A stretch of DNA of 64,000 bases from Lucinisca nassula. Its lineage: Eukaryota; Mollusca; Bivalvia; Lucinida; Lucinidae. Shown here in pieces: positions 1 through 64,000 of the stretch (its first letter is position 1; each line of letters starts with the position of its first letter). The notes under the pieces were generated by a model, which was given only the letters and a program-made list of their open reading frames with translations, searched no databases and had not been told where the DNA came from. The stretch spans positions 45,067,431 through 45,131,430 of the forward strand of contig OY757026.1 of the NCBI GenBank assembly GCA_963580285.1. Reading direction: 5' to 3'. A program made the position numbers and the translations under genes.

Positions 1-160
1 TGAAACCAATAGGGTTTATAAGCATGGACGGCCTGACTCCCACAGCTTTGCCTTGACAGGCTCAGATCCTCTAACTCACGTGCAGTTGGATTTCAGCTCT
101 GCATGAAAGTATCATCATGCAGCCCATCTATTTCTTCAAACACTGATGGGCGGGGGCCGC
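1..160 (-). repeat. SINE family A, partial (cut by window start)
   Basis: Reads tail-to-head on the plus strand: the block with AATAGGGTTTATAAGCATGG, then the CAGCTCTGCATG block, then the GC-rich head ending in GATGGGCGGGGGC. The same module order recurs more than a dozen times in the window. The tail half lies before the window. I define family A from these internal copies and do not know its database name. Confidence 0.75.
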
Positions 161-180
161 TACCCTATCTGTCAACAGGC

Positions 181-376
181 CCTCGTGGCCAAGTGGATAA
201 GAGACTGATAATCATTAGGTCTCTCATGGTTGTGGCATGATTGCTTGGGTCACATGTGAGATGCAGTGTTCTGCAACAGAAGGTCAGGTGGTTTCTCTCC
301 AGTTTTTGTCCATGACCGGCTCTGTTTTAGTTAAATAAGAGTCTGATCTTGAAAGGGTCGTCAAACCAAAGCCAAA
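181..376 (+). repeat. tRNA-derived SINE (Leu/Ser-type head)
   Basis: The start has a tRNA-like A box (TGGCCAAGTGG) followed by a degenerate B-box region. Next comes a block, GTGGTTTCTCTCCAG, whose reverse complement recurs at about 865-885. It ends in GGGTCGTCAAACC, a decayed form of the GACGTTAAACC tail shared by other SINEs here. The head assignment rests on the A box and is only moderately secure. Confidence 0.5.
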
Positions 377-449
377 AAATATCAATCTGTCAATCTATCC
401 TTTTTCTTTCATCCAATACATCTAAAGATATGTCTGTCTACTGTTTAAA

Positions 450-582
450 AGTACTGGTAAACTGGTAACAGGATCTAAGCCTGCCCAGGCAAAGCAGTAC
501 GAGTCTGACCTTTCATGCTTATAAAACCTGTTGGTTTTATTGGGCAACAGGGCTTGATATGTCATTCCTCTCAATTTTGGTT
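450..582 (+). repeat. SINE family A fragment
   Basis: Plus-orientation middle part: ACTGGTAAAC, AGGATCTAAGCCTGCCCAGG, CATGCTTATAAAACC, and the TTGGGCAACAGGGCTTGA module. Head and tail ends are missing. Confidence 0.7.
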
Positions 583-599
583 AAGAGTTGTGACTTATG

Positions 600-695
600 A
601 GCTCAGCCCATGACCCCAGGGTTCAAATAAAAATTTGGATACCCTCATGCACATCTGCAGTACCTAAACAATCTACATGTATGTGGCAAGTTTTG
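600..695. repeat. Short dispersed repeat, copy 1 (second copy at 1218-1320)
   Basis: Both places carry TGACCCCAGG(G)GTTCA, then AAATTCGGATACCC-like sequence and ATGCACATCTGCAGT. Identity is high over about 90 bases. No coding potential was seen. It resembles the GACCCTAGGGGTCAAA block of the 305-bp repeats at 11101. Confidence 0.5.
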
Positions 696-719
696 CAACC
701 ATACTTGAAAAAATATTTG

Positions 720-1160
720 TTTGTTTGAATTGAGGTTTAATGTCCCCATCAACACTGTATAGGTCATTTTGGAGATTTGATTTTTCTATTTTGGTTTTAC
801 ATCCCTTTCAATATTATTTCACTCAAATCGGGCCATTCGTTAATCAGAGGTGGCCGAAAACTGGAGTACCCGGAGAAAAACCACCTGGCCATCCGTTGCA
901 GAAAGTATTTTTGAGACGTTGCTCCCAATTTTGTGAGCATATTACCGGACATTGAGATGAAATGACATCTCAAGGCAAGCCCTGTTGCTCATTGAAACCG
1001 GTAGGGTTTATAAGCATGGACGGTCCGACTCGCACCGCTTTGCCTGGGCAGGCTTAGATCCTCTAAGCGGTTTACCAGTACTCGTGTGCAGGTCGGTTTC
1101 AGCTCTGTGTGGAAGCACCATGCAGCCCATCTATTTCTTCAAGCCCGATGAACAGCGGCC
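720..1160 (-). repeat. SINE family A with an extra internal block
   Basis: Starts with TTGAGGTTTAATGTCCCC (reverse of the tail) and ends at the head near 1160. Between about 775 and 910 it carries an extra block with GGTGGCCGAAAACTGGAGTA, which in reverse matches the middle of the SINE at 181-376. This is a chimaera, or a second SINE piece inserted in the first. Confidence 0.7.
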
Positions 1161-1563
1161 ATAGCAGTAGCTGCATTCAAAAGTATTTTCGTGAAAATTT
1201 GACTTTTGGCCTCACTACGTGACCCCAGGGGTTCAGATCAAAATTCGGATACCCTTATGCACATCTGCAGTTTCTAAGCAATACATATATTTGTATCGGG
1301 CAAGAAATAAAAAAGTAGTTACATTGAAAAGGTTTGTAGCAGATCATGACAACACCTATGGAAAATATTACATTTTTTCTCGTCTTCAAAATAGCTTCTT
1401 TTTTGATGAAAAACTGTGATATTTGTCTTATTTTGACTGCAAACATAGGTTGTGGGTGCTCGTTAGAACCGCCTAAATGTGGCGGTTCTAACGAGTACCC
1501 ACAACCTATGTTTTGGAGCAGAAATATGCAAAGAAATGTATACCCCGTAAGCCCCAGTTTTAT

Positions 1564-3632
1564 TAGCTCACCTGTCACGTAGTGACAAGGTGAGCTTTTG
1601 TGATCACTTTTTGTCTGTCGTGCGTGCGTCCGTGCGTGCGTCCGTCCGTAAACAATTTCAAATAAGTATATCTCAAATACCCCATGGTCAATCTTGATCA
1701 AATTTCATGGGAAGCATCATCAGGTAGGGGGAAAGACTGCATAAGGTTTTTGGGCTGATCAGATTGGAATTCTGGTTACCATGGCAACATATAGCTCCCA
1801 TAGACTATCAATGGGAAAAAATTAAAATATCTACTTCTCTGAAACCAAAGGGCCAAGAGCTTAGATATTTAGCATGTATTAACTGCCAGTGGTCACCTAC
1901 ATAATTCCTGCCAATCATGCCCCTGGGGTCCAAATTAGCCACACCCCGGGGCCCCTTCGCTCCCATAGACTCATAATGGAACAAAAAGCTTCAAAAATCA
2001 TCTTCTCGGAAACCACAGGGCCCAGAGCTTAGATATTTAGCATGTAGCAACAGCAAGTGGTCACCTACCTAATTCCTGCCAATCATGCCCCTGGGGTCAA
2101 AACGGGCCACGCCCCGGGGCCCTTTAGCTCCTATAGACTCATAGTGGAAAAAAGCTTCAAAAATCTTCTTCTCTGAAACCACAGGGCCCAGAGCTGAGAT
2201 ATTTGGCAACTAGCAACGGCAAGTGGTCACCTACATAATTCCTGCCAATCATGCCCCTGGTGTCCAAATTGGCCACACCCTGGGGCCCCTTAGCTCCCAT
2301 AGACTCATAATGGAAAAAAAGCTTCAAAAATCTTCTTCTCTGACACCACAGAGCCCCGAGCTGAGATATTTAGAATGTAGCAACGGCCAGTGGTCACCTA
2401 CATAATTCCTGCCTGTCATGCCCCTTGGTTCCAAATGGGCGACGCCCCGGGGCCCCTTTGCTCCCATAGACTCTTAATGGAACAAAAAGCTTCAAAAATC
2501 TTCTTCTCGAAAACCACAGGGCCCAGAGCTTAGATATTTAGCATGTAGCAACGGCAAGTGGTCACCTACATAATTCCTGCCAATCATGCCCCTGGGGTCC
2601 AAACGGGCATCGCCCCGGGGCCCTTTAGCTCCTATAGACTCATAATGGAAAAAAGCTTCAAAAATCTTCTCTGAAACCACATGGCCCAGAGCTGAGGTAT
2701 TTGGCATGTAGCAACGGCAAGTGGTCACCTACATAATTCCTGCCAATCATGCCCCTAAGGTCCAAATGGGCCACACCCCGGGGCCCCTTCGCTTCCATAG
2801 ACTCATAATTGAACAAAAAGCTTCAAAAATATTCTTCTCGGAAACCACAGGGCCCAGAGCTTAGATATTTAGCATGTAGCAACAGCAATTGGTCACCTAC
2901 ATAATTCCTGCCAATCATGCCCCTGGGGTCAAAACGGGCCACGCCCGGGGTCCTTTAGCTCCTATAGACTCATAATGGAAAAAAGCTTCAAAAATCTTCT
3001 TCTCTGAAACCACAGGGCCCAGAGCTGAGGTATTTGGCATGTAGCAACGGCAATTGGTCACCTACATAATTCCTGCCAATCATGCCCCTAAGGTCCAAAT
3101 GGGCCATGCCCCGGGGCCCCTTAGCTCCCATAGACTCATAATGAAAAAAAAGGCTTAAAAAATCTTCTTCTCTGAAACCACAGGGCCCAGAGTTTTATAT
3201 TTAGCATGCAGCAACGACAAGTGGTCACCTACATAATTATTGCCATTCATGCCCCTGGGGTCCAAATGGGCCAAACGCCGGGGCCCCTTAGCGCCCATAG
3301 ACTCATAATGGAAAAAAGCTTCAAAAATCTTCTTCTCTGAAACCACAGGGTCCAGAGCTTAGATATTAAGTACGTAGCAACGGCAAGTGGTCACCTATAT
3401 AATTCCTGCCTATCATGCCCCCTGGGGTCCAAAAGAGCCACGCCCCGGGGCCCCTTAGCTCCTATAGACTCATAATGAAAAAAAAGCTTCAAAAATCTTC
3501 TTCTCTGAAACCACAGGGCCCAGAGCTTAGATATTTAGCATGTAGCGACGGCAAGTGGTCACCTACATAATTCCTGCCAATCATGCCCCTGGGGTCCAAA
3601 CAGGTGAGCGATATAGGGCCATTGGGCCCTCT
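1564..3632. mobile_element. Interspersed element with internal tandem repeats
   Basis: The left end is AGCTCACCTGTCACGTAGTG with a hairpin (TCACCTGTCAC...GTGACAAGGTGA) followed by a GTGC/GTCC-rich microsatellite. The right end is CAGGTGAGCGATATAGGGCC, GGGCCCTCTTGT. The body is an array of about 167-bp repeats. The plan of end hairpin, tetranucleotide run and about 160-bp repeats is like the bivalve pearl/CvA-type non-autonomous Helitron-related elements; that assignment is inference. It sits inside a MITE. Confidence 0.55.
1795..3605. repeat. Tandem array, about 11 units of 163-168 bp
   Basis: The anchor ATAGACTC (ATAGACTA in the first unit, ATAGACTCTT in one later unit) falls at 1799, 1965, 2133, 2299, 2466, 2634, 2797, 2964, 3130, 3297 and 3464, a spacing of 163-168. 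Each unit carries AGCTTCAAAAATCTTCTTCT, CCACAGGGCCCAGAGCT, TGGTCACCTACATAATTCCT and a GCCCCGGGGCC core. Short open frames across the array are by-products of the repeats. Confidence 0.9.
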
Positions 3633-3676
3633 TGTATATATAAAGTGATGTTCATTTCACAGACTTGTTCACGTGA

Positions 3677-4078
3677 TGGGGAGGACGGACAGTCATCCAG
3701 ACGAACACCCATGACGAAACTAAAATACCAGTTTTTTTATATATATATAAAGCTGGTATTACAACATGAAACGACATTCTCTCTGTAATAAAGTGGGTCA
3801 TTACAAGGACTTGTTATGGTTATGAGAAGAAGTGCTCTGATTTAGGTACATTTTTTTGATGTTTTATAAAATATCAGTATGTTCACTATGTTGTGTGTAC
3901 TTGGCAGAATTGCTCATCAAGGCAATTTTAATGCGTACACACAACTTACATGTTCAAGATAAAAGTACAAAGTGAGAAAGTCTTCCTAGATCACCCTTCA
4001 AATTTCTCATCTACAGCCAAGATTCCCTATGGACACTCGAATGGGCTTGGCTAGGTCATGGTCAACAAGCTACTGGGT
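3677..4078. other. No gene or known repeat seen
   Basis: A+T-rich sequence with a short TATATA run near 3738. I see no splice-site-bounded open frame and no family repeated elsewhere in the window. Confidence 0.4.
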
Positions 4079-4375
4079 CCTGCCTCGGTAGCTTAGTCGG
4101 ATGCGGTCCAACTGGTGATCAGGAGGACGCTTGTTCTGTTCCTGCCGGATCAGCAATGTTCTTTAGTGGAGGTTGATCATGAAATCTTTTCTACGGTCAT
4201 TCTTCCCCTGATTCAACAAGGGCAGTTGTTAGTTTCTGGCGAAAGAATGTGCATTGTACTGGTTAACCGCTTGCGTATATGCCTGCCCAGGAAGTGTGAA
4301 TGGGCAAACTGACTGGCTCAAAAAATGACATAAATAGTGTTGACTGGGCCATTAAAATCCAATACAAACAAGCTA
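4079..4375 (+). repeat. tRNA-derived SINE, second head type
   Basis: The head TGCCTCGGTAGCTTAGTCGG has a good A box, and TGTTCTGTTCCTG is a decayed B box. The middle has AGGGCAGTTGTTAGTTTCTG and ACTGGTTAACCGCTT. The tail ATAGTGTTGACTGGGCC then ATTAAAATCCAATACAAACA is the same tail module as in family A. A better preserved copy lies at 20193-20435. Confidence 0.75.
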
Positions 4376-4492
4376 CTGGTGCCCATCGAGGCTTGGAGAA
4401 ATAGATATGGCTGCAATGTGATTCCATGCAGAGCTAAAACTGACTGCACATGAGTATTGGTAAACCGCTTAGAATGTCTAAGCTTGCCCAGG

Positions 4493-5144
4493 ATTTATTT
4501 GTTTCATTTGAGGTTTAACATCTCCGTCAACACTATTTAGGTCATTATGGAGAAATTGGGACTCTTACCCAACATTGAGAAGAAATGTTATCTCAATCTC
4601 TGCCACCTAGGTGTGAAACGATTTATCGAAATCGTATTGTATCGCGATACTTTTGCTGACGATACGCATATCATATCGTGGGGCTAATATCGCGATACCA
4701 GACAATATGCCAAAAAAGCACAATTTCCAAAGAAATGACAGCTTTAACGTATTTCAGGACCATTTTTGGAACAAATTACAATCTGAATTGTTACTGAGCT
4801 AAATTGATCACTTCTATGACAAATTTGGGCATCTTAAAAAAGGCTTTGTTACAAAAGATTGAACTCTGAGATGGTTTTGAGCCAGTTTGAAAATTTTTGA
4901 GCTGTGATTTAAGCAAGAAAGTAGTATCGTGATATGTTATCGTGTTATCGTGAGGCAAGTAGCGCGATACGCATTGTATCGTGGGGTGACTGTATCGTAA
5001 CAGCCTACTGCCGCCCAATGAAACCAATAGGGCGTACAAGCATGTAAAGAGCAACTCGCACAGCCTTGCCTGGGCAGGCTTAGACATTCTAAGCGGTTTG
5101 CCAGTACTCGTGTGGGGGTTAGATTCAGCTCTGCCTGGATGGCA
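4493..5144 (-). repeat. Minus-strand SINE family A split by a hAT MITE
   Basis: The tail part is 4493-4607 (TTTCATTTGAGGTTTAACAT onward) and the head part 5008-5144 (CCGCCCAATGAAACCAATAG onward). The two are contiguous once the MITE at 4608-5007 and one target duplication are removed. Confidence 0.65.
4608..5007. mobile_element. hAT-type MITE (400 bp)
   Basis: The ends are TAGGTGTGAAACGAT and ATCGTAACAGCCTA, imperfect terminal inverted repeats. They are flanked by 8-bp direct repeats CTGCCACC (4600-4607) and CTGCCGCC (5008-5015), 7 of 8 identical. An 8-bp duplication with TAGG ends is typical of hAT elements. The interior is rich in ATCG/CGAT and non-coding. Confidence 0.7.
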
Positions 5145-5268
5145 GGGCTTGAGATGTTATTTAATTTCAATGTCGGGTAAAAATCGCACAAAATTGGAAG
5201 CGACGCCTGCATAATGACCTAAACAGTGTTGACGGGAACGTTAAATCCCAATTAAAGCAAGCAAACAC

Positions 5269-5537
5269 ACTGTTGGTGTTTGAGTCATTGAAGTTGTATG
5301 GTACATCAGAATGGTTATAAATACTCCATAGACCTGCATTTGCAGTTAATAATTAGCCTGTCTTCCTCGAATTTCTGAAGTGTCAATGTGGACATCTTTG
5401 ATATTGGATTCAAACATTTTTGCATATATAGAGTGTTTTTAAAATCAGCTTTATTAACAAGATGTTGATCCTAATTGGATGACTTGTTTTGAACTGTCTA
5501 CTCTGGATCTACATGTTTTGCATGTACATATGTTTCT
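5269..5537. other. Unassigned A+T-rich sequence
   Basis: No repeat family shared with the rest of the window and no convincing open frame. Confidence 0.4.
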
Positions 5538-5545
5538 GTACCAGT

Positions 5546-5928
5546 TAGGGCTGGCTAATCGGAGCTGAAAAGATAATCGATTATCAGTCCTGTCGATAAT
5601 CGATTGGTAAACGCTAAAGTTTTTGTCATAATTTTACCTATCTGGCTTTCTGTCTGAGCATGACTCTTACCATATGTGGCACTTTACCATATGTATATTT
5701 GAACAGACCCGCCTGAATAAACAGTGTAGACCCAGATGAGAAGCCGCAACATGCGGCGTCTCATCAGGGTCTGCACTGTTTACCACTCATCCAGCTATTT
5801 TAGGCATAACTTTGGGAAGTAATTTCTACCTATCAAGTAATCGATCAAAAACAAATCAGAAATGATAATCATATTTGTGGAATTTATCAGTCGATTAATC
5901 GATCATACGATTAATCGTGTCAGCCTTA
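5546..5928 (+). mobile_element. hAT-type MITE, left copy of an inverted pair
   Basis: Begins TAGGGCTGGCTAATCGG and ends CGTGTCAGCCTTA. It is flanked by perfect 8-bp duplications GTACCAGT (5538-5545 and 5929-5936). The interior has repeated ATCGATTAATCG motifs and, at 5719-5781, the hairpin that opens AAACAGTGTAGACCC. The copy at 6279-6670 matches its reverse complement almost end to end. Confidence 0.85.
5719..5781. repeat. Hairpin module AAACAGTGYAGACC, copy 1
   Basis: A near-perfect palindrome of about 63 bases with a GCCGCAACATGCGGC centre. Related hairpins lie at 6425-6488, 8416-8461, 9653-9714 and 22499-22562. Here and at 6425 the hairpin is part of a hAT MITE; elsewhere it stands alone. 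Confidence 0.8.
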
Positions 5929-5936
5929 GTACCAGT

Positions 5937-6270
5937 CAAATAGTTGAAATGGTTAACAGACTTTTATCAAATTTACAACAGGTATGACAGGGACTTCTGA
6001 GCCTGTCTCAGAACATTGGGGACCAAGTGAAATAGGAGCTGCATAAGACACATTCTCGGTGAAACATCACAGTCACAGACAAATTATCAACTTTAACCCT
6101 AAACTGTTCTACAAGATATTACCCATTCTGGGTTGGAAACCAGTCACACCTAATGAAGGTAAGTGTATTCTAGGTGAATGGATGCACCAGGGCCTAGTTG
6201 ATGGTCAAAATGTTGACTGTATATGGATGCCCAAGCAAAGCCACATATATTAATTATTATCTGGAATAGA
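5937..6270. other. Spacer between the two hAT MITEs
   Basis: Holds a short open stretch at about 6059-6165 followed by a GT donor-like GAAGGTAAGTG, and an acceptor-like TTTACAACAG before 5983. Neither makes a supported exon, so I record no gene. Confidence 0.3.
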
Positions 6271-6278
6271 TCAGAGGT

Positions 6279-6670
6279 TAAGGCTGACACGATTAATCGT
6301 ATAATCGATTAATCGATCGATAAATTCCACAAAAATGATTATCATTTCTGATTTGCTTTTAATCGATTACTTGATAGGTACAATTTACTACCAAAAGTTA
6401 TGTCTGAAATAGCTGAATGATTAGCAAACAGTGCAGACCCTGATGAGACGCCGCATTATGCAGCGTCTCATCTGGGTCTTCACTGTTTGCTCAGGCCTGT
6501 CTGTTCAAATAAACATATGGTAAAATGCAACATATGGTAAGAGCCATGCTCAGACAGAAAACCAGACAGGTAAAATTATGACAAAAACCTTAGCGACTAT
6601 TAATCGGTTATCGATCGCAGTGACAGGACTGATAATCGGTTATCTTTTCCGCTCCGATTAGCCAGCCCTA
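6279..6670 (-). mobile_element. hAT-type MITE, right copy (opposite orientation)
   Basis: Begins TAAGGCTGACACGATTAATC and ends GATTAGCCAGCCCTA. The flanking 8-mers are TCAGAGGT (6271-6278) and ACAGAGGT (6671-6678), 7 of 8 identical. It carries the AAACAGTGCAGACCC hairpin at 6425-6488. With the copy at 5546 it forms a roughly 385-bp inverted repeat with a 350-bp spacer. The separate target duplications show two independent insertions. Confidence 0.8.
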
Positions 6671-6691
6671 ACAGAGGTACTATTACTATTT

Positions 6692-7003
6692 CAGCCCCCG
6701 CCCATTTGGGCTTGAAGAAATATATATGGGCTGTCTGATGCTTCCACACAGAGCTGAAACCGACTGCACGATGACTGGTAAACCACTTACAGGATCTAAG
6801 ACTGCCTAGGCAAAGCAGTGCGAGTAGGACAGTCCATGCTTATAAGTCCTATTGGTTTCATTGGGCGACAGGGCTTGAGATGTCATTTCATCTCAATGCG
6901 AGGTAAAACCCCACAAAGTTGGCAGTGGCGGCTCCAAAGTGACGTGTATCATGATGACGCCTTCGTCAGAACGTTAACTCTCAAATCAAACAAACAAAAT
7001 ACT
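6692..7003 (+). repeat. SINE family A, nearly full length
   Basis: The head CAGCCCCCGCCCATTTGGGC comes first, then the GATGCTTCCACACAGAGCTG and TCCATGCTTATAAG modules, GAGATGTCATTTCATCTC, and the tail CGTTAACTCTCAAATC with an ACAAACAAA end. A useful reference copy for the family. Confidence 0.85.
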
Positions 7004-8030
7004 ATTACCCAACTTTAAATTTTAAAGTGATAATTTTACTGACACTAATCATGCTAATGTGGCATTAGATAACATATCACTATACGATTTAAAATCTGAA
7101 GAGTTACTTTTCAAAAATACCACCGCCTATAGGGGCTTGCCCCAGCCCTTTGGGGCCTTTGTGAACTTGATGGATTGACCGACAGCTGGGTCCATCCATG
7201 GCAGAGCTGTAAGAGTGGATATGGGTTAACTACATACATGTAGATAATTCAAGTATGCTCAAGAAAGATAATTTAGGTATGTTCAAGAAAAGTGATTTTG
7301 GGTAGTGGCTGCCCCAATAATTAAGTTTTTTAACTTACATGTAGTTATACATGTACATAATGGTAAAAAGGGTTACTGCAGGACTTGAACATCAATTTTT
7401 TGTTCTCAGGTCAGACGGGGCCTGACTAATCCACTGCCTGGCTGCCCGATACAAGTCTAAATTTTGGCTGGGCAAGAGATTTTTTATTTCACTTTCCCAG
7501 AAAAATATATAGGACATAAAAAAAAAAATATGGTAATTCTAAGCTATTTTCAAGATGCTTTGGATTCAATGCTGGGCAAGTGGTTGAAAGTTTGATCTGT
7601 CAGGCCCTGGATCAGGTAAAAAAGCCCACAGATTTGAAAGCAGTGTCACCCAAACTATTGTTGGCAGTTGCTATTAAGGCTAAACCTCAACAAACAAATC
7701 TTTAAAAGAATTTCTAAAATATATTTGATAAATATGATCACCGAGCTGTTATAAGGTTAAGGAATTGTTAATTTAATAGAAGACTGTGATTGTTTTTTTT
7801 TTTTTGTTTTTTTTTCTCATTATTTTTCAGTGAAAATCAGGCTTGACATTTCATCTAAATTGTCTGCCCAATAGATTATTCTCATGTAATGTCAGGCCTT
7901 TTTTTTCCACCGAAAAATAAAAAATAACATATACTTTGAAAATGCTGTCTTTTTCTTATTAATATTACTAAATCCACTCATAAGATAAGCCATAAAAATC
8001 CTAAACAATTTGACACTTTGAGGAGTTAAT
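7004..8030. other. Unassigned, with poly-T and poly-A runs
   Basis: A+T-rich. Long T runs lie at about 7792-7814 and an A run at about 7519-7529. No open frame bounded by splice signals, and no repeat shared within the window. Confidence 0.4.
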
Positions 8031-8333
8031 GTTTGTTTGATTTGCAGTTCAACATCCCCTTCAACACTTCAACACTTTTAAGGTTATTTTGGAGGCATTG
8101 CTTCCAATTTTGTGGGACTTTTACCCACCATTGAGATGAAATGACATCTCAAGCCCTGTTGCCCAATGAAACCAATACAGTTTATTTTCATGGACGGTCC
8201 AACTCACACCACTTTTCCGGGCATGCACAGGACCTTTAAGCAGTTTACCAGTACCCATGTGCAGTCGGTTTCAGCTCTTCGTAGAAGCATCATGCAGCCC
8301 AATCTATTTCTTCAAGCCTCGATGGGATGGGAT
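8031..8333 (-). repeat. SINE family A, nearly full length
   Basis: Reads tail to head: GTTTGATTTGCAGTTCAACA, CAAGCCCTGTTGCCCAATG, GGTTTCAGCTCTTCG, CTTCAAGCCTCGATGGG. The internal CTTCAACACTT is duplicated. Confidence 0.85.
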
Positions 8334-8415
8334 CAGAGAAGTTACTCTAATGTAAAATTTTAACAAATTTGTTTCATGATCCAGCAAAGAGTCCATATGG
8401 TGCAGACACAATAGT

Positions 8416-8461
8416 AAACAGTGCAGACCCTGGTCAGACTGGATCTGGGTCTGCACTGTTT
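8416..8461. repeat. Hairpin module AAACAGTGCAGACC, solo copy
   Basis: AAACAGTGCAGACCC and GGGTCTGCACTGTTT are perfect inverted arms, with a shortened centre compared with the copies at 5719 and 6425. No hAT ends surround it. Confidence 0.8.
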
Positions 8462-8837
8462 GTATAGGTCTGTGTGTCCAAATATTTAGGTTCATAATGG
8501 TAGATTTTTCACTTTATTTGATGGTTTGTTTTCCCTATCATTGGAGGGTGAGTGTGTGTTAGGTGGGGAGGGGGATTTTCTTGCTGGGATTCTGTTGGTG
8601 TCTGCATTTTGGCTGTTTGAAGCACTTTAATAGTTCTCCTGAATCAACAGGTGGTTTCTAACCAAACATGCATATATGCATGTAACTTTAAATCATCAGG
8701 TTTCATTGTTCACCATCACCTCATTCACAAGGTGCTCATATTTTGTACTTATCATGCTTGCCATTGCATCCTACATTGTACATGAACCAAAAACTTCAAC
8801 AATAGATTTTTATGACATTTACCTCAGCTTTAAGGTC

Positions 8838-8855
8838 AATCACACACACACGCAC

Positions 8856-8889
<34 letters not shown>
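8838..8889. repeat. (CA)n microsatellite
   Basis: About 50 bases of CA with two CG interruptions near the start. Confidence 0.95.
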
Positions 8890-8891
<2 letters not shown>

Positions 8892-8993
8892 ACAAAATTT
8901 TTTGTAAAAATATATCTTCGAGTGTACAGATTTGTTGATATCTGTAGTATATGTCATTGAAACCTTCCAAATTTTAGATTATGCTAGGAATTG

Positions 8994-9233
8994 GTTCAAT
9001 AAAGCACAGCATTCCCTACAATTTACATGTTTGCCTAGCGAAGACTCAGATCAACCTGTGCATCCACACAGTCTGATCAGTGTCTTTGTTTACACTCAAA
9101 GGATAGCTTAGGGCCAAATGCTCTTTCATGCAACAAGAGAAGCCTCTGGTCAGACTATATGGATGGGCAGGCTGATTTGATTCTTCACTGGGTGCACTTG
9201 GACATTGTAGGAAATGCTGTGCCCCGGCTCAGA
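8994..9233. repeat. Palindromic element, decayed copy
   Basis: The left arm ACAGCATTCCCTACAATTTA and right arm ACATTGTAGGAAATGCTGTG then CCCCGGCTC are inverted. The compact copy at 19920-20042 has the same arms. The interior here is longer. Confidence 0.6.
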
Positions 9234-9392
9234 TATCAAAGATTTGAAATTGGTGATCTTCTCTTTTCGTGACCAAATGATGCAAATAATTCTAATTTTG
9301 CCTTGTCTGCACCATATCTCATACAACAATGGATGAATTCTGGCAAATTGAACATATAGTAGACTTGATTGGATTTTATAGGCCATTAACTA

Positions 9393-9562
9393 CAGTAAAA
9401 CCTGTTATGGTGGCCACCACTGTTAAGCAAGGAACCTGCCTAATGCAATCGTGCTTTTGGTTTATGATAAAGGCAAATGCATTAAGATTGACATGTATTA
9501 AGCAAGTACATGTCCTAAGCAAGCACATGTCCTAAGGTGCTTGCTTAATACTGGTTGGACTG
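9393..9562. mobile_element. Tc1/mariner (pogo-like) MITE, small family
   Basis: Begins CAGTAAAACCTGTTATGG after TA and ends GGTTGGACTG. The interior has several AAGCAAG/CTTGCTTA motifs. The better preserved relative at 22846-23023 has TA on both sides. Confidence 0.65.
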
Positions 9563-9652
9563 TTTTTTTTCCTAGATCTCTCGAATTTATAGATTGCTCA
9601 ATTTTTGTATGTACCATAATGATCCTTAGTATTCGGACATTCAGGCCTAAGC

Positions 9653-9714
9653 AAACAGTGCAGACCTAGATCAGACTGATCATGAAGCAGTCTGATCAGG
9701 GTCTTCACTGTTTG
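9653..9714. repeat. Hairpin module AAACAGTGCAGACC, solo copy
   Basis: The arms AAACAGTGCAGACC...GGTCTTCACTGTTT enclose a second inverted pair, CAGACTGATCATG...CAGTCTGATCAG. Confidence 0.75.
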
Positions 9715-10200
9715 TCATTCTGTTTCCGATTTTTGGACTCCTTGCTGGAGCGGGAAACAAATTTGCTAACATTTTAGGAGAATTACAGCAAGTCCTCAAG
9801 GTGTCTGAATTTTTTGGATTTTTAAGGTATGCACCTTCCAAGTCCAAGTGGTTGTAACAGTCATATTTATGGTTGGGATGGGATGGGAGGATGCAGTTTT
9901 CTTCTGAAAACATTTCTAGTCTTTGTTATGGTCACATGTACATTTATTTTGATCTGTTCCTTATTTTCTTTTATTAAAAATCTGTTCCAATTTTTGTTAC
10001 AGGTTCAGCATGGAAAAACCCACATACAGTTTAATACAGAGGGACCTTGCTTTCACCAGTAGCTAACAGCCTATGTGGTCCTACTACCCACTGAAACTCA
10101 GAAAGAAAACGGACTGAATTATTTAATGCCTAGAACTTCTTAATTGTTAATGCTAGATGGCAGCTATGTTTTTGAACCACTGGATCATGACTGACAATAA
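9715..10200. other. Mostly unassigned; weak terminal-exon candidate inside
   Basis: After a pyrimidine-rich tract ending TTTTTGTTACAG (10002) an open stretch of about 20 codons runs to a stop near 10068. A second frame is also open, so I do not call it. The rest shows nothing recognisable. Confidence 0.3.
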
Positions 10201-10201
10201 T

Positions 10202-10503
10202 TTGTTTGTTTGATTTGAGGTTTAACATCCCCGTCAACACTGTAAAGGTCGTTTTGGAGACATTCCTTCCAATTTTGTAGGACTTTTACCCGACATTGAG
10301 ATGAAATGACATCTCCAGCCATGTCGCCAAATGAAATCAATAGGGTTTATAAGCATGGGCGGTCCGACTCCCACTTCTTTGCCTGGACAAGCTTAGATCC
10401 TCTAATTGGTTTACCAGTACTCGTGTGCAGGTCGTGTCAGCTCTGCATGGAAACATCATGTAGCCCATCTATTTCTTCAAGCCCCGATGGGCGGGGGCCC
10501 TTG
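10202..10503 (-). repeat. SINE family A, nearly full length
   Basis: TTTGATTTGAGGTTTAACAT at the left, GACATTGAGATGAAATGACA, TATAAGCATGGGCGGTCC, then CTTCAAGCCCCGATGGGCGG at the right. Confidence 0.85.
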
Positions 10504-10578
10504 ACTGACAATAAAGAATAGAAGAAAGATCAATAGCTTTTGAATAGTTTAGGTGTTAACCTTAATATATTTTAACAG

Positions 10579-10672
10579 CCAGAAAAGTGACATAGAAGAT
10601 GGTGATGACACAGGCTTCTTTGGACATTCGCAATTCAAGTACTTTGATAGAAGTGAAATTCCTATATATTAA
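10579..10672 (+). CDS. Candidate 3'-terminal exon of an unknown host gene
   Basis: The acceptor TTAATATATTTTAACAG ends at 10578. With one base completing a codon, a 30-codon frame runs to TAA at 10670-10672. The peptide has an acidic stretch (DIEDGDDTG), then FFGHSQFKYFDRSEIPIY and the stop. The composition looks like real coding sequence rather than a shadow of a repeat, and it overlaps no repeat family seen here. I do not recognise the protein and found no upstream exon in frame, so the gene is unidentified and the exon is a prediction. Confidence 0.35.
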
Positions 10673-10905
10673 GACCACCTTTGGGACTCATTAAGACTAC
10701 TTTTGAACAGTCCAAAAAATGCTACATCTATCATGAAAACATGCCTAATAAATTTTGACCTGCTTTTAACCCAGGCTACTTTTGAACAGTCCCAACAATG
10801 CTGTCTATCATGAAAGCATGCCTAATATATTGGCCTGCTTTAAACCCTACTTTAATGGGGTGAACAAGAGTACATATAAATATTATTTTTCTTACATATT
10901 AACTG
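10673..10905. other. Unassigned, short internal duplication
   Basis: ACTTTTGAACAGTCC(C/A)A(A/C)AA with ATCATGAAA(A/G)CATGCCTAA occurs twice (about 10701 and 10787), a small local duplication. Could be the 3' UTR of the exon before it. Confidence 0.35.
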
Positions 10906-10911
10906 CTCAAA

Positions 10912-10985
10912 AACAATGATTGTGGGTACTCGTTACAACTGCCTGGTCGAGGCGGTTCTAACCAGCACCCACAGTCTGTTTTGTG
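10912..10985. repeat. Clamp-hairpin of the CACGAAAACACGCC MITE family
   Basis: GATTGTGGGTACTCGTTACA and the matching GGTTCTAACCAGCACCCACA form the family's central hairpin. The flanking MITE ends are missing or decayed. Confidence 0.6.
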
Positions 10986-11019
10986 GAGAAATAAAAAAAC
11001 TAGAATCACGCAGTCGATG

Positions 11020-11882
11020 GCACGCCATCGCATATCCCCATGCTTTTTCAAAGATACGCCACTATATAAGTTCTCAGTTGCAACTCCCACCCAATCTTAA
11101 GATCAAAATTCCGAAAGTGTCATGCACTCCTCAGACCAAAGACCTATCAGTTCCCAAAGTTTCAGGTTTCTATCTGAAACGGCGTAGGAGGAGTTATCCA
11201 GTAATCGTTAAAAAGGGGGTTATGGGGGTAAAAATCCAAGATTTTGACCTCTGGTGACCTCAAACCTGACCCTAGGGGTCAAACTTTGATTGTTATGTAT
11301 TCTACTCATTATGCCGTTCGATTTGATATGTCACACGACCAGGTTCTGAAAACTTTGATTTTTTACCCCCGGGCACCCCAGCCCCTGGCCTGGTCCTTAG
11401 GGGTAGGATCAAAATTCCGAAAGTGTCTAGCACTCCTCAGACCAAAGACCTATCAGTTCCCAAAGTTTCATGTTTCTATCTGAAACGGCGTAGGAGGAGT
11501 TATCCGGTAATCGTTAAAAAGGGGGTTATTGGGGTGAAATTCACGTTTTTGACCTCTGGTGACCTCAAACCTGACCCTAGGGGTCAAATTTTGATTGTTA
11601 TGTATTCTACTCATTATGCCGTTCGATTTGATATGTCACACGACCAGGTTGTGAAAACTTTGATTTTTTACCCCCGGGCACCCCACGCCCTGGCCTGGCC
11701 CCTAGGGGTAGGATCAAAATTCTGAAAGTGTCGTGCACTCCTCAGACCAAAGACCTATCAGTTCCCAATGTTTTAAGTTTCTAGCTGTAAAAGTGTAGGA
11801 GGAGTTGTCCGGTAAGACGGACGTTCGGACGACAGAGACAATTACAATATCCCCACTTTTTCTTCGAAAAGCGTGGGGATAA
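11020..11882. mobile_element. Interspersed element with 305-bp tandem repeats and end hairpin
   Basis: The repeat anchor GATCAAAATTC falls at 11101, 11407 and 11712 (spacing 306 and 305), giving about 2.3 units. The right end is a hairpin, ATCCCCACTTTTTCTTCGAA with its partner to 11881, and a related TATCCCCATGCTTTTTC begins near 11034. Open frames of about 80-110 codons cross the repeats and are by-products. The plan is like the element at 1564-3632, but the sequence differs. Confidence 0.6.
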
Positions 11883-13484
11883 AAATATCACATTTTTTTA
11901 TTTGAAAATTTCCATTCTTGGTGAAAAAAAAATTATATATTTGAAAAGGCATATTTTTCATAATGTTACATAATAGGACACAGGCTGTAGAAAGTACGTG
12001 GTGAAAATTGAAGCCTTTTAAATAGGTGTTTAAAAGAAGAATAAGTTACGATTTAAGCATGTCTGAATAGTTCGATTTCAATGTAATAGACAAATATGGA
12101 ACAATTTTTATGCCCTACCACAAAAAGTGACAGGGTATGATGTTTACCCTTTTTTGGACAGAAATGGCTTGTCAGCACCATGAACGAATTGTTGAAAATT
12201 GCTCAAATTTGTACATTATGCCACAGCAACTTACCAAAGATTTTAGTAGATATTGGTGACCTTGGCCTTATTTTCAAGATCACAGGTGCCTGAAAACCAT
12301 CAATTTTGGCTTGTCTGCACCCTATGTTAACAAATTCATTAAGTCTGCTCAAACTTGGTGCAACATGTTAATGCAACCTACCAAAGATTTGATTAGATCT
12401 TGTTGACCTTGAACTTGTTAATGGCTCAAGGGCACTGCATTGGGAAAGTGTAAAAAATCTGCTTTGAAACCGAAATGACCAGGCCTTTTATTTTCTGTGT
12501 AGCATTGCTCCAATCATATTTGTGTGGTCAAACATTGCCCTGCTTTAGGGGGTCACTTAAAATTTTCTTGCTGAATACGAGAAGGCCCGCTCTTTTGGTA
12601 TTCATGCATAGTTTTGATGATCTAGACCTCTACCAATATTGATCAAATTTAAGCCCTGGGGCAAAAATGAACCTTCCACAGGAGTCTTTTGTTTAGAATA
12701 GACCATAGCTTTGATATTTGGTAAGCATCAAATGGAACTCTACCACACTGTTCAAATTCTGACACTTCGGTAAAAATGACTCACTCCAAGGTTCACATAT
12801 TGTTCACTGATTAATTTAGAGAGAAAAAAAAAGATAAAATATTGTTTTATCACATGTCATCGTTGATAAGCCGTGGATAACGTCGATGAATAAAAATCAT
12901 GGAAATATTGTCAAATTTAAAGGCGATAAAATCCAATTTAAAGTGGTCGTATGATAAACAGGATCTTACACTTGTGGTCATTTCATATGAAATGATGACC
13001 ACTCATGTAAGATCCCCTAATTATGAAACATAAAACACGAGCTGCTTGTCATTTACCACATTGGTACTCTATGTAGGATCATCCTGTCAGTCGTCCGAAC
13101 AACAATCTTGAAGCAGTCCGCTTGGGTTCAATTCATTACTAAGGATTCAGGATTGGCCATCTAGGACCATCAGTGTCCTTGTTGCAACTGTAAACTTGTA
13201 AAGTTCTTAAATAAAATATGTGGACAGTCTTAGCCTAATGTTATGCTGTTTTGAATTTGAAAGTTAATAAACTTCTTTGTATCATCACTACTTGTACATG
13301 TATCTTTTAATACTTTTGCATCAGTGGGGACTGAATGAATTTCTCCCGAAAAAGGGTACCCTTCAGGAGCAAGGAATACTCTGCAGAACTAATAAGAATG
13401 GGGTGTGTAAGTTTTCTGGGCCAGACTTCATGTAAACTACGTTGCTACGGGGTGCGGTTTTACTATTTAATACAATTTCAAGAT
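11883..13484. other. Unassigned; two short hairpins
   Basis: ATGCCCTACCAC...GTGACAGGGTAT (12110-12140) is a small hairpin of the kind found at the ends of repeat elements. GGATCTTACACTTGTGGTCA...TGACCACTCATGTAAGATCC (12961-13013) is a near-perfect foldback that resembles the outer arms of the foldback at 36160. No gene seen. Confidence 0.4.
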
Positions 13485-14005
13485 GTCTATAATTTTGTTA
13501 TAGATATCTATAAATCAAATTATAGATATCTATAAATCAAATTATAGATATCTATACTTAACATTATTGATATCTATAATTACCAATATTTTTGATATCA
13601 TAAAATGTAATCAGTCATATGTTATATATGTTTCTTTATATTTTAATTCCTTAGCATATAAAGATATCTAAAAATCCAATTATAGGTATCTAATAATATT
13701 GATATCGTATGTTTTTATTATAGATATCTAAAAATCAATTTATAGATATCTAAAAATCTAAATATAGATATCCATAAATCAAAATACAGAAATCTATAGT
13801 AGAATTATAGAAATCTATAATTAACATTATTGGTATCTATAATTATCAGTACTTTTGATATCATAAAATGTAATCAATGATATGTATTATATATTTCTTG
13901 ATATCTATAAATTTGTTTTATGATAAGTACTATTCCTTTGCATATATAGATATCTAAAAATCAGTATTTGATATCTATATATCAAATAATAGATATGCAT
14001 AAAGG
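13485..14005. repeat. A+T-rich satellite of TATAGATATCTATAAATC-type units
   Basis: The palindrome AGATATCT, flanked by ATAAATC/AAAAATC, recurs about every 20 bases in two clusters separated by a less regular stretch. Most units are self-complementary, so the strand is undefined. Confidence 0.8.
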
Positions 14006-14878
14006 AAACAGGATTCTGATACAGTCCCTTATCTCAGAATTATGTGCCCTTAAAAGAGAATCGTGTTGGCCATATGTTTAGCATTGGAGGTTAAAATAGT
14101 ACTGTTCATGTCTCAGCAAATTCTCCAAGGAAGCAGGATGCTGATCCAGCCCTTATTGCAGAATTATGTCCCCTTGAATGACATTTAGGTCATCAGATCA
14201 GAATTGTTACTGGTAATACGCCAAATGACATTCATTCAACAGGACCTGTAATGTGGGAGGTTAGTCCCTAGCTCTAACCAAAGAGGTAGATTTAGCTACA
14301 TAACCATCAGCACCTTCAGCTGTCGAAATAATCGAATCAGGAAGGGCATTCCAATCTCTATGCATGTATGTGCAGCATAGAAGGTTAACTAGGACTGTTC
14401 GTGTCTCTGCAACTTCTCCTACAGTATTTTATGCCGGATATTGAAACTAACAACACAGTTCAGACACTGAACATGTGCATAAGAGAAATGTTTAACTACA
14501 GAATTATGATCCAGCATATTATCACAGGTTAAATAGTACTTTTTGTTTGTCCGCAACTCCTGTAGTATTTGGCGCTGGACATTGATACATTTTAGACATG
14601 CGTTTATGATGTGCATTCAGGAACCAGAATTTTGACCCAGCCCCTTATTGTAGAATAATGTCCTCTGGAACGATGTATACATTTTGGCCATGTGTTTCTT
14701 GGACAATATTCAGTTTCTAGAATTTCTGCATGACTACTGCATATGCCAAACAAATTACTCATCTAGTGAGGCATATAACAGGGACACTCGTCACCTTAAG
14801 TGATTGTCTAGTTGATTGCACCAAGCGTGTACAATGCGGTGTCGCAAAGAAGGCAATGCCTTAATTTCATTTAAGAGT
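14006..14878. repeat. Decayed long-period repeat
   Basis: The motif set CAGGAT(T/G)CTGAT(A/C)CAG, CTTAT..CAGAATTATGT and TTGGCCATATGTTT recurs at about 14009, 14130 and 14620 in different states of decay. No open frame of note. Confidence 0.45.
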
Positions 14879-15032
14879 ATAAGAATCTTATATGGGTGAG
14901 AGGGGTGAATGGAAAAATCCGTCCCAAGGGTCACTGTCCGGCATCACGAGGCTTGCCGAGTGATGTCGGACAGTGGTCCCGAGGGACGGAGTTTTCTATC
15001 CATCCCTCACACCCATATAGGATTCTTTTTCT
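14879..15032. repeat. Foldback element, about 154 bp
   Basis: The left arm begins AAGAATCTTATATGGGTGAG and carries GTCACTGTCCGGCATCAC. The right arm carries GTGATGTCGGACAGTGGTCC, ending in CACCCATATAGGATTCTT. The arms are about 70 bp with a few mismatches. The following bases (15033-15230) hold TGACGTCA-type motifs often found beside it, but no gene. Confidence 0.7.
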
Positions 15033-15232
15033 TGCATAACTTCCATTTCTCAGCGCGGATTTTTAATGCTGCAGTCACTTCGGTTACCGACGTCCGCCAT
15101 ATTGGGATGACACTAAATAAATGTTTAGTGACGTCACAGCGTGATATGACGTCAAACTTAACGACGGCGCATATGAGGTGGTATTCAACCAATGCATTTA
15201 TCAAACACGCGAGAATATTCGATTTTGGGTAA

Positions 15233-15569
15233 GAACACCAGGGTTAGAATAGAATTTCTATCCCAAGCTAAAACTATGGATTTCCTTATCTGGTGTGCAA
15301 GAACATAGCATCTTCCACTTGATATCTTGGGACGTGTCCAGTACCAGTTTTAGGGATGTTCAGATTGTATTTCTCTTTTAATATTTTACAAAAACTCCAA
15401 AATTGTACGCAAACAATGTAGATTCAAGTCTGATCGGTGTGCGGCGTCTGTCTGTGTCTACACATTTTGTAAATGTCCTTTTTTATTTTGATGCTAGGGT
15501 TTACGTATTGTATGTTATGGGGGCACTTTCTGTTATGATTGTTTTCTGAAGAAAAATATTGCTTGTTTA
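15233..15569. other. Unassigned sequence
   Basis: Only a short hairpin, GGGTTAGAATAGAATTTCTA TCCC (15241-15264), stands out. No gene seen. Confidence 0.35.
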
Positions 15570-15843
15570 TTACGAAAACACACCCGTGCATCATAGTGCA
15601 TTTTGTTCATCCCCAAAACGGTCAATTTTCTGAAGAAAATTTCTGATATTTTTCTTAGTTATACTCAAAACATGGGTTGTGGGTACTCGTTTGAACCGCC
15701 TCATTGAGGCTGTTCTAACGAGTACCCACAACCAATGTCTAGGAGCACAAATAAGGAAAATAATATATACCCTCGTAAACCCCAGTTTCTCTATATAAAG
15801 TGGGGTGTAAAGGGTGTTTATTTCACGGACTTGTTCACGTGAT
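15570..15843 (+). mobile_element. MITE, CACGAAAACACGCC family (variant ends)
   Basis: Starts TACGAAAACACACCCG and ends GACTTGTTCACGTGATG. It has the central hairpin GTGGGTACTCGTTTGAACCG...GAGTACCCAC, then CCCCAGTTTCTCTATATAAA and GTGGGGT. This is the intact reference for the variant split at 1345-3676. Confidence 0.75.
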
Positions 15844-15935
15844 GAGGAGCAATATTAAATATTTTCAATATTAAATAAAAGATAGCAAACAATGTTTGAA
15901 CCTGATTTCAACATAAAATCTAATTTTAATTGCAG

Positions 15936-16066
15936 CATCTGTTCTTAAAGGGTCTAAATTAGTCGCACAAACTGGTGGATATAAATGGTATGTTAAGTCT
16001 GGTGGAGTAGATCAGGCTGTTAAGGACTTTCATGCGTTGAACCCCGCAAAGACAAGAGGGTTTCAG
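15936..16066 (+). CDS. Candidate internal exon of an unknown host gene
   Basis: 131 bases bounded by a strong acceptor (TAATTTTAATTGCAG, ending 15935) and a strong donor (CAGGTAAGAAG, from 16067). One frame is open throughout: two bases complete a codon, then 43 codons ending exactly at the donor (phase 0). The peptide is rich in K, G and V and includes KLVAQTGGYKWYVKSGG and DQAVKDFHALNPAKTRGFQ. It shares nothing with the repeats here, and the codon use looks coding. I do not recognise the family, and neighbouring exons are not visible in the repeat-filled flanks. Confidence 0.5.
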
Positions 16067-16236
16067 GTAAGAAGGCACTTTAGGAAAATTGATATTGAGG
16101 ATCCTCCTTATAACGACAAAAACTTTACTGTTATAAAGAATTTGCCGCTATAGCGAATTTGCCACTATAAAGAATCCCAATAGCGAGTAGTAAAACCGTA
16201 ATAAAGGGCCTCCCCCCCCCCAACCCCAAATAAATA

Positions 16237-16578
16237 CAGTAGAACTTCGATGGCTCGAACTCGGCTCGTTTCCCATGGCTGGGTCGAACTCGTACTTGAG
16301 CTCCTTGGGACATCCTCAAGATAATAAATGGTTGGGGATGATTAAGGAGATTTTAGTCTTTGATCTGACAAATGTGTGTTGTGTGTACTTATTAGAATCG
16401 CCTCGGTGAGGCGATTCTAATGACTACACACAGCAAACATTTTCATTATCTAACATCGAAAGATGTTTAAAAGTATCTCGTTATGCCTCTTGGCAGTGAC
16501 CTTCAGTGGCTCGAACTACCGCTGTCTCGAATAAAATTTCATGGTCCCAAAGGGATTCGAGCCATCGAAGTTCAACTG
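16237..16578. mobile_element. pogo/Tigger-like MITE (342 bp)
   Basis: The terminal inverted repeats CAGTAGAACTTCGATGGCTC and GAGCCATCGAAGTTCAACTG are nearly identical over more than 20 bases and flanked by TA on both sides (16235-16236, 16579-16580), the Tc1/mariner target signature. At 16373-16447 it carries a hairpin (GTGTGTACTTATTAGAATCG...) related to the centre of the other MITE family. Confidence 0.85.
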
Positions 16579-16743
16579 TAAATCAATAAATCAATAAATG
16601 TGTAAATAAGAAATAAAATTAAATAAAAGCTGTGGACATTTGTCTAATTTTAGTAACAAATTCATTATTCTTCATAATCGTCACTAACCCCACCCATATT
16701 GAGCTCTGGATATGTTCCTGCCGGTATATCAAATGACGGTTTT

Positions 16744-17804
16744 TTGTTAGATTTGAGGTTTAACGTCCCAGTCAACGCTGCATATGTCATTTTGGAGGCG
16801 TTGCTTACAATTTGGTGGGACTTTTACCCGACATTGAGATGAAAAGACGTCTCAAGCCCTGTCGCCCAATGAAACAAATACGGTCTAAAGTCAGTCATGT
16901 TACTGACTTCAACACTCGTGATAGATTGTTAGCTGACTGCTAAACTTCTTAATCAGGGTTATCGGTATCATAAACTGCGCAAAGCCTGTTCAAAATTTTA
17001 TAGACGTCATTCCGATTTAATTTCAAAATACAATGTTGGACTTAAATCACTTCTGCAACAAGGTCTATCGGAACCCGAATTTTACGGTGACTTAGTATAT
17101 AAATTCAGAAAAAAAAATATAATTGCAATGACTTCAGCACCAAATTTCGTAAAATCATTCTTCGATATAAAAAGATTGGGTACACCGTATATGTTATACG
17201 GCAGACTGCATGCATGAAAGTTAAGCCAGTCACGGTTGACAACTTTGTTTCACGCTTTAATTGCACGCCGGTCGGTCAGGCCTCAGAGTCAGCTGTTGGT
17301 TTTCTTTTGCTCCAGCATTTCAGATGTTTCTTGCTGTCGAGTCCTCACCGTTGTTTCATCTCTGTCGTTGTTTCATTTTTGTGTTCGCGGAGATGTTGCA
17401 CTGATGAGTTAGGAGACGTTCATGCGGACTGAACAGATTATTTGTCTAAATCGCGACGGAAGTAAGGACGAGGGTTGCAGCTGCGTTATATCGATTTAAG
17501 CCCCCCCCCCCACCCCCCACCACCACCAATGGAATTCGTTTGACTGACCGCTCCAAGGCGGTTCTTCTGTCGCGGTTTATTTTGTTATGGATTGTCGCTT
17601 ATATTATTTTGTTTTGGATAGCCAATTGGGCATTTTGTGGAAAAGTAACTGTCCTTTTGGCTTTCCGCTATTGATGTTTCCATTACGGTCTAGTTATTTC
17701 GCGTTTGAGTTTCTTTCTCTTTGGTGTCACTGATGGGAGTTGTGGGTTAATGTTATCGATTCCTGACCATTGCTATTACTCCTATTATATAAGCATGGAC
17801 GGTC
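16744..17804 (-). repeat. SINE family A split by a Naiad fragment
   Basis: The tail part is 16744-16888 (TTAGATTTGAGGTTTAACGT to CCAATGAAACAAATACGGT). The next SINE module, TATAAGCATGGACGGTC, resumes at 17788. The 0.9 kb between them is a 5'-truncated Naiad. Confidence 0.8.
16890..17786 (+). mobile_element. Old 5'-truncated Naiad (PLE) fragment
   Basis: Starts at AGTCATGTTACTGACTTCAA, matching 57350 of the array, and runs through the last third of the RT frame into the 3' UTR. It has several indels, an added C/CCA-rich run at about 17499-17527, and stops at the shared 3' end. Compared with the array copies it is clearly diverged, so it is an old insertion. Confidence 0.85.
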
Positions 17805-17805
17805 A

Positions 17806-18062
17806 ACCAAAAATATATTAAAAGAAAAAAAAATGAAAAGTTTCAGATAAAAATTATGCTATTCTTCATATATCTACTCAAAACATAGATTGTTGGTATT
17901 CGTTAGACCGCCACATCGAGGCGGTTCTTACGAATACCCACAATCTTTATTTTAGAGCAGATAAATAAGGTTTACCCCTCTAAACCCCTCTAAGCCCCAG
18001 CTTTACTATATAAAAGTGGGGTTCAAGGGGGTCAAAAGTATATAGGCGTGTTTTCGTGATGG
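17806..18062 (+). mobile_element. MITE, CACGAAAACACGCC family, left end lost
   Basis: Has the central hairpin (GTTGGTATTCGTTAGACCGC ... GCGGTTCTTACGAATACCCA), CTTTACTATATAAAAGTGGG and the right end TATAGGCGTGTTTTCGTGAT. Confidence 0.75.
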
Positions 18063-18117
18063 ACACGCTGAACAAGTGACATGCTTCTGAAAAGTTCAAA
18101 CAAACCGTAATTTTGCC

Positions 18118-18248
18118 AACATTTGGCGGCTGGGCTTTAGATGTCATTTCATTTCAGTGTCGGGTAAAAGTCCTACAAAATTGGAAGCAACGTCTCCAAA
18201 ATGACCAAAATGACGGGGACGTTAAACCCCAATTCAAACAAACAGTTT
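18118..18248 (+). repeat. SINE family A, tail half
   Basis: GATGTCATTTCATTTCAGTG, AATTGGAAGCAACGTCTCCA, then ACGGGGACGTTAAACCCCAA and TTCAAACAAAC. The head is missing. Confidence 0.8.
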
Positions 18249-18249
18249 T

Positions 18250-18323
18250 TCATCTTAAAATTTTCATTTTTTTCGGCGATAAAGGTTACAATGTATTTCT
18301 ATAGGCGTGTTTTCGTGATGATA
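18250..18323 (-). mobile_element. MITE end fragment, CACGAAAACACGCC family
   Basis: The reverse of the left end of the family: CATCTTAAAATTTTCATTTT, then TTACAATGTATTTCTATAGG and CGTGTTTTCGTGAT. Confidence 0.65.
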
Positions 18324-19890
18324 CCGAATATTAACCGCTTGTAGCGATATAAGCCTTTATGAATGCCAAATGTAGTTATGTTATGGTCCTTGAATTCTCT
18401 GACAGTTCAATCTGATGATAAGACCACTTTAATTCAAGTTTGCTAAATACACAGCTTTGGTTCAGATCCTGCAACATTTCAACAATCGTCGGAATCGGAT
18501 ACCTCTCGCGCCTCCATCACGAAAACACACCTATTCAAAGATATTGGAAATATTTTACCACCAAAAATGACATTTTTTCGATAAGAATTCTACAATTTGA
18601 ATATTTTCTGCTAAAAACATAGATTGTGTGTACTCGTTTGAACCGCCTCGCCGAGACGGTTCTTACGAGTACCCACAAGCAATGTTTTTGAGCAGAAATA
18701 AGAAAAATAACGTATACCCCTGTAAACCCCAGTTTTGCTATATAAAAGTGGGGTTGAAGGGGGTCAAAATTATAAAGGCGTGTTCGCTTGATGCTCACTG
18801 CTTCATTTGCTCGTTTCTTGACCACATGGAGCCGGATATCAGAATTCCCCTTTGGAACGCATAAGACTGGACTGACCCAATCGCATGGACCACTCACTTT
18901 CTCTTTTATGTCGAGCGACTCGGGTTCATCGAATTTCTTGCTCAATTTGTCCCGAAGATGTTATGGATCACGTCAGCCACATTTGCTGTAAAAGTCCCGG
19001 CAACTGGTAATGGGTCTGTTGATTCATACGCAAATAATGTGTAAGTCACCTTTGATGACCGGCAGTTGATCCTTTTTTCCACTGACTGCGTGCTACCACA
19101 TTACACGTAGCCCCTGAGTCAACAATAATTGGCATCTCAATCCCTCCAACAGAAACTTGAATTGTTTCGTCTGTATCAGATAAATCAGTCACATTGCTTA
19201 TAATGAAAGCATACAATTATTGGTCGCCTTTTTTGAGACTCGATAACTTGCCTCCTTTTGGAACTTTGACCCGGTTTACTATTTCTTTGGATTTTTGTTT
19301 TGCGCCGTTTTTCGAACTGATCCAAATTTCCACATTTCATGCATTTTACCCCTTCGCGGGGCACTTGGGGTCCTTTGATTTATGCCCTTTATAGCCACTG
19401 CTGTACCAGACATTGGTCTGTGGGGTTTTGTCCCTTTCTGCAGTCGGGCTCCAGCATTTGATGTGACCCAGCTGACCTGTTCCGTTCTAACTCCTGATCC
19501 CTCTATAAACCATGCATGGGTTTCTGAGTCTTTAAACGCCCTTGCTGTTTCCCGCAACTGATCCAATGTCAGATTTCTCCCCTTTTCAAGCAACTTTTGT
19601 CTAAGCTGGTGGGGAGTGCACTTTTTAATCACCTGATATCTTATTTAGTTTTGCTTTTTGGGCCCGAACACGCATTTTTCAGCATTCCTTTTCAATCGCG
19701 TATTGAATTGTTCAACAGTTTTATTCCCCCCCCCCCCACCCCCAAAGCCCCCCACCCCCACCCGATTCATTGATCGAAATACGTGTCTTTCATAGGGTAC
19801 ATTGGAGAAGGGGCTGAAGTAATGTTCAAGAGTATTTTTAGCTTTCTCGTAATCGTCGTTTCCCTCTCTCGGTCAGAGTGAAGAAAAAGA
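18324..19890 (-). pseudogene. Ty3/gypsy gag-protease-RT relic
   Basis: Read on the minus strand. Gag (about 19890 to 19280) has a decayed NVPYERHVFR-type block, TVEQFNTRLKRNAEKCVFG, IKKCTPHQLRQKLLEKG and a broken CCHC region. Protease (about 19170-19080) has IIVDSGATCNVV, the aspartic protease DSGAT motif. The RT start (18945-18795) has CDWVSPVLCVPKGNSDIRL and ends at RANEAV. RT continues beyond a MITE (18523-18794) at 18522-18324, with a block like SKLELKWSYHQIEL, where the usual catalytic-motif D reads E. Several frameshifts and stops; no LTRs seen. The domain order fits gypsy. The element is dead and truncated at both ends. Confidence 0.85.
18523..18794 (+). mobile_element. MITE, CACGAAAACACGCC family, complete (inside gypsy RT)
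   Basis: Starts ATCACGAAAACACACCTATT and ends AAGGCGTGTTCGCTTGATG. The centre is GTGTGTACTCGTTTGAACCG...CGGTTCTTACGAGTACCCAC. The gypsy RT reading frame continues on both sides, so this is a clean insertion into a coding relic. Confidence 0.85.
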
Positions 19891-19919
19891 CCTGAAGAGT
19901 GCAATTTTGCTTGAAATTT

Positions 19920-20042
19920 GAGCCGGGGTACAGCATTTCCTACAATTTACATGTGCGCCCAGCGAAGTCTCAAATCAGACTGCGCATCCCTGATTGTTCG
20001 TTGGACGCACATATAAATTGTATGAAATGCTGTTCCCCGGCT
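19920..20042. repeat. Palindromic element, compact copy
   Basis: The arms GAGCCGGGGTACAGCATTTC and GAAATGCTGTTCCCCGGCTC stand at the ends, with further pairing of CAATTTACATGTGCG with CGCACATATAAATTG inside. ATTT flanks both sides, a possible 4-bp target duplication. Confidence 0.75.
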
Positions 20043-20192
20043 CATTTGCAATCAAATAAAGTTCTAAAGAACGTATCCAACGCGCCGAAATTCCTGTGGT
20101 TTCACTTCAGTCAAATGGCCAAATAGACGAAACATCGGTAGCCACAGCCATGTCCAGCAATACTTCAGGTTCTTAACTAAACTCGTATTGCC

Positions 20193-20435
20193 GGCCTCGA
20201 TTGCTCAGTCGGATGCGCGTCTGACTGATGATCAGGAAGATGCGGGTTCGATACTTGCCGGGGTCGGCTGCTGATTCAAGAAGGGCAGTTGTCGGTTTCT
20301 GACGAAAGAATGTACTCTGTACTGGTTAACCGCTTACGCTGCCCAGGAAAAGTGTGAAAGGTAAACGGACCGGCTCAAAAATAACCTAAATAGTGTTGAC
20401 TGGGCCGTTAACCCCCAATTCAAACAAATAACTGA
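20193..20435 (+). repeat. tRNA-derived SINE, second head type (best copy)
   Basis: The A box is in ATTGCTCAGTCGGATG and the B box in GGGTTCGATACTTGCC, both close to tRNA consensus. The body has GGGCAGTTGTCGGTTTCTGA and TGGTTAACCGCTTACGC. The tail is TAGTGTTGACTGGGCCGTTA then CCCCCAATTCAAACAAA. Confidence 0.85.
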
Positions 20436-20497
20436 ACTCGTCGCCACATTATATGGGCCCCGTCAAGCGATTTTGATACTCATCGCCAATGCGAGCA

Positions 20498-20557
20498 GCG
20501 AAGGTTCAGACGAGCCTGCACATCCGCGCAGTCTCGCCAGAACCTTCGCTGCTCGCT
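20498..20557. repeat. Perfect-arm hairpin
   Basis: GCGAGCAGCGAAGGTTC and GAACCTTCGCTGCTCGC are perfect 17-bp arms around a 26-base loop. No further copy was noticed in the window. Confidence 0.8.
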
Positions 20558-20770
20558 CATACAAGCAGTGAATCAAGAGGAACCTTCAGACAGAAAGCCA
20601 TATCCCTGTCCCCTCTGAATGGCTGGGCATGCGTAGTTAAAATTTGTCATGACGGAATGCTCGAAGACACAAATTCGCTTGGCGGGGCTCAATTATTGTC
20701 CGTCACTTCGTACTGAACCAGATTCAGTGAAGATTTAACACAGCATATTAATCAACACCATTGAAGATCA

Positions 20771-21012
20771 GGGCCGAGTTGTTCAAAACACCGTTAGCTT
20801 AACGAGCCCATTAGTGCTCATATTGTTAACCAGTCTGGCAAGTTCAATATCTAAAATTGTGGTATTTTTGCTGAAAAAATGTGAGCAGCTTTTGCATTTG
20901 CAAAAGCTGCTCACATTTTTCAGCAAAAATATTAGCATATTTGCCATAATAAATGATCAAAGTTTTAACAATATGTTGACTAACGATGTTGTTAGTTTTG
21001 AACAACTGGCCC
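20771..21012. mobile_element. Palindromic MITE, GGGCCAGTTGTTCAAA ends (copy 1)
   Basis: Ends GGGCCGAGTTGTTCAAAACA and TTTTGAACAACTGGCCC. The central palindrome is ATTTTTGCTGAAAAAATGTG...CACATTTTTCAGCAAAAAT. Inner arms are GTTAGCTTAACGAGC and GTTGACTAACGATG-type. Two closer relatives lie at 38691 and 51244. Confidence 0.85.
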
Positions 21013-21063
21013 AAGCCGTATGAAATCTTTATTTACATCCCACTGCGCATGCTTGTAAGTTTC

Positions 21064-21356
21064 CGGCGCCGCCCATTGGGGCTTGAAGAAATAAATGGGC
21101 TGCATGATGATTCCACGCAGAGCTGAATCCGACCGCACAAGAGAAATTGTAAACCGCTTAGAGGATTTAAGCCTGCCCAGTCAAAGCGGGGCGAGTCGGA
21201 CCGTCCATGCCTATAAAACCTATTGGTTTCATTGGGCGATAGGGCTTGAGATGTCATTTCATCTCAATGTCGGGTAAAAGTTCCGCAAAATTGGTAGCAA
21301 CGTCTCCAAAATGACCTTTTTATTGTTGACGGGGACGTTAAACATCAAACCAAATA
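21064..21356 (+). repeat. SINE family A, nearly full length
   Basis: GGCGCCGCCCATTGGGGCTT head, GCATGATGATTCCACGCAGA, CCGTCCATGCCTATAAAACC, ACTTGAGATGTCATTTC-like block, tail GACGGGGACGTTAAACATCA. Confidence 0.85.
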
Positions 21357-22498
21357 ATTGTAAGATATTCAATGAGAGGATCATTCAACAAATTACAGTA
21401 CACGAAAGGGTTGTTCAATAAGTTTGAGCATACACTACGGCGGCATTTGAAAATCGTCTTAGATACCTAAGGATGTTGCTTTCGAAACCCAGGCCCTAAA
21501 AGTTTATTTTATGATTAAACTTGGTTGACAATGACCTTTTTAGGTTAAACTCTTTTACGGTTGCTCAGATATTTGTAAGGCAAAACGAAAACCAGGTGCT
21601 TTTTCTAAAGCTATTGTACATGTAACTAATGACATAATAGTCGAACTATGTACATGAAGTCAGCAAAATGAACGTTTATATCTAATGAAGGTCAGGGTAA
21701 TTTACTGTTTTTGGTCCTAGAAACTTCAGATTTCGTATTGTAGCAGTTTCTCTGAAAACGCAGGGCTGATTGAAACCAAGACTCATATAAAGCATCAGTG
21801 GAATTATAAATAAGGGATTAGCTTGTCGAATGGTAGTTAATTTCATCAAACAGCAAGCTGCATTTTCTATTGGTTGCTAGGTCGAATTGTCAAAAATCTC
21901 TCTGTTCCTGAAATTTCTTTTCAAAAAAGAATTCGAAATTATCAAAAATTATTGTTTGTTCTGAGGAAGGCAGGGGAACTGAGTGACTTGTAACCATTAC
22001 CACTACGTGGGCTGATTCTTCAAACAACAAATTGGTGTTATCTTCTTAATTTCTTTTCCCAGAAAAAAGGTTTTGTCATTTCATACAATATGCCTCAAAT
22101 GTAAAAAAACTTGGTTTCATGGGAAAATTTAGAAAAATATTTCAAAATGTCGTCTGTTGTAGTAATTACCCACTGTACTAAGAATGACTCATTTGACAAG
22201 TATAAAAAGCAAGTTGGCTGGAAGGAACACTCATTCTGGAACATCCGTAATGAGTGTTTGAGAGTGATTCAAAAAACCTTAAAACGTGCAGCTTTCATCG
22301 CAATCGAACTAAAATATATTAGTATATACTTAAAATAATCTGAAGTTGGCGGGAAGGTTAACGTGTACCAAGTTAAAAATCAAAGCACTGATGGTCGCCA
22401 GATAGTATCTGAATGTAATACGGGGAAGATGGTCCTGAACGGGAACTTACACTAATTTACACTAATTCGTTTTATCGTAAAATTCCTTTACTTTCAAC
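21357..22498. other. Unassigned; possible mariner-like end
   Basis: AAAGGGTTGTTCAATAAGTT at 21404 resembles a mariner-type terminus, but I find no matching second end and no transposase. A 75-codon open frame at 22111-22338 has no family I know. Nothing else seen. Confidence 0.35.
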
Positions 22499-22562
22499 AA
22501 ACAGTGTAGATCCAGATCAGACGCCACATCTTGTAGCGTCTGTTCTGGATCTGCACTAGTTG
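22499..22562. repeat. Hairpin module AAACAGTGTAGATCC, solo copy
   Basis: AACAGTGTAGATCCAGATCA and the facing TCTGGATCTGCACTAGTT, with the AGACGCCACA...TGTAGCGTCT inner pair. Confidence 0.75.
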
Positions 22563-22845
22563 TCAATGACTAATAAACCAGCCAAGTCCAGATTTCCCAG
22601 GCAGCCAGTGCTTTAACCAGCGCGAGAAAATAATGATTCTATAAATAACCATTACCTGGAAGCGAGAAACACGCGGGAAGCTTCTGTAGTTACATGTAGC
22701 AATTTTGGGTTGATTGATAATCAATTTACCAAAAAAATAAGTTTTGCCGATTTTAGCAGGACTTCTAAAAAGTCAGGTTTGAACTGTGAAAATTCAAAAA
22801 TTGTTAGTGGGGTCTTGGTAACATGATCAATATCCTTATAATATA

Positions 22846-23023
22846 CAGTAAAATCTGTCTGATTGGCCACCTCTATTAAGCAAGCAACCTGTACTAAGCA
22901 AGCAGGCTCTCAGTTCCCAAAAATGGCAAATGTGTTAAATTTCACCTTTATTAAGCAAGTACCTGCCTTAAGCAAGCACATTTTGGTTATCCCTTAGGTG
23001 CTTGCTTAATACAGGTTGGACTG
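22846..23023. mobile_element. Tc1/mariner (pogo-like) MITE, small family (178 bp)
   Basis: CAGTAAAATCTGTCTGATTG at the left, ATACAGGTTGGACTG at the right, TA on both sides (22844-22845, 23024-23025). Internal TTAAGCAAG repeats match the copy at 9393. Confidence 0.8.
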
Positions 23024-23025
23024 TA

Positions 23026-23445
23026 ATTCAAAGACTTTGAATTTCTTCGTAATAGTAACTATTGTATCGATGACTCTAGTCGAACCAAGTATGCCCAAAT
23101 AATGGCATTGTTGACCTTACAGCAAGGTCAGATTGGGTCTCAGACTTTGGATTGCTGTTTCTTAGAAGCAGGTCGCGAACCTTTGTCATTGTCCGGAATC
23201 GTCGATTTAGGAGCATATTACAGAGTTGGATCGGTCCTATTGTCTGTCTGTCTTACACGGCTTCGTTTGTTTTGCAGAATACACTTTGGCATTTTGGGCG
23301 GTCTCAAGACACGAGTTTCCTACTACAAGAAGAAGAAAAGACAGTAACGTTGCTAATATGGACTTACAACAAACTTCCAAACGGCAGAAAAATCCGGATT
23401 GTGGATAAAATAAAATATACAGATTAAAAGCTTTTTGTGCGATAT
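23026..23445. other. Unassigned; three overlapping short open frames
   Basis: All three frames are open for 60-90 codons between 23102 and 23427. A possible acceptor (TTCGTTTGTTTTGCAG, ending 23276) precedes a stretch with RRRKDSNVANMDLQQTSKRQ and a stop at 23406. It might be a terminal exon, but the frame choice is ambiguous. Confidence 0.25.
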
Positions 23446-23660
23446 TGTTTTGTTTGATTTGAGGTTTAACGTACCCGTCAACACTATAAAGGTCATTTTG
23501 GAGACGTTGATTCCAATTTTGTGGGACTTTTACCCTACATCGAGATAAAATGAAATCTTAAGCCCTGCCGCCCAATGAAAGCAATAGGGTTTATAAGCAT
23601 GGACGGTCCGACTCGCACCGCTTTGCATGGGCAGGCTTAGATCCTCTAAGCGGTTTACAG
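23446..23660 (-). repeat. SINE family A, head missing
   Basis: TTTGATTTGAGGTTTAACGT to TAGATCCTCTAAGCGGTTTA. It stops at the CAGTACTCG module. Confidence 0.85.
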
Positions 23661-23716
23661 AGTGTTGCGTTAGATAGTTATCTATAAAATCTGGACTGGA
23701 ATAAAGTATTTGGTTT

Positions 23717-23970
23717 CATTACGATAACACAGCCGTGCGACATAGTGCATTTTTTCACATCTCCAAAATGGCTACTTTTCTGATGAAAATCCGTGATATT
23801 ATTCTTATAAATGCTCAAAACATAGGTTGTAAGGCGGTTCTAACGAGTACCCACAACCTATGTCTTGGAACAGAAATAAGAAAAATAATGTTTATCCCCG
23901 TAAACCCCAGTTTTCTCTATATAAAGTGGGGTTTAAGGGGTCTTCATTTCACGGACTTGTTCACGTGATG
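23717..23970 (+). mobile_element. MITE, variant ends, hairpin half deleted
   Basis: TTACGATAACACAGCCGTGC at the left and TTCACGGACTTGTTCACGTG at the right, as in the 15570 copy. Only one arm of the central hairpin remains (GCGGTTCTAACGAGTACCCA). Confidence 0.7.
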
Positions 23971-24017
23971 TTTGCAAACCGTGAAGACACAGATCAGATG
24001 CCACAGAACGCAGCGTC

Positions 24018-24173
24018 TCATTACGAAAACAAGCCATATTAGACAAATACATTGTAAACTTTACTGCCATAAAAACCCCGAACATTTTAAGATTTACCCC
24101 TGTAAACCCCAGTTTTACTATATAAAAGTGGGGTTAAAAGGGGGTCAAAATTATGTAGGCCAGTTTTCGTGAT
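24018..24173 (+). mobile_element. MITE, CACGAAAACACGCC family, shortened
   Basis: TTACGAAAACAAGCCATATT at the left and TAGGCCAGTTTTCGTGAT at the right, with CCCCAGTTTTACTATATAAA. The central hairpin is deleted. Confidence 0.7.
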
Positions 24174-24260
24174 ATGACCAGGGTCTGCACTGTCTTCTAC
24201 GATACGATATGAATTTAAGGGTTAAAGTCTCAGTAAGGACTATTTTCTTGGCCTACTAGT

Positions 24261-24796
24261 ACGAAAACACGCCTATTCACATATATTGGTAACATTTTAC
24301 CACCAAAAATTGAATTTTTTTTTCAGATAAAAATACTGATATTTTTCACATTTCTGCTCAAAGGATTGATTGTGAGTACTCCTTAGAACCGCCTCGGCGA
24401 GGCGGTTCTAACGAGTACCCACAATCTTTGTTTTGAGCAGAAATGAGGAAAATACTGTATACCCCTCTAAACCCCAGTTTTTCTATATACAAGTGGGGTT
24501 CAAAGGGGTCAAAATTAGTTTATACTAATTTATTTTAGTTCGATTGCGATGAAAGCTTCAAGCTTATTGAATCGCTCTCGAGCACTCATTCCGGTTGTTT
24601 TCACGTGCGCGCGAGAGGCAGTGGCTTTTACACCACTGCTACCCATTTACACCTGGGTGGAGTGGAGCAGTGTAATTACGTGTCTTGCCCAAGGACACAC
24701 CTCGATGCCGGTGGCCCTTGGGCCTGACATGTATTGACACTGCTCCACTCCACCCAGGTGTCACGGGTTAAAATTATATAGGCGTGTTTTCGTGAT
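24261..24796 (+). mobile_element. MITE, CACGAAAACACGCC family, with a secondary insertion
   Basis: The ends ACGAAAACACGCCTATT and TATAGGCGTGTTTTCGTGAT are intact. The central hairpin (24385-24422) has perfect GAACCGCCTCG/CGAGGCGGTTC arms. After TCAAAATTAG (about 24517) about 250 bases of foreign DNA precede the right end. This DNA includes a 23-bp perfect inverted pair (24651-24673 and 24737-24759). Confidence 0.75.
24651..24759. repeat. Hairpin with ACCTGGGTGGAG arms
   Basis: 23-base perfect arms starting ACCTGGGTGGAGTGGAGCAG (24651) and ending CACCCAGGT (24759). The loop contains GTGTCTTGCCCAAGGACAC. This motif pair is common in marine invertebrate DNA; its nature is not known to me. Confidence 0.75.
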
Positions 24797-25142
24797 GCGC
24801 TCAGAGACAATCGACCCATCAGTGCATGTTGGTTAACCGTCGCGGACAAAAAATGACTGTCGGTGGATACTTATTTCATGTCTAATAGAACTCAAATATA
24901 GAGGCAATTCATTGTTTTTCATGAATAAACATTTGCCGGGTCCCGAGGAAGCTGTCAGAACACGAAGCCGATAGGCCTAATGTTTAAATAATCTTTCGAA
25001 GTACCCGACAAATGTCATTGCAATGTAATAACCATGGATGATCGTTGTTCTTGCATAATTTAAGATTCCAACGGTATATTGAGGCGAAAATGTCCAAAGC
25101 TCCCTATAAACTCCATATAAACTATTCACTTCTATTTAGATC
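24797..25142. other. Unassigned sequence
   Basis: No open frame, repeat or hairpin of note. Confidence 0.35.
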
Positions 25143-25236
25143 TTCTTAGCGGTTTATGAGTACTCATGTGTGGTCAGTGTCAGCTCTGCGTGGAAGGAGC
25201 CCAATCTATTTCTCCAAGTCCCGATGGGCGGGGCCA
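25143..25236 (-). repeat. SINE family A, head fragment
   Basis: TTAGCGGTTTATGAGTACTC to AAGTCCCGATGGGCGGGG. Confidence 0.75.
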
Positions 25237-26167
25237 ATATTTGATCAATAAAAGAGCAAATGCGTAGGATCTGTATTGTCTGAACTAAAGGTTTGCTGAC
25301 TTAACCAACATATTTCACGCTTTTGACTGTCTGCACTCTAATGCTTTGAACAACGTCCCTTCCGTTTGATGCTTCGTTGTCTGCACAAGATTTATCCATA
25401 TATAGATATTTTTAGATAGGCTAGTTATTTGTCTATTTTTCGATAATTTGAGTGACAGATTTGGACTTAGTTTTAATCGAAAATTAAAAAAAAAAATAAT
25501 AAAATCGTTCTGATTGAAAAGCAAACAAAAACAATTCTGGAGGTTGACTCCTTTACGAGAAGTTGGCAGAGCTTCTCTACTACATCTTCTCTTGACTTGA
25601 CTTGATAGATTTTGTAAGGTAACCGGGCGCTTAAAGCGCATAGGGATACCCCCATCTCGCTAAATGGGATTAGTTTATGTACTGCTCTTCCCAAGGCATC
25701 CAATGTGCCGGCACTTGTCAATTCGACAGGTGTCAGCTGACCAATGGGAATATAGTGACCTCTTGCTCAGAGGAAGGCACAAACAGCACCCAAGGAACAG
25801 CGTTTGTCCTAAGAAACGAGCGGTTCTCTAGCGATTTTAGAATTTTGAGAGCAGGAATCGGACCAAAGACGGGCTCTTGTGTGTGATGTCACGTTCCCAA
25901 TTTCGGCTGCCAAATGTGTCAGAGCACATCCCTGTTTTCGAATGTCTGGCCGAGGAAAAAAGCTAACATACATTATCGGTTCTGGCTTCCATTATTCTCT
26001 GCCCCCATCCCTGACCTGGCGAAGAAAACGCCTTCGGTCACGATGCTTGTTAAGGGGTGATAACGCATGCAATTTTTGAATTTTGAACAGGCATCTAATG
26101 TGAGCCAGGAAGGGTGACTAATAGACCACCCAATTCCGACTATTGCAAAAAGTCCTTGTACCCGTGC
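25237..26167. other. Unassigned; open frames of unknown meaning
   Basis: Minus-strand frames at 25315-25721 and plus frames at 25677-26079 are open for 65-110 codons but overlap each other and match no family I know. Probably repeat-derived. Confidence 0.3.
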
Positions 26168-26231
26168 TGTCATCACGGAAACCCGCCTATACCAGTGGGG
26201 TTCAAAATTACATAGGCGTGTCTTCGTGATG
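26168..26231. mobile_element. Minimal MITE remnant, both ends only
   Basis: ATCACGGAAACCCGCCTATA and ACATAGGCGTGTCTTCGTGA face each other with only CCAGTGGGGTTCAAAATT between: an internal-deletion form of the CACGAAAACACGCC family. Confidence 0.7.
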
Positions 26232-27177
26232 TGTTTGGAGGTATGTGGTTGTTAGGGAAAGGCCGTGATGAGGCTAATCAGCTTTTTTTGCAATTCCGCT
26301 AATTTTTATTTTTGCACGTCTTCCAAAAGGGATTTTAAGGGACTTCTATTTCCAAATACCTAGCACATGGTGGCTATTGCAATTGCCCCGCCTATAAAGA
26401 TATTTAGCGCGTGTCCCCGTTTGTATGCTCTGTTCTGACAGTATTTATCCCTTCGCTTTGCATACTTCCGGGGATTTCATCATGTTGGTACCCGGGGGGG
26501 GGGGGGAGTACGGGCTCTCTCCCAGGTGCCCTCAGGATGTTGTCCTGAGGCTCCCCATCGAGCCTCTTCTCGTGTCGGAAATAGAAAAGTGTGATTAGTG
26601 CTTTGGACCCCATGTGTGCGCTAAGATCAGCGTAGTTGTGTCAAGTTTCTTGTGCCCCGGGGTCCCAACGGTACCTGTAATAGAAACTAAAGCCATTAGT
26701 GCATAGTGTGCTAGCGGGCCGGGCTCGGGTGAGGGTAACTCCCCCCCCAGGCGCGGTCCGGCTCTTACGGTAACTTGTTCAAAACCAAGCTAAAGGGTGG
26801 CGCAGTTATTGTGAAGAATATCATTCCCATGGGGGCTGCCTGTCCCGCAGTGGCATGTTACCTCATCAGAAAATTCATAAGTGCTAAGCCCATGAGCCGC
26901 AACCACAGTGCCCCGAATCGGCTTGTCGCCGCAGTTTCAAGCATGTCCGTGTGTGTTTTCGGGCTCTGAGATTTCCTTATGGTGCACCTTTGCCCGTGGT
27001 CTGTTATGATAATGAAGATATTGGAGAGTCGTTGGTTTTATGTTTCTCGTTAGATGTTTTGATACAAAATCTAGAGTAAAAAATGTTATCACCGAAAAAC
27101 GCGGCAAAAAATAGCAAATCGACTATAAAAAGCTTTTCTTCATGTTTCACCTGCTTGTAAGCGAATATACCGCCGCA
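26232..27177. other. Unassigned, G+C-richer stretch
   Basis: 26400-26960 has unusually many CCCGGG, GGCC and G-run motifs (a G run at about 26495-26506) for this window. It could be part of an unrecognised retroelement. No domain identified. Confidence 0.3.
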
Positions 27178-27324
27178 CTGTATTGGAATGTTTGTTTTGT
27201 TTGATTTGAGGTTTAACGTCCCCGTCAACACTGTAAAGGTCATTTTGGAGACGTTGCTTCCAATTTTGTGGGACTTTTACCCGACATTGAGATGAAATGA
27301 CATCTCAAGACCTGTATTGGAATG
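27178..27324 (-). repeat. SINE tail-half insertion with 13-bp target duplication
   Basis: CTGTATTGGAATG stands at 27178-27190 and again at 27312-27324. Between them lie 121 bases of the family A tail half (TTTGATTTGAGGTTTAACGT to ATGACATCTCAAGAC). This is the clearest target-site duplication for the SINE and shows that the tail half can insert alone (5' truncation), as expected of LINE-driven retroposition. Confidence 0.9.
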
Positions 27325-27339
27325 CCAACGACCCATAGT

Positions 27340-28000
27340 CTAGATAGCATTCTCAGAATATCCCAAATTCGAGGCATGTGTGGCCGCCCCAACGCAACAG
27401 CTATGACCTTTATAAAGTGGCGTAGTCAAACCAATAAGGCAGATCGCGTGTTGAAGGGGTTCTGAGACAAAAGAACAAGAAACTGATGTGGTGTTTAAAA
27501 ACTGAAAAAGTGGACCAGTCATGTGTTCGAATAGACTCAAGTATTGCGACATATGCTTGTAGGGAGGAAAAGGAATGACTTTGACAAAGTTAACTTCAGG
27601 GTTCTGGTCTTTTTGTTATTTTTGAAATGACGTTAAATTATTTGAGCACGAGCTACACCCGTTGAATGCAAGGACATATCTGTCTTTTGCAAAGCTAAAT
27701 GTGTGTGGTGGGGTTCACGCACCGCTATTTCACCCAGCCAATAATATCCTTAGATGGAATTGTGGACTGTGTGATTTAAGGCTTGGATAAATCATCGTAA
27801 TATATCCGGAGTAATTGGAAGTCGGGAATCACGCCGATTTGCCATATTTTGAAATCTCTTCAGTAATTTCCTAACTAAGAAGCATTGACCAGATCTGCCA
27901 GATCAAGCAATTTATGATCGTAACTTACAGCAGAAACATGTGATGCTATAGAGGAAGGACTAATTACCGGAGTATAATCTGCCGATAAAATTAGACAAAA
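27340..28000 (-). pseudogene. DIRS tyrosine recombinase relic
   Basis: The C-terminal part (27552-27340) reads TGPLFQFLNTTSVSCSF, then TTPLYKGHSCCVGAATHAS and LGYSENAI, the layout around the HxxR box of tyrosine recombinases. The Arg expected three residues after His reads Cys, so a catalytic residue is lost. The N-terminal part (28000-27870) has ISPSSIASHVSAVSYDHKLL, the core-binding helix region. The middle is frameshifted. Confidence 0.75.
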
Positions 28001-28009
28001 TGATGCTCT

Positions 28010-28170
28010 AAAATGCAGCAACTTGAACCGGAAACTGTCCCAACTGTGGTGCAACTGAGAATGCCTCCTGAAATTGTAAACGAGATAATCCATCAGCAGC
28101 AATATTGTGTTTTGCTGGAATATGTTTGGCGCGAAAATGGTATTGAGGCGCAACGATGACAAGTTTAATT
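28010..28170 (-). pseudogene. DIRS RNase H C-terminal end
   Basis: In one minus frame AKHIPAKHNIAADGLSRLQF is readable, the closing block of DIRS and LTR RNase H domains (HIPGxxNxxADxLSR). Confidence 0.75.
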
Positions 28171-28480
28171 TAGGCCTACTCTTTCGATGCTCGTTTATTG
28201 ATAATTTCGAAAAAAGGCCAAATTGTCTGTCAAGAACATTATCTTAGAATCATGCAAGCCTGGTCCCCAGTGTTCGAGTGCGATGACAATTGGAATAAAG
28301 TTCCTTTACAGCAATTTAATATTTAATATTTTTGCTCCAGGTAAACGCGAACTATTCATTTCCGAATATCGCTGCAAAGCCATTTGTTATAAAAAGAGAA
28401 TGGATTGGAAGATTGCCATTCCGTTGGACAAAAAAGACTTGCGTTAAATGATTCGAAAAAGGTAAGCCACGCTGCATATG

Positions 28481-28600
28481 AGAGTATCGATTTCTGATCC
28501 TTGCCTCTGCTTCTATTTTGCATATCAGAGTATCGATTCCTGGTCATTGCCTCTACTTTTATTTTATATCTGCACAGGCTTCTTTGTTTTAACGAATATA
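28481..28600 (+). repeat. Two tandem Naiad 3'-end relics with a unit-junction remnant
   Basis: AGAGTATCGATTTCTGATCC ... CTTCTATTTTGCATATC (28481-28526) is followed by a second, diverged copy (28527-28572). TTGCATATCAG is the first sequence of a Naiad unit after a 3' end in the array (58328). So this looks like the old head-to-tail junction of a Naiad array, cut down to 120 bases. Confidence 0.4.
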
Positions 28601-28889
28601 AACATTGGGACCTAATTCCACAAGTGAGATCTACGAGTCTGCGTAAAACGGCACGTCCTGGACAAATAACACAGCAAGCAAAGTTTAAGAGACCAATAAG
28701 TAATTATTGTAATTTTTTTCAGAGTTACTTTTTTGCGTCTTGCAATATCATTAAGTTTATCGCGGATTTTAGAAAACTTTTCCTCAGGCTATCTACTCTC
28801 CATAGCAACTGAGTCTATCCCATAGATTAAAATTTTACTACATGGTTGCTCCGTTTTCTCATGTTTTATCGGAACACCGATGTCGGCGG

Positions 28890-29190
28890 CGAGGGAAAAA
28901 AATCCCGAAAGGTCCTGTCAACATTTCTCAGAATTTTTGGTCCAATGAAGACAGAAAAAATCATCCACAATATGTGACATACCACTCGCCTGAAATTTAT
29001 TCAGCACTATCCAATTTAATTCTGAGCTAAAGGTATTGAATATCTTATAGGTAATACTGGCTCCAATTGGGAGCACACCTTCATAAAAGAATTTGTTTCT
29101 CCACCGATAGCCTAAAAGTTGAGAGTCAGAATGGTGAATAGGTATCACACGGAAAGCATCTTCAATCAATATCTGTTTAGCCATAAATGC
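28890..29190 (-). pseudogene. DIRS reverse transcriptase core relic
   Basis: An 88-codon frame includes LIEDAFRVIPIHHSDSQLLG (motif A), FFYEGVLPIGASITYKIF (motif B region) and MSHIVDDFF (motif C, with both Asp present). Sequence flanking this frame is frameshifted. Confidence 0.8.
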
Positions 29191-29539
29191 TCCAGGGGCG
29201 AATATTTTAACTAGACCTATGTTTTCATAATTTAACTGTAGACATTTCAGAAGGAATGCCTAAATTGACCGAGTTGTGACTTGGAAAGGATAAATTGTGT
29301 ATCAGTCTGCATTTTCCTGGTACGGTCTTGAGAATTACTGCCGGAGGCGAGCAAACAAAGTGCTCAAATGGTTGCGAATCAAATGGACCCGCTATCCGGT
29401 CTAATTTACGTTCATGGTTTAATTTTTCATCAACAATGTGCGTAAAATTATATATTTAGCTGTTGTTGCGAGAAATGACTGTTGCTGGTTTCTCTATACA
29501 GCCTAGCCTGAAACCAAGCCTTCTGTCAGGTATTTTGAC

Positions 29540-30665
29540 ATTTCCAGATTATAATGCTGTAGATGATTTACTAGAACCCCTACTTTTATTGGGGTTAGGA
29601 GTTTGTTTGGGTTCGTTATTTGGCTGAGCAGTTGGCTTGTTGGGCTTGGATTTTGGCATGCATTTTAGGGCAGTTACGTTTGTTATGCGCTCTTGATTTG
29701 CAGAAGGGACATGTGCGTGCGTAAGCACAGTAACTGGAGCATGAATCACCGCGATTGAAGGCGAAACAAGTTCTTTCTTTTGACCGAAAGGACTGCTGCT
29801 TCGGTTTGCTTGGACCAGAAATGAAGTTAGTATTTAACTTTGATTTGGTGTTGAGTCCTATTGTCTTCCCTCGGAGCACTTCGACTGGGACTTGCCAAGG
29901 CGCACAATATGTTTCACACAATCGTCGAAAAGTTTCATCACAATATGTAGAAACTCCAAGCCAAGTCCCAATAATCATAGTTCAAGTCTATTAGAAATTC
30001 GCAATATTTTAACAAATGTGGGGCTTCATCCAGCGGTTTTCTTAAGTAGACTGCCATGAAAACATATCCATTGATTAAGGGTCAGAGGAGGTTTCGTAGC
30101 TGTTTGTTGTAAAGTGATTGCGCCTGGGAAAATGCTGATTGATAAAGGGCCCTCTTTGAGATTGGACAGAAGTGTACCAATATCAATATGCAAGATTTTG
30201 GATTTTACTTTCTGTGGGACTGTGACACCTAGCGGGATGCCATCTGAGGATCGGAACTCGACTGTATCGGTAGTGTGACTGACTTCACCTGAGAATATTT
30301 TATCTATGAGATACATCACTAGCAAATCTGCTTCCTTGATAGTGTGATTGTTTGCAGTAGAATCTGTAGCATCAGAAGAGGTCTTGGGAGGTAGACATCT
30401 CTGTCTCTACAAGTGAGGAAGAGTTCCCGGGAATAACCATCGTGTCTTTCCCTTGATTGCCCTCTACATTTTCTGCAACCGGTTGATGTCCATTGGAAGA
30501 ACTGTCATGCTGTTTGGATTTTCAGTTTTAAAGACGAATGATTTCCGAAGCCAGCTTTATATAATCAATAGAGGTAACTGCATTCTGTGTGAAATTATCT
30601 TCATTTTGTTTCTTAGCAGCAGCTGAAGAAGTAGAGGAACCTCATTTTTCCGCTTCCATGATGAC
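29540..30665 (-). pseudogene. DIRS gag-like ORF relic
   Basis: Minus frames give (a) 30325-30026, with GVTVPQKVKSKILHIDIGTL and LSISIFPGAITLQQTATKPP; (b) 29978-29616, with YCDETFRRLCETYCAPWQVP and the Cys/His knuckle CFAFNRGDSCSSYC...CPFCKSRAHNKRNCP. A start-like ATG lies near 30661. The Cys-rich knuckle is typical of gag-like proteins of tyrosine-recombinase retroelements. Broken by stops. Confidence 0.65.
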
Positions 30666-30959
30666 TGAGGTTTAGGTGGCATAAGGGATATGACATGCGT
30701 TTGTATTCATGTATCACTCGAAAGAAAACCTACACAATTAACCATGAAAGAGTCATATTATCTTAATCTCTTATAGTTCACAAATCTGATATTCCCTTTA
30801 TTCTGATGTGAACACCGAACCTGTGTTGTGATAATAAACTCCAAAAAGCATGGGGAAGCAGATGGGAACAACACTGTCTACTGAAGGAGTGCAATACGGG
30901 TATATGCGTCAGTTTTCCACATGTTTTTATTTGAGAGGACGCATTTGTGTCACAAAAAC

Positions 30960-31001
30960 ATGCAGCTAATCTATTTCTTCAAGCCCCGATGGGCGGGGGC
31001 C
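30960..31001 (-). repeat. SINE family A head fragment (unit 1)
   Basis: CATGCAGCTAATCTATTTCT, TCAAGCCCCGATGGGCGGGG. Copies sit at 39189-39232 and 52199-52241. Confidence 0.7.
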
Positions 31002-31489
31002 AACTGCCAAAAAGTAAGTTTCAAGTAAGTATATTACAGTTTGTGGTTATAGCAATTGCATATATATAGGAACAGTGCAAAAAAACCTCTCTATAAGAAA
31101 GTGCACCATTATTATTATTATCAATTTTAATGCAGTTGCAGTATCATAAAATAGTACAGTGTATCTATGCAAACTATTTGTGACCATCCGTAGCTCTGAT
31201 TGTGGGCATAAACACCTTAGCGTGAAATGTCGGCTGTCTGTTTTCATTTCAAATAACACGGCTATCCGGAGACATACTGAGCAATACTCACTATTTTATC
31301 CACAAGTTTCACTTTTAAAGAAAAATTCTAGTCCTTGTCATATCATATGAAAGAAAAGATTAATCGATCATCAGTATGCAATTTGATGAATATTTCTTCT
31401 GGCAATATCCTGATTCTTTCTTGTCCGAGAACTTAAAAAAGGTATAATCTGCACTATATTTTGTTGATCATTCAGACGCTTGCGTGAAA

Positions 31490-32750
31490 ATTTAGGTCGG
31501 CACGAATGCATTTCCGTACACGGGAATATTTGTATACGGGATAGAATCAGGCCTCTTATATATACAAAAGACAATCAAGAAACTACCATGCCGTCCCCTG
31601 TGGGGAGTCTTTAAGGGTCTTCTTTTGGGACTTTCAAGGAATAAAAGGGGGTACGAATATTTAGGCGTTGTAAAGATTTAAACATTTTTTCTTGTTATAT
31701 TTGACACAGGAAAGTTTGTATATGGGAAAAATGTTTACGGGAAAAAAAACAGGACTATTATATATACGAACGAAATTACAAAAAACTAAAATTCCGTCTC
31801 TTGGGGTGGTGGGGGAGGGGCGCTAGCCCACGGTGTCATAAAGGATCTTCTTTGCGGACTTTCTAGGAATTTATTTCTTTCATATATGACATGGGAACGT
31901 TTGTATACGGGAAAATTTGTATACGTGAAGAATCAGCACTATTATATATACGGACGACATTGTGGAAACTAATATTCCGTCTACTGGGGGAGGTACCCCT
32001 AGTGTTTTAAAGGGTCTTCTTTAGGACTTGCCTGGAGTAAAAGATCGAGCTCGGGTAAAAGTCCAACAACATTTGTATATGGGAAAATTTGTAAACGGGA
32101 AAGATTCAGGAAATATACGGACAAGACAGGAAGTAATATTCCGTTTCACGGGGGCGAGGTAGGTTCCCCCATTGCATTAAAGGGTGTTTTGGGGGACTTT
32201 CTAGGAGTAAAAGGGGCTAGGAATATTAAGGGGTAGTAGAGATTGAGAAATGATTTCTTTCATATTTATCAGAAAATTAGAACACAGGAAAGAATCAGGA
32301 CTATTATATATACGGACGAAATTATAGAAACTAATACCTTGTCTACTCGGGGTTGGGGGTGGGTCAAAGGTACCCCTCAGTGTCTTAAAAGGCGATGATT
32401 ATGGCAACGTAAAATCGATTTAAGCCCCCTCATGGAATTCGTTCCACTGACCGTTCCAAGGCGAGCCTTGTGTCGCAGTTTATTTTTGTTATAGGTTGTC
32501 TTTGAGTGTGCGTATCGTTTATAATATTTTGTTTGGTTAGCCATTGTCCATTTTGTGGGAAAGTAACTGTGCTTTTGGCTTTCCGCTATTGGCCTAGTTG
32601 TTTCATGTTTGTGTTTCTTTCCCTTTTGGTGTCTCTGGTTGGAGCTGTGGATTAATTGTATCGGTTCCTGATCATTGCCTTCACTTCTATTCTTCGGGGA
32701 CTTTCCAGGGGTAAAATGGGGCTAGGAATATTTAGTGATAGTAAAGATTG
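31490..32750. repeat. Satellite of about 170-200 bp, about five units (unit 1)
   Basis: Each unit has GTATACGGGA, a TATTATATATACGGACGA block, ATTCCGTCTACTGGGG, TAAAGGGTCTTCTTTGGGAC and GGAGTAAAAGGGGCTAGGAA. Anchors fall at about 31556, 31757, 31939, 32109 and 32301. The last unit is split by a Naiad 3' fragment. Between 31714 and 31715 (GGAAAG/TTTGTAT) lies the empty target of the Naiad present in units 2 and 3. Confidence 0.8.
32391..32694 (+). mobile_element. Naiad 3'-end fragment, divergent subfamily (unit 1)
   Basis: ACGTAAAATCGATTTAAGCC, GACCGTTCCAAGGC, TTGTGGGAAAGTAACTG, TTTCTTTCCCTTTTGGTGTC and a CACTTCTATT end, matching the 3' UTR of the array units with many substitutions. Copies: 42386-42690 and 55377-55679. 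Confidence 0.8.
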
Positions 32751-32883
32751 AGACATGTGAGAACCGTTCAGAATATTTTGAAGAAATAGGAAATTATAGT
32801 AATTTCAAGTTTTTGCATGCAATATAATTGTATATGAGTGATTTATATATACTGGCCATGACAAGCTAAAAGGGGTTTTCGCT

Positions 32884-33094
32884 TCACGAAAACAGGCCTA
32901 TATAATTTTGACCCCCTTGAACCCCACTTTTATGAATTAAAACTGGGGTTTACAGGGGTAAACCTTATTTTTCTTATTTCTGCTCTATATTTTGAGCAGA
33001 AATAAGAAAAAAAAAAACACAATATTTTATCTTAAAATTTTCATTTTTGGAGGTAAAATTTACAATGTATTGGTATAGTCGTGTTTTCGTTATG
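32884..33094 (-). mobile_element. MITE, CACGAAAACACGCC family (unit 1)
   Basis: CACGAAAACAGGCCTATATA at the left and TATAGTCGTGTTTTCGTTATG at the right, in reverse orientation to the copy at 18523. The central hairpin is short. Copies: 42890-43098 and 55870-56086. Confidence 0.8.
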
Positions 33095-33189
33095 GAGCAG
33101 ATTCGGACAGTGAATTGCTGAAGTGAGTATTCATCGGTCTTACATGCTGAAAGAGACCTTATGGCTTGGAACTGTCTATCATATAAAAA

Positions 33190-33950
33190 GGTGATGGAAT
33201 GTTTTATTTTTGTTTCGTTTTGGAGAGGTCCATTTGTTCAGTTCAAAATGGACAATGGCATGGTGAAGGAAGTTATAACTTGAGCGTTTCTGAAATGAAT
33301 GCAATTGAAATTGCAAATTTCTTGAACCAGGGATATTTTATACTTTGTTCATGGCATATATCAGGTTTTACAGGAATGGTTCAGATCCAGTAGCTTGCTG
33401 GCGAAACAATAAAATGTTACTGTGGTAATATTGCCAAATTAAACTAGAAGCAACGTCTTAAAGATGGCTTTACATTCAGGTGTTCAAACAATCATGAATT
33501 TGGTATGAGGAAGCATTCTTCCTTTGAAGGCTCTTCATACAATATCAGAGCCCTAGTGATTTTTATAAAAAAAAAAGAAAGAACAAACAAACTACCCTGA
33601 AGCTCATTCTTTGCACCTGTCTGCTGTATCAACTGGTATGGATTACAACCATACGGGCAAGCTATGTTAGAGAATTTTTTTTCAGAATTTACACTCAATA
33701 CATATGGCATGTCTTCAGGGTGAAGTTGAGATAGACGAAAGTCTTTTCGGTAGAAAGATGAAGTACAATAAAGGGGGGGGGGGGGGGGGGGGTGCAAAGG
33801 GCAAAAGGATATGGATGTTTGAGATAGTAATAAAATGAAATCTATCCAGTAGATAACAGAAAACCTGATACACTAATCCCCTTGACACAGCGGCACGTTT
33901 ACCATGGTTAAAGAATATTTTGTGATTCTTGGGCCGCATATATGTCACTA
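33190..33950 (+). pseudogene. Merlin/IS1016-like DDE transposase relic (unit 1)
   Basis: The pieces appear in family order but in shifting frames: NAIEIANFLNQGYFILCSWH, a Cys-containing block with RCSNNHEFGMRKHSSFEGS, VSTGMDYNHTGKLC, then GEVEIDESLFGRKMKYNKG (first catalytic Asp codon 33734-33736), GKRIWMFEIV after a G run, DTLIPLTQRHV and IFCDSWAAYMSLNE (second catalytic Asp codon 33924-33926). IDES...DSWxAY is characteristic of Merlin/ISXO2-type transposases. Stops, frameshifts and a run of about 20 G (33773-33792) interrupt it. No terminal repeats were found. Confidence 0.65.
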
Positions 33951-34025
33951 AATGAATAAGGGTGTGAACATTTCACAGTATGTCTCAAAACATTCAAACA
34001 GAAATATAAGAATGTAGCAACACCC

Positions 34026-34800
34026 TCGAGGGCAGCCCCCGCCCATCGGGCTTGAAGAAATAGATGGGCTGCATGATGCTTCCACGCAGAGCTGAAACCG
34101 GCTGCAAACGAGTACTGGTAAACCGCTTAGAGGATCTAAAGTAAAAGTAAAACAAAGATCAGGAATCGATACAATTACCTTACTCCACCCATCAAAGACA
34201 CCAAAGGGAAAGAAACACAAACATTAAGCGACCAGACCATAATGGGAACCTAAACAAAGGAAGGCCATAAGGACAGTTACTTTCCCACAAAATGGCCATA
34301 TGACCATTCAAAATAAAAAGACACAAGTGATACACACAGTAAGTAACAAACAACACCATAAATAAACGGCCACAGAAGAACCACCTTGGAACGGTCAGTG
34401 GAATGATTTCCACTGGGGGGCTTAAATCGATTTTACGTGGCCATTCCACGCCCTTACTTCCGTCGCGATTTTGACAAATAATTTGTTCAGTCCGCATGAA
34501 GGCCTCCTAACTCATCAGTGCAACATCTACGTGAACACAAAAAATCAAAGAACCACAGAGGTGAGACAACGGTGAGGACTCGACAGCAAGAAACCACTGA
34601 AATGCTGGAGCAAAAGAAAACCAACAGTTAGACTGCCCAGGCAAAGCGGTGAGAGTCAGACCGTCTATGCTTATAAACCCTATTGGTTTCATTGGGCGAC
34701 AGGGTTTGAGATGTCATTTCATCTTAATGTCGGGTAAAAGTCCACAAAATGACCTGTACAGTGTTGACGGGGACGTTAAACCTCAAATCAAACAAACAAA
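34026..34800 (+). repeat. SINE family A split by a Naiad 3' fragment (unit 1)
   Basis: The head half is 34026-34139 (CAGCCCCCGCCCATCGGGCT to GCTTAGAGGATCTAA) and the tail half 34634-34800 (TGCCCAGGCAAAGCGGTGAG to CTCAAATCAAACAAACAAA). Copy at 44020-44790. Confidence 0.85.
34140..34633 (-). mobile_element. Naiad 3' fragment, 5'-truncated in the 3' UTR (unit 1)
   Basis: From the shared 3' end (reverse of TTTTACTTTTACT) to GTCTAACTGTTGG of the 3' UTR, about 494 bases with no coding part. It includes the TCATCA...TCAG pair, the reverse of the conserved UGAUGA...CUGA motif. Copy at 44134-44626. Confidence 0.85.
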
Positions 34801-37132
34801 CACACTCGAAAAATAAATGGTATAAATTGTGAAATGTTTGAACAACATCTGGCTGAAATAGAATGGAAACATGAAACGCAAAACCGAAATAAATATGTTG
34901 CATACATCGATCTTGTGAAAAGTATTTAAATGCCAGCTAAGCCTCCAAAGTATACGTATCCAAAACCTCTTTTTACACTTGGACACCTCCATCACAAACT
35001 GTGAGAGACAACATCCCGTAACCATCATACAGTCTAGCAGTAGCAGCAGTGAGAGTGGCTCGGATCCATCCCAACCATAGTGTTCTTCGACACCTTCATA
35101 CCCCACAAGCCAAGTGTCTCCAGTATCCACAAGCTCCATTAATGCAGTTCTTGTATCTCCGGCACACGCAGCAACGAATGTTACACACGAGCTCGCTCTC
35201 CTTCACCAGCACCCTCAACATCTAAGCCTACAGTTGATGATAAGTTCGTCACCAGGAGAAGATAGCGGATATCTACTTTTTTGAGAAGAATACCAAAAAT
35301 ATTTCATCGAGTGTGTTGAAAATATCAGTATTTTCACGAGTCCGAAGCACGAGTAAAAATTCTGATGTTTTCAATACACGAGATGAAATATTTTTGATAT
35401 TTATCGAAAAAAAAGTAAATTTTCTTTTTATTTTATAATATTTTAGGACACTTACTGTAATTGATCAATCGGATCTTACGTCACAATTTTGACTTGGCTA
35501 TGACGTCAAAACTGTCAGTTGCAAAACATAAACAGATCGCCATTTTTACAGTTCAAAGAATGCTTTTTCAAGGTATTGTAAAGAATTATTTCATCGATCA
35601 CTTATGACTTTGGCGAAAAAAAGTAGACCGGGCTGCTACTGTGAAAATAACAAGGTTTTGTTATGTTTCACAGTATGAAAATATCATTTATATTTCACAC
35701 TGTGAAAATATCACTTTTATTTGTTTCAGATATGCATTGTTTTTACTGCTCAGTATAAAATAAAAAGAAACACAGGCGAAGGCCACTGTTGACAACAGTT
35801 CTGATGACACTGATGCGCATTGGGAAGATGTTTCTCATAAATTGTTCCATTCGATGCAGTTCCGATCTATGCAAGAAAGTAAAAAGTCAGACAAAAGCTA
35901 CAGATAACCAACCAAAAGCAAACGATCCAATCCTTATTCAAAACGCATATTTATCATATGACGTCCCGACTGAGAGTGTAATAACGCCATGTAATATTTT
36001 CGATAATCCACTAGTGGATTAAATATGCAAATTAGCTAGATACGTCCCGTAACGTTACATGTACGGTGTCCTTAACGACGTCGCGTTTACTAACGGCGGA
36101 ATATTGACATTTTTGTAAAAAATCGTGGATACAATGCGTTTTAAATGTCATATGATAAATAGAATCTTGCATTCGTGCTCATGTATTATTGAATTTATTA
36201 AACTCGTCGAGGAAAAGGGATAAAATGCTCGGCAGAGCCTCGCATTTTATCCATTTTCCTCAACTCGTTTAATAAATTCAATGATACATGAACACTCGTG
36301 TAAGATCCTCTATTTCTGTATGATTTCTCCAGCTGTGATAGTGACTTCCAGTGATGAAAGGGTCCAAAGGAAAATTTTAACAATATGTGTATAGATCTAC
36401 AAAACTCAATAAAAATTAAAAAAGGTAAAAAAAATGTCTAAAAAAAATACAAAACATGTATTTTAAAATTTAAACATTTCACATGACATGAAAATATATG
36501 CAATAAAAAGAAGTACTGAGAAAAGAAATTCACGACCGTCATAAATGGTAAGTAGTTTTCTTAGAAATTGCACTATACATTGATTGACTTTTGAAACATA
36601 ATTCCAGGTAGATGTACACAGTTACAGTTCAAATGCTGAAATTTACAATCTATGTATTACTGTTGAAAATATGATAGGTCAGATGAGATTGTGGCCATTT
36701 TCGATTAGCCGGCTGATTTTGACTCAAAATCTTTATCATTTACACAGAATTTTAATCTGTACTTTTGTTTACATGTATGTTATTGGTTTAAAACCCGGAT
36801 ATATTTTTCGAATGGGCGAGAGTCATGGGACTGGGACGTGACAAATCCGGAAAAGACACTTTCGTACACTGTTCCGTCTATTTGAAATCAGGAGATACAA
36901 TCTGCATCCTTTCAATGTTTCTAACGGCCGTAACGAGTACATCGATATTACATTTATAAAGGCAGGCGTTAAAATATGCCATTTATATTTTTAATTAATC
37001 TACTTTGCTTCCGTATTCTTACCACAGTTTCATTGACACGGTTTATAACGATATTCATGTCATTTTCTTTCGTCTACAACGTTTATTCCGTTTTGACATG
37101 TATAATATATAAGTAGTAGGAACGCACTATTT
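34801..37132. other. Non-coding part of unit 1 with two foldbacks
   Basis: 35285-35415 is an inverted repeat with arms AAAAATATTTCATCGAGTGT / ACACGAGATGAAATATTTTT. 36160-36320 is a second with arms TTGAATTTATTAAACTCGT / CGTTTAATAAATTCAA around GGATAAAATGC. A TGAAAATATCA motif repeats at 35685-35735. Unit 2 counterparts are 47837-47967 and 48712-48865. No gene seen; short open frames at 35789-36022 and 36198-36383 are conserved only because the segment is duplicated. Confidence 0.55.
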
Positions 37133-37560
37133 TATCAACTGTCTGTATCAGAAACACACTCCAATCTTAACAGAATATTTAGATTACTGAAAAGAGCATG
37201 CAAAATAATTCTGAATTATCAAATTGATAATATACCTAATGTAATGGAAGAATTAAAAATATTAAATATTTATGAACGCATTTTTCTCAGAAAAGCAAAA
37301 ATAATGTACAAAGCCTCAAATGCATTAACACCCCAATATATCTATCAAATGTTTCATTTAAGACCCTCCAATAACACTCTTCAGTCTCTAAGATCCACAG
37401 GTACCATAAATTATTTAATACCGAGGCCACAAAAAGAAATGTTTAAGCAGAGCTTACTTTTCTGGTCCAGTGGTGTGGAACAATTTACCAGACAGCCTCA
37501 AAATTTTAGGTTCACTTGACAGTTTCCATAGAAACTGCATCAAGTGGATCAAGGGAACCC
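37133..37560 (+). pseudogene. LINE (Jockey/CR1-like) ORF2 C-terminal end, frameshifted (unit 1)
   Basis: The frame has LNRIFRLLKRACKIILNY, IMYKASNALTPQYIYQM and RSTGTINYLIPRPQKEMFKQ, the C-terminal block that follows RT in many non-LTR elements (QKRAxRII ... YK.LN...P.YI ... WN.LP). A 2-base deletion near 37461 against unit 2 shifts the frame before the WNNLP motif. It is followed by a 3' UTR with AATAAAGACG and a TTA-repeat tail (37741-37775). 5'-truncated. Confidence 0.75.
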
Positions 37561-38690
37561 TCTAATTTCCTTGAAGCTGATATTTATTTGTATTTATTTT
37601 TATGTTGTGTGTATGTGTGCATATATATGTGTGTGTGGCTTCTTTGTAAATTGTAGCTCTACATGTAAATATTGTGCATATTTGAGGGCCTCATGGAAGA
37701 TTAGCTTGTTGTTGCTAAATGTGTTACCCTCTCAAAATAAAGACGATTATTATGATTATTATTATTATTATTACTACAATAACGGCGTTTTCTACGTGCA
37801 ATAGCTCATCATCTCATCATCTCTAGTTTCCACATTTATTTCCATTTCCTCAGCGGAGATGAAAAGCACAGCCTCCACGCTTAACCGTTTCCGCGCATCA
37901 CGCAAGCGTCTGAATGATCATGATCATATATTATTACGCCACATTTACTTATTTTCTGTTCCGTTGTCAAACGTTCCCGATTTTATTGCCATTCTTCCAA
38001 GGTAAAGAACTGTTAGCTGCGTTTTTACTTTACACAATGGCGACTTACTTTACATAATGGCGACATTTGTTTTGTTTCGTGACTCGATAATTTACGGAAA
38101 ACATTATTTTACAAGTTTGACGTTTGCGGACTTTACTGCAATTGAATGTTTATCAAATTCCAAAATCTATTTCTGTCAAAAAACATTAATTGCAATAATG
38201 TGTATTTGACCATAATGCCAAAATCACATGCAAATCTACCGATCATAACAAAAAGCGGGCTGCAAAGTTTCAAACTGATTGGTATAAAACTGTATGAGGA
38301 GTTGCGCATACCAAGTTCCCACCGCCTTTCGTCAAATTCCGAAGCCGAAAAGGGGGAAAAAGGGGTATAACTCAGCGATGAGAACCCTGGCGGAAAAAAA
38401 TACAGGTCCGCTTATTTTTCATGCTGATGCTATAATTAAAATTTCATGATCCTAACTCTAACCATTCCTGGTCCTATGCAAGTGTAACGGATGGACAGAA
38501 GAACAGACAGACAGACAGACAAAAAGACGGACGGCCGAACAGACGGGTCCAAATCAATAAGCCCAATCAGCTTGGTCTGACTCCCCCCTCCCCCATAAAA
38601 AAACACACAAAAAAACTTGTCCACTCGACAGTTATCAGTTCTGTGTTGTTGTTCTTGCTTTCAAAGGATTACTTTTCTACAAAACTCAAA
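37561..38690. other. LINE 3' UTR, TTA tail, then unassigned with a GACA microsatellite
   Basis: 37561-37780 is the LINE 3' UTR with (TTA)n. 37781-38470 has no recognised feature. 38501-38534 is a GACA/GACGG-rich run. Unit 2 counterpart: 50119-51243. Confidence 0.5.
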
Positions 38691-38914
38691 GGGGCCAGTT
38701 GTTCAAAGCATCGTTAGCTTAACGAGCTCGTTAGTGGTCATATTGTTAACTCTTCTAGCAAGTTTAAGATTTAAAATTATGGTATTTTTGCTGAAAAATG
38801 TGAGCAGCTGCTCACATTTTTCAGCAAAAATAGTAGCACATTTGGCAAAATAAATGATTAAAGTTTTAACGATACGTTAACTAACGACGTCGTTAGTTTT
38901 GAACAACTGGCCCC
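38691..38914. mobile_element. Palindromic MITE, GGGGCCAGTTGTTCAAA ends (unit 1)
   Basis: Perfect outer arms GGGGCCAGTTGTTCAAA / TTTGAACAACTGGCCCC follow the family seen at 20771. The exact central palindrome is built on GTGAGCAGCTGCTCAC within AAAAATGTGAGCAG...TTTTTC. 224 bp. Confidence 0.9.
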
Positions 38915-39188
38915 TTATTTGTTACTTCGAAGAATAAAAGATGTGGATATTTGCTAGAATCGCCTCAGCGAGGAGATTCTGACAAATGTTAACAGTATTT
39001 GTTTCTTAGAGGAATTGATGGGAAAAGCCCTTTATTACAGAAAAAAACCTTTATTATACTACACCTTATGAAGAATTTTTAAAGCGACAACAGATGGGAA
39101 CAATACTGTCTACTGAAGGAGTGAAATACGGGTATATGCGTCAGTTTTCCACAGGTTTTTATTTGAGGGGACGCATTTGTGTCACAAA

Positions 39189-39232
39189 AACATGCAGCTA
39201 ATCTATTTCTTTAAGACCCGATGGGTGGGGGC
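39189..39232 (-). repeat. SINE family A head fragment (unit 2)
   Basis: Same fragment as 30960-31001, with substitutions (TTTAAGACCCGATGGGTGGG). Confidence 0.65.
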
Positions 39233-39337
39233 CAACTGCCAAAAAGTAAGTTTCTAGTAAGTATATTACAGTTTGTGGTTATAGCAATTGCATATATATA
39301 GGAACTGTGCAAAAAAACCCTCTATAATAAAGTGCAC

Positions 39338-39338
<1 letters not shown>

Positions 39339-39373
<35 letters not shown>
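39339..39373. repeat. (ATT)n microsatellite, expanded in unit 2
   Basis: About 11-12 ATT repeats here, 4 in unit 1 (31108) and about 10 in unit 3 (52345). Confidence 0.9.
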
Positions 39374-39981
39374 CAATTTTAATGCAGTTGCAGTATCATA
39401 AAATAGTACAGTGTATCTATGCAAACTATTTGTGACCATCCGTAGCTCTGATTGTGGGCATAAACACCTTAGCGTGAAATGTCGGCTGTCTGTTTTCATT
39501 TCCAATAACACGGCTATCCGGAGACATACTGAGCAATACTCACTATTTTATCCACAAGTTTCACTTTTAAAGAAAAATTCTAGTCCTTGTCATATCATAT
39601 GAAAGAAAAGATTAATCGATCATCAGTATGCAATTTGATGAATATTTCTTCTGGCAATATCCTGATTCTTTCTTGTCCGAGAACTACATTTTTCTAAACT
39701 TAAAAAAGGTATAATCTGCACTATATTTTGTTGATCATTCAGACGCTTGCGTGAAAATTTAGGTAGGCACGAATGCATTTCCGTACACGGGAAAATTTGT
39801 ATACGGGATAGAATCAGGCCTCTTATATATACAAAAGACAATCAAGAAACTACCATGCCGTCCCCTGTGGGGAGTCTTTAAGGGTCTTCTTTTGGGACTT
39901 TCAAGGAGTAAAAGGGGGCACGAATATTTAGGCGTTGTAAAGATTTAAACATTTTTTCTTGTTATATTTGACACAGGAAAG

Positions 39982-41708
39982 TAGAAGTAAAAAAAAGGTC
40001 AGGAATTGATACAATTAACTTACTCCACCCATAAAAGACACCAAAGGGAAAGAAATACAAACATTAAGCGACCAGACCATAATGGAAACCTAAACAAAGG
40101 AAGGCCATAAGGACAGTTACTTTCCCACAAAATGGCCATATGGCCATCCAAAATTAAAAGACACAAGTGATACACACAGTAAGCAACAAACAGCAACATA
40201 AATAAATCGCCACAGAAGAGCCGCCTTGGAACGGTCAGTGGAAGATTTCCACCGGGGGGCTAAAATCGATTTTACGTGGCCACAATCCTCGCCCTTACTT
40301 CCGTCGCAATTTAGACAAATAATTTGTTCAGTCCGCATGAAGGCCTCCTAACTCATCAGTGCAACATCTCCGTGAACACAAAAATCAAAGAACCACAGAG
40401 GTGAGACAACGGTGAGGACTCGACAGCAAGAAACCACTGAAATGCTGGAGCAAAAGAAAACCAACAATTAGACTCCGATGAGCCCGACCAGAGACAGTGC
40501 ATCAGGCACCAACCAACATTATCTCTCTAATTTTCAATAAGCCTTTACGTTGGAGCCGTCATAGAATCTGAGGCCTGACCCACCGGCGTGCAATTAAAGA
40601 GGGAAGCAAAGTTGCCAGCCGTGATTGGGTTAACTACCATGCATGCAGTCTGTCGTATAATATCCATGTTGTACCCAATCTTTTTATATCGAAGAATGAT
40701 TTTACGAAATTGGGTGCTGAAGTCATTGCGGTTATATATTTTTCTGAATTTATATACTAAGTCACAATAAAATTCGGGTTCCGATAGACCTTGTTGCAGA
40801 AGAGATTTAAGTCCAATATTGAATTTTGAAATTAAATCAGAATGGCGTCTATAAAATTTTGAAAAGGCTTTGCGTAGTTTATGGTACCGATAACCCTAAT
40901 TAAGGAGTTTAGCCGTTAATAATTTATTACGAGTGTTGAAGTCAGTTACATTACTACACACTCTAGCAAATCGAATTAATTGCGAAATATAAACGCCATA
41001 GGATGGCGCACGAGGAACATCACCATCCAAAAAAGGACAATTTACAATCTCAAAATCAAAGTCATCGCGTTTATCATAAATTTTGCACGAAACAAATCCA
41101 TCTACAATAGATAAATGTAAATCCAAAAACGGGGCCTCGGTATCAGAAGAATTTGCTTTATTTAACTGAAGTTCCAGGGGGTAAATCTGACTGATCAAAC
41201 CATCAAAATAGGTATTATCAATATTTAATAAATCATCTAAATATCTAGAAGTAGAGCTAAAAGCTTCAATAATTTCAGATTGGTTATCAATGGAAAGCGA
41301 CAAAATGAAGTCTCTTTCATAACAATACAAGAACAGATCAGCCACAAGAGGTGCGCAATTAGTACCCATCGGAATACCCACAATTTGTCTAAATAACTTA
41401 GTACCGTATCTAATATAAATATTGTCAAGTAGAAAGGTGAGGGCATCACACACTTTCTGACATGACCAAAGTGTATAATTCTTATGCTCTTTAGAAGTGA
41501 AAAATGCATTTCTGATATTACATGCAAGATAGAGAGAATCTTCTCTGTGAAAAGCCCATTCAATTAAATCATTAAGCTTTTCTTTTATAAGATTATGAGG
41601 AAGTGTAGTGTAAAGAGTGGAAAAATCGTAGGTAGACAGAGTAGAAGCACGAAAATGTCTAGATTTCAATTTATTTAAAACCTCATTCGAATTTTTTATA
41701 GACCAAAA
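39982..41708 (-). mobile_element. Naiad (PLE), 5'-truncated, 1.73 kb (unit 2)
   Basis: The 3' end (reverse of GTTTTACTTCTA) abuts GGAAAG. The 5' break is at the TTTTGGTCTATAAAA position of the RT frame. The RT part (about 41708 to 40596) keeps YDFSTLYTTLPHN, GIPMGTNCAPLVADLFLYCY and RYLDDLLN. A C-to-T change makes Q to stop (TAG) at 40893-40895, so the frame is closed 100 codons early. The 3' UTR follows. Minus orientation within the satellite. Confidence 0.9.
40593..41708 (-). pseudogene. Naiad reverse transcriptase, 5'-truncated with nonsense codon (unit 2)
   Basis: The RT palm motifs A, B and C are all present with catalytic Asp residues (D in STYDFST, DD in RYLDD), followed by FLDLHLSIVDG and FPFLDGDVPRAPSYGVYISQ. 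The UGA codons of the array are not testable here because the endonuclease and the RT N-terminus are missing. The first about 60 codons of the open frame (41709-41888) are satellite read-through, not element sequence. Confidence 0.85.
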
Positions 41709-42750
41709 TGTTGTATATGGGAAAAAATGTATACGGGAAAAAACCAGGACTATTATATATACGAACGAAATTACAAAAAAAATAAAATTCCGTCTCGTTG
41801 GGTGGTGGGGGAGGGGCGGTAGCCCCCGGTGCCATAAAGGATCTTCTTTGCGGACTTTCCAGGAATTTATTTCTTTCATATATGACATGGGAACGTTTGT
41901 ATACGGGAAAATTTGTATACGGGAAGAATCAGCACTATTATATATACGGACGACATTGTAGAAACTAATATTCCGTCTACTGGGGGAGGTACCCCTAGTG
42001 TTTTAAAGGGTCTTCTTTGGGACTTGCCTGGAGTAAAAGAACGAGCTCGGGTAAAAGTCCAACAACATTTGTATATGGGAAAATTTGTAAACGGGAAAGA
42101 ATCAGGAAATATACGGACAAGACAGGAAGTAATATTCCGTTTCACGGGGGCGAGGTAGGTTCCCTCATTGCATTAAAGGGTGTTTTGGGGGACTTTCTAG
42201 GAGAAAAAGGGGCTAGGAATATTAAGGGGTAGTAGAGATTGAGAAATGATTTCTTTCATATTCATCAGAAAATTAGAACACGGGAAAAAACCAGGACTAT
42301 TATATATACGGACGAAATTATAGAAACTAATACCTTGTCTACTCGGGGTTGGGGGTGGGTCAAAGGTACCCCTGAGTGTCTTAAAAGGCGACGATTATGG
42401 CAACGTAAAATCGATTTAAGCCCTCTCATGGAATTCGTTCCACTGACCGTTCCAAGGCAAGCCTTCTGTCGCAGTTTATTTTTGTTATAGGTTGTCTTTG
42501 AGTGTTTGTATCGTTTATAATATTTTGTTTGGTTAGCCAATTGTCCATTTTGTGGGAAAGTAACTGTGCTTTTGGCTTTCCGCTATTGGTCTAGTTGTTT
42601 CATATTTGTGTTTCTTTCCCTTTTGGTGTCTCTGGTTGGAGCTGTGGATTAATTGTATCGGTTCCTGATCATTACCTTCACTTCTATTCTTCGTGGACTT
42701 TCCAGGGGTAAAATGGGGCTAGGAATATTTAGTGATAGTAAAGATTGAGA
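41709..42750. repeat. Satellite of about 170-200 bp (unit 2), rest of array
   Basis: Continues the array seen at 31715-32750. It contains the divergent Naiad 3' fragment 42386-42690 (+). Confidence 0.8.
42386..42690 (+). mobile_element. Naiad 3'-end fragment, divergent subfamily (unit 2)
   Basis: Counterpart of 32391-32694, at the same place in the satellite; it therefore predates the triplication. Confidence 0.8.
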
Positions 42751-42889
42751 AATATGAGAACCGTTCAGAATATTTTGAAGAAATAGGAAATTATAGTAAT
42801 TTCAAGTATTTGCATGCAATATAATTGTATATGAGTGATTTATATATACTGGCCATGACAAGCTAAAAGGGGTTTTCGCTTCACGAAAA

Positions 42890-43098
42890 CAGGCCTATAT
42901 AATTTTGACCCCCCTTGAACCCCACTTTTATGTAGTAAAACTGGGGTTTACAGGGGTAAACCTTATTTTTCTTATTTCTGGTCTATATTTTGAGCAGAAA
43001 TAATAATAAAAAAAAAAACAAACACAATATTTCATCTTAAAATTTTCATTTTTGGAGGTAAAATTTACAATGTATTGGTATAGTCGTGTTTTCGTTAT
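42890..43098 (-). mobile_element. MITE, CACGAAAACACGCC family (unit 2)
   Basis: Counterpart of 32884-33094, with the same ends. Confidence 0.8.
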
Positions 43099-43194
43099 GG
43101 AGCAGATTCGGAAAGTGAATTGCTGAAGTGAGTATTCATCGGTCTTACATGCTGAAAGAGACCTTATGGCTTGGAACTGTCTATCATATAAAAA

Positions 43195-43945
43195 GGTGAT
43201 GGAATGGTTTATTTTTGTTTCGTTTTGGAGAGGTCCATTTGTTCAGTTCAAAATGGACAATGGCATGGTGAAGGAAGTTATAATTTGAGCGTTTCTGAAA
43301 TGAATGCAATTGAAATTGCAAATTTCTTGAACCAGGGATATTTCATACTTTGTTCATGGCATATATCAGGTTTTACAGGAATGGTTCAGATCCAGTGGCT
43401 TGCTGGCGAAACAATTTAATGTTACTGTGGTAATATTGCCAAATTAAAGTAGAAGCAACGTCTTAAAGATGGCTTTACATTCAGGTGTTCAAACAATCAT
43501 GAATTCGGTATGAGGAAGCATTCTTCCTTTGAAGGCTCTTCATACAATATCAGAGCCCTAGTGATTTTTATAAAAAAAAGAAAGAACAAACAAACTACCC
43601 TGAAGCTCATTCTTTGCACCTGTCTGCTGTATCAACTGGTATGGATTACAACCACACGGGAAAGCTATGTTAGAGAATTTTTTTTCAGAATTTACACTCA
43701 ATACATATGGCATGTCTTCAGGGTGAAGTTGAGATAGACGAAAGTCTTTTCGGTAGAAAGATGAAGTACAATAAAGGGGGGGGGGGTGCAAAGGGCAATA
43801 TGATATGGATGTTTGAGATAGTAATAAAATGAAATCTATCCAGTAGATAACAGAAAACCTGATACACTAATCCCCTTGACACAGCGGCACGTTTACCATG
43901 GTTAAAGAATATTTTGTGATTCTTGGGCCGCATATATGTCACTAA
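43195..43945 (+). pseudogene. Merlin/IS1016-like transposase relic (unit 2)
   Basis: Counterpart of 33190-33950. First catalytic Asp codon 43737-43739. The G run is about 10 bases (43778-43787) instead of about 20. The same frameshifts as unit 1 show that it was dead before duplication. Confidence 0.65.
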
Positions 43946-44019
43946 ATGAATAAGGGTGTGAACATTTCACAGTATGTCTCAAAACATTCAAACAGAAATA
44001 TAAGAATGTAGCAACACCC

Positions 44020-44790
44020 TCGAGGGCAGCCCCCGCCCATCGGGCTTGAAGAAATAGATGGGCTGCATGATGCTTCCACGCAGAGCTGAAACCGGCTGCA
44101 AACGAGTACTGGTAAACCGCTTAGAGGATCTAAAGTAGAAGTAAAACAAAGATCAGGAATCGATACAATTAACTTACTCCACCCATCAAAGACACCAAAG
44201 GGAAAGAAACACAAATATTAAGCGACCAGACCATAATGGAAACCTAAACAAAGGAAGGCCATAAGGACAGTTACTTTCCCACAAAATGGCCATATGACCA
44301 TTCAAAATAAAAAGACACAAGTGATACACACAGTAAGTAACAAACAACACCATAAATAAACCGCCACAGAAGAACCACCTTGGAACGGTCAGTGGAATGA
44401 TTTCCACTGGGGGGCTTAAATCGATTTTACGTGGCCATTCCACGCCCTTACTTCCGTCGCGATTTAGACAAATAATTTGTTCAGTCCGCATGAAGGCCTC
44501 CTAACTCATCAGTGCAACATCTCCGTGAACACAAAAAATCAAAGAACCACAGAGGTGAGACAACGGTGAGGACTCGGCAGCAAGAAACCACTGAAATGCT
44601 GGAGCAAAAGAAAACCAACAGTTAGACTGCCCAGGCAAAGCGGTGAGAGTCAGACCGTCTATGCTTATAAACCCTATTGGTTTCATTGGGCGACAGGGTT
44701 TGAGATGTCATTTCATCTTAATGTCGGGTAAAAGTCCACAAAATGACCTGTACAGTGTTGACGGGGACGTTAAACCCCAAATCAAACAAA
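44020..44790 (+). repeat. SINE family A split by a Naiad 3' fragment (unit 2)
   Basis: Head half 44020-44133, Naiad 3' fragment (minus) 44134-44626, tail half 44627-44790. Same structure as unit 1. Confidence 0.85.
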
Positions 44791-45174
44791 CAAACACACT
44801 CGAAAAATAAATGGTATAAATTGTGAAATGTTTGAACAACATCTGGCTGAAATAGAATGGAAACATGAAACGCAAAACCGAAATAAGTATGTTGCATACA
44901 TCGATCTTGTGAAAAGTATTTAAATGCCAGTTAAGCCTCCAAAGTATACGTATCCAAAACCTCTTTTTACACTTGGACACCTCCATCACAAACTGTGAGA
45001 GACAACATCACGTAACCATCATACAGTCTAGCAGTAGCAGCAGTGAGAGTGGCTCGGATCCATCCCAACCATAGTGTTCTTCGACACCTTCATACCCCAC
45101 AAGCCAAGTGTCTCCAGTATCCACAAGCTCCATTAATGCAATTCTTGTATCTCCGGCACACGCAGCAACGAATG

Positions 45175-47730
45175 TGTTACATGTGGGTTTACGGCGTCCC
45201 GCAAACCCCCATGCTGACAAGACAACCGAGCGTGATCTCTGACAGGTGTACGGGCAGCTGTGGGGTAAGGCACAAGAAAGATGTTAAATGAATGACATGA
45301 ATTATTTACAGTATCTACATACAACACTTACTAACACAAAACATCACAACTTGTTGCTTCTGTAGCCAACTCACGACATCCGCTCCGAAGGCAAAACACT
45401 GTTCTGTGCTCGGAACGGGTGACGTGAATACCCACAGAAGCAAACAACAAAAACAACAACAAAACAAAAAAAAGAAACAACACAAGACGCGACTGGCCAG
45501 TTTATAACTTAGGGTGAATTCCCCCACTCGCGTGAAACTTCCTCTCGCGAACTAGTAGAACTAGTCTATCAACATAGTTGATACTCCTAGGTTTAGCGAT
45601 CACGTTTGCCGATCAGGGGTTTAGTGATCGTCCAAATAACCTGCAGGTAAGTTGACCTCTTCCATGGTCTCACATTTGTTTACAACGAACAATGATTTAG
45701 AAGATTCTGCTTCTATCCTGGTAGGCGCTGATTACGGCGGTCTGTCCGCCCTTGCTGGACCCTAACGCCTAGCGTCGTACCAGTACCTGCTGCTATGAAG
45801 CAGGGAGCAGCAGGTCACACATTGTTGTGCCTGCAAATTACGATAACTGGACTAGAAACGAGTCACAAAACATACATGCTATATCATGATCCCCCTCCCG
45901 GAGAAGTAAGAATATGTTCATGCATATACCGTTATTGCGCATGCGCCGACCAGACATACAGGCTGATTAGTGCATGCGACAAATAACCGTACAGCAGAAC
46001 TCAACTTGACTGTGCATCAAATTATCAGCACCCAGCGCTTGACACAATAATACTCAAAGTTCATGTTTCCTTACTGAGCACTACAGAAATCAATTAATGC
46101 TCACTACTACTGAGCATAATACTCATCAAATTTGTGCTCACTACATTATCACAAGTAAGAGGCAATTGAACAGACCACGCCTTTGCGCTACCTGGTCAGC
46201 TGCCAATTACAGGAAACATAACAATCTCTATTTCATATCCTTCTCCGCGACACGGCTCACAAATATAGCTATTCACAAATTCAATACATTAATAACAGAT
46301 AGAAACTACAACAGAAGATTTTCATCTATAATCCACAGCATTTGTTAGTGTCTCATAAGGGCCAACACTGTTTGCCGTAAATTCTCTCTATTTGGTAGGC
46401 ACCCCGTCACAACCGTCCTCGCGACGCCGATGACGCAGCTGACGTCATCCCCGCCGCTCAGGCCGTTATGACGTGTGGCGACCAAATACTCCCACTTATC
46501 ATCATCACGTTCTTTATATGTACATACATGCACAAACTGAGTTATCAGACAAAAACGGCATCATTACAAAATGAACTCGTAATTCTTCTTGAACAAAATT
46601 ATTTCTAATCAACGTGAACATGCTTGTAAAATAAAATTCATTACGGTTCATCATCACGGATAACCCAACAGGCTCTTGTAAGAGTTTGCCCTGATGATGA
46701 AGATATGGTTAAACCCGTCTTAAGTTTACGTCCCCTCTACACCTAATATCATATTGGGACGGAACCACGGTTTTCTAACCACAGCTAGTCAAAAGTCATG
46801 GATCAAACAAGTGACCCGGCGTTTATTAATTACATTCTACAAAAGGGGTCTAAAAGCCTAAATGAATCCAGAATGAGCGGGTGTCCAAACTTTACGTCTC
46901 ACCAACATCTAGGGTCAGCATGAGACAGGACCTCACTTAGAAAGACTCATTCTACTGGAGAAGCCTGGGATCGATCCTGCGACGTCTAGCTGGCAAAGCT
47001 AGTAGCCTAATCACTACAGGCCTCAACAGTGAATTCAGAATAGGCTTCAGAAAGTTGGGGTATACTAGAAGTAAACCCCTCCAAAACCTACAAGCATGTT
47101 CATACAAAAATAATACTAAACATAGATTTAACATACCTTTCAATATACTTTCTATTTCCCCGTCACAATGTTGTGTTCACTCTTACAACTTGACCTGCTG
47201 CTAAAGTGTTCGCTTTTTTCAGGGTTTATATATCTATGAATACTACCAGAAAATCATGCCCACTCATATTACCTTGCTTTGTTCGTGGCGAAGTGGAGAT
47301 ACCGGCCACAAACAAAGCCAGATAGCAAAAATCGAGTAGATAATGGATTTGCGTTCAAATAGTATATTTCCCATAGGAAAAATTGATGAAACGACCCTAT
47401 AAATCAATGCCATGACTCCTGTTAAAACGAACACCATCACAACACGTGACGGGAATGAAAATCATATATGGCACAATTTGGCGGTTGGCGATTTTTAGGC
47501 AAATTCTATAGGACTCGGCCTTTTAGCGGCCCCCTGTATTGTAAAAACAGCTCTCTATAAACCACTCATGCATACATCGTATGATATGTGCATGACTTGT
47601 TCATGGAGCCGCACAGTTTGCGTACCATATTTCACCTAAAATATTTCACTCGCACCGCCCTACCATATATCTACTAAATAATTTAGATGTGCATAAGCAC
47701 CAGAGAGGTTTCCTATTCCATCTCGTAACA
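45175..47730. mobile_element. 2556-bp insertion unique to unit 2, LTR-like ends
   Basis: Unit 1 reads CAACGAATGTTACACACG without interruption (about 35174-35191). In unit 2 the same site holds 2556 bases starting TGTTACATGTGGG and ending CTCGTAACA, flanked by GAATG (45170-45174 and 47731-47735). TG...CA ends with a 5-bp duplication fit an LTR retrotransposon derivative such as a solo LTR or a non-autonomous form. I found no coding domain and no second LTR. A tRNA-like block lies at about 46961-47030 on the minus strand. Confidence 0.75.
46961..47030 (-). repeat. tRNA-Ala-like sequence inside the 2556-bp insertion
   Basis: On the minus strand a 7-bp acceptor-like pairing (GAGGCCT / AGGCTTC, then TCCA), an anticodon arm CTAGCTTTGCCAGCTAG with TGC in the loop, and a B-box-like GGATCGATCCC are seen. 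The T arm pairs poorly, so this is more likely a tRNA-derived SINE head or a decayed tRNA than a working gene. Confidence 0.35.
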
Positions 47731-47735
47731 GAATG

Positions 47736-49680
47736 TTACACACGAGCTCGCTCTCCTTCACCAGCACCCTCAACATCTAAGCCTACAGTTGATGATAAGT
47801 TCGTCACCAGGAGAAGATAGCGGATATCTACTTTTTTGAGAAGAATACCAAAAATATTTCATCGAGTGTGTTGAAAATATCAGTATTTTCACGAGTCCGA
47901 AGCACGAGTAAAAATTCTGATGTTTTCAATACACGAGATGAAATATTTTTGATATTTATCGAAAAAAAAGTAAATTTTCTTTTTATTTTATAATATTTTA
48001 GGATTACTGTAATTGATCAATCGGATCTTACGTCACAATTTTGACTTGGCTATGACGTCAAAACTGTCAGTTGCAAAACATAAATAGATCGCCATTTTTA
48101 CAGTTCAAAGAATGCTTTTTCAATGTATTGTAAAGAATTATTTCATCGATCACTTATGACTTTGGCGAAAAAAAGTAGACCGGGCTGCTACTGTGAAAAT
48201 AACAAGGTTTTGTTATGTTTCACAGTATGAAAATATCATTTATATTTCACGCTGTGAAAACATCACTTTTATTTGTTTCAGATATGCATTGTTTTTACTG
48301 CTCAGTATAAAATAAAAAGAAACACAGGCGAAGGCCACTGTTGACAACAGTTCTGATGACACTGATGCGCATTGGGAAGATGTTTCTCATAAATTGTTCC
48401 ATTCGATGCAGTTCCGATCTATGCAAGAAAGTAAAAAGTCAGACAAAAGCTACAGATAACCAACCAAAAGCAAACGATCCAATCCTTATTCAAAACGCAT
48501 ATTTATCATATGACGTCCCGACTGAGAGTGTAATAACGCCATGTAATATTTTCGATAATCCACTAGTGGATTAAATATGCAAATTAGCTAGATACGTCCC
48601 GTAACGTTACATGTACGGCGTCCTTAACGACGTCGCGTTTACTAACGGCGGAATATTGACATTTTTGTAAAAAATCGTGGATACAATGCGTTTTAAATGT
48701 CATATGATAAATAGAATCTTGCATTCGTGCTCATGTATTATTGAATTTATTAAACTCGTCGAGGAAAAGGGATAAAATGCTCGGCAGAGCCTCGTATGTT
48801 ATCCCTTTTCCTCAACTCGTTTAATAAATTCAATAATACATGAACACTCGTGTAAGATCCTCTATTTCTGTATGATTTCTCCAGCTGTGATAGTGACTTC
48901 CAGTGATGAAAGGGTCCAAAGGAAAATTTTAACAATATGTGTATAGATCTACAAAACTCAATAAAAATTAAAAAAGGTAAAAAAAATGTTTAAAAAAATA
49001 CAATACATGTATTTTAAAATTTAAACATTTCACATGACATGAAAATATATGCAATAAAAAGAAGTACTGAGAAAAGAAATTCACGACCGTCATAAATGGT
49101 AAGTAGTTTTCTTAGAAATTGCACTATACATTGATTGACTTTTGAAACATAATTCCAGGTAGATGTACACAGTTACAGTTCAAATGCTGAAATTTACAAT
49201 CTATGTATTACTGTTGAAAATATGATAGGTCAGATGAGATTGTGGCCATTTTCGATTAGCCGGCTGATTTTGACTCAAAATCTTTATCATTTACACAGAA
49301 TTTTAATCTGTACTTTTGTTTACATGTATGTTATTGGTTTAAAACCCGGATATATTTTTCGAATGGGCGAGAGTCATGGGACTGGGACGTGACAAATCCG
49401 GAAAAGACACTTTCGTACACTGTTCCGTCTATTTTAAATCAGGAGATACAATCTGCATGCTTTCAATGTTTCTAACGGCCGTAACGAGTACATCGATATT
49501 ACATTTATAAAGGCAGGCGTTAAAATATGCCATTTATATTTTTAATTAATCTACTTTCCTTCCGTATTCTTACCACAGTTTCATTGACACGGTTTATAAC
49601 GATATTCATGTCATTTTCTTTCGTCTACAACGTTTATTCCGTTTTGACATGTATAATATATAAGTAGTAGGAACGCACTA
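47736..49680. other. Non-coding part of unit 2 with two foldbacks
   Basis: Counterpart of 35190-37132. Foldbacks at 47837-47967 and 48712-48865. No gene seen. Confidence 0.55.
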
Positions 49681-50118
49681 TTTTATCAACTGTCTGTATC
49701 AGAAACACACTCCAATCTTAACAGAATATTTAGATTACAGAAAAGAGCATGCAAAATAATTCTGAATTATCAAATTGATAATATACCTAATGTAATGGAA
49801 GAATTAAAAATATTAAATATTTATGAACGCATTTTTCTCAGAAAAGCAAAAATAATGTACAAAGCCTCAAATGCATTAACACCCCAATATATCTATCAAA
49901 TGTTTCATTTAAGACCCTCCAATAACACTCTTCAGTCTCTAAGATCCACAGGTACCATAAATTATTTAATACCGAGGCCACAAAAAGAAATGTTTAAGCA
50001 GAGCTTACTTTATTCTGGTCCAGTGGTGTGGAACAATTTACCAGACAGCCTCAAAATTTTAGGTTCACTTGACAGTTTCCATAGAAACTGCATTAAGTGG
50101 ATCAAGGGAACCCTCTAA
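49681..50118 (+). pseudogene. LINE (Jockey/CR1-like) ORF2 C-terminal end, open frame (unit 2)
   Basis: The frame is open from about 49681 to TAA at 50116-50118. LNRIFRLQKRACKIILNY, IMYKASNALTPQYIYQM and YSGPVVWNNLPDSLKILGSL are in one frame, unlike unit 1. RT and endonuclease are absent (5'-truncated insertion), so it is a fragment, not a gene. 3' UTR with AATAAAGACG and a longer TTA tail (50289-50330). Confidence 0.8.
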
Positions 50119-50298
50119 TTTCCTTGAAGCTGATATTTATTTGTATTTATTTTTATGTTGTGTGTATGTGTGCATATATATGTGTGTGTGGCTTCTTTGT
50201 AAATTGTAGCTCTACATGTAAATATTGTGCATATTAGAGGGCCTCATGGAAGATTAGCTTGTTGTTGCTAAATGTGTTACCCTCTCAAAATAAAGACG

Positions 50299-50330
<32 letters not shown>

Positions 50331-51243
50331 TACAATAACGGCGTTTTCTACGTGCAATAGCTCATCATCTCATCATCTCTAGTTTCCACATTTATTTCCA
50401 TTTCCTCAGCGGAGATGAAAAGCACAGCCTCCACGCTTAACCGTTTCCGCGCATCACGCAAGCGTCTGAATGATCATGATCATATATTATTACGCCACAT
50501 TTACTTATTTTCTGTTCCGTTGTCAAACGTTCCCGATTTTATTGCCATTCTTCCAAGGTAAAGAACTGTTAGCTGCGTTTTTACTTTACACAATGGCGAC
50601 TTACTTTACATAATGGCGACATTTGTTTTGTTTCGTGACTCGATAATTTACGGAAAACATTATTTTACAAGTTTGACGTTTGCGGACTTTACTGCAATTG
50701 AATGTTTATCAAATTCCAAAATCTATTTCTGTCAAAAAACATTAATTGCAATAATGTGTATTTGACCATAATGCCAAAATCACATGCAAATCTACCGATC
50801 ATAACAAAAAGCGGGCTGCAAAGTTTCAAACTGATTGGTATAAAACTGTATGAGGAGTTGCGCATACCAAGTTCCCACCGCCTTTCGTCAAATTCCGAAG
50901 CCGGAAAGGGGGAAAAAGGGGTATAACTCAGCGATGAGAACCCTGGCGGAAAAAAATACAGGTCCGCTTATTTTTCATGCTGATGCTATAATTAAAATTT
51001 CATGATCCTAACTCTAACCATTCCTGGTCCTATGCAAGTGTAACGGATGGACAGAAGAACAGACAGACAGACAAAAAGACGGACGGCCGAACAGACGGGT
51101 CCAAATCAATAAGCCCAATCAGCTTGGTCTGACTCCCCCCTCCCCCATAAAAAAACACACAAAAAAAACTTGTCCACTCGACAGTTATCAGTTCTGTGTT
51201 GTTGTTCTTGCTTTCAAAGGATTACTTTTCTACAAAACTCAAA

Positions 51244-51469
51244 GGGGCCAGTTGTTCAAAGCATCGTTAGCTTAACGAGCTCGTTAGTGGTCATATTGTT
51301 AACTTTTCTAGCAAGTTTAAGATTTAAAATTATGGTATTTTTGCTGAAAAATGTGAGCAGCTGCTCACATTTTTTTCAGCAAAAATAGTAGCACATTTGG
51401 CAAAATAAATGATTAAAGTTTTAACGATACGTTAACTAACGACGTCGTTAGTTTTGAACAACTGGCCCC
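51244..51469. mobile_element. Palindromic MITE, GGGGCCAGTTGTTCAAA ends (unit 2)
   Basis: Counterpart of 38691-38914 with an added TT in the centre. Confidence 0.9.
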
Positions 51470-51747
51470 TTACTTGTTACTTCGAAGAATAAAAGATGTG
51501 GATATTTGCTAGAATCGCCTCAGCGAGGAGATTCTGACAAATGTTAACAGTATTTGTTTCTTAGAGGAATTGATGGGAAAAGCCCTTTATTACAGAAAAA
51601 AAAACCTTTATTATACTACACCTTATGAAGAATTTTTATAGCGACAACAGATGGGAACAACACTGTCTACTGAAGGAGTGAAATACGGGTATATGCGTCA
51701 GTTTTCCACAGGTTTTTATTTGAGAGGACGCATTTGTGAGGACGCAT

Positions 51748-52100
51748 TGGAAGAACTGTCATACTGTTTGGATTTTCAGTTTTAAAGACGAATGATTTCC
51801 GAAGCAAGCTTTATATAATCAATAGAGGTAACTGCATTCTGTGTGAAATTATCTTCATTTTGTTTCTTAGCAGCAGCTGAAGAAGATGGAGGAACCTCTA
51901 TTTTCCTCTTCCAAAATGACTGAGGGATATGACATGCGTTTGTATTCATGTATCACTCGAAAGAAAACCTACACAATTAACCAAGAAAGAGTCATATTAT
52001 CTTAATCTCTTATAGTTCACAAATCGGATATTCCCTTTATTCAGATGTGAACACCGAACCTGTTCTGTGATAATAAATTCCAAAAAGCATTGGGAAGCAG
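51748..52100 (-). repeat. Copy of the DIRS 5' end (gag start region)
   Basis: Matches 30489-30858, including the gag start region, with a 15-base deletion and point changes. This shows that the duplicated tract once reached into the DIRS element. Confidence 0.8.
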
Positions 52101-52198
52101 ATGGGAACAACACTGTCTACTGAAGGAGTGAAATACGGGTATATGCGTCAGTTTTCCACAGGTTTTTATTTGAGAGGACGCATTTGTGTCACAAAAAC

Positions 52199-52241
52199 AT
52201 GCAGCTAATCTATTTCTTCAAGCCCCGATGGGCGGGGGCCA
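52199..52241 (-). repeat. SINE family A head fragment (unit 3)
   Basis: Same as 30960-31001. Confidence 0.7.
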
Positions 52242-52344
52242 ACTGCCAAAAAGTAAGTTTCTAGTAAGTATATTACAGTTTGTGGTTATAGCAATTGCAT
52301 ATATATAGGAACTGTGCAAAAAACCTCTCTATAATAAAGTGCAC

Positions 52345-52377
<33 letters not shown>

Positions 52378-52974
52378 CATCAATTTTAATGCAGTTGCAG
52401 TATCATAAAATAGTACAGTGTATCTATGCAAACTATTTGTGACCATCCGTAGCTCTGATTGTGGGCATAAACACCTTAGCGTGAAATGTCGGCTGTCTGT
52501 TTTCATTTCCAATAACACGGCTATCCGGAGACATACTGAGCAATACTCACTATTTTATCCACAAGTTTCACTTTTAAAGAAAAATTCTAGTCCTTGTCAT
52601 ATCATATGAAAGAAAAGATTAATCGATCATCAGTATGCAATTTGATGAATATTTCTTCTGGCAATATCCTGATTCTTTCTTGTCCGAGAACTACATTTTT
52701 CTAAACTTAAAAAAGGTATAATCTGCACTATATTTTGTTGATCATTCAGACGCTTGCGCGAAAATTTAGGTCGGCACGAATGCATTTCCGTACACGGGAA
52801 AATTTGTATACGGGATAGAATCAGGCCTCTTATATATACAAAAGACAATCAAGAAACTACCATGCCGTCCCCTGTGGGGAGTCTTTAAGGGTCTTCTTTT
52901 GGGACTTTCAAGGAGTAAAAGGGGGCGTTGTAAAGATTTAAACATTTTTTCTTGTTATATTTGACACAGGAAAG

Positions 52975-54700
52975 TAGAAGTAAAACAAAGATCAGGAATT
53001 GATACAATTAACTTACTCCACCCATAAAAGACACCAAAGGGAAAGAAATACAAACATTAAGCGACCAGACCATAATGGAAACCTAAACAAAGGAAGGCCA
53101 TAAGGACAGTTACTTTCCCACAACATGGCCATATGGCCATCCAAAATTAAAAGACACAAGTGATACACACAGTAAGCAACAAACAGCAACATAAATAAAT
53201 CGCCACAGAAGAGCCGCCTTGGAACGGTCAGTGGAAGATTTCCACCGGGGGGCTTAAATCGATTTTACGTGGCCACAATCCTCGCCCTTACTTCCGTCGC
53301 AATTTAGACAAATAATTTGTTCAGTCCGCATGAAGGCCTCCTAACTCATCAGTGCAACATCTCCGTGAACACAAAAATCAAAGAACCACAGAGGTGAGAC
53401 AACGGTGAGGACTCGACAGCAAGAAACCACTGAAATGCTGGAGCAAAAGAAAACCAACAATTAGACTCCGATGAGCCCGACCAGAGACAGTGCATCAGGC
53501 ACCAACCAACATTATCTCTCTAATTTTCAATAAGCCTTTACGTTGGAGCCGTCATAGAATCTGAGGCCTGACCCACCGGCGTGCAATTAAAGAGGGAAGC
53601 AAAGTTGCCAGCCGTGATTGGGTTAGCTATCATGCATGCAGTCTGTCGTATAATATCCATGTTGTACCCAATCTTTTTATATCGAAGAATGATTTTACGA
53701 AATTGGGTGCTGAAGTCATTGCGGTTATATATTTTTCTGAATTTATATACTAAGTCACAATAAAATTCGGGTTCCGATAGACCTTGTTGCAGAAGAGATT
53801 TAAGTCCAATATTGAATTTTGAAATTAAATCAGAATGGCGTCTATAAAATTTTGAAAAGGCTTTGCGAATTTTATGGTACCGATAACCCTGATTTAGGAG
53901 TTTAGCCGTTAATAATTTATTACGAGTGTTGAAGTCAGTTTCATTACTACACACTCTAGCAAATCGAATTAATTGCGAAATATAAACGCCATAGTATGGC
54001 GCACGAGGAACATCACCATCCAAAAAAGGAAAATTTACAATCTCAAAATCAAAGTCATCGCGTTTATCATAAATTTTGCACGAAACAAATCCATCTACAA
54101 TAGATAAATGTAAATCCAAAAACGGGGCCTCGGTATCAGAAGAATTTGCTTATTTAACTGAAGTTCCAGGGGGTAAATCTGACTGATCAAACCATCAAAA
54201 TAGGTATTATCAATATTTAATAAATCATCTAAATATCTAGAAGTAGAGCTAAAAGCTTCAATAATTTCAGATTGGTTATCAATGGAAAGCGACAAAATGA
54301 AGTCTCTTTCATAACAATACAAGAACAGATCAGCCACAAGAGGTGCGCAATTAGTACCCATCGGAATACCCACAATTTGTCTAAATAACTTAGTACCGAA
54401 TCTAATATAAATATTGTCAAGTAGAAAGGTGAGGGCATCACACACTTTCTGACATGACCAAAGTGTATAATTCTTATGCTCTTTAGAAGTGAAAAATGCA
54501 TTTCTGACATTACATGCAAGATAGAGAGAATCTTCTCTGTGAAAAGCCCATTCAATTAAATCATTAAGCTTTTCTTTTATAAGATTATGAGGAAGTGTAG
54601 TGTAAAGAGTGGAAAAATCGTAGGTAGACAGACTAGAAGCACGAAAATGTCTAGATTTCAATTTATTTAAAACCTCATTCGAATTTTTTATAGACCAAAA
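52975..54700 (-). mobile_element. Naiad (PLE), 5'-truncated, 1.73 kb (unit 3)
   Basis: Same junctions as unit 2: GGAAAG at the 3' end and GACCAAAAG then TTTGTAT at the 5' break. A shared AAAG at both edges may be a 4-bp duplication or junction overlap. Confidence 0.9.
53538..54700 (-). pseudogene. Naiad reverse transcriptase, 5'-truncated with frameshift (unit 3)
   Basis: Motifs A, B and C are intact. One T is missing from a run near 54150 (after LQLNK), so the frame shifts and the last 193 codons (54119-53538) are in another frame. The Q to stop change of unit 2 is absent, so the two copies broke independently. Confidence 0.85.
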
Positions 54701-55730
54701 GTTTGTATATGGGAAAAAATGTATACGGGAAAAAACCAGGACTATTATATATACGAACGAAATTACAAAAAAATAAAATTCCGTCTCGTGGGGTGGTGGG
54801 GGAGGGGCGGTAGCCCCCGGTGCCATAAAGGATCTTCTTTGCGGACTTTCCAGGAATTTATTTCTTTCATATATGACATGGGAACGTTTGTATACGGGAA
54901 AATTTGTATACGGGAAGAATCAGCACTATTATATATACGGACGACATTGTAGAAACTAATATTCCGTCTACTGGGGGAGGTACCCCTAGTGTTTTAAAGG
55001 GTCTTCTTTGGGACTTGCCTGGAGTAAAAGAACGAGCTCGGGTAAAAGTCCAACAACATTTGTATATGGGAAAATTTGTAAACGGGAAAGAATCAGGAAA
55101 TATACGGACAAGACAGGAAGTAATATTCCGTTTCACGGGGGCGAGGTAGGTTCCCCCATTGCATTAAAGGGTGTTTTGGGGGAATTTCTAGGAGTAAAAG
55201 GGGCTAGGAATATTAAGGGGTAGTAGAGATTGAGAAATGATTTCTTTCATATTTATCAGAAAATTAGAACACGGGAAAGAACCAGGACTATTATATATAC
55301 GGACGAAATTATAGAAACTAATACCTTGTCTACTCGGGGTTGGGGTGGGTCAAAGGTACCCCTGAGTGTCTTAAAAGGCGACGATTATGGCAACGTAAAA
55401 TCGATTTAAGACCCCTCATGGAATTCGTTCCACTGACCGTTCCAAGGCAAGCCTTCTGTCGCAGTTTATTTTTGTTATAGGTTGCCTTTGAGTGTTTGTA
55501 TCGTTTATAATATTTTGTTTGGTTAGCCAATTGTCCATTTTGTGGGAAAGTAACTGTGCTTTTGGCTTTCCGCTATTGGTCTAGTTGTTTCATATTTGTG
55601 TTTCTTTCCCTTTTGGTGTCTCTGGTTGGAGCTGTGGATTAATTGTATCGGTTCCTGATCATTACCTTCACTTCTATTCTTCGTGGACTTTCCAGGGGTA
55701 AAATGGGGCTAGGAATATTTAGTGATAGTA
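54701..55730. repeat. Satellite of about 170-200 bp (unit 3)
   Basis: Counterpart of 41709-42750, with the divergent Naiad 3' fragment at 55377-55679 (+). Confidence 0.8.
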
Positions 55731-55869
55731 AAGATTGAGAAATATGAGAACCGTTCAGAATATTTTGAAGAAATAGGAAATTATAGTAATTTCAAGTATT
55801 TGCATGCAATATAATTGTATATGAGTGATTTATATATACTGGCCATGATAAGCTAAAAGGGGTTTTCGC

Positions 55870-56086
55870 TTCACGAAAACAGGCCTATATAATTTTGACC
55901 CCCTTGAACCCCACTTTTATGTAGTAAAACTGGGGTTTACAGGGGTAAACCTTATTTTTCTTATTTCTGGTCTATATTTTGAGCAGAAATAATAATAAAA
56001 AAAAACAAACACAATATTTCATCTTAAAATTTTCATTTTTGGAGGTAAAATTTACAATGTATTGGTATAGTCGTGTTTTCGTTATG
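55870..56086 (-). mobile_element. MITE, CACGAAAACACGCC family (unit 3)
   Basis: Counterpart of 32884-33094. Confidence 0.8.
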
Positions 56087-56181
56087 GAGCAGATTCGGAA
56101 AGTGAATTGCTGAAGTGAGTATTCATCGGTCTTACATGCTGAAAGAGACCTTATGGCTTGGAACTGTCTATCATATAAAAA

Positions 56182-56453
56182 GGTGATGGAATGGTTTATT
56201 TTTGTTTCGTTTTGGAGAGGTCCATTTGTTCAGTTCAAAATGGACAATGGCATGGTGAAGGAAGTTATAATTTGAGCGTTTCTGAAATGAATGCAATTGA
56301 AATTGCAAATTTCTTGAACCAGGGATATTTCATACTTTGTTCATGGCATATATCAGGTTTTACAGGAATGGTTCAGATCCAGTGGCTTGCTGGCGAAACA
56401 ATTTAATGTTACTGTGGTAATATTGCCAAATTAAAGTAGAAGCAACGTCTTAA
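56182..56453 (+). pseudogene. Merlin-like transposase relic, N-terminal part (unit 3)
   Basis: Same as 33190-33460, then cut at GCAACGTCTTAA by the Naiad array. The catalytic part is not in the window. Confidence 0.65.
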
Positions 56454-57761
56454 CCTTACAAAGCACGGTTTATTGCAAATTCTAGTTCTTGCACTACCAC
56501 TGAACTTTCTAAATTATTAACTTCCTGTCTTACTGCTATTAAAACGCATGTAATTAAATATTGTGATAAAGTCTTTGAAAGATCAGGAAGAAATCTGTTT
56601 TGGTCTATAAAAAATTCGAATGAGGTTTTAAATAAATTGAAATCTAGACAGTTTCGTGCTTCTAGTCTGTCTACCTACGATTTTTCCACTCTTTACACTA
56701 CACTTCCTCATAATCTTATAAAAGAAAAGCTTAATGATTTAATTGAATGGGCTTTTCACAGAGAAGATTCTCTCTATCTTGCATGTAATGTCAGAAATGC
56801 ATTTTTCACTTCTAAAGAGCATAAGAATTATACGCTTTGGTCATGTCAGAAAGTGTGTGATGCCCTCACCTTTCTACTTGACAATATTTATATTAGATTC
56901 GGTACTAAGTTATTTAGACAAATTGTGGGTATTCCGATGGGTACTAATTGCGCACCTCTTGTGGCTGATCTGTTCTTGTATTGTTATGAAAGAGACTTCA
57001 TTTTGTCGCTTTCCATTGATAACCAATCTGAAATTATTGAAGCTTTTAGCTCTACTTCTAGATATTTAGATGATTTATTAAATATTGATAATACCTATTT
57101 TGATGGCTTGATCAGTCAGATTTACCCACTAGAACTTCAGTTAAATAAAGCAAATTCTTCTGATACCGAGGCCCCGTTTTTGGATTTACATCTATCTGTT
57201 GTAGATGGATTTGTTTCGTGCAAAATTTATGATAAACGCGATGACTTTGATTTTGAGATTGTAAATTTTCCTTTTTTGGATGGTGATGTTCCTCGTGTGC
57301 CATCCTATGGCGTTTATATTTCGCAATTAATTCGATTTGCTAGAGTGTGTAGTCATGTAACTGACTTCAACACTCGTAATAAATTATTAACGGCTAAACT
57401 TCTTAATCAGGGTTATCGGTACCATAAACTACGCAAAGCCTTTTCAAAATTTTATAGACGCCATTCTGATTTAATTTCAAAATTCAATATTGGACTTAAA
57501 TCTCTTCTGCAACAAGGTCTATCGGAACCCGAATTATATGGTGACTTAGTATATAAATTCAGAAAAATATATAACCGCAATGACTTCAGCACCCAATTTC
57601 GTAAAATCATTCTTCGATATAGAAAGATTGGGTACAACATGGATATTATACGACAGACTGCATGCATGGTAGTTAACCCAATCACGGTTGGCAACTTTGC
57701 TTCCCTCTTTAATTGCACGCCGGTGGGTCAGGCCTCAGATTCTATGACGGCTCCAACGTAA
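56454..57761 (+). pseudogene. Naiad reverse transcriptase, copy A (5'-truncated, frame open)
   Basis: 435 open codons to TAA (57759-57761) with no own start. In order: ANSSSCTTTELSKLL, motif A STYDFSTLYTTLPHN (Asp codon 56679-56681), the insertion-like region, motif B GIPMGTNCAPLVADLF, motif C SRYLDDLLNIDN (DD near 57069-57074), FLDLHLS, and a C-terminal thumb-like region ending ASDSMTAPT. The palm is intact. The fingers' N-terminal half, the DKA motif and the endonuclease are missing. Confidence 0.9.
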
Positions 57762-57947
57762 AGGCTTATTGAAAATTAAAGAGATAATGTTGGTTGGTGC
57801 CTGATGCTCTGTCTCTGGTCGGGCTCATCGGAGTCTAACTGTTGGTTTTCTTTTGCTCCAGCATTTCAGTGGTTTCTTGCTGTCGAGTCCTCACTGTTGT
57901 CTCACCTCTGTGGTTCTTTGATTTCTGTGTTCACGGAGATGTTGCAC

Positions 57948-57978
57948 TGATGAGTTAGGAGGCCTTCATGCGGACTGA
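57948..57978 (+). promoter_or_regulatory. Conserved 3'-UTR motif UGAUGA...CUGA (copy A)
   Basis: TGATGA (57948-57953) and CTGA (57975-57978), 21 bases apart, as in a kink-turn (box C/D-like) pair. The surrounding block GCACTGATGAGTTAGGAG... and GCGGACTGAACA is kept in every Naiad 3' UTR covering it here, including the old fragment at 17410. It also has the AUGA/UGA core expected of a SECIS, but the spacing is too short and there is no apical AA. The role is unknown. Confidence 0.35.
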
Positions 57979-58688
57979 ACAAAATTTTTTGTCTAAATTG
58001 CGACGGAAGTAAGGGCGAGGATTGTGGCCACGTAAAATCGATTTAAGCCCCCCAGTGGAAATCTTCCACTGACCGTTCCAAGGCGGCTCTTTTGTGGCGA
58101 TTTATTTATGTTGTTGTTTGTTACTTACTGTGTGTATCACTTGTGTCTTTTAATTTTGGATGGCCATATGGCCATTTTGTGGGAAAGTAACTGTCCATAT
58201 GGCCTTCCTTTGTTTAGGTTTCCATTATGGTCTGGTCGCTTAATGTTTGTATTTCTTTCCCTTTGGTGTCTTTTCTGGATGGAGTAAGTTAATTGTATCA
58301 ATTCCTGATCTTTGTTTTACTTCTACTTTGCATATCAGGGCTGTTTTGTTTGTGCCGTGTGGCGGCTGTAAAAGGTCTCCCCGTACATGCATTTAATGCT
58401 CTTATTTTTCCAATCCTCAGGGATTGCTTATGCAATTGCTTTTCACTGTTCCATCAATTGACATCCTTTAGATACCTGTTGAAGGTCATTATTAAACCGA
58501 TGTTCGTTCCTCGTTGTATAACAACTGCTTGTTTGACATCCCTGTACTTTAAGTAGACTAGGATGTTTTGTGGGCTTTTGTTGTACCTTCCTTCTATTCG
58601 AAGGAATTTTCTTCAGTAATTTTGTTTATTTAATAACCGGTATGAACATCGCTTTGGTTTTGACGGTATCACAACCTTACTAACCAAA

Positions 58689-59577
58689 ATGAGTATTACA
58701 AATACATTTAAAATATCAATATCACCCCTTAGGTTACACTCTGCTTCTTCTGTACGGATTCCCCATTCGATTAAGAACTTTAATACTATGTTGCCTTCGG
58801 TATTGGTTAGACCCTTAAATTTGTCTTCTGTAACTTCAGTTAATCTCAAAGGAGCAGGCAATACCAATGTTTTTGGGAGTAGTCTTCGTATAAGACTATC
58901 TCCTCTCAAATCACCCATCCTTCGAAAATATACTAATCCGTGGAAAAGAAGTGGAATGTATCCTAGTATTTCTAAGTGCAATGCCAAGAGGTGCAGATGT
59001 TGTTCGCATTTAAGCACTGCGTCTACCGTTACTTCATCTGTAAACGGTAGACGCTTCTCTGTAGTTAACATGTCTGATTTGACATGACAGTCTACAGATT
59101 TAATTTATCTAATTACTTGACGTGCTGCAAACTGTAATATGCAGTACGTCGGTCAAACTAACCGCATGCTTAAAACTAGATTGAACGAGCATTATCGTAG
59201 AATGAGTAAGCCTAAGAAAACTGACACTTTCTTGTTCCGTCACTTTTGACGTACAGGTCATTCTGTAAATAACATTATTATACAACCAGTAGACAAACTT
59301 TATTACGATGCAAATTCTACATCTAGATTCAAAATAATCAAAAGACATGAAGCTGAACTGAAATGGATTAAATTTTTTACAGACCCCTTTTCCACTGGGA
59401 TTTAATGACAACATTTATCATGAGGGTAATATTTCCAGAATGCCGGACTTTGATATTTTCTCACTCCTGGAATGTCGAAAACGCAGAACTAGATCTCACG
59501 GCACCAGGAAAAATGGTAACTTTAAACGCAAATCACGTGCGTTTAAACGAAACAATACTAGACTGAAGTGACTGTAA
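58689..59577 (+). CDS. Naiad GIY-YIG endonuclease ORF with in-frame UGA codons (copy B)
   Basis: Nicks the target DNA during insertion. ATG 58689 opens 132 codons: a basic N-terminal region, then a Cys cluster (C97, C102, C104, C105: SKCNAKRCRCCSH), then UGA at 59085-59087. The same frame continues over LIYLIT, UGA (59118-59120), RAANCNMQYVGQTNRM and RLNEHYRRM, UGA (59247-59249), RTGHS, and HEAELKWIKFF. LIY...YVG with the downstream R and E is the GIY-YIG signature; LIT-UGA..C and HF-UGA-RTGH lie on the PLE CCHH zinc site. An extra base at 59400 shifts the frame to NDNIYHEGNIS, a basic tail, UGA (59569) and UAA (59575-59577). Selenocysteine recoding is the favoured reading; decay is the alternative. 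The extra base is a true defect unless a shift is programmed. Confidence 0.8.
59019..59054 (+). other. Stem-loop just upstream of the first UGA (copy B)
   Basis: GCGTCTACCGTT (59019-59030) pairs perfectly with AACGGTAGACGC (59043-59054) around a 12-base loop, 30 bases before the first in-frame UGA. Identical in copy C (63171-63206). It lies in coding sequence for TVTSSVNGR, so the pairing could be chance. Confidence 0.45.
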
Positions 59578-59607
59578 ATTATATTATCAAATCATGGATG
59601 CCACTCT

Positions 59608-61913
59608 TTGCTTTCATTTTTAAGTTCATTACCCGTTTCTGTTTTACGTCTTCTGGACACCGAGGCGAATAAATTCTACGATAGTTCTCATCAGTTATAT
59701 GATACGGCTCTCTTAACTAGAGGCTATACTCAGCATACTCTCCGTCCTTACATTGATTCTGAAATTAATCATAAACGTCATTTCTTCAAGATATCCTTCA
59801 TTAATAAGGGTATGGATTTTATAGATTTGCCCAGTATCTTCCGTGAGAGATCGGTGCTTTCTTCCATTCCTGCTTATTTTCAAAATACTGAAACACCTAT
59901 AATTTGCTATAAATATAACAAACCTGTTAGATCTATCATTTTTAATTTCAAAAAACTTGTTTCAGATCTTGATATTGATACTAATACTCCTGATTCATGT
60001 GATTGTAAAAACTCAAAGTATTGCTATCCTGCTGCTGGTCATGTAATCACTGGCAATTTGAAAATTATTCCTGATTCTAGGATAAGGAATATAATTTCTA
60101 AAGGACCGAAATATCGGTTTCCTTCTAAAATTGATTTCAGTAAATGTAGAGATGAAATCGCTGCTTCCGTGAATGAATTCGGTAATCGATGGTGTAAGCG
60201 AGAGTATGTTGAGTGTAAAGCCCTAAAGGACTGGAAACTTAGCATTTTAAGACTAGTGAATAAACGCATTTCTTTCTATTCTCAAAATACTAACTTATTA
60301 CCTCCTAAGCCCAAGACGTCTTTACGTCATCTTAAACTAGGTATTCAAGAATTTCATAAGAAGTTTGTTTTGGCCCCTGCAGACAAGGCCGCTAACAACG
60401 TCGTTGTTGTGTGACGGCTCCACTATGTTAACACGCTTAAGCAGGAGCTTGGTGGTACTAAGGCCTATGAATTTCAGCCTTTGGCTGAAGAGAGAGCTAT
60501 AGTAGATAAACATGTTTGTCTTTCAGCCACCAAGTTTGCTGTGTGTGTTAAAGAAGGCCAAGACAAGCTTCCTACGCTATACTTGTTACCAAAACTTCAT
60601 AAATACCTTACAAAGCACGGTTTATTGCAAATTCTAGTTCTTGCACTACCACTGAACTTTCTAAATTATTAACTTCCTGTCTTACTGCTATTAAAACGCA
60701 TGTAATTAAATATTGTGATAAAGTCTTTGAAAGATCAGGAAGAAATCTGTTTTGGTCTATAAAAAAATCGAATGAGGTTTTAAATAAATTGAAATCTAGA
60801 CAGTTTCGTGCTTCTAGTCTGTCTACCTACGATTTTTCCACTCTTTACACTACACTTCCTCATAATCTTATAAAAGAAAAGCTTAATGATTTAATTGAAT
60901 GGGCTTTTCACAGAGAAGATTCTCTCTATCTTGCATGTAATGTCAGAAATGCATTTTTCACTTCTAAAGAGCATAAGAATTATACACTTTGGTCATGTCA
61001 GAAAGTGTGTGATGCCCTCACCTTTCTACTTGACAATATTAATATTAGATTCGGTACTAAGTTATTTAGACAAATTGTGGGTATTCCGATGGGTACTAAT
61101 TGCGCACCTCTTGTGGCTGATCTGTTCTTGTATTGTTATGAAAGAGACTTCATTTTGTCGCTTTCCATTGATAACCAATCTGAAATTATTGAAGCTATTA
61201 GCTCTACTTCTAGATATTTAGATGATTTATTAAATATTGATAATACCTATTTTGATGGTTTGATCAGTCAGATTTACCCACTAGAACTTCAGTTAAATAA
61301 AGCAAATTCTTCTGATACCGAGGCCCCGTTTTTGGATTTACATCTATCTATTGTAGATGGATTTGTTTCGTGCAAAATTTATGATAAACGCGATGACTTT
61401 GATTTTGAGATTGTAAATTTTCCTTTTTTGGATGGTGATGTTCCTCGTGCGCCATCCTATGGCGTTTATATTTCGCAATTAATTCGATTTGCTAGAGTGT
61501 GTAGTCATGTAACTGACTTCAACACTCGTAATAAATTATTAACGGCTAAACTTCTTAATCAGGGTTATCGGTACCATAAACTACGCAAAGCCTTTTCAAA
61601 ATTTTATAGACGCCATTCTGATTTAATTTCAAAATTCAATATTGGACTTAAATCTCTTCTGCAACAAGGTCTATCGGAACCCGAATTTTATGGTGACTTA
61701 GTATATAAATTCAGAAAAATATATAACCGCAATGACTTCAGCACCCAATTTCGTAAAATCATTCTTCGATATAGAAAGATTGGGTACAACATGGATATTA
61801 TACGACAGACTGCATGCATGGTAGTTAACCCAATCACGGTTGGCAACTTTGCTTCCCTCTTTAATTGCACGCCGGTGGGTCAGGCCTCAGATTCTATGAC
61901 GGCTCCAACGTAA
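59608..61913 (+). CDS. Naiad reverse transcriptase ORF with one UGA and one frameshift (copy B)
   Basis: Copies the element RNA at the nicked target. Copy C has ATG where this copy has TTG (59608). The first 268 codons hold HFFKISFINKGMDFIDLPSI, the Naiad CxC linker (C131, C133: DSCDCKNS) with GHVITGNL at 144-151, and the PLE DKA motif (APADKAANNVVVV, 259-261). UGA at 60415-60417 stands where relatives have Cys, and the frame continues RLHYVNTLKQELGG to LLPKLHK. One base is missing at 60604-60605, after which the frame runs from PYKARFIANSS through motifs A (STYDFSTLY), B (GIPMGTNCAP), C (RYLDD) to UAA 61911-61913. The long fingers region agrees with the insertion reported for Naiads. Intact palm, so RT activity would need both breaks resolved. 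Confidence 0.85.
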
Positions 61914-62099
61914 AGGCTTATTGAAAATTAAAGAGATAATGTTGGTTGGTGCCTGATGCTCTGTCTCTGGTCGGGCTCATCGGAGTCTAACTGTTGGTTT
62001 TCTTTTGCTCCAGCATTTCAGTGGTTTCTTGCTGTCGAGTCCTCACTGTTGTCTCACCTCTGTGGTTCTTTGATTTCTGTGTTCACGGAGATGTTGCAC

Positions 62100-62130
62100 T
62101 GATGAGTTAGGAGGCCTTCATGCGGACTGA
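62100..62130 (+). promoter_or_regulatory. Conserved 3'-UTR motif UGAUGA...CUGA (copy B)
   Basis: Same motif pair as in copy A, 4152 bases downstream and unchanged. Confidence 0.35.
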
Positions 62131-62840
62131 ACAAAATTTTTTGTCTAAATCGCGACGGAAGTAAGGGCGAGGATTGTGGCCACGTAAAATCGATTTAAGC
62201 CCCCCAGTGGAAATCTTCCACTGACCGTTCCAAGGCGGCTCTTCTGTGGCGATTTATTTATGTTGTTGTTTGTTACTTACTGTGTGTATCACTTGTGTCT
62301 TTTAATTTTGGATGGCCATATGGCCATTTTGTGGGAAAGTAACTGTCCATATGGCCTTCCTTTGTTTAGGTTTCCAATATGGTCTGGTCGCTTAATGTTT
62401 GTATTTCTTTCCCTTTGGTGTCTTTTATGGATGGAGTAAGTTAATTGTATCAATTCCTGATCTTTGTTTTACTTCTACTTTGCATATCAGGGCTGTTTTG
62501 TTTGTGCCGTGTGGCGGCTGTAAAAGGTCTCCCCGTACATGCATTTAATGCTCTTATTTTTCCAATCCTCAGGGATTGCTTATGCAATTGCTTTTCACTG
62601 TTCCATCAATTGACATCCTTTAGATACCTGTTGAAGGTCATTATTAAACCGATGTTCGTTCCTCGTTGTATAACAACTGCTTGTTTGACATCCCTGTACT
62701 TTAAGTAGACTAGGATGTTTTGTGGGCTTTTGTTGTACCTTCCTTCTATTCGAAGGAATCTTCTTCAGTAGTTTTGTTTATTTAATAACCGGTATGAACA
62801 TCGCTTTGGTTTTGACGGTATCACAACCTTACTAACCAAA

Positions 62841-63729
62841 ATGAGTATTACAAATACATTTAAAATATCAATATCACCCCTTAGGTTACACTCTACTTCT
62901 TCTGTACGGATTCCCCATTCTATTAAGAACTTTAATACTATGTTGCCTTCGGTATTGGTTAGACCCTTAAATTTGTCTTCTGTAACTTCAGTTAATCTCA
63001 AAGGAGCAGGCAATACCAATGTTTTGGGGAGTAGTCTTCGTATAAGACTATCTCCTCTCAAATCACCCATCCTTCGAAAATATACTAATCCGTGGAAAAG
63101 AAGTGGAATGTATCCTAGTATTTCTAAGTGCAATGCCAAGAGGTGCAGATGTTGTTCGCATTTAAGCACTGCGTCTACCGTTACTTCATCTGTAAACGGT
63201 AGACGCTTCTCTGTAGTTAACATGTCTGATTTGACATGACAGTCTACAGATTTAATTTATCTAATTACTTGACGTGCTGCAAACTGTAATATGCAGTACG
63301 TCGGTCAAACTAACCGCATGCTTAAAACTAGATTGAACGAGCATTATCGTAGAATGAGTAAGCCTAAGAAAACTGACACTTTCTTGTACCGTCACTTTTG
63401 ACGTACAGGTCATTCTGTAAATAACATTATTATACAACCAGTGGACAAACTTTATTACGATGCAAATTCTACATCTAGATTCAAAATAATCAAAAGACAT
63501 GAAGCTGAACTGAAATGGATTAAATTTTTTACAGACCCCTTTTCCACTGGGATTTAATGACAACATTTATCATGAGGGTAATATTTCCAGAATGCCGGAC
63601 TTTGATATTTTCTCACTCCTGGAATGTCGAAAACGCAGAACTAGATCTCACGGCACCAGGAAAAATGGTAACTTTAAACGCAAATCACGTGCGTTTAAAC
63701 GAAACAATACTAGACTGAAGTGACTGTAA
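62841..63729 (+). CDS. Naiad GIY-YIG endonuclease ORF with in-frame UGA codons (copy C)
   Basis: Same layout as copy B: UGA at 63237-63239, 63270-63272, 63399-63401 and 63721-63723, UAA at 63727-63729. The extra base is also present (63552). All UGA codons and the frameshift are shared by copies B and C, so they predate the array or are constrained. Confidence 0.8.
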
Positions 63730-63759
63730 ATTATATTATCAAATCATGGACGCCACTCT

Positions 63760-64000
63760 ATGCTTTCATTTTTAAGTTCATTACCCGTTTCTGTTTTACG
63801 TCTTCTGGACACCGAGGCGAATAAATTCTACGATAGTTCTCATCAGTTATATGATGCGGCTCTCTTAACTAGAGGCTATACTCAGCATACTCTCCGTCCT
63901 TACATTGATTCTGAAATTAATCATAAACGTCATTTCTTCAAGATATCCTTCATTAATAAGGGTATGGATTTTATAGATTTGCCCAGTATCTTCCGTGAGA
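63760..64000 (+). CDS. Naiad reverse transcriptase ORF, N-terminal part (copy C, cut by window end)
   Basis: A true ATG at 63760 (TTG in copy B) starts MLSFLSSLPVSVLRLLDTEA in the RT frame, 31 bases after the UAA of the endonuclease ORF. Open to the window end, reaching the DLPSIFRE block. The rest lies outside. Confidence 0.85.
   Translation, partial: MLSFLSSLPVSVLRLLDTEANKFYDSSHQLYDAALLTRGYTQHTLRPYIDSEINHKRHFFKISFINKGMDFIDLPSIFRE

Follow-up and report, generated by a model that had tools for sequence, protein, structure and literature searches.

A Naiad-type PLE family in Lucinisca nassula with four UGA codons probably read as selenocysteine, present in the analysed window as a dead copy

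Naiad elements with multiple selenocysteine (Sec) residues have reportedly been described from clams and spiders by Craig, Yushenova, Rodriguez and Arkhipova in Mol Biol Evol in 2021. These elements are said to combine an N-terminal GIY-YIG endonuclease (EN), a CxC linker and a C-terminal reverse transcriptase (RT) in tandem units with pseudo-LTRs, and reportedly carry multiple in-frame UGA codons at Cys positions. To our knowledge, Sec-dependent mobile elements are known from one report, and a literature search, with most subscription journals outside its scope, brought up no publication that deals with selenoprotein PLEs. Canonical Penelope/Poseidon PLEs such as PAc of Anolis have in common with the family described here the PLE RT, the GIY-YIG EN and the tandem or pseudo-LTR arrangement, but carry the EN C-terminally rather than N-terminally, and in the main text of that source the string 'selen' does not occur (PMC11167929). 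Mollusc selenoprotein P, for which PMC8230778 quotes 46 Sec in oysters and 132 in a single bivalve, resembles the present family in having many UGAs on one mRNA, but is described there as a host protein with two SECIS on its mRNA and not as a mobile element.

The window, that is the whole stretch of 64,000 nucleotides analysed here, contains the following element parts:

58330..62481, + strand: Naiad element unit of 4,152 bp, from self-comparison
56453..58329, + strand: upstream tandem partner, 5'-truncated (RT part and 3' UTR), from self-comparison
62482..64000, + strand: downstream tandem copy, incomplete at the end of the window, from self-comparison and frame reading
58689..61913, + strand: EN-RT open reading frame, broken, start ATG 58689, two single-base frameshifts
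58947..59384, + strand: GIY-YIG endonuclease domain, from an AlphaFold2 model and Foldseek

The unit, consisting of a 5' UTR of about 359 nt, the reading frame and a 3' UTR of about 568 nt, lies by self-comparison in tandem between the truncated upstream and the further downstream copy, with positions 56453-57761 and 60605-61913 being 99.4% identical. For comparison, 33 genomic loci were taken from the 38 listed non-window matches within the best 40 among 1,007 candidates from a first look, five of the 38 being left out as tandem neighbours. At 24 of these 33 loci the matches stop within five bases of the unit end 62481, and 13 of the 33 have, in the roughly 1.1 kb of flank that was fetched, the RT end of a copy lying upstream, which indicates a tandem or partial-tandem arrangement with pseudo-LTR. 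Omission of L022, L029, L030 and L043, where the match to the reading frame is interrupted, leaves 29 full-length copies.

In intact copies (L013 and 15 others among these 29) the N-terminal GIY-YIG endonuclease, the CxC linker and the C-terminal RT follow each other in one single reading frame. The endonuclease, modelled by AlphaFold2 with UGA read as Cys (pLDDT 86.5, pTM 0.79), has the catalytic domain of I-TevI (1ln0) as its best PDB match in Foldseek (probability 1.00, E 0.025, TM 0.72-0.73 on target length); no PDB match was found at E 0.001 or better, and Pfam gave no match on three window pieces. The relatives P0012 and P0019 have the same order in one protein, with PF01541 preceding PF00078, of which only PF01541 is above the cut-off in P0019. 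The CxC linker, which we take to be the defining Naiad motif, appears as SCDC at column 437 of the intact frame, where 18 of 19 aligned relatives have C or W. Equally, the original prediction that two UGAs sit on the CCHH site agrees with Cys or UGA at columns 133 and 144 and His at 168 and 185 in at least 90% of alignment A2; these four we presume to be the residues of the published CCHH motif of PLE endonucleases, with metal binding being predicted. Domain order, CxC, CCHH residues and tandem layout together support assignment to the Naiad-type permuted PLEs, as proposed originally; the accompanying proposal of Sec codons in the EN as well as in the RT is likewise supported. The likeness to the published Naiads in domain order, tandem layout and multiple UGAs refers to the features reported for that group.

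The in-frame UGA codons of the window copy, with columns numbered along the intact frame, are:

59085..59087, + strand: putative Sec codon 1, column 133, endonuclease; UGA in 29 of 29 copies
59118..59120, + strand: putative Sec codon 2, column 144, endonuclease; UGA in 29 of 29 copies
59569..59571, + strand: putative Sec codon 3, column 294, linker; UGA in 29 of 29 copies
60412..60414, + strand: putative Sec codon 4, column 575, RT part, following VVVV; UGA in 29 of 29 copies
59247..59249, + strand: private UGA, column 187; all 29 copies have an Arg codon here

Three UGAs predicted for the endonuclease frame (59085, 59118 and 59247) are indeed read in frame from ATG 58689, and a further one is present in the RT frame, although it starts at 60412 and not at 60415. 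Integrity of this copy is not supported, its frame being interrupted by single-base frameshifts near 59370 and near 60600, between which UGA 59569, UAA 59575 and UGA 60412 are located. Nor are all premature in-frame stops UGA, since the UAA at 59575, a Ser codon in all 29 full-length copies, is also in frame. The downstream copy has UGA at 63237, 63270, 63399 and 63721 and UAA at 63727 at matching places. As 59085, 59118 and 60412 are UGA in every full-length copy while 59247 is invariably Arg, the former three represent family features and the latter private decay; of the four codons originally put forward one thus drops out, while 59569 had been missed. The 38 relatives aligned at column 187 have K (23), N (5), R (3) and others, but neither C nor W, so that 59247 was rejected as a Sec position and is considered a private nonsense mutation. 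With two frameshifts, a private UAA and a private UGA, the window copy is a dead family member.

Can all UGAs then be plain nonsense mutations in an element family that is dead? The broken window copy, whose UGA 59247 is exactly such a mutation, would fit this explanation, which is nevertheless extremely improbable, as the four UGAs are fixed in 29/29 copies and more than half of these copies (16/29) are otherwise intact, with a frame of 1,074 codons, exactly four in-frame UGAs and neither UAA nor UAG. At the level of the family it is refuted for the four columns by these intact, recently amplified copies. The 16 intact copies show a mean pairwise divergence of 0.54%, near-identical copies thereby not being independent evidence, and their variable codons (55 synonymous, 64 non-synonymous) show no sign of selection after insertion as judged from sequence variation. 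The family is abundant and recently active. With any codon allowed at 133, a pattern of 33 bases matches the genome exactly at 2,522 places, with TGA in 95 of the 100 listed. Rather than a random mix of UAA, UAG and UGA, which the original prediction had named as speaking against itself, the fixed columns hold UGA throughout, whereas nine private stops at aligned columns of the 29 copies and the window copy comprise seven UAA and two UGA, a difference that is more than chance. UAG is met in shifted frames of the indel-bearing copies L021, L026 and L037.

The idea that neutral decay produced all the UGAs was therefore rejected, also because decayed copies of the other, Cys-type Naiad group of the same genome do show mixed stops. 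In a search with P0012, 24 of 48 rows belong to the window's family and have three or four TGA with TAA and TAG absent, while the remaining 24 contain 16 TGA, 15 TAG and 30 TAA by count. With P0003, a query that starts inside the endonuclease, only two TGA lie inside in 54 of 54 scored matches. Ten of 150 endonuclease matches also hold TAG; among three of these ten that were read, L049 and L050 are frameshifted and L051 has a private stop.

Comparison with relatives, in which W at these columns is taken as UGA translated under code 4, bears out the expectation of Cys at UGA positions for three columns. At column 133 the 47 aligned relatives have W (33), C (9) or other residues (5), at column 144 the 36 aligned relatives W (28), C (5) or others (3), and at column 575 the 29 aligned relatives C (23) or W (6). 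Column 294, on the other hand, has D (3), N (3), Q (2) and others in 13 aligned relatives with C and W absent, and so does not count as a Cys column. As far as these alignments indicate, homologues thus have Cys opposite an in-frame UGA at columns 133, 144 and 575 and not at 294. Cys/Sec swapping appears even between copies of the family itself, with UGU replacing UGA at column 133 in L045 and L047 and at column 144 in L046; these copies come from rows listed without TAA or TAG and were retrieved with a Cys-bearing query, which favours such copies. The endonuclease copies L052 and L053, each with one TGA fewer, have TGG and CGA at column 144. Among the endonuclease relatives listed, 74 of 120 terminate exactly at column 132.

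Candidate SECIS elements were found at four places:

61886..61965, + strand: SECIS-like element of the window copy, Rfam SECIS_1 25.1 bits, and fold
57734..57813, + strand: SECIS-like element of the upstream tandem copy, 25.1 bits
40493..40572, - strand: SECIS-like element of an inverted truncated copy, 23.7 bits
53486..53565, - strand: SECIS-like element of another copy, likewise inverted and truncated, 23.7 bits

These are the only four SECIS_1 matches at E up to 5 in the 64 kb, located at the same place in four element copies, while at the Rfam gathering threshold of 35 bits the window contains no match; their scores of 23.7-25.1 bits fall below it, and their E-values over the whole window, 1.6 and 3.9, are among many chance-level matches of other families. 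A SECIS had been proposed within 57762-58327 and 61914-62479; a SECIS-like match does exist there, but starts 28 nt earlier, in coding sequence, and extends across the stop codon. In the hairpin of the window copy AUGA occupies 61896-61899, the apical AAA 61912-61914 and UGAU 61954-61957, and the UAA stop at 61911-61913 contributes its two A to the apical AAA. The SECIS fold of the family form lies 2.5 kcal/mol above the free minimum, the minimum-energy folds of the inverted copies differ from it, and sister copy L045 has an apical helix of 8 bp. No SECIS_1 match was found in the Cys-type locus L048. The copy at 16893-17784 is unusable for comparison because that stretch is missing there, and in a diverged copy next to L021 the core motifs are gone, an observation that speaks neither for nor against a SECIS. 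The host has two tRNA-Sec genes with TCA anticodon, tRNA-Sec(UCA), scoring 80.0 and 77.4 bits.

The UGAs might alternatively be read through independently of Sec by near-cognate Trp, Arg or Cys insertion, or the product might mostly be a short one that ends at codon 133. Such a reading accommodates the UGA off the Cys columns at 294, and Sec itself is only predicted here. However, four leaky stops in succession would leave very little RT, and the UGA/Cys interchange at three columns as well as the SECIS-like hairpin at the 3' end together with tRNA-Sec make this very unlikely. A Sec reading of UGA is well supported for the family by these comparisons, whereas actual Sec insertion and its function are what we infer.

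With a probability of roughly 0.87, the family would encode a Naiad EN-RT selenoprotein with four Sec and a SECIS straddling the end of the reading frame, decoded by the host, of which the window harbours a dead copy. The protein of 1,074 residues would carry Sec at 133 and 144 (endonuclease Cys positions), 294 (linker) and 575 (RT). One SECIS hairpin across the end of the reading frame would recruit the host Sec machinery, comprising the tRNA-Sec(UCA) genes found and, presumably, SECIS-binding protein and elongation factor, leading to decoding of all four UGAs while the UAA within the hairpin still terminates. The EN-RT protein may then nick DNA and reverse-transcribe its own RNA in the usual PLE way, giving rise to tandem units with pseudo-LTRs.

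As to the reason for the Secs, permissive capture is most likely: once a SECIS is present, UGA could at little cost take the place of Cys codons and, now and then, of other codons. A selected variant of this selenoprotein reading, in which selenium gates transposition and ties activity to the selenium or redox state of the host, is suggested by the location of three of the four Secs, two of which coincide with conserved Cys positions of the endonuclease and one with a Cys position of the RT. It is, however, unlikely, since the UGA/UGU differences between otherwise open copies and the Sec at a non-Cys column both look permissive.

With multi-Sec Naiads reportedly published, the overlap of the SECIS-like hairpin and the stop codon and the putative Sec at a non-Cys column are the less familiar details. 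The chances are about even that the SECIS has a double role, with its 5' arm and AUGA encoding the last RT residues and the UAA supplying two apical A, so that one hairpin sets both termination and UGA recoding, that relatives in other genomes share this arrangement, and that Sec can be fixed at non-Cys positions with UGA effectively a sense codon. As the hairpin overlaps the stop codon, the interplay of termination and recoding is testable with a reporter. Equally, the many closely similar copies, over half of the examined ones intact, offer a natural test of multi-UGA decoding. A warning applies to gene callers, which end such proteins where the first UGA occurs or apparently translate Sec codons as Trp.

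Scans for related loci gave two distant matches in a viral collection and one distant MAG contig (L001, L002, L044), and otherwise none. The second Naiad group found in this genome (L048 and L058 were read), as well as P0012 and P0019, have Cys at the places of UGA in the window's family, and L048, unlike the window's family, is open and stop-free over 885 codons from inside the endonuclease. A locus listed with five TGA (C5:10352603) was rejected as a second Sec lineage: it is a decayed Cys-type copy with its TGAs elsewhere, and Cys is kept at the endonuclease, CxC and RT positions.

A retroelement arranged in tandem with a period of 4,152 bp, as derived from self-comparison, occupies the end of the window. 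Its complete unit is a broken member, with one additional UGA that is not a selenocysteine (Sec) position, of an abundant and recently amplified family of Naiad-type Penelope-like elements (PLEs), whose protein most probably carries four selenocysteines.

56453-58329, tandem copy, 5'-truncated
58330-62481, tandem copy, complete unit
from 62482, tandem copy, start only
58689 (ATG) to 61911-61913 (UAA), single ORF of the complete unit
61896-61899, AUGA of the SECIS-like core of the complete unit, followed by the ORF UAA at 61911-61913
near 40.0-41.7 kb and 53.0-54.7 kb, two truncated inverted copies

The broken ORF shows UGA at 59085, 59118 and 59247 in frame 0, whereupon a single-base frameshift near 59370 leads into a frame with UGA at 59569, UAA at 59575 and UGA at 60412, and a second frameshift near 60600 leads back to frame 0. 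The original prediction had located the three endonuclease UGAs correctly, and the UGA it described in the reverse transcriptase (RT) frame is present but starts at 60412, not 60415. Its claim that all premature in-frame stops are UGA fails on the UAA at 59575, which is a Ser codon (column 296 of the intact family frame) in 29/29 copies.

These copies derive from a search of the window's own genome (2.93 Gb, 696 contigs; window at C20:45067431-45131430), with 38 of the best 40 of 1,007 candidates situated outside the window, 33 of these retrieved and an uninterrupted ORF match in 29 of the 33 loci. All 29 full-length copies have UGA at columns 133, 144, 294 and 575, equivalent to window positions 59085, 59118, 59569 and 60412, of which the first, second and fourth were among the UGAs of the original prediction. 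Column 187, equivalent to the proposed Sec position 59247, is an Arg codon throughout the 29. In 16 of the 29 copies the 1,074-codon frame is complete, and the only stop codons ahead of its terminal UAA are four in-frame UGA. Including the window copy, private stops at aligned columns amount to nine (seven UAA and two UGA), and UAG was met in the shifted frames of three indel-bearing copies. As the 16 intact copies differ by only 0.54% on average (range 0.28-1.02%), the amplification is taken as recent; their variable codons, 55 synonymous and 64 non-synonymous, gave no sign of selection after insertion.

With the protein relative P0003 as a query, 54/54 scored matches contained just two TGA within the alignment; judged from the alignment extent, these should represent columns 294 and 575. 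Leaving codon 133 open in a 33-base pattern gave 2,522 exact genomic matches (control 0), and this codon was TGA in 95 of the 100 matches listed, the remainder being TAA, GGA, TGG, CGA and TTT. In 131 of the 150 matches listed for the endonuclease relative P0057, two TGA were the only stops; of the others, 10 hold a TAG, five a single TGA and four three TGA. Seven loci of or near these exceptions (L049-L055) were read individually: column 144 is TGG in L052 and CGA in L053, and L054 has an extra UGA at column 149, another endonuclease Cys position. In L055 a variant with an internal deletion is repeated in tandem, the unit being ~2,534 bp as estimated from match spacing, and all four UGAs are present in the copy read. 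UGU is found at column 133 in loci L045 and L047 and at column 144 in L046, copies listed without TAA or TAG, which were favoured in the search because the query has Cys there. Three full-length copies (L031, L033, L039) are apparently nested in other Naiad copies; repeats of 2 to 5 bases mark the junctions.

Among 150 protein relatives aligned individually, including as endonuclease set the best 120 of 417, C or W predominates at columns 133 (W 33, C 9, other 5), 144 (W 28, C 5, other 3) and 575 (W 6, C 23), but not at column 187 (n=38; K 23, N 5, R 3, others), where C and W are absent. C and W are equally absent at column 294 (n=13; D 3, N 3, Q 2, others). W where the intact frame has none occurs 158 times: the UGA columns, which comprise 125 of the 37,699 aligned cells, account for 67 of these, and the others are on Cys (15), Arg (21), Phe (14) and Leu (13) columns and elsewhere (28). 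Because 74 of the best 120 of 417 endonuclease relatives terminate exactly at column 132, many with identical flanking residues, we infer that W at the UGA columns represents UGA translated with code 4. W/C alternation also occurs at column 437 in the CxC motif (C 13, W 5, L 1) and at column 149 (C 36, W 4, Y 3), both Cys codons in 29/29 family copies. Relatives P0001, P0002, P0004, P0005, P0006, P0021 and P0031-P0044, with W at Sec/Cys columns, seem to be products of prokaryotic gene callers that applied code 4 to animal DNA.

The relative P0012 as a query retrieved 48 genomic rows. In the 24 of the present family (39-40% identity), TGA is the sole stop, with four TGA in 20 rows and three in four. 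The other 24 rows (49-63% identity), two of which were read, we take to be a separate, Cys-type Naiad group; five are without stops and the rest total 16 TGA, 15 TAG and 30 TAA. In this group, the 885 codons of L048 from the endonuclease interior to its end contain no stop, and both the CxC motif and the RT column carry Cys; the decayed L058 has Cys at the CxC and RT positions and TGAs at other places.

No SECIS match reached the Rfam gathering threshold in the window. SECIS_1 matched 57734-57813 with 25.1 bits (gathering score 35; E 0.025 for 1,021 bases and 4,227 families), and over the whole window gave four matches (25.1, 25.1, 23.7 and 23.7 bits; E 1.6 to 3.9), all at the equivalent place of four element copies, in an E-value listing of 27 mostly chance-level matches. 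The SECIS-like match includes UAUGACGGC, with a helix GGC-U-CCAAC / GUUGG-U-GCC, AAA 12 nt past AUGA, and UGAU; the ORF's UAA lies within the apical part of the hairpin and therefore gives two of the three apical A. With an open core, the SECIS-like fold (-13.9) lies 2.5 kcal/mol higher than the free minimum (-16.4), and the minimum-energy folds of both inverted copies differ from it. An 8-bp apical helix on a longer arm is a feature of form-2 SECIS, which the hairpin of sister copy L045 resembles with its longer apical arm and 8-bp helix (SECIS_1 24.1 bits). SECIS_1 had no match in the Cys-type L048. Column 1071 is occupied in 102 of the 117 relatives reaching the C-terminus, by M 86, T 11, K 2, I 1, R 1 and D 1, and by L or V in none. 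In 101/102 the codon there could start with A, which is the final base of AUGA, and 94/102 stop exactly at column 1075; the other 15/117 end before column 1069 (11), before 1060 (two), before 1063 (one) and before 1070 (one). This conservation fits a constraint at the RNA level; a protein-level reason could also account for it. Selenocysteine-bearing Naiads as a kind have already been published. In the parts of the openly readable literature consulted, we did not find a precedent for the stop-codon-overlapping SECIS-like hairpin or for a fixed UGA at a non-Cys column.

The genome harbours two tRNA-Sec genes (80.0 and 77.4 bits; called tRNA-SeC with anticodon TCA by ARAGORN); weaker matches mean little, as the search also gives matches in 14/14 control genomes, above the cut-off in five. 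According to PMC8230778, 46 to 132 Sec have been reported for selenoprotein P of molluscs.

Pfam recognized none of the window's three ORF pieces. For the endonuclease model, which was built from 36 aligned sequences and has a pLDDT of 86.5, Foldseek ranks the GIY-YIG domain of I-TevI first (probability 1.00, E 0.025), with no match at E 0.001. Naiads have a permuted PLE order with the endonuclease N-terminal. Such an order with N-terminal endonuclease is said to have been described for Naiads by Craig and colleagues in 2021. The same order is seen in relatives P0012 and P0019, where a GIY-YIG match precedes RVT_1, with only PF01541 in P0019 above the cut-off. Candidatus Thiodiazotropha MAGs are the recorded source of two PLE reverse transcriptases among the relatives, P0157 and P0208, with identities of 79% and 75%; these are probably contaminating host DNA, since Candidatus Thiodiazotropha are symbionts of lucinid clams. 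A bivalve origin is likely for the window as well.

Elsewhere in the window, a diverged Naiad copy at 16893-17784 (~90%, then 76% identity) is devoid of the stop-codon and SECIS stretch. Multi-kb direct duplications of ~99% identity link 39091-43466 with 52098-56453, a pair which contains the inverted Naiad fragments, and 35173-39181 with 47727-51738. Tandem repeats are located at 1792-3600 (~168-bp period, also 333; ~11 copies, 87% matches) and 11101-11815 (period 305, 2.3 copies, 93% matches).
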